Source: Rhodocyclaceae bacterium (GTDB lineage: Bacteria; Pseudomonadota; Gammaproteobacteria; Burkholderiales; Rhodocyclaceae). From it: 19,535 nucleotides of DNA. The position numbers and the translations under genes were made by a program. The notes beneath the pieces are model-generated. The model was not told where the DNA came from, made no database searches, and saw only the letters and a list, made by a program, of their open reading frames with translations. This document shows, in pieces, positions 1 to 19,535 of this stretch (position 1 is its first letter; each line of letters opens with the position of its first letter). Location of the stretch: assembly GCA_018262875.1 (NCBI GenBank), contig JADFDL010000009.1, forward strand, positions 1-19,535, written 5' to 3'.

Positions 1-618
1 CAACACGCGATTCTAGCAGAAGAGTCCGGCGCCTCTGGTGACTCGGAATACGTCTGGATCATCGACCCGCTCGACGGTACCACCAACTTCATCCACGGCG
101 TGCCGCAGTACGCCATCTCGATCGCGCTGGCGCACAAGGGCATTCTCACTCACGCCGTGGTCTATGACCCGACCCGCAACGAGCTCTTCACCGCCGTCAA
201 GGGCGGCGGCGCCTACCTCAACGACCGGCGCATCCGCGTCTCCAGGCGCGTCAAGCTCAACGAGGTCCTCCTCGGCACCGGCTTCCCCTTCCGCTACTTC
301 GAGCACGTCGACGCCTACCTCGGCATCTTCCGCGACATGATGCACAAGACCGCCGGCGTGCGCCGCCCCGGCGCGGCGGCGCTCGACCTCGCCTGGGTGG
401 CGGCGGGCCGCTTCGATGGCTTCTGGGAACTCGGCCTCTCGCCCTGGGACATGGCGGCCGGCGCGCTGCTCATCACCGAGGCCGGCGGCCTCGTCGGCGA
501 CCTCAGCGGAGAATCCGACTACATGAACACCGGCAACATCGTCGGCGGCAACCCGAAGGTCTTCGTGCAGCTCCTGCAGATCATCGCGCCGCACCTCAAC
601 GCCAAGCTGAAGGCCTGA
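1..618 (+). CDS. suhB: Inositol-1-monophosphatase family protein (SuhB-like), 5' truncated by window edge
   Basis: This is the C-terminal 205 residues of a Mg2+-dependent inositol monophosphatase, open from the first base of the window in frame 1. The family is usually about 265 residues, so roughly 60 N-terminal residues lie outside. Visible family motifs are the metal-binding EES (residues 8-10 of the fragment), the signature DPLDGTTNF at 22-30 and the second signature [17 protein letters not shown], whose Asp is near residue 150. All expected metal ligands in this part are present. SuhB-type enzymes hydrolyse inositol-1-phosphate, and in Proteobacteria SuhB also acts with the Nus factors in rRNA antitermination. 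Which role applies here cannot be told from sequence. The gene ends in TGA and is followed by a 25-bp inverted repeat. Confidence 0.93.
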
Positions 619-624
619 AATCCC

Positions 625-649
625 GTCACTCCCGCGCAAGCGGGAATCC
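625..649 (+). repeat. 25-bp inverted repeat, copy A
   Basis: A hairpin-forming element with core CCCGCGCAAGCGGGAATCC lies 6 nt after the suhB stop. A second copy, on the other strand at 5405-5429, matches it at 22 of 25 positions. It resembles the short ATTCCC/GGGAAT palindromes scattered in Neisseria and other betaproteobacteria. It may also act as a transcription-end hairpin for suhB, but no T-tract follows. Confidence 0.65.
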
Positions 650-692
650 GGGGTTTGGTATAGTCCGGCCCACGCAGATTCGATGAACCGCC

Positions 693-1553
693 ATGCCTGC
701 ACTTACTGATTTTCCGAAGCTCGCCGCTTTCTTGGTAGCCCTGTTGTTCGCCCTGGCATCGCACGCCCAACCGGCCGGGCGCAAAGGCATGGGCGGCGGG
801 CGTGCCGATGCAACGCAGGAAAAGCGCCCCGGCGAAGAATCCGCCGCGCTTTCCCGCGACACCGTCGAGCGGCGCGACCACGCAATCAACACCAGCGGCC
901 TGGAAGCGGCCTTTCCCGAAGGCCATGCCTGCCAGCCCATCGCCTGCACCTTCGCCTCTCCGACCCGCTACGACGGCAGCCGCCGGCCCAACGACCGCAA
1001 CGGCGGATTGCACGGCGGCATCGACCTCAGCCTGGGCGAAGGCACGCCGCTGCTGGCCGTCGCGGACGGCGAAGTCATCGCGCTCGGCGAAGGCGGACGC
1101 ATGGAAGGCAACTTTCTCTGGCTGCGGCATTCGCCGGAGGACACCGGCCTGCCCTACTGGGTATTCAACAAATACCAGCATCTTTCTGCGCTGCCCACGC
1201 TGAAGGTTGGCGACCGCGTCAAAGTCGGCCAGGTCATCGGCCCCTCGGGCGCGACCGGCACGGTCGGCGGATACTATGGCGCCGCGGGTTATCCGCACCT
1301 GCACCTATCCACCTTCTTCGGCCCCAGCGGCGAATACGAGGTCAAAGGCATGTTCGCCTCGATGGTGAGCGGCAAGGACGCCCTCCTGGATGACTCCCTG
1401 ATCCTCTACCTGCGGGACTTCCGCAACTTGTCCGACGTACGCAAGCTGCCCGAAGCGCGTCGGAGCGTCTGTCCCGCCATCGTCAGCGAAGACGGCAGCA
1501 TCGTCCCGCTGGGCAGCAAGACCGTCTGGCCGGTGGCCTGCAAGCGCAAGTAG
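693..1553 (+). CDS. Secreted M23-family (LytM-type) metallopeptidase
   Basis: This is a 286-residue protein with a Sec signal peptide: a hydrophobic stretch at about residues 9-22 and a likely cleavage after ASHA (residue 25). The M23 domain spans about 100-215. It shows the zinc-binding HxxxD motif as H107 and D111 (HGGIDLSLGEG), and the catalytic HxH as H202 and H204 (YPHLHLSTFFG). All core metal and catalytic residues are present, so it is probably an active peptidoglycan endopeptidase rather than a degenerate LytM activator such as EnvC. It lacks LysM or coiled-coil domains. The C-terminal 70 residues hold two cysteines (260 and 283) that could form a disulfide. No strong Shine-Dalgarno sequence precedes the ATG, which was chosen because it gives a complete signal peptide. 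Confidence 0.88.
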   Translation: MPALTDFPKLAAFLVALLFALASHAQPAGRKGMGGGRADATQEKRPGEESAALSRDTVERRDHAINTSGLEAAFPEGHACQPIACTFASPTRYDGSRRPNDRNGGLHGGIDLSLGEGTPLLAVADGEVIALGEGGRMEGNFLWLRHSPEDTGLPYWVFNKYQHLSALPTLKVGDRVKVGQVIGPSGATGTVGGYYGAAGYPHLHLSTFFGPSGEYEVKGMFASMVSGKDALLDDSLILYLRDFRNLSDVRKLPEARRSVCPAIVSEDGSIVPLGSKTVWPVACKRK

Positions 1554-1588
1554 CTCGCCGTGCCCGATCCGGAAGGCCCCGTTCTCGC

Positions 1589-2623
1589 ATGGACCCGCTG
1601 ACCCATGGCCTGCTCGGCGCCGTCGCCGCCAGGGCCGTGCTCGGCCCGCAGTTCGGCCGACCGCTCGGCCACGCTGGCTGGATGATCGGCGCCGCCGCCG
1701 GCATGCTGCCGGACGTGGACTTCTTCATCCGCAGCGAGGCCGACCCGCTGCTCAACATCGAGTACCACCGCCAGTTCACGCATTCCCTCGTCGCCATCCC
1801 CGTCGGCGGCGCCCTCGCCGCCCTGCCCTGGCTGACTTTCCGGAAATTCCGCATCGAATGGCGCGCCGTGCTGGCGGCGGGCCTCCTCGGCTACGCCACC
1901 CACGGCGTGCTGGATGCCTGCACCACCTACGGCACGCACCTCGCCTGGCCCTTCTCGCCCGCGCGCGCATCATGGAACCTGATGACCACCATCGGGCCGC
2001 TGTTCACGCTGTTCCTGCTGCTCGGCCTCGCCTTCGCCGCGCTGCGCCGCACGCGCGCGCCGGCCATCGCCGCGCTGGCGCTGTGCCTCGCCTACGTCGG
2101 CGCGGCGGGCTGGCAGCGCGGGAAGGCAGAAGCGGCGCTCGACCGCATCGCCCAGGCGCGCGGCCACGCCGTCGACCGCGCCGAAATCTTCCCCACCGTC
2201 GGCAACCCCCTCGTCTGGCGCACGCTCTACCGCAGCGGCGACACCCTGCACGCCGACCGCGTGCGCGTGCCGCTCTCCGGCAACGCGCAATGGAAGCAAG
2301 GCCCGCGCATGGCGCACATGGATGAGCGCGACCTCACGCCGGCCGAACGCGCCGACCCGCGCGTGCGCCGCGACTTCCACCGCTTCAGTTATTTTTCCGC
2401 CGGCTGGGTGACGCGCGCCCCGCGCGACGCCAGCGTCGTCGCCGACGCCCGCTACTCGCTCGCCACCGACGACTTCGAGCCGATCTGGGGCGTGCGCTTC
2501 AAGCCCGCCCAGCCCGTCCCCACCGAATGGGTCGCCCGCGACCGCGAACGCAAGATTCCCCTCGATGAGCTTTGGCAGGAAATCAGTGGCCGCGCCGAAG
2601 GTTTTCGCCCGCTGCCGCCGTAA
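1589..2623 (+). CDS. YdjM-family inner-membrane metal-dependent hydrolase
   Basis: This 344-residue protein opens with the family hallmark MDPLTHGLLGA. It continues with PDVDFF (about 41-46), YHRQFTHS (about 59-66) and THGVLDACTTYGTH (about 104-117). These His/Asp clusters are the presumed metal ligands of the YdjM (DUF457) membrane hydrolases. Hydrophobic segments flank them (about 68-82, 92-106 and 133-175), and a soluble C-terminal half of about 165 residues follows. Members are annotated as membrane-bound metal-dependent hydrolases, but the substrate is unknown. A GGAAGG sequence lies about 15 nt before the ATG. It begins 35 nt after the M23 gene and may be co-transcribed with the next two genes, to which it is tightly packed. 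Confidence 0.82.
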   Translation: MDPLTHGLLGAVAARAVLGPQFGRPLGHAGWMIGAAAGMLPDVDFFIRSEADPLLNIEYHRQFTHSLVAIPVGGALAALPWLTFRKFRIEWRAVLAAGLLGYATHGVLDACTTYGTHLAWPFSPARASWNLMTTIGPLFTLFLLLGLAFAALRRTRAPAIAALALCLAYVGAAGWQRGKAEAALDRIAQARGHAVDRAEIFPTVGNPLVWRTLYRSGDTLHADRVRVPLSGNAQWKQGPRMAHMDERDLTPAERADPRVRRDFHRFSYFSAGWVTRAPRDASVVADARYSLATDDFEPIWGVRFKPAQPVPTEWVARDRERKIPLDELWQEISGRAEGFRPLPP

Positions 2624-2626
2624 GAA

Positions 2627-3112
2627 ATGAAACACCACGCGATAGAGATATCGAGCACGCTGGCCGTTGAGCCCGATGCCTTCTGGGCGCAGGCGACGCT
2701 GTCGGGCGTCAATCGCGAACTGGCGCCCTGGGTGCAGATGACGGCATCGCCGTCCTGGCACGAACGTCCCTTGCTCGACTGGCCCGTGGGCCGCGATCTG
2801 TTCAAGAGCCGGATTCTGCTCTTCGGCCTGCTGCCTGTCGATCTGCATTGCTTCCGCATGGAAAAATGCACGCCGGGCGTCGGCTTCGAGGAGCGGTCGC
2901 GCTCGGCAATGAACCGGCACTGGAACCACGATCGGCGTACTGCGCCTATACCCGGCGGCTGCATCCTGACCGACAGGATCGAATATAAGTCGCGCTTTCC
3001 GCTGATCGGCCGGCTCCTGCTTCCGGTCTACGCTTTCATCTTCGCCGGTCGCCATCGGCAGCTTCGTCGCACCCACGGCCGCGCTGCGGCGCCATCCGGC
3101 CCATCGCCATGA
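2627..3112 (+). CDS. SRPBCC-like (START/polyketide-cyclase fold) hypothetical protein
   Basis: This 161-residue protein starts 3 nt after the YdjM-family stop codon and shares an ATGA overlap with the next gene, so the three are probably one transcript. The sequence has the look of a START/SRPBCC ligand-binding protein: an N-terminal strand (HAIEISSTLAVEPDAFWAQ), a central stretch where an arginine-rich turn precedes a predicted strand (ILTDRIEYKSRFPLIGRLL), and a C-terminal amphipathic helix ending in a basic RHRQLRR segment. No catalytic residues are recognisable and the ligand is unknown. The last 10 residues (GRAAAPSGPSP) look like unstructured tail. The fold assignment is by pattern only and is moderately sure. 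Confidence 0.6.
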   Translation: MKHHAIEISSTLAVEPDAFWAQATLSGVNRELAPWVQMTASPSWHERPLLDWPVGRDLFKSRILLFGLLPVDLHCFRMEKCTPGVGFEERSRSAMNRHWNHDRRTAPIPGGCILTDRIEYKSRFPLIGRLLLPVYAFIFAGRHRQLRRTHGRAAAPSGPSP

Positions 3113-3522
3113 GACGAATTTCACCGATAGCGATTCTGGCCGGCATGGCGACGGGATGCGTCGCCGGGTTCGCCATCCTCCTCGCCCCGAGGTTCGCCCG
3201 CGAAAGCAGCGAAGACGTCCAGATCGCTTTCAACCTCCTGATCAACCTGACCCCTGTAGCGACTGCATTTGCCTGCGCCTGCCTGATCGAGCGGAACAAG
3301 GTGGCCAACGGCGTCGTTGCCGGGCTGCTGAGCGTTCTTCCGACGCTTGCAGTCTTTGGGCTTATGGGCGGACTGGTCATCTGGGCCGTCTGGCTGATCC
3401 TGCTCCCGCTCATCCTCTCGCTTGTCCAGGTTGCCGTCTTTTCATGGCTCGCGGCGCTGGCCGGCAGCTGGATTGGCACGAAATGGCGCGATCGTCTTCT
3501 TCCGCCGTCTCCCGGGAACTGA
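3109..3522 (+). CDS. Small integral membrane protein, function unknown
   Basis: This 137-residue protein overlaps the preceding stop codon by ATGA, implying translational coupling. Hydrophobicity suggests about four transmembrane segments (roughly residues 7-27, 43-63, 67-92 and 95-122), joined by short charged loops such as RFARESSEDVQ and IERNK. It ends in a basic and proline-rich tail (KWRDRLLPPSPGN). I do not recognise the family. The coupling to the SRPBCC-like protein suggests the two work together, perhaps in handling a lipid-like ligand at the inner membrane, but that is only inference. Confidence 0.65.
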   Translation: MRRISPIAILAGMATGCVAGFAILLAPRFARESSEDVQIAFNLLINLTPVATAFACACLIERNKVANGVVAGLLSVLPTLAVFGLMGGLVIWAVWLILLPLILSLVQVAVFSWLAALAGSWIGTKWRDRLLPPSPGN

Positions 3523-3525
3523 CTT

Positions 3526-3649
3526 TTACTGCTTGACGATCACGCTACACGGCGATGAGTTTCGCATCGCCGCAGGCATCGGCCTCCAGCATCGGCATAT
3601 CGCCGGCGTGGTGCGGTCCACGTTGCGGACGGCCGCGTGGCCGGCCGCC
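3526..3649 (-). pseudogene. Decayed remnant of a second sodC copy
   Basis: Read on the minus strand, this stretch encodes HHAGDMPMLEADACGDAKL followed by IAV and an in-frame TAG (3547-3545). It then gives VIVKQ and TAA in a shifted frame. Intact SodC at 5519-6025 has HHAGDMPMLETDSYGNAKL, VAV, and C-terminus VIVKR. The remnant therefore keeps the zinc-loop region and the very end of sodC but has lost the roughly 40 codons between them, including the copper ligand His of VHAAPDD and the disulfide cysteine. It has also lost the whole N-terminal half. At DNA level, 3549-3588 matches 5661-5700 at 33 of 40 positions. It has no start codon and cannot make a superoxide dismutase. Confidence 0.88.
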
Positions 3650-3660
3650 CGTGCCGACAA

Positions 3661-5013
3661 TCACGCAAACATGTCCTCGTACATGTTCTTCGCCCAGGCG
3701 AAGTCTTCCGCCACCAATTCAGGGCGGCGCTCATGGTCGTCGATCTGGGTCTGGATGATGACGCCCTTCTCGTCGACCTTGTAGTCGAACTGCACCGAGA
3801 TGTCGAGCTGCGGATCGGTGGCGACCATCATGAAGCAGAGGTTGTCCGGCAGCGCGTACTTCGGCTCGCGTCCGGCGGCGCGCTCGGCGATGTAGCGGGC
3901 GACGATGCGGGCGTGGCGGTTGGCGACGTGTCCCGCCTTCGGGTAGAAGGCGAACTGCGGCGAGACGAAGCCGACGGCGTCGCCGATGACGTAGACGTCC
4001 TTGTCCTCCTTCGCGGTGAGGAACAACGGATCGACCGCCGCCCAGCCGGCCGGCTTGCCTTCCGGTGTCCTGCCGATGACGCCGGCCTTCCAGGCGAGGT
4101 CGCCGGCCTGGTGCGGCGCCATCAGGATGGCGTGCTCGAAGGTGAAGTCGCCGGCGGCGGTCTTGATGCGCCTGGCGAAGGGATCGACTTCCTTGACGTG
4201 GGCATTCGGCACGTAGGTGATGATGTCCTTGTAGAGCTCCTCGAAGGCCTGCTTGAAGCCGTAGCCGATGGGACGGATGGCGTCCTTGTGGTCGAGGATG
4301 ACGATGCGGCCCTTGACCTTGTGCTTCTTGAAGTGCGATGCGATCAGGCAGGCGCGCTCGTAGGGCGACGGTGGACAGCGCTGCGGCGGCGGCGGCAGGG
4401 TCATGACGAGATCGCCGCCCTTGAAGTCGTGAATCGCCTGCTTGAGGCGGAAATGTTCGGCGCTCGGCATGTAGGCGGCCGGAAAACGCGCTCGCGTCGC
4501 TTCGGCCAGTCGCCGATCGGAGCCGAACCACGCCTCGTAGTTGTAGCGGATGCCGGGCGCGAGGATCAGCCAGTCGTAGTCGAGCGCGCTGAGCGAGGTG
4601 ACGACGCGCTTCTTGTCGCGCTCGATCTCGAGGATCTCGCACTGGATGAAGCGGTAGCCGTATTTCTCCGAGACCTTCAGGTAATCCTGCGTCAGGTAGT
4701 TGGTGTCGACGACATCGACCAGCCACTTGTTGCTCATCGGGCAGGAGAAGAACACCGGATTGCGCTCGATCAGCACCACTTCCAAATCCGGCGCCAGTTG
4801 GCGCAACTGCTTGGCCGCCGTGAGGCCGCCCCAGCCGCCACCGCAGATGACGACGCGGCGGGCCCTGCCCTTCGGCAACAGCGTCGCCGTGCTGCCGCCG
4901 ATCAGGAAGGGCAGCGATGAGGATTGAGCCTGCGCCGGCAAAGCCGTTGCAAGCGCAATGCCGCCGGCGGCGGCGAGAAAACTTCGTCGTGAAACATCTT
5001 TCGAGTCTTGCAT
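3661..5013 (-). CDS. FccB-like FAD-dependent oxidoreductase, Tat-exported
   Basis: This 450-residue protein resembles the flavoprotein subunit of flavocytochrome c sulfide dehydrogenase. A Tat signal (SRRSFLAAAGG, residues 8-18) ends near AQAQ. The FAD-binding Rossmann motif is VVICGGGWGG (54-63). C91 in FFSCPMSN fits the cysteine that covalently holds FAD in Allochromatium FccB. C213 in QRCPPSPYERA fits the first redox-active cysteine. VIGDAVG (342-348) is the second FAD motif, and the C-terminus (NLCFMM onward) fits the FCSD flavin-binding domain. The second redox cysteine, in GWCPVD of the model enzyme, is Ala here (GWAAVD, 323-328). No CXXCH cytochrome partner is in the window. The ATG at 5013 was chosen over an upstream GTG because GGGAGA sits 6 nt before it. 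Its substrate is uncertain. Confidence 0.8.
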   Translation of the reverse strand: MQDSKDVSRRSFLAAAGGIALATALPAQAQSSSLPFLIGGSTATLLPKGRARRVVICGGGWGGLTAAKQLRQLAPDLEVVLIERNPVFFSCPMSNKWLVDVVDTNYLTQDYLKVSEKYGYRFIQCEILEIERDKKRVVTSLSALDYDWLILAPGIRYNYEAWFGSDRRLAEATRARFPAAYMPSAEHFRLKQAIHDFKGGDLVMTLPPPPQRCPPSPYERACLIASHFKKHKVKGRIVILDHKDAIRPIGYGFKQAFEELYKDIITYVPNAHVKEVDPFARRIKTAAGDFTFEHAILMAPHQAGDLAWKAGVIGRTPEGKPAGWAAVDPLFLTAKEDKDVYVIGDAVGFVSPQFAFYPKAGHVANRHARIVARYIAERAAGREPKYALPDNLCFMMVATDPQLDISVQFDYKVDEKGVIIQTQIDDHERRPELVAEDFAWAKNMYEDMFA

Positions 5014-5169
5014 GGAGTATCTCCCGTTTGACAAATCCACCACGGAGCGGAAGCCGCCGCGGTTTACGATGCCCCCGAAGGGGCGTGGCTACGCGCCCAG
5101 TCCGCTCGGAGCGGAAAGCTGGACAGCGAATTCTATTTTCCCGTCTGGCGGCAGGCAGCGCAGGGCGTC

Positions 5170-5343
5170 GTCCGCCATGCGCGTCGAACCTTCCGCGGGT
5201 GATTGCCTCGCGGCCGAAGTCTGCATCAGGCCGTCAAGGCCGGCGGCCGCATCCAGAAGGAGAAGATGGTCATCGGCTCATATGGCTTCATCGCGCTTGT
5301 GATCGGCAGCGAGGGTAACACGATCGGTCTGCACTCGATGCCG
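5170..5343 (+). pseudogene. Remnant of a VOC-family (glyoxalase/bleomycin-resistance fold) gene
   Basis: The plus-strand frame from 5203 reads AVKAGGRIQKEKMVIGSYGF, then IALVIGSEGNTIGLHSM. This is the typical C-terminal half of small VOC proteins, where AGGKV...IGEYGFIA...DTEGNRIGLHS is the common pattern. The residues before it seem to continue in another frame (AGDCLAAEV, near 5195-5220), which implies a frameshift. There is no start codon, no N-terminal domain half and no stop directly after LHSM, so it is not a working gene. The 5' limit is approximate. Confidence 0.58.
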
Positions 5344-5404
5344 CAGGTGGCGTCAAGGCTTACGACGAAGGACTGTTTGAATTTAGTGGGAACGCTGCCC
5401 GTAC

Positions 5405-5429
5405 GGATTCCCGCTTCCGCTGGAATGAC
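5405..5429 (-). repeat. 25-bp inverted repeat, copy B
   Basis: Read on the minus strand, this copy matches copy A (625-649) at 22 of 25 positions and keeps the GCGGGAATCC half exactly. The outer arms ATTCC and GGAAT can still pair. It lies in the gene-poor gap, away from any coding end. Confidence 0.6.
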
Positions 5430-5518
5430 ATCCTTTCCAGCCCCCGGTCAGGACACCCCAGTCAAGGCATGTGCAGCCCTGAAACTCCGATGTGGGAGCG
5501 GCGTCCACGCCAATCAGG

Positions 5519-6025
5519 CTACCGCTTGACGATCACCCCGCAGGCCGTGCGCGCGCCGGAATTGCCGGTGGGCTGGGTCTTGAAGTCGTCGGGCGCGGCG
5601 TGGACGATGACGCCCTTGCCGAGAATTCCTGAAGCGCCCTCGAAAGTCAGTCCCGGCAGCACGGCGACGAGCTTCGCATTGCCGTAGGAATCCGTCTCCA
5701 GCATCGGCATGTCGCCAGCGTGGTGCGGCCCCTTGTGCGGGTGGCCGTGCGGATGGCCGCCGGGGTTGAAGTGGCCGCCGGCGCTGGTGCCGTCGGGCGC
5801 ACTGCAGTCGCCCTTCTCGTGGATATGGAAGCCGTGCGCGCCGGGCGTGAGGCCGGCGACGTGGGCCGTGACCTCGATGTCGTGGCCCCTCTGCCTGAAG
5901 ACAACGGTGCCGGTGGTGGTGTGGCCCTTGGTCGGGGCCAGCGTGGCCTCGACGGACGGGCCGCGGCCATGGCCGGCACAGGCGGACAGCAAGACGGCGG
6001 CGGCAGCGATCAGGGTGGTTTTCAT
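5519..6025 (-). CDS. sodC: Cu/Zn superoxide dismutase, lipoprotein form
   Basis: This 168-residue enzyme disproportionates superoxide in the periplasm. The N-terminus carries a lipoprotein signal with lipobox LSAC (C16), so it is probably anchored to a membrane. Copper ligands are H67 and H69 in GFHIHE, the bridging H85 in GGHFNP and H142 in VHAAPDD. Zinc ligands are the loop histidines and D105 in HHAGDMP. C74 and C162 should form the conserved disulfide. An extra His-rich stretch (GGHPHGHPHKGPHH, 89-102) widens the metal-binding loop. The length is normal. The start is supported by GAGG about 8 nt upstream. It lies 30 nt after the next upstream gene on the same strand, so it may be transcribed from the fdh operon. 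A decayed second copy lies at 3526-3649. Confidence 0.95.
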   Translation of the reverse strand: MKTTLIAAAAVLLSACAGHGRGPSVEATLAPTKGHTTTGTVVFRQRGHDIEVTAHVAGLTPGAHGFHIHEKGDCSAPDGTSAGGHFNPGGHPHGHPHKGPHHAGDMPMLETDSYGNAKLVAVLPGLTFEGASGILGKGVIVHAAPDDFKTQPTGNSGARTACGVIVKR

Positions 6026-6055
6026 TTTGTGTCGCCTCTGTTGGGAGGAGCAGAA

Positions 6056-6358
6056 TTATTTTTTCCTGGCAGGGGCCGCGGCTGCCGTTGGCGCGGCGGC
6101 CGACGGCGACGATCCGGGATCCTCGCAGGCCGGCGATGCGGCGGCCTTCTTGCCGTGCTCCTTCATGTAGCGCTCGACGGTGCGGTTCTGCGATTTGCAC
6201 AGTTGGTAGGCTGCCACTTTGTTGCCGTGTGCCGCCTTCTCGCCGGCTTCCGCCGCCTTCGCCTTGGCTTCGTCGTTCGGCGGTGGCAGCTTGGCCTGGG
6301 CCGCACCGAAGGCCAGTGCCGCCGTCATGGCGAGGATGAGCTTCAGCTTCATGTTCAT
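6056..6358 (-). CDS. Small periplasmic protein, function unknown
   Basis: This 100-residue protein has a clear Sec signal peptide (MNMKLKLILAMTAALAFGAA, cleavage near AQA at residue 22). The mature part starts with a Lys/Ala/Glu-rich helix (about 30-48), followed by YQLCKSQNRTVERYMKEHGK and an Ala/Pro/Lys tail. Two cysteines (C54, C78) could pair; there is no CXXCH haem motif. GGGAGGA is placed 3 nt before the ATG. It lies 14 nt after fdhC and 30 nt before sodC, which suggests co-transcription with both. I do not recognise a named family. Confidence 0.7.
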   Translation of the reverse strand: MNMKLKLILAMTAALAFGAAQAKLPPPNDEAKAKAAEAGEKAAHGNKVAAYQLCKSQNRTVERYMKEHGKKAAASPACEDPGSSPSAAAPTAAAAPARKK

Positions 6359-6372
6359 GATTCCTCCCTTGG

Positions 6373-7380
6373 TCAGGAATGCGCGGCGGCCGTGCTGCCC
6401 TGCCCCGCCTTCGTTGGTTCGGCCGGCTGCTGCCTGGCTTGGTTGTACCAGAGCTCGTGGTGCTCCTTCGCCCAGGTTTCGTCAACCTGGCCGGTGCGCA
6501 TCGCGGCGTAGGCGCCTTCCATGCCGATGGTGCCGATATAGATGTGGCCCAGCATCAGGCAGACGAACAGCAGGGCGCCGACAGCGTGGATGATGTTGAC
6601 CGTCTGCAGGGTGTCGCGCGTCTGGCCGAAATTGGGGAAGTCCATGATGAGGCCGCTGATGCTGACGGCCAGCCCGAGGAAAACGACGCCGAACCAGAAC
6701 ATGAACTTCTCGCCGAAATTGAAGCGCCAGGACGGGACGTGCTCGCCGTCGAGCAGGCCGCCGGCCTTGGCGATCCAGTTTGCATCCTCGGCCTTCCAGA
6801 AGTTGTCTTTCACGAAGAGGAAGAACGAGACGATGATGGACAGCAAAAACAGCGGTCCGATGAAGTTGTGCAGGTTCTTGCCGATCGCCGCGAGCCAGCT
6901 GAACAGCGTGTAGCCGATCACCGGCAGCAGGACATGCTTGCCGAACAGCAGTACCAGTCCGGAGATGGCCAGGATGACGAAGCTGATTGCCATGCTCCAG
7001 TGCGCCACCCGCTCCACGCTGCTGAAGCGTTCGATGTGGCGCCCGGTCGGCGGAGCCGTCAACCGGATCATGCCACGCCGCAGATAGAACAGGCCGATGG
7101 CGACCACTACCGCGCACAGCGCGATACCGCCGTAGAGCGAGATCGGGCCGTTGCGCAGTTCGCGCCAGGTTTCGCCGCCGGACTGGATCAGGACGCCGCT
7201 TTCGGGTCCCCTAACGGTGGTAATGCCGGCCTGACCGGAACGCGCATCGCGCCAGAGTTGCGCCTGGTTGTGCGCTTCCTTGGCTTGCGCCTGCGCCGGT
7301 GCGTCCGCCGCGACGGCCGAAACGGCGCCGAGCAGTGCGGCGACCAGCAGGCCCTGCATAAATGCGAGGATGCTTTTCAT
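6373..7380 (-). CDS. fdhC: Formate dehydrogenase gamma subunit, cytochrome b membrane anchor
   Basis: This 335-residue membrane subunit passes electrons from the FdhAB periplasmic module to quinone through two b-type haems. A signal peptide (residues 1-25) and a periplasmic segment of about 55 residues precede the core. Four transmembrane helices lie at about 83-100, 128-147, 170-190 and 226-246, with a further one at 262-284. Candidate haem ligands are H127 (VERVAHWSM), H171 (KNLHNFIG), H265 (IIHAVGAL) and H279 (LGHIYIG). The ATG at 7380 has AGGAGG 5 nt upstream. An open frame extends much further upstream, but that part overlaps the neighbouring lipoprotein gene in another frame and has no membrane or signal character, so the shorter form is correct. 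The last 30 residues are a low-complexity tail. Confidence 0.93.
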   Translation of the reverse strand: MKSILAFMQGLLVAALLGAVSAVAADAPAQAQAKEAHNQAQLWRDARSGQAGITTVRGPESGVLIQSGGETWRELRNGPISLYGGIALCAVVVAIGLFYLRRGMIRLTAPPTGRHIERFSSVERVAHWSMAISFVILAISGLVLLFGKHVLLPVIGYTLFSWLAAIGKNLHNFIGPLFLLSIIVSFFLFVKDNFWKAEDANWIAKAGGLLDGEHVPSWRFNFGEKFMFWFGVVFLGLAVSISGLIMDFPNFGQTRDTLQTVNIIHAVGALLFVCLMLGHIYIGTIGMEGAYAAMRTGQVDETWAKEHHELWYNQARQQPAEPTKAGQGSTAAAHS

Positions 7381-7388
7381 GTCGCCTC

Positions 7389-7616
7389 CTAGTTGCCGGT
7401 GCGGCGCGACTCGTCCTGCGCCTGGTTGCGGGCGCGCAGCGCCCCCTCCCACTTGGCCTTGTCGCCGCCGAACGGGGCGTTGCTCCAGGGCTGGGCGTCT
7501 TCCTTGCCCTGGTATTTGCCCTGTTTGTAGATGACCGTCCTGTCTCGGTCGCCGCAACCGGCGAGGCCCGCCCCGAAAGCGGCAGCGGCAGCGATCAGCA
7601 CGATGTGCGCATTCAT
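7389..7616 (-). CDS. Small lipoprotein encoded between fdhB and fdhC
   Basis: This 75-residue protein has a lipoprotein signal peptide ending in LAGC (C21). It is followed by a short, charged mature part of about 54 residues (TVIYKQGKYQGKEDAQPW, then a Trp/Lys-rich stretch, and QAQDESRRTGN). The ATG overlaps the fdhB stop codon as ATGA, with GGAGG 6 nt before it, and its own TAG lies in the fdhC ribosome binding site. The coupling on both sides argues for a real gene and a role with the dehydrogenase complex. I know no characterised homologue. It could be an assembly factor or a small extra subunit at the membrane face. Confidence 0.8.
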   Translation of the reverse strand: MNAHIVLIAAAAAFGAGLAGCGDRDRTVIYKQGKYQGKEDAQPWSNAPFGGDKAKWEGALRARNQAQDESRRTGN

Positions 7617-8227
7617 GACTTGCCTCCTTCCTTGGCAGCTTCCCGCTTGCCATAGGCCGTGCCCCAGCCGATCAGGTCGGCGCCCTTGCCGCGTTTGAGC
7701 ACGCGCTCGCGATAGATGTTGGAAATGGCCTCCGCGTCGCCGCCCAGCAGCGCCTTGGTCGCGCACATTTCCGCGCAGAGCGGCAGCTTGCCCTCGGCCA
7801 GGCGGTTGCGCCCGTACTTCTTGAACTCCTCGGCGGAGTGATCCTTTTCAGGCCCGCCGGCGCAAAAGGTGCACTTGTCCATCTTGCCGCGCATGCCGAA
7901 GGCGCCGCCCTGCGGGAATTGCGGTGCGCCAAACGGGCAGGCGTAGAAGCAGTAGCCGCAACCGATGCACAGATCCTTGTCGTGCAGCACCACGCCTTCG
8001 TCGGTCTGGTAGAAGCAGTCGACCGGGCAGACGGCCATGCAGGGCGCGTCGGTGCAGTGCATGCAGGCGACGGAGACGGAGCGCTCGCCGGGTACGCCGT
8101 CGTTGAGCGTGACGACACGACGGCGACTGATGCCCCACGGCACTTCGTGCTCGTTCTTGCAGGCAGTGACGCAGCCGTTGCATTCGATGCAGCGTTCGGC
8201 GTCGCAGAGAAATTTCATTCTGGCCAT
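7613..8227 (-). CDS. fdhB: Formate dehydrogenase beta subunit, four [4Fe-4S] clusters
   Basis: This 204-residue electron-transfer subunit has four cysteine groups: CIECNGCVTAC (13-23), CMHCTDAPCMAVC (55-67), CIGCGYCFYAC (87-97), and CTFC (119-122) completed by CAEMC (151-155). This is the pattern of FdnH/FdhB subunits that wire the Mo site to the cytochrome b subunit. It is shorter than E. coli FdnH (about 294 residues) and has no C-terminal transmembrane helix, so attachment to FdhC must be by protein contact. The ATG at 8227 has GGAGG 8 nt upstream; the longer GTG start would include that site. It begins 15 nt after fdhA and has no signal peptide, so it should be carried across by the Tat signal of FdhA. 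Confidence 0.95.
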   Translation of the reverse strand: MARMKFLCDAERCIECNGCVTACKNEHEVPWGISRRRVVTLNDGVPGERSVSVACMHCTDAPCMAVCPVDCFYQTDEGVVLHDKDLCIGCGYCFYACPFGAPQFPQGGAFGMRGKMDKCTFCAGGPEKDHSAEEFKKYGRNRLAEGKLPLCAEMCATKALLGGDAEAISNIYRERVLKRGKGADLIGWGTAYGKREAAKEGGKS

Positions 8228-8242
8228 TTTCGTATCCTCCAC

Positions 8243-11185
8243 TTACGCCCTGGCGACTTGGCAAATGGTCGTCTTGGTCTCCTGCATCATGGTCACCGAG
8301 TCGTAGCCGTAGGTCGTGGCGGTATTCACCGCCTCGCCGCGGACCACGGGGTGCGCCCCCTCCGGGTAGTAGTCGAGCAGGTCCTTGCCCTGCCAATGCC
8401 CGGAGAAATGGAACGGCATGAAGCAGGTGTCGGCGGCGACGCGCTCGGTGACCTGGGCGCGCACCTTGAGCTGGGCGCCGGTCGGCGTCTTCAACCAGAC
8501 CCACTCGCCGTCACGGATGCCGCGATCGTTGGCCGCCTTCGGATTGATCTCGACGAAGGCTTCCTGCTGCAGTTCAGCCAGCCAGGGATTGGAGCGGGTT
8601 TCCTCGCCCCCTCCCTCGTACTCGACCAGGCGGCCGGAGGTGAGGATGAGCGGGAATTTCTCGGCGATCTTGTCCTCGATATTCTTCTGCTGCAGCGACT
8701 TGTAAAGGGTCGGCATCCGCCAGAAGGCCTTCTTGTCGTCGTGCGTCGGATACTTGGCGACGAGATCCGGCCGCGTGCTGTAGATCGGTTCGCGGTGCTG
8801 CGGCACCGGATCGGGGAAGTTCCACACCACGGCGCGCGCCTTGGCGTTGCCGAAAGGATGGCAGCCATGATTCTTCATGACGACGCGAATGATGCCGCCG
8901 GAGGTATCGGTCTTCCAGTTCTTGCCCTCTGCCTTGGCCTTCTCCTCTTCAGTCAACTCGTCCCACCAGCCGAGCTTCTTCAGCAGCACGTGATCGAACT
9001 CGGGGTAGCCGAACTGCAGGTCGGCGCCCTTGGAAGCCGAGCCGTCTTCGGCCAGCAGGTTGACGCCGTCCTTCTCGACGCCGAAGTTGGCGCGGAAGTT
9101 GCCGCCGCCGTCCATGACGTGCTTGGAAGTGTCGTAGAGATTGGGCGTGCCGGGGTGCTTCAGTTCCGGCGAGCCGAAGCACGGCCACGGCAGGCCGAAG
9201 TAGTCCCCGTCGCAGGGCCCGCCCTTGGCGCGCAGCGTCTTCACGTCGAAGGTGTTCATGTGCTTCATGTGCAGTTTCAGCCGCTCCGGCGACTGGCCGG
9301 TGTAGCCGATGGTCCACACGCCGCGGTTGATCTCGCGCAGGATGGACTCCGTCTCGGGCTCGGTGCCGCCCTTGCCCTGCACCATCTTGTAGTTTTTCAC
9401 CAGCTCCTTGCCGAAGCCGAGCTTTTCCGCCAACTGGTACATGATCATCTGGTCGGTGCGCGACTCGAACAGCGGCTCGATCACCTTCTCCCGCCACTGC
9501 AGGGAGCGGTTCGAGGCCGTCGCCGAGCCGGAGGTCTCGAACTGGGTGCAGGCCGGCAGCAGGTACACGGCGCGGTTCGGGTTGAGGTCCTTCGCATCCG
9601 TCCCAGGCATCGCCGCCATGGCCGCCGTAGACGAAGGATAGGGATCGACCACCACCAGCAGGTCGAGCTTGTCCATCGCCTTCTTCATTTCGAGGCCACG
9701 CGACTGGGAGTTGGGCGCATGGCCCCAGTAGAAGACGGCCTTCAGGTTCGGATCCTGATCGATCAGATCGTTCTTCTCAAGCACGCCGTCGATCCAGCGC
9801 GAGACAGTGATGCCGGACTTGGTCATCATGCCTTCGCTGGCGAACTGTTTCTTCACCCACTCGAAGTCGACTCCCCATACACCGCACCAGTATTTCCAGG
9901 AGCCGATCGGGATGCCGTAATAGCCGGGCAGTGAATCCGGGTTGGGACCGATGTCGGTTGCCCCCTGCACATTGTCGTGGCCGCGATAGATGTTGGCGCC
10001 GCCGCCGGATTTGCCGACGTTGCCCAGCGCCAGTTGCAGGATGCAGGATGCGCGCACGAAGGCGTTGCCGATCGAGTGCTGCGTCTGGCCCATGCACCAG
10101 ACGATGGTCGAGGGCCGGTTCATGGCCATCGTCTCGGCCGCCTTGAAGAGCTGCTCCTCGGTCACGCCGGAAACCTCGAACGCCTTGTCGGGCGTCCATT
10201 TCGCCAGCACGTCCTCGCGCACCTTCTCCATGCCGAAGACGCGGTCGTTGATGTATTTCTTGTCCTCCCAGCCGTTCTTGAAGATGTGGTAGAGGATGCC
10301 GAACAGCACGGCGATGTCCGAACCGGAGCGGAAGCGGATGTACTGGTCGGCCTTGGCCGCGGTGCGCGTGAAGCGCGGGTCGCAGACGATCATCTTCGCG
10401 CCCGATTCCTTGGCATGCAGCGTGTGCAGCATCGACACCGGATGGGCCTCGGCCGCATTCGAGCCAATGAACAGCATCGCCTTGCTGTTCTGCATGTCGT
10501 TGTAGGAGTTGGTCATGGCGCCGTAACCCCAGGTGTTCGCCACGCCGGCCACGGTGGTGGAATGGCAGATGCGGGCCTGGTGGTCGCAGTTGTTCGTGCC
10601 CCAGAATGAGACGAACTTGCGCATGAGGTAGGACTGCTCGTTGCTGTGCTTGGAGGAGCCGATGAAGTACACCGAATCCGGACCGTCCGACTTGCGCAGC
10701 TCGAGCATCTTCGCGGATATCTCGTTCAATGCGACGTCCCAACCGATCTTCTGGTACTTGCCGTTGACCAGCTTCATCGGGTACTTGAGGCGCATCTCGC
10801 CGTGGCCGTGCTCACGGATCGCCGCGCCCTTGGCACAATGCGCGCCGAGGTTGATGGGCGAGTCGAACACCGGCTCCTGGCCGATCCAGACGCCGTTCTG
10901 CACCTCGGCGTCGATGGCGCAACCGACGGAGCAATGGGTGCAAACCGTGCGCCTGATCTCGACGCCGCCTTCCGGCTTGGCGTCGGCCGCCTCGGCCTTG
11001 CCGATCATGGCGAAGGGCAGATGGGCGGCGATCGCCGAAACGGCGGCGCCTGCGCCCGCCGTCACGCCGGAGCGCTTGAGGAAGGTGCGGCGGTCCATGG
11101 TTTCCGGCTGCAAGCCGGAGAGGCTCCGGTTGAGACGGCCGGCGCGCGCCGCCTGTGCCGTACTGGATTTTCTGGTCAGTACCAT
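8243..11185 (-). CDS. fdhA: Formate dehydrogenase alpha subunit, Mo-bis-MGD, cysteine type
   Basis: This 980-residue catalytic subunit oxidises formate to CO2 in the periplasm. The Tat motif DRRTFLKRSG (31-40) follows a 30-residue N-terminal extension. The longer start is chosen because GGAGGAGGT lies 6 nt before it. The [4Fe-4S] site is C82, C85, C89 and C117 (VCTHCSVGC and AHCAKG). The active-site residue in HQARICHSTTVAG is C207 (codon TGC at 10567-10565), next to H208, where many homologues have selenocysteine. The molybdopterin domains follow, with LGNVGKSGGGANIYRGH as the cofactor signature, and the C-terminal dinucleotide-binding domain includes LILTSGRLVEYEGGGEETRSNPWL. The length fits FdnG/FdhA. 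The gene is in the middle of the fdh operon, 18 nt after the Tat miniprotein. Confidence 0.97.
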   Translation of the reverse strand: MVLTRKSSTAQAARAGRLNRSLSGLQPETMDRRTFLKRSGVTAGAGAAVSAIAAHLPFAMIGKAEAADAKPEGGVEIRRTVCTHCSVGCAIDAEVQNGVWIGQEPVFDSPINLGAHCAKGAAIREHGHGEMRLKYPMKLVNGKYQKIGWDVALNEISAKMLELRKSDGPDSVYFIGSSKHSNEQSYLMRKFVSFWGTNNCDHQARICHSTTVAGVANTWGYGAMTNSYNDMQNSKAMLFIGSNAAEAHPVSMLHTLHAKESGAKMIVCDPRFTRTAAKADQYIRFRSGSDIAVLFGILYHIFKNGWEDKKYINDRVFGMEKVREDVLAKWTPDKAFEVSGVTEEQLFKAAETMAMNRPSTIVWCMGQTQHSIGNAFVRASCILQLALGNVGKSGGGANIYRGHDNVQGATDIGPNPDSLPGYYGIPIGSWKYWCGVWGVDFEWVKKQFASEGMMTKSGITVSRWIDGVLEKNDLIDQDPNLKAVFYWGHAPNSQSRGLEMKKAMDKLDLLVVVDPYPSSTAAMAAMPGTDAKDLNPNRAVYLLPACTQFETSGSATASNRSLQWREKVIEPLFESRTDQMIMYQLAEKLGFGKELVKNYKMVQGKGGTEPETESILREINRGVWTIGYTGQSPERLKLHMKHMNTFDVKTLRAKGGPCDGDYFGLPWPCFGSPELKHPGTPNLYDTSKHVMDGGGNFRANFGVEKDGVNLLAEDGSASKGADLQFGYPEFDHVLLKKLGWWDELTEEEKAKAEGKNWKTDTSGGIIRVVMKNHGCHPFGNAKARAVVWNFPDPVPQHREPIYSTRPDLVAKYPTHDDKKAFWRMPTLYKSLQQKNIEDKIAEKFPLILTSGRLVEYEGGGEETRSNPWLAELQQEAFVEINPKAANDRGIRDGEWVWLKTPTGAQLKVRAQVTERVAADTCFMPFHFSGHWQGKDLLDYYPEGAHPVVRGEAVNTATTYGYDSVTMMQETKTTICQVARA

Positions 11186-11203
11186 TTGGTGACCTCCTCC
11201 GTT

Positions 11204-11404
11204 TTATATCCGCGTGGTTCGATAGTAGTTTTGCACGTGTGCGCTGAGGCGGTAGCCGTTGGCAGAGGCTTCCTTCTCGGCAACCCCGGTCGTCTGGGCC
11301 AGCAACGCCTTGCCGCCAATTGCGCCGGCAGCGGCGCCGGCCCCGCCCAGTCCGACCGACAGCAGAAAATTCCTGCGCTTGAGATCGGTATTCTTTCCAC
11401 TCAT
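11204..11404 (-). CDS. Formate dehydrogenase-associated Tat-signal miniprotein
   Basis: This 66-residue protein consists mostly of a twin-arginine signal: KRRNFLLSVGLGGAGAAAG (9-27) with a hydrophobic Ala/Gly-rich core. A mature part of about 30 residues follows (GYRLSAHVQNYYRTTRI at the end). Such miniproteins are typical just upstream of fdhA in betaproteobacterial formate dehydrogenase loci. They may serve as a Tat-exported small subunit or as an escort for FdhA; the function is not established. It lies 16 nt after the TorD-like gene and 18 nt before fdhA. GGAGGA precedes the ATG by about 6 nt. The length excludes an enzyme. Confidence 0.88.
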   Translation of the reverse strand: MSGKNTDLKRRNFLLSVGLGGAGAAAGAIGGKALLAQTTGVAEKEASANGYRLSAHVQNYYRTTRI

Positions 11405-11420
11405 GGTTTTCTCCTCCTTG

Positions 11421-12059
11421 TTACGACAGTTGCCCGATGCGGAAGTACGTTTTCTCGACATCCAGGAAAGCCCGCGCAAAACCGGCCAGGCTGCGGTAGA
11501 AGGCCGCCTCGGCCACACCATCGACGGCATCGCACAAGCGGCCGTAACAGGGGGCAATAAAGCGTGAAAAGAACTGCTCCTGGGCGGCATCGCGCCCGGC
11601 CGCGGGACGGCATTCGTCCAGGATCAGCTGGCGCATGACATCGGTCAATCCCGAGAAATGGTCTTCCGGTTCCTCTGCTGCGCCACGGCGTGCCAGCCCG
11701 TGACCCGCAAGCTGATCGCGCAACTCCACCAATGGTTTATCGTTCATGAACCCCGACAGGTAGTAGGACGCATACAACATCACTGCCGGCTTGCCGACGC
11801 CGATGAAGGTTTCATCGTACTCGGCGCGCACCGCCTCGGCGGTGGTTGCGCCGGCGGCACGCCGCAGCGCATTCCAGGCCTCGAAGAAGCGGGCCTCGGG
11901 AGCCTCGGCGTCCAGCGCCACGCTCTCCGCCAGAGCCCTGAGCAGTTCCGCATCGGGCGGAGCGTAGAACAGGTGTCCCAGCAGCCCGTAATGGTCCGCT
12001 CGCATCCTGTCCTGCGGATCGACCGGATATGCCGGGGCACTCTTCAGCGTGGCGACCAT
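11421..12059 (-). CDS. TorD/DmsD-family molybdoenzyme chaperone
   Basis: This 212-residue, all-helical cytoplasmic protein has no signal peptide. Family markers are EYDETFIG (80-87), the central PAVMLYASYYLSG (91-103), and EPEDHFSGLTDVMRQLI (130-146), which matches the conserved EPxDHxxxxxxVM motif of TorD-like chaperones. Members bind the Tat signal of an apo-molybdoenzyme and hold it until cofactor loading. Placement directly upstream of the Tat miniprotein and fdhA makes these the likely clients. The spacing is 7 nt from the polyferredoxin stop to this ATG, and no strong ribosome binding site is seen, so translational coupling to the upstream gene is likely. The C-terminal residues after 190 are ordinary. 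Confidence 0.88.
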   Translation of the reverse strand: MVATLKSAPAYPVDPQDRMRADHYGLLGHLFYAPPDAELLRALAESVALDAEAPEARFFEAWNALRRAAGATTAEAVRAEYDETFIGVGKPAVMLYASYYLSGFMNDKPLVELRDQLAGHGLARRGAAEEPEDHFSGLTDVMRQLILDECRPAAGRDAAQEQFFSRFIAPCYGRLCDAVDGVAEAAFYRSLAGFARAFLDVEKTYFRIGQLS

Positions 12060-12066
12060 TCGTTAT

Positions 12067-14157
12067 TTATAGGTCAAATATGGTCGGCTCGACAGATTTG
12101 TTTTCCATCATGTCCATGACGCGGCAATCGGCGCACATCTGCAGGCGCCTGAGGGCATTGCCGCCGGCAAACATGGAATGCCCCGAGAGCCGGCCGAGCA
12201 GGGTTTCGATCATCTGGCGCGTGCCGAAGGGTTTATTGCAGCGCACACAGGGAAACGGCTCAGCCTCGTTGAGGATGCGCTCGCGCTTCGCTTCGGTGGC
12301 GGACAGCAGGCGCGACTCGAGCGACAGCGCGCCTTCCGGACAGGTTTTGACGCACAGACCGCACTGGACGCAGTTGCGCTCGATAAACTTCAGGCGCGGC
12401 ATGTCCGGCGCATCCGTCAGGGCGCGGGTCGGACAAGCACTGACGCAGGACATGCACAACGTGCATTTGGCCTTATCCACGTGAACCGTGCCGAAGGGCG
12501 CGCCTGCCACAAGAGGAATCGATTCCTGCGGCTGGCTTGCCAGTTTCGCCAAGTGCTCCAGGGAAAACTCCAGCGCCCGTCGTTTTCCATCGGGAAGATT
12601 GAAAACGGCGGGTTCGCTGATCGTATCGGCCGGGGTCAGGCTCCAGATTGGATTTTGCAGCGCAGCATGGTCGTCTGCCGCCATCAGGATGAAATGGCTT
12701 CCGCCATAACCAAGGGCGTTGAGAATCGCTTCGCCATAGCCGGTCTGTTTGCGCAGTGCCTCGACATAACCCTCCGGCTCATGCGACTGATACAAAATGA
12801 CGCACTGGGATGCCCCAAAAGCGACCGCTCCGAGCAGCACATCCAGTCCGGTCGAAGCCACGTCGTGTACCTCAAGCGGTATTACCCTGGCCGGCAACCC
12901 CCTGCCTTGCTGGCCGAGCCGCATCAGCAGTTCCCGCCCGGCTTTGCCGTCATGGAAGAGGATGCAGCCATTGTGTCCGCCAGCCGCTGCATACGCAGCA
13001 AGCATCTTGCGCAGGCGCAAACCGATGTCCGACGGCCGCGGGTAGGCATAGCGCACAGCCCCCGTCGGGCAGACCGCATGGCATCCGCCGCAACCCAGGC
13101 ACAGGTGAGGATCGATCTCGGCGCTGTCCTCCGCCGAGTGGATCGCCCCCGTGGAGCAAACGTCGATGCACTGCCCGCAGCCGACGATCTTGTTGCGGCT
13201 GTGCGCGCACAGACCGGGCTCGATTTCGGCGTAGCGCGGCTTCTCGAACTCGCCAACCAGGCCAAGCAGTTCCTGCGCCGCCTTTGCCTGGTCGAGCGGG
13301 TCGCGTCCAGGCGCCAGATAGCCCATGGGCAAATGAGGAAGGCGAATCGATGGGGTGGCGGACAGGTCGAGGATGAGGTCGGCGCTCTCTTCCCGGGCGT
13401 TTTCCGTCCGGTTGAAGTCAATGGCGCCGATGCCGCCGCAGGCGGCCACGCAGTCACGATGGCCACTGCACTTCCCGGGATCGATCTGGTAGGCGTAGCC
13501 GATTGCCTCTTCCGGGCAGGCCTTCAGGCAGGCATTGCAGCGCGTGCAAAGCGCCAGATCGATCGGGTTGTCTTGTTGCCAGGTTATCTTGAATTGACCG
13601 ACGTACCCATTGATCGATATCGATTTTCCCGAGTGCACCGGGTATTCGTGCCGCACCGGGAGCTGGCCGCTGCGCGCAGAGGTCAGGAGCACCGAAACAT
13701 CGAGCCGCTCCCGCATTTGCTCGGCCCAGGCCAGAGCCGCCTCAGCCGGGCCAATGATGAGGAGTGAACCGGTCGACACATAGGAAACGGCGGGAACCGG
13801 GTCCGGGTTGGGGATTCCGGTCAGGGACAGAAGCGCCGCGATCTTTGCTTGCGCCAGCCTCCCCTCGTCCGACCAACCCGCCAGTTCGCGAATGTTCACG
13901 AATTGGAGGCGGCCCGAAAACCCGGCTTCTTCTGCCAACTCCTGAAATAGCGGAGCTTCCTGGGTGCAGGATACGATCAGTTCGGCGCCTCCCCGAAGAT
14001 CGCCCGTGAAGCGATGGATTTCCTGACGACAGAGGGCCTGGCAAACAGGTACCGGGGCATCCAGCGCAAGGATTCCTGCAAGCACAGCCCCATCCAGGGC
14101 GATGGAGCCATTGCAACTGCACAACTTGAGCTTCTTTTCCTGAATCGGCATGTCCAT
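12067..14157 (-). CDS. Multi-cluster [4Fe-4S] protein with HdrA-like N-terminus
   Basis: This 696-residue cytoplasmic iron-sulfur protein has an N-terminal region (9-110) resembling the thiol domain of HdrA: LCSCNGSI, a CQALC pair (39-43), VSCTQEAPLFQELAEEAG (62-79) and VNIRELAGWS. A segment LLIIGPAEAALAWAEQ (132-147) looks like a worn Rossmann motif. Cysteine groups follow: CTRCNACLKAC (204-214), CSGHRDCVAAC (230-240), CGQCIDVC (327-334), CLGCGGCHAVC (353-363), CTLCMSCVSAC (565-575), CVQCGLCVKTC (596-606), CVRC (637-640) and CADC (675-678). Residues 395-500 resemble the MvhD/FlpD fold but lack its cysteines. No signal peptide is seen. It is second in gene order to DUF3305/DUF3306 and ahead of the chaperone. 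It is probably an electron carrier linked to formate dehydrogenase or its maturation; the partner is unknown. Confidence 0.85.
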   Translation of the reverse strand: MDMPIQEKKLKLCSCNGSIALDGAVLAGILALDAPVPVCQALCRQEIHRFTGDLRGGAELIVSCTQEAPLFQELAEEAGFSGRLQFVNIRELAGWSDEGRLAQAKIAALLSLTGIPNPDPVPAVSYVSTGSLLIIGPAEAALAWAEQMRERLDVSVLLTSARSGQLPVRHEYPVHSGKSISINGYVGQFKITWQQDNPIDLALCTRCNACLKACPEEAIGYAYQIDPGKCSGHRDCVAACGGIGAIDFNRTENAREESADLILDLSATPSIRLPHLPMGYLAPGRDPLDQAKAAQELLGLVGEFEKPRYAEIEPGLCAHSRNKIVGCGQCIDVCSTGAIHSAEDSAEIDPHLCLGCGGCHAVCPTGAVRYAYPRPSDIGLRLRKMLAAYAAAGGHNGCILFHDGKAGRELLMRLGQQGRGLPARVIPLEVHDVASTGLDVLLGAVAFGASQCVILYQSHEPEGYVEALRKQTGYGEAILNALGYGGSHFILMAADDHAALQNPIWSLTPADTISEPAVFNLPDGKRRALEFSLEHLAKLASQPQESIPLVAGAPFGTVHVDKAKCTLCMSCVSACPTRALTDAPDMPRLKFIERNCVQCGLCVKTCPEGALSLESRLLSATEAKRERILNEAEPFPCVRCNKPFGTRQMIETLLGRLSGHSMFAGGNALRRLQMCADCRVMDMMENKSVEPTIFDL

Positions 14158-14237
14158 GTAGACCCGTCATTTCAAGAATCGGCAGCAACTGCGTGCCATG
14201 CAGGCACAAGCGCATCCCTACCCGAACCGGGTCGATT

Positions 14238-14708
14238 CTATTCCTTGTTTTCCTCCGGCGCTTCAGGCTCCGTCGGCGAAGCCGGGGACTTCGCCCGTGA
14301 AGCGATATCTGCTTCTTCAGCATGGTTTTCAAGTGCGGCCGGGGCCTGCTTTTCGTCATCCTGCGGGAACAGCAGACCACGCGCCTGTTCCAGCCGGCGC
14401 AGCATTTCCTCCGGGATCGGCTCGAACGTGTTGTAGTCGTCGATATATACGTCAAGGCCGTCCATCTGGTTGAACTGCCCGGAGTGAAAGAGTTTTTTCA
14501 GCGCCGCGCGCTTTAACGATTCTTCGACCTGTGGCTGGAGAAAACCCGTGAAGTCGCTGGAGAAGTCGAGCGCATCCAAAGATGGCAGCTCCGCAACGAC
14601 GGCCGGAACCGCCGGCGGCGCAACATCGGGCGACTCGCTTGCCGTCGCACGCTTCAAGCGCGACCAGCGCGACAGGAATTTCTCCTTCTCCTCCATCCGT
14701 TCGACCAT
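14238..14708 (-). CDS. DUF3306-family protein
   Basis: This 156-residue protein shows the DUF3306 pattern. A charged N-terminus with FLSRWSRLKR (11-20) is followed by a Pro/Ala linker, LPSLDALDFSSDFTGFLQP (41-59), then LKRAALKKLFHSGQFNQMDG (65-84), LDVYIDDYNTFEPIPEEML (85-103), and a low-complexity acidic and Pro/Ala tail (about 118-156). It starts 1 nt after the DUF3305 stop codon, so the two are translationally coupled. DUF3305 and DUF3306 genes are repeatedly found next to formate dehydrogenase genes, but their function is unknown. No cysteines, signal peptide or membrane segment are seen, so a soluble cytoplasmic adaptor or assembly role is the simplest inference. Confidence 0.85.
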   Translation of the reverse strand: MVERMEEKEKFLSRWSRLKRATASESPDVAPPAVPAVVAELPSLDALDFSSDFTGFLQPQVEESLKRAALKKLFHSGQFNQMDGLDVYIDDYNTFEPIPEEMLRRLEQARGLLFPQDDEKQAPAALENHAEEADIASRAKSPASPTEPEAPEENKE

Positions 14709-14709
14709 C

Positions 14710-15171
14710 CTAGGTTTTCAGCCTTGAACTGGCATAGCGACCGCCTTTTTTCTTTTCTTCCGGCTTGTAGTGTCGATTGACGAAACCCGCCACCCAGTCG
14801 CGGATTTCTGCCGGCATGGGTACGCCATCCACTTGTTCGCCAGCGTCCATCTTGCGCGCCGCCACGCCATAGCTCACTGTCACCAGAGTCGGGCATGCCA
14901 GGTCGTTCTCGAAGCGCCACAGGACAAATACCCGCGGCTCGGGCAAGGTTATGTTGGCGAAATAGAACTCGGCCTCGTCGGTGTACAGTTCGAGCGCAAA
15001 GCCGGCATGGAGCCACTGTTCGCGCCGCGTATCCTCGTAGAGGCGGCGCGGAACGGCGTCCAAGCCACTGTCGGGAATCACGCCGATCGCCTCCCATTGA
15101 AAATCCGCCCACTTGTTCGCGAGTATCTTCCGTTCCATAATTACAGCGAGGCGGATTCCCGATTCAGTCAT
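14710..15171 (-). CDS. DUF3305-family protein
   Basis: This 153-residue protein carries the DUF3305 start pattern VIMERKILANKW followed by FQWEAIGVIPD (24-34). It is rich in aromatic residues through HAGFALELYTDEAEFYFANI and VFVLWRF, and ends with PAEIRDWVAGFVNRHYKPE and a basic tail. The start at 15171 was kept because family members have residues before VMER; the internal ATG at 15138 is the alternative. It is the first gene of the fdh operon, facing the moaA group across about 107 bp. The function is unknown. It has a single cysteine and no signal peptide, so it is likely soluble and cytoplasmic. Its invariant pairing with the next gene suggests a complex. Confidence 0.85.
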   Translation of the reverse strand: MTESGIRLAVIMERKILANKWADFQWEAIGVIPDSGLDAVPRRLYEDTRREQWLHAGFALELYTDEAEFYFANITLPEPRVFVLWRFENDLACPTLVTVSYGVAARKMDAGEQVDGVPMPAEIRDWVAGFVNRHYKPEEKKKGGRYASSRLKT

Positions 15172-15278
15172 ATCCGGCGATTTCTCTTCCCGTCAGTGTT
15201 GCGGCCTGGGAACGACGTTTGATTTGAAGGGTCGATACGCCTGATAGTAATCAATCCCATTTGCAAAGGCAAAGAACC
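15172..15278. promoter_or_regulatory. Divergent promoter region of the fdh operon and moaA
   Basis: This 107-bp gap separates the first fdh-operon gene (minus) from moaA (plus), so it must carry both promoters or share control of them. On the plus strand, TTGATT at 15219-15224 and TGATAG at 15242-15247 are spaced 17 bp and are a weak sigma-70 candidate for moaA. I see no convincing FNR box, ModE site or molybdenum-cofactor riboswitch. The placement is firm and the elements are tentative. Confidence 0.5.
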
Positions 15279-16358
15279 GTGCGCAACGAATCCCTGACGC
15301 CAGATGCCACTCCGCACGAGCTGGAAGGCTTCATTCCGCACACCACACCCGCGACCTCGGCCCATGCCCCAGGTACCCTGGTGGACAAGTACGGCCGCCA
15401 CATCACCTACATCCGCCTGTCGATCACCGACCGCTGCGACTTCCGCTGCTTCTACTGCATGGCGGAGGAGATGGAGTTCCTGCCGCGCGACCATCTGCTG
15501 AGCCTGGAGGAGTGCCTGCGCGTGATCCGCACCTTCGTCGGCATGGGCGTGACCAAGGTGCGCATCACCGGCGGCGAGCCGCTGGTGCGGCGCAACGCCC
15601 TCTGGCTGATGCGCGAGGCTGGAAAGCTCGAAGGCCTGAAGGAACTGGTGGTCACCACCAACGGCTCGCAGCTCGACCGCTACGCGGCAGAAATGCGCGA
15701 AGCCGGCGTCAAGCGCGTGAACATCAGCCTCGACACCCTGCGGGCCGACCGCTTCAAGTCGATCACGCGCGTCGGCGAACTGGACAAGGTACTGCGCGGC
15801 ATCGACGCGGCAATTGCCGCCGGCTTCGACGGCATCAAGCTCAACACGGTGATGATGCGCGGCACCAACGAAGACGAGTTCGTCGACCTGGTGCGCTTCG
15901 CCGCCGGCAAGGACATCGACATTTCCTTCATCGAGGAGATGCCGCTCGGGACGGTCGACCATCCGCGCGCCGACACCTACTTCAGCTCCGACGACGCCCT
16001 GTCCCTGCTGCGCCCGCACTTCGAACTGGTCAGCTCGGCCGAGAGCACCGGCGGCCCGGCGCGCTACTGGCGCATCCCCGGCACGCGCAGCAAGGTCGGC
16101 TTCATTTCGCCCCACTCGCACAACTTCTGCGACAGTTGCAACCGCGTGCGCATTACCTGCAAGGGCGAACTCTATCCCTGCCTCGGCCAGAACGATGCCC
16201 TGCCCCTCATGCCGGTGCTGCGCAGCCATCCAGAAGACGATGCCCCGCTGCGCCAGGCCATCGTCGACTCGATGGGCATCAAGCCGAAGGGGCACGACTT
16301 CAACGAACAAATGCACGATCCGAAAGTCGTCCGCTTCATGTCGATGACGGGGGGCTGA
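15279..16358 (+). CDS. moaA: GTP 3',8-cyclase MoaA (radical SAM)
   Basis: This enzyme performs the first step of molybdenum cofactor synthesis, converting GTP to the cyclic intermediate with radical SAM chemistry. The N-terminal [4Fe-4S]-SAM motif is CDFRCFYC (C53, C57, C60), followed by KVRITGGEPLVRR. The C-terminal substrate-binding cluster is C284, C287 and C301 (CDSCNRVRITCKGELYPC). The protein ends in the required Gly-Gly tail (MSMTGG). The length, about 359 residues, is slightly above the usual 330-340 because of an N-terminal extension of about 30 residues. A GTG start at 15279 is preferred, with AAAGG 9 nt upstream; a TTG at 15261 is the alternative and would overlap that site. It leads the plus-strand cofactor group. 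Confidence 0.95.
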   Translation: MRNESLTPDATPHELEGFIPHTTPATSAHAPGTLVDKYGRHITYIRLSITDRCDFRCFYCMAEEMEFLPRDHLLSLEECLRVIRTFVGMGVTKVRITGGEPLVRRNALWLMREAGKLEGLKELVVTTNGSQLDRYAAEMREAGVKRVNISLDTLRADRFKSITRVGELDKVLRGIDAAIAAGFDGIKLNTVMMRGTNEDEFVDLVRFAAGKDIDISFIEEMPLGTVDHPRADTYFSSDDALSLLRPHFELVSSAESTGGPARYWRIPGTRSKVGFISPHSHNFCDSCNRVRITCKGELYPCLGQNDALPLMPVLRSHPEDDAPLRQAIVDSMGIKPKGHDFNEQMHDPKVVRFMSMTGG

Positions 16359-16362
16359 TTAT

Positions 16363-16419
16363 GTAGGTCGGCCTTCAGGCCGACTTGGGCCGCTGCTGTC
16401 GGGCTAAAGCCCGACCTAC
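16363..16419. repeat. REP-like inverted pair between moaA and fdhD
   Basis: Two 22-bp hairpins face each other: 16363-16384 (GTAGGTCGGCC...) and 16398-16419 (...GCCCGACCTAC), separated by 13 bp. Each is a palindrome around CTTCAG or CTAAAG. The whole pair can also fold as one larger structure. It ends 1 nt before the fdhD start codon. A matching pair lies at 19235-19325. Confidence 0.88.
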
Positions 16420-16420
16420 C

Positions 16421-17302
16421 ATGCAAACCATGCCTTATCGTCCACTTCTCACCGACGCCGCCCGCCCGGCCACCGTCACCATCTCCGCCATCAACGAGCG
16501 CGGCGAAGCCGTGCCGACGCAGATCGCCGGCGAGCATCCGCTGACGCTCTACCTCGACAAGCGCGAGATCGTCACGCTGATGACGCTCGGCGGCGCGCCG
16601 GAGGCGCTGGCCATCGGCTACCTGCGCAACCAGCGTCTGGTCGAACGCCTGGAGGACATCGCCGCCGTGCAGGTCGACTGGGAGACGGATTCGGTGGCCG
16701 TCACCACGACTCGTTCCGCAGACGATCTCGACGCGCGCATGGGAAAACGCACCGTCACCACGGGCTGCGGCCAGGGCACGATATTCGGCGACCTGATGGA
16801 AGAAATCGACAAGGTCTCGCTGCCGGTGGAGGCCCGCCTCGACGAGAACACCCTCTACGGCCTGCTCGACGCGGTGCGCCACCACGAATCGATCTACAAG
16901 CAGGCCGGCGCCGTGCACGGCTGCGCGCTGGCCCGGGGCACGGAAATCCTCATGTTCGTCGAGGACATCGGCCGCCACAATGCGGTGGATGCGATTGCCG
17001 GCCGGATGTGGCTGGACGGCCTCGACGGCAGCGACAAGATCTTCTACACCACCGGCCGCCTCACCTCGGAGATGGTGATCAAGACGGCGCAGATGGGCAT
17101 CCCTTTCCTCGTCTCGCGCTCCGGCCTGACGCAGATGGGCTACGACCTGGCGCAGCGCACCGGCATGACCATGATCGGCCGCTCGCAGGGCAAGCACTAC
17201 TTGCTGTTCACCGGCGCGGGGCGTTTCAAGAGAAGGAACGAAACCGCTCTCGACACAGAGCGCACAGAGGCACAGAGAACACAGAGAGAATCGTCCTTAT
17301 GA
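16421..17302 (+). CDS. fdhD: FdhD sulfurtransferase for formate dehydrogenase
   Basis: FdhD carries sulfur from a cysteine desulfurase to the Mo-bis-MGD cofactor, which formate dehydrogenase needs for activity. This 293-residue protein shows the family features: PLTLYLDKREIVTLMTLGG (40-58), the loop cysteine C116 in TTGCGQGTIFGDL (one cysteine only, where E. coli has two), HGCALARGTEILMFVEDIGRHNA (166-188, cofactor-binding) and FYTTGRLTSEMVIKTAQMG. The ATG at 16421 is directly after a REP-like pair, leaving no Shine-Dalgarno sequence; ATG 16430 is an alternative. From about residue 277, the C-terminus (LDTERTEAQRTQRESSL) is encoded by a CACAGAG-type repeat and is unlike FdhD proteins. The enzyme core is complete, so it is probably functional and serves FdhA. 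Confidence 0.94.
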   Translation: MQTMPYRPLLTDAARPATVTISAINERGEAVPTQIAGEHPLTLYLDKREIVTLMTLGGAPEALAIGYLRNQRLVERLEDIAAVQVDWETDSVAVTTTRSADDLDARMGKRTVTTGCGQGTIFGDLMEEIDKVSLPVEARLDENTLYGLLDAVRHHESIYKQAGAVHGCALARGTEILMFVEDIGRHNAVDAIAGRMWLDGLDGSDKIFYTTGRLTSEMVIKTAQMGIPFLVSRSGLTQMGYDLAQRTGMTMIGRSQGKHYLLFTGAGRFKRRNETALDTERTEAQRTQRESSL

Positions 17303-17371
17303 ATAGCTTTTGCTTTTCTCTGTGTCCTCTGTGTCCTCTGTGTCCTCTGTGTCCTCTGTGTCCTCTGTGTT
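17254..17371. repeat. CACAGAG/CTCTGTG inverted structure with a 9-bp tandem repeat
   Basis: The right arm, 17318-17371, is the 9-mer CTCTGTGTC repeated five times and ended by CTCTGTGTT. The left arm, about 17254-17289, is an imperfect complement built on ACACAGAG and CACAGAGG. A loop of about 27 bp (17290-17316) separates them. The left arm lies inside the 3' end of fdhD and the right arm stops 2 nt before the mobA ATG. It should fold into a long hairpin in the mRNA. Confidence 0.9.
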
Positions 17372-17373
17372 GA

Positions 17374-17967
17374 ATGAGCTTTCTTCCTATGCCTGAAAAA
17401 CACATTACCGGCCTGATCCTCGCCGGCGGGCTCGGCCGCCGCATGGGCGGGCGCGACAAGGGCCTGCAGCCCTTCCGCGGCAAACCGATGGCGGCCAGGG
17501 CCATCGCGCGCCTGGCGCCGCAGGTGGCCGCCCTGCTCATCAACGCCAACCAGAACCTGGAGGCCTACGCCGCCTTCGGCTACCCGGTCATCCCCGACCG
17601 CATCGCCGGCTTCGCCGGGCCGCTGGCCGGCCTGCACGCCGGGCTGCTCGCCTGCGAGACGCCGCTGCTGGTCACGACCCCCTGCGACTCGCCCTTTCTG
17701 CCCGAAGACCTGGTTGCACGACTGTGCGACGCGCTGGAGGCGGCCGGCGCCGACCTCGCCGTGGCAAAGACCGGCGAGCAGCCGCATCCGGTATTCTCCC
17801 TGGTGCGCCGCGAGGTGCTGGACGGCCTGACGGCCTTCCTCGAGACCGGCGGCCGCAAAGTCGACGCCTGGTACGCCGCGCTCAAGGTGGCCGAGGTACC
17901 CTTCCCCGACGAGCGCGCCTTCGCCAACATCAACACGCTGGAAGAATTGAACGAACTGGAACCATGA
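17374..17967 (+). CDS. mobA: Molybdenum cofactor guanylyltransferase MobA
   Basis: MobA adds GMP to molybdopterin to make the dinucleotide cofactor used by DMSO-reductase-family enzymes such as FdhA. The 197-residue length is normal. The nucleotide-binding signature LAGGLGRRMGGRDKGL (16-31) is intact. VTTPCDSPFLP (about 99-109) supplies the Mg2+-binding aspartate, and HPVFSLVRR is the usual substrate-loop segment. The start at 17374 is 2 nt after the tandem repeat, with an alternative ATG at 17389; neither has a clear ribosome binding site. Its TGA overlaps the moeA start as ATGA, so the two are translationally coupled. Confidence 0.93.
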   Translation: MSFLPMPEKHITGLILAGGLGRRMGGRDKGLQPFRGKPMAARAIARLAPQVAALLINANQNLEAYAAFGYPVIPDRIAGFAGPLAGLHAGLLACETPLLVTTPCDSPFLPEDLVARLCDALEAAGADLAVAKTGEQPHPVFSLVRREVLDGLTAFLETGGRKVDAWYAALKVAEVPFPDERAFANINTLEELNELEP

Positions 17968-19238
17968 CCTCGCTTCTGAAGACCCTCTCCTGCGCCGACG
18001 GCTACGATCCCGAATCCCTCAGCGTCGCCCAGGCCCGCAAGCTGATTCTCGACCTGCTCGAACCCGTCGCCGGCATGGAGCGCATCTTCGTGCGCAGCAC
18101 GCTCGGCCGCGTGCTGGCGGAAGACGTGCTATCGACAGTGAACGTGCCGGGCCACGACAACTCGGCCATGGACGGCTATGCCGTGCGCTTCGCCGACCTC
18201 GCCGCCGAAGGCGACACCGTGCTGCGGCTGGCCGGCACCGCCTTCGCCGGGCGCACCTTCGCGGGCCGCGTCGAGACGGGCCAGTGCGTGCGCATCATGA
18301 CCGGCGGCGTAATCCCCGAAGGCGCCGACACGGTGGTCATCCAGGAAGTGGTGCGGGCCGAGAACGACCGCATCGTCGTCCCGCCGAAGCAGCGGCAGGG
18401 ACAGCACATCCGCCGCGCCGGCGAGGACTTGCGCGCCGGCGAACCGGCGATCCGCGCCGGCAAGATCATCAGCCCGGCGGAGCTCGGCCTGATCGCCTCG
18501 CTCGGCGTCGCCGAGCTGAACGTCAGGCGTCGCCTGCGCGTCGCCTTCTTCTCCACCGGCGACGAGCTGTGTTCGGTCGGCACGCCGCTCAAGAAGGGAG
18601 AGGTGTACGACAGCAACCGCTATACCCTCTTCGGCATGCTGACGCGCCTGGGTTGCGAAGCGATCGACCTCGGCGTGGTGCGCGACGAGCCGGCCGCGCT
18701 GGAGGCGGCCTTCCGCCAGGCGGCCGCGCAGGCCGACGTGATCCTCACCAGCGGCGGCGTCTCCGTCGGCGAGGCCGATTTCATCCGCGGCATGATGGGG
18801 AAGCTGGGTGAAGTGGCCTTCTGGAAGATCGCCATGCGACCGGGGCGTCCGATGGCCTTCGGCCGGATCGGCAGCGACAAAAATCCAGCGTGGCTGTTCG
18901 GCCTGCCCGGCAACCCGGTGGCCGTGATGGTGACCTTCTATGGGATCGTACGCGAAGCGCTGCAGAAGTTGATGGGCGTCTCGCCGGTCGAGCCGCTGCC
19001 GCAGTTCCGCGTGCCCTGCGTCACCGCGCTGAAGAAGCGGCCCGGCCGCAGCGAGTTCCAGCGCGGCATCCTGTTCCGGGAAAACGGCGAATGGAAAGTG
19101 CGCGCCACCGGCACGCAGGGTTCCGGCGTGCTGCGCTCGATGTCGGAGGCGAACTGCATCATCGTCGTTGAGCACGAGCGCGGCAACGTCGAGCCGGGCG
19201 AACTCGTCGACGTGCAGCCCTTCGAAGGGCTGGTGTAG
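17964..19238 (+). CDS. moeA: Molybdopterin molybdenumtransferase MoeA
   Basis: MoeA inserts molybdate into adenylated molybdopterin, the step before MobA acts. This 424-residue protein shows the MoeA N-terminal domain with GHDNSAMDGYAVRF (about 53-66) and MTGGVIPEGADTVV. The MoCF domain follows with FFSTGDELC, VYDSNRYTL and TSGGVSVGEADF. Next come KIAMRPGRPMAFG and GLPGNPVAVMVTF, which bind the pterin and phosphate. The C-terminal barrel (domain IV) is complete. The ATG at 17964 overlaps the mobA stop. The TAG stop at 19236-19238 lies inside a REP-like hairpin, so the end of this gene has been set by, or taken into, the repeat. Confidence 0.95.
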   Translation: MTSLLKTLSCADGYDPESLSVAQARKLILDLLEPVAGMERIFVRSTLGRVLAEDVLSTVNVPGHDNSAMDGYAVRFADLAAEGDTVLRLAGTAFAGRTFAGRVETGQCVRIMTGGVIPEGADTVVIQEVVRAENDRIVVPPKQRQGQHIRRAGEDLRAGEPAIRAGKIISPAELGLIASLGVAELNVRRRLRVAFFSTGDELCSVGTPLKKGEVYDSNRYTLFGMLTRLGCEAIDLGVVRDEPAALEAAFRQAAAQADVILTSGGVSVGEADFIRGMMGKLGEVAFWKIAMRPGRPMAFGRIGSDKNPAWLFGLPGNPVAVMVTFYGIVREALQKLMGVSPVEPLPQFRVPCVTALKKRPGRSEFQRGILFRENGEWKVRATGTQGSGVLRSMSEANCIIVVEHERGNVEPGELVDVQPFEGLV

Positions 19239-19325
19239 GTCGGGCTTCAGCCCGATGACCAAAGGAAATCCCCGCGGGACTCGGCGCCGGAGAAACCCCT
19301 GTTGTCGGGCTGAAGCCCGACCTAC
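19235..19325. repeat. REP-like inverted pair between moeA and the EAL gene
   Basis: The same hairpin type as at 16363-16419 occurs at 19235-19256 (GTAGGTCGGGCTTCAGCCC) and, inverted, at 19304-19325 (GGGCTGAAGCCCGACCTAC), separated by 47 bp. It sits between convergent genes, where it may double as a two-way transcription end. The moeA stop codon is within the first hairpin. Confidence 0.88.
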
Positions 19326-19333
19326 GACACGAC

Positions 19334-19535
19334 CTACGAGAAGTAGAACGGCCGGCCGACGGCGTGGCCCTGGGCGTAGTCGACGCCCATCTCGCGCAGC
19401 TTGTTGAGCGCGCCTTCCGTCTCGACGAACTCGGCGATGGTCTTCATGCCGAGCGAGTGGGCGATATTGTTGATGGCGGAGACGACTTCGAGATTCATCG
19501 GCTCGGCAAACATGTCGCGCACGAAGGCGCCGTCG
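19334..19535 (-). CDS. EAL-domain protein (c-di-GMP phosphodiesterase type), C-terminus only
   Basis: These 66 residues are the C-terminal end of an EAL domain. They read VRDMFAEPMNLEVVSAINNI, then AHSLGMKTIAEFVETEGAL, then LREMGVDYAQGHAVGRPF and a stop. AEFVE is the conserved late EAL motif carrying the catalytic glutamate, and DYAQGHAVGRP matches the usual DYxQGYxxxxP end, with His in place of the common Tyr. The frame is open to the window edge, so the start and the EVL/EAL motif lie outside. EAL enzymes linearise cyclic di-GMP; whether a GGDEF or PAS domain is also present cannot be seen. It is convergent with moeA. Confidence 0.9.
   Translation of the reverse strand, partial: DGAFVRDMFAEPMNLEVVSAINNIAHSLGMKTIAEFVETEGALNKLREMGVDYAQGHAVGRPFYFS

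Follow-up and report, generated by a model that had tools for sequence, protein, structure and literature searches.

Three adjacent genes at the start of a formate dehydrogenase (fdh) operon, encoding a DUF3305 protein, a DUF3306 protein and a polyferredoxin, probably form a dedicated cytoplasmic maturation module for an exported formate dehydrogenase of the FDH3 type. The genes lie in a stretch of 19,535 nucleotides, which was analysed as a whole (the window), and the domains of the module, the conservation of its ligands, its co-occurrence with other genes and its synteny were computed directly. The enzyme presumably served was assigned to the FDH3 type because the window's FdhB exceeded the NF038355 cut-off, a scan performed on the window only, and fdh3B is annotated beside the module in two plasmid records.

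Gene content of the locus

The minus-strand positions of the three genes and the identity of the DUF3305 and DUF3306 proteins were as given in an initial annotation made from the sequence alone, with Pfam scores far over the cut-offs (Table 1). The DUF3305 and DUF3306 genes are separated by 1 base, and the chaperone gene follows downstream of the polyferredoxin gene after 7 bases. Most relatives in alignment A1 begin at the residue matching the second ATG of the polyferredoxin (14151) and not at 14157, and its true start is probably 14151. The twin-arginine motif of FdhA reads RRTFLK (at 32), and FdhX carries KRRNFLL close to its N-terminal start; against TIGR01591, FdhA reached 466 bits, under the cut-off of 666. 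FdhB probably starts a few codons inside the called ORF, and the start of FdhC is uncertain (TIGR01583 match from residue 207). The MoaA gene is divergent relative to the fdh operon, FdhD was under the cut-off in both NCBIfam FdhD models, and MoeA lies inside ORF 17724-19238, with its match starting at ORF residue 99.

Table 1. Genes of the window and domains of the polyferredoxin (scores in bits, with the cut-off of the respective model)
Feature	Position	Strand	Description
DUF3305 protein	14710-15171	-	153 aa, leads the operon; PF11749 157.1 (cut-off 25)
DUF3306 protein	14238-14708	-	156 aa; PF11748 80.8 (cut-off 25)
Polyferredoxin (HdrA-MvhD-HycF chimera)	12067-14157	-	696 aa
HdrA-type N-terminal domain, residues 1-120	13798-14157	-	Cys13, 15, 43, 64
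Truncated thioredoxin-reductase-like domain with inserted ferredoxin (Cys204-240, His233), residues 121-306	13240-13797	-	structure match
HdrA-type C-terminal ferredoxin, residues 307-375	13033-13239	-	phmmer match
MvhD-like domain without cluster ligands, residues 376-552	12502-13032	-	structural match
HycF-like ferredoxin with CxxC-x34-CxxC metal site, residues 553-690	12088-12501	-	profile match
TorD/NarJ-family chaperone	11421-12059	-	PF02613 85.9 (cut-off 22.2)
FdhX, small Tat-type protein	11204-11404	-	TIGR02811 48.9 (cut-off 48.45)
FdhA catalytic subunit	8243-11185	-	Pfam molybdopterin domains; twin-arginine motif
FdhB, FDH3-type beta subunit	7613-8242	-	NF038355 FDH3_beta 348.7 (cut-off 240)
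FdhC, cytochrome b gamma subunit	6373-7653	-	TIGR01583 171.7 (cut-off 115.85)
MoaA	15261-16358	+	TIGR02666 373 (cut-off 284); match from residue 40
FdhD sulfurtransferase	16385-17302	+	PF02634 262.6 (cut-off 27.2)
MobA	17374-17967	+	TIGR02665 242 (cut-off 152)
MoeA	18018-19238	+	NF007960 577 (cut-off 440)

The AF2 model of the DUF3305 protein (pLDDT 90) had no PDB structure match at E ≤ 0.001. Two features of the DUF3306 protein are conserved in the consensus of 119 sequences, the segment DGLD.YidDY and, at its beginning, a basic stretch around RWSRRK. A pattern search found no Tat motif in either protein or in the polyferredoxin. The DUF3305 and DUF3306 proteins contained no 19-residue stretch with a KD value above 1.6; this value was exceeded at four places in the polyferredoxin (maximum 1.79 at residue 437, within the MvhD-like domain).

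Architecture of the polyferredoxin

The cysteine pattern comprises six full sets of four Cys of the [4Fe-4S] kind (13/15/43/64; 204/207/210/214; 317/327/330/334; 353/356/359/363; 565/568/571/575; 596/599/602/606), in agreement with the "at least six" annotated initially, together with one group in which a His occupies the expected Cys position (230/(His233)/236/240) and one CxxC..CxxC metal site (637/640/675/678). An HdrA-like N-terminus had been set beforehand as a test and was recovered: the top five PDB matches to a profile of residues 6-195 were all HdrA (E 8e-7 to 5e-4), residues 1-120 were assigned to the same domain also by structure match, and its four cysteines were kept in 19/19 rows of alignment A2 having the domain. 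The supposed worn Rossmann-like segment was confirmed by structure comparison, in which residues 125-306 aligned to the HdrA and thioredoxin-reductase fold. This flavin-domain remnant has no FAD turn and is not a complete FAD-binding thioredoxin-reductase domain, about 115 of about 305 residues being aligned to thioredoxin reductases. Residues 286-374 matched HdrA 8rvv (phmmer E 3.7e-19). An N-terminal four-Cys domain, a thioredoxin-reductase-like remnant with inserted ferredoxin and a C-terminal ferredoxin follow one another as they do in HdrA. The polyferredoxin differs from HdrA in that only 180 of the 446 residues of chain 7bkd_a align, the FAD turn GGGVAG is altered to GPAEAA, and the N-terminal domain and the insert can be wholly absent.

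The proposed MvhD-like region without cysteines was recovered by fold (residues 376-552, Foldseek E about 0.1) and without any conserved Cys, but MvhD was not found by a sequence profile of these residues. The cysteines of MvhD/FlpD bind a [2Fe-2S] cluster; such a cluster is not expected here because of the missing cysteines, and only one G and one R are invariant in alignment A6. In residues 553-690, a pair of [4Fe-4S] motifs precedes a CxxC..CxxC quartet, and this region matches HycF (profile positions 9-130 of 139), with a quartet spacing of 34 in the window and 32-37 across 26/26 alignment rows. This HycF-like C-terminus had been overlooked in the initial annotation.

Among the 26 rows of A2, the inserted ferredoxin was present only in the 6 beta rows, and the HdrA-type N-terminal domain was absent from the 7 gammaproteobacterial rows as well as from 6 short forms of the window's own order, which argues that it is not an essential part of the protein; one relative of the same class (L095) carries the alpha-type form ("gamma" denoting the same class but another order and "alpha" another class of the phylum, as judged from kinship and named plasmid relatives). 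The ligand set was invariant within each architecture, and the polyferredoxin therefore looks like a conserved rebuild without flavin and not like the decayed protein described initially.

Co-occurrence and gene order

DUF3305, FdhA (counted only at E ≤ 1e-150) and the polyferredoxin were found in the same 54 of 299 genomes, spanning 32 genera (the G186 polyferredoxin was added beyond the profile survey); as the genomes share ancestry, these counts are not independent and Fisher p-values are descriptive. Per genome, the best 4 candidates were scored for the polyferredoxin and the best 2 for FdhA, and since some of the sequences behind the polyferredoxin profile (A2) came from DUF3305-positive genomes of this very sample, the survey may have passed over distant relatives lacking DUF3305. 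DUF3305 lay within 12 kb of FdhA in 54/54 genomes and of the polyferredoxin in 53/54 (33 kb apart in G016). The claimed coupling among the three genes and with formate dehydrogenase is supported; the second test set beforehand, whether the three genes often occur away from a formate dehydrogenase or other molybdoenzyme, did not refute the initial annotation.

This shared occurrence and proximity argue for maturation, as does the finding that FdhD was present in 54/54 module genomes and FdhE in 2/54, i.e., missing from 52. FdhE is an E. coli accessory protein for periplasmic formate dehydrogenases and likewise has CxxC metal sites (excerpts of PMC10609526); the polyferredoxin differs from it in having no FdhE Pfam match. 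Gene order up to TorD and FdhA was collinear for the genes found in 80/80 loci (the best 80 of at least 524, hence the nearest relatives), which also supports maturation; in other loci the polyferredoxin gene is divergent or several kb off. Further support comes from links to the chaperone, namely a single open frame joining DUF3306 and TorD in one locus (L113) and a polyferredoxin paralogue that, in both G186 and G375, directly follows a TorD-like gene and neighbours another molybdoenzyme. An Mrp/NBP35-type FeS carrier, Mrp being a common gene, occurred somewhere in 27/80 betaproteobacterial loci (again the best 80 of at least 524) and 12/40 alpha/gamma loci in distance-blind counts, and is consistent with the same reading.

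Several loci were counted against maturation. L017, from outside the 54-genome sample, has the module, but its contig ends after a further 1.35 kb and no FdhA was found there; TorD was absent by threshold from 3/40 alpha/gamma loci (L105, L109, L115), and the formate dehydrogenase locus L113 has DUF3305 and DUF3306-TorD without the polyferredoxin, which is found elsewhere in that genome (L114).

Proposed role and competing explanations

From the above we infer a cytoplasmic polyferredoxin module that contacts FdhA and delivers electrons or clusters in an ordered series of steps. FdhD and the Moco genes would supply sulfurated bis-MGD, and the TorD-type chaperone, together with DUF3306 (and DUF3305), would keep hold of FdhA before its export. 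The HycF-like end of the polyferredoxin would dock on FdhA(B), its [4Fe-4S] chain would pass electrons or assembled clusters to the nascent enzyme, and the FeS cluster and Mo site would thereby be loaded in the proper oxidation state ahead of Tat export. In a more specific and clearly more tentative version, the flavin-less HdrA-MvhD-HycF wire would reduce the Mo centre or FeS cluster of the immature enzyme as a required electron input, in a step linked to sulfuration by FdhD and controlled by TorD-DUF3306 as a gate. The existence of the short form suggests that electrons can enter through the HdrA-type head but that this head is dispensable.

By analogy, the HycF-like end is the best hint at the partner of the polyferredoxin and argues for maturation: HycF of formate hydrogenlyase combines a pair of [4Fe-4S] clusters with a CxxC-x34-CxxC quartet that lies near the FdhF interface (excerpts of PMC9474812). 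The polyferredoxin end differs in being fused to HdrA/MvhD parts and in its setting outside a hydrogenase complex, no [NiFe] hydrogenase gene being found among the 20 window ORFs scanned. A precedent that also favours maturation is NapF, a cytosolic four-cluster protein that binds NapA and is required for NapA cluster reconstitution in vitro (excerpts of PMC10609526). The likeness is in the proposed role only, that of a cytosolic FeS protein aiding maturation of a Tat-exported Mo-bisPGD enzyme; the architecture is another, and the polyferredoxin scored 58.1 bits against TIGR00402 (cut-off 102.2). This score and the small effect of NapF in E. coli and Wolinella (same excerpts) were counted against maturation.

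Of the two functions offered initially, a role in maturation seems the likelier one, ahead of a cytoplasmic electron route. In the latter, which we consider unlikely, the polyferredoxin would be a working redox partner and would move electrons, in the manner of HdrA/MvhD in methanogens, between FDH3 (either enzyme pooled in the cytoplasm or FdhC at its inner face) and a soluble acceptor such as ferredoxin or NAD. HdrA, MvhD and HycF are electron carriers, the polyferredoxin fold matches them, and its cluster ligands are intact. Its up to seven clusters, to our knowledge more than in any molybdoenzyme chaperone, also suit an electron route and were counted against maturation. In addition, E. 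coli HydN/YsaA were proposed as alternative FDH-H electron routes and a cofactor-activation role was called unlikely for them (excerpts of PMC6004506). However, FdhA has a twin-arginine motif and the polyferredoxin no export signal, so that the mature partners would be on opposite membrane sides, the flavin-domain remnant is without the FAD turn, and a scan of 20 window ORFs (from a genome 54% complete) identified no gene for HdrB, HdrC or a hydrogenase. An electron route also leaves unexplained the tie to TorD, DUF3305 and DUF3306 and the paralogue beside an enzyme other than formate dehydrogenase.

A redox sensor or gatekeeper, blocking TorD/Tat release of FdhA until the cytoplasm, sensed by its redox state or oxygen, is anaerobic, appears improbable: redox-dependent control of FdhF binding has been suggested for the metal site of HycF (excerpts of PMC9474812), but sensing would not call for as many as seven clusters in a chain, and the invariant ligands suggest electron passage. 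Very improbable is that the genes are passengers of a Moco/formate dehydrogenase region, functionless for FDH3; synteny can outlast function and the shared ancestry bears on the counts, yet co-occurrence is complete across genera while the arrangement varies, as in G016.

Maturation by this module would bear on the source of electrons and clusters for molybdoenzyme maturation. If required, the module would name missing parts for heterologous FDH3 production, give a role to two DUF families, and represent a re-use of parts related to electron-bifurcating complexes for enzyme assembly. In the open-access literature, no functional description of the module was found; DUF3305 or DUF3306 was named in two full texts, one of them relevant, and open-access full texts contained nothing joining an HdrA-like polyferredoxin with formate dehydrogenase, HdrA and MvhD with formate dehydrogenase and TorD, or formate dehydrogenase with TIGR02811. 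In Shewanella oneidensis, the "iron-sulfur cluster-binding protein" SO_4506 adjoins the chaperone FdhT (SO_4507), FdhA (SO_4509) and FdhD (SO4503) (excerpts of PMC5826389 and PMC2535785). This gene order fits the gammaproteobacterial loci, and by gene order alone the SO_4503-4509 region appears to hold orthologues of the module genes.

Operon layout and polyferredoxin architecture

The minus-strand operon runs in the order DUF3305, DUF3306, polyferredoxin, TorD/NarJ-family chaperone (TorD), FdhX, FdhA, FdhB, and FdhC, with gaps of 1 base between DUF3305 and DUF3306 and 7 bases between polyferredoxin and TorD; MoaA, FdhD, MobA, and MoeA run in the opposite direction, starting at 15261. FdhB scored 348.7 against the NCBIfam FDH3-beta model (cut-off 240), and the enzyme was therefore assigned to the FDH3 type. 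The window is one contig from a genome that is 54% complete.

Coordinates of the module genes in the window
Feature	Coordinates	Strand
DUF3305	14710-15171	-
DUF3306	14238-14708	-
Polyferredoxin, 696 residues	12067-14157	-

The predicted structure of DUF3305 (pLDDT 90) had no match among solved structures at E ≤ 0.001. In DUF3306, the basic start and the segment DGLD.YidDY are conserved and the remaining stretches vary, a pattern as would be expected of a flexible adaptor.

HdrA chain 7bkd_a (446 residues) aligned with polyferredoxin residues 125-306 over 180 residues, and thioredoxin reductases (about 305 residues) over ~115. Since these alignments are partial and the HdrA FAD turn GGGVAG is changed to GPAEAA, a flavin is unlikely. 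Foldseek global scores were poor, the polyferredoxin contains several hydrophobic stretches, and no cysteine is conserved in its MvhD-like part.

Ligands were compared across 26 aligned polyferredoxins, with beta, alpha, and gamma classes inferred from kinship and named plasmid relatives. In both core ferredoxins and at the CxxC..CxxC site they were invariant, except for Cys356, which was absent from all seven gamma rows. The N-terminal four cysteines were found in 6/6 beta rows, 12/12 alpha rows, and L095 (a locus of the window's class with an alpha-type form), and in 0/7 gamma rows. The inserted ferredoxin was restricted to the six beta rows; its second cluster motif, CxxHxxCxxxC (about 13438-13470, residues 230-240), carries His233 at the expected Cys position, invariant in all six, so a His-ligated [4Fe-4S] cluster is possible. 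The N-terminal ligands were also missing from six short forms belonging to the order of the window, which kept all eight ligands in the first core ferredoxin. A tree built on the shared core (431 columns, 52 sequences) placed one of these short forms (L145) as sister to two long forms (L047 and L062; support 100) and grouped the gamma forms with paralogues from genomes G186 and G375 (support 99); therefore, the head was lost or gained more than once. The remaining short forms of the window's order were weakly placed (support 52-73). The irreducible core consists of the Rossmann remnant, ferredoxin, MvhD-like domain, and HycF-like end.

Locus conservation and co-occurrence

Among the nearest-relative loci (best 80 of at least 524, mostly Betaproteobacteria by title), polyferredoxin and TorD were detected in 80, DUF3306 and FdhA in 78, and DUF3305 in 77, and the detected genes were collinear in 80/80. 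Missing genes fell at contig ends, L017 differing; there, 1.35 kb past TorD (12701-14055) held no FdhA and an unrelated frame running to the contig end.

A further 40 alpha/gamma loci came from 39 of the 54 positive survey genomes, all of them from other orders than the window. With score thresholds applied, DUF3305, DUF3306, FdhA, FdhB, and FdhC were each found in 40/40, TorD in 37, FdhX in 32, and FdhD in 17. Polyferredoxin was present in 38, the exceptions being L103 (its polyferredoxin 33 kb away) and L113, a second formate dehydrogenase locus of genome G174, without its own polyferredoxin. In L113 (8638-9777), a single 380-residue open frame spans DUF3306 and TorD, the only such case among the loci scanned, which could be an assembly error. 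Additional genes encoded a biotin/lipoate-ligase-like protein (BPL_LplA_LipB_2; 23 loci), DUF6505 (21), DUF6352 (15), and an Mrp/NBP35 FeS carrier (12), all candidates for further members of the proposed assembly line. Alphaproteobacterial FDH3 clusters, e.g., L138 (5333-8875) and L140 (11170-13449), hold the first three and sometimes the carrier.

The survey drew on 299 genomes from the phylum of the window, among them the one that holds the window; 292 of the 299 were ≥90% complete with ≤5% contamination. This sample was searched five times. DUF3305 occurred in 54 genomes from 32/181 genera and in 0/14 control genomes. FdhA occurred in exactly the same 54 (set identity checked), and the polyferredoxin profile in these plus G186 (Fisher p = 4e-59 against DUF3305, inflated by shared ancestry). 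DUF3305 lay within 12 kb of FdhA in 54/54 genomes and within 12 kb of polyferredoxin in 53, the distance in G016 being 33 kb. FdhD was found in 175 genomes, including all 54, and FdhE in 45, two of them (G204 and G233) among the 54. The 175 FdhD genomes divided into 2 with both module and FdhE, 52 with the module only, 42 with FdhE only, and 79 with neither; this mutual avoidance (p 3e-6, inflated by shared ancestry) suggests that two enzyme types are served by alternative accessory sets.

Polyferredoxin paralogues of 511-517 residues in G186 and G375 directly follow a TorD-like gene and adjoin a different molybdoenzyme. The TorD-like gene of G375 scored 100.6 bits against Pfam PF02613; that of G186 reached only 26 bits to the TorD profile built here and had no NCBIfam match. 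Molybdopterin domains were found in the G375 enzyme; for the G186 enzyme, ArrA and PhsA were the nearest NCBIfam models, both below cut-off. A genome search of G186 found neither DUF3305 nor FdhD; G375 was covered over a 20-kb stretch. The loci in which short paralogue, TorD-like gene, and unassigned molybdoenzyme operon stand together are L135 (2945-10328) and L141 (4694-10670).

Proposed role of the module

Polyferredoxin architecture, ligand conservation, pairing with the FdhA type, and the tie to TorD were computed in this analysis; maturation of the FDH3-type formate dehydrogenase by the module is their best explanation and a reasonably probable one. Polyferredoxin would act in the cytoplasm on unexported FdhA, with its HycF-like end as docking part, and would supply electrons or clusters, while TorD may be the working partner of DUF3306. 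The HycF C-terminal extension is described as carrying Cys117, 120, 155, and 158 (CxxC-x34-CPxC), which bind a single metal, tentatively assigned iron, within a positive patch that lies opposite acidic residues in FdhF, the Mo subunit, with Arg122 close by (PMC9474812). The polyferredoxin quartet, C637xxC640-x34-C675xxC678, is alike (spacing 32-37 in 26/26 rows), and Lys642 lies two residues past the second quartet Cys, the same spacing as for Arg122 in HycF (Lys in 17/26 rows; Thr, Ser, or Ala in 9/26). By this analogy, the HycF-like end is the main hint that polyferredoxin meets a Mo formate dehydrogenase; it could contact FdhB instead, because the HycF extension contacts HycB (PMC9474812).

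The chief rival, that polyferredoxin is an electron route, appears rather unlikely. It draws on ferredoxin-like HydN/YsaA, which can raise FDH-H dye activity; their author interprets them as alternative electron routes and considers cofactor activation unlikely (PMC6004506). The nearest functional precedent for the proposed maturation role is NapF, a cytosolic four-cluster protein shown to bind NapA and required for in vitro reconstitution of the NapA cluster, its loss having little effect in E. coli or Wolinella (PMC10609526). E. coli FdhE is described as the rubredoxin-like accessory protein for periplasmic formate dehydrogenases (PMC10609526). That dmsD-fdhGHI operons (60%) have DUF3305 and DUF3306 upstream is already in print, with a figure legend listing a 'fer4' gene (PMC4464133); no earlier account of the chimeric make-up, the 54/54 pairing, or the proposed role was found in the open-access literature searched, which omits most subscription papers.

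Minor observations

In L139, on a Variovorax plasmid, a small ORF between FdhB and FdhC (15663-15914) is labelled 'CAE-1 beta-lactamase' by PLSDB/RGI, which its position inside the fdh operon suggests is a misannotation. Five plus-strand ORFs in the window (putative genes at 2627-3112, 3109-3522, 3637-4920, 4917-5318, and 5720-6511, spanning 2627-6511) had no Pfam match at E ≤ 0.01. Between FdhD and MobA, or at the end of either, lie a 17-base repeat (17254-17286) and a tandem array of the 9-base unit CTCTGTGTC (17318-17370; 5.9 copies, 100% match).
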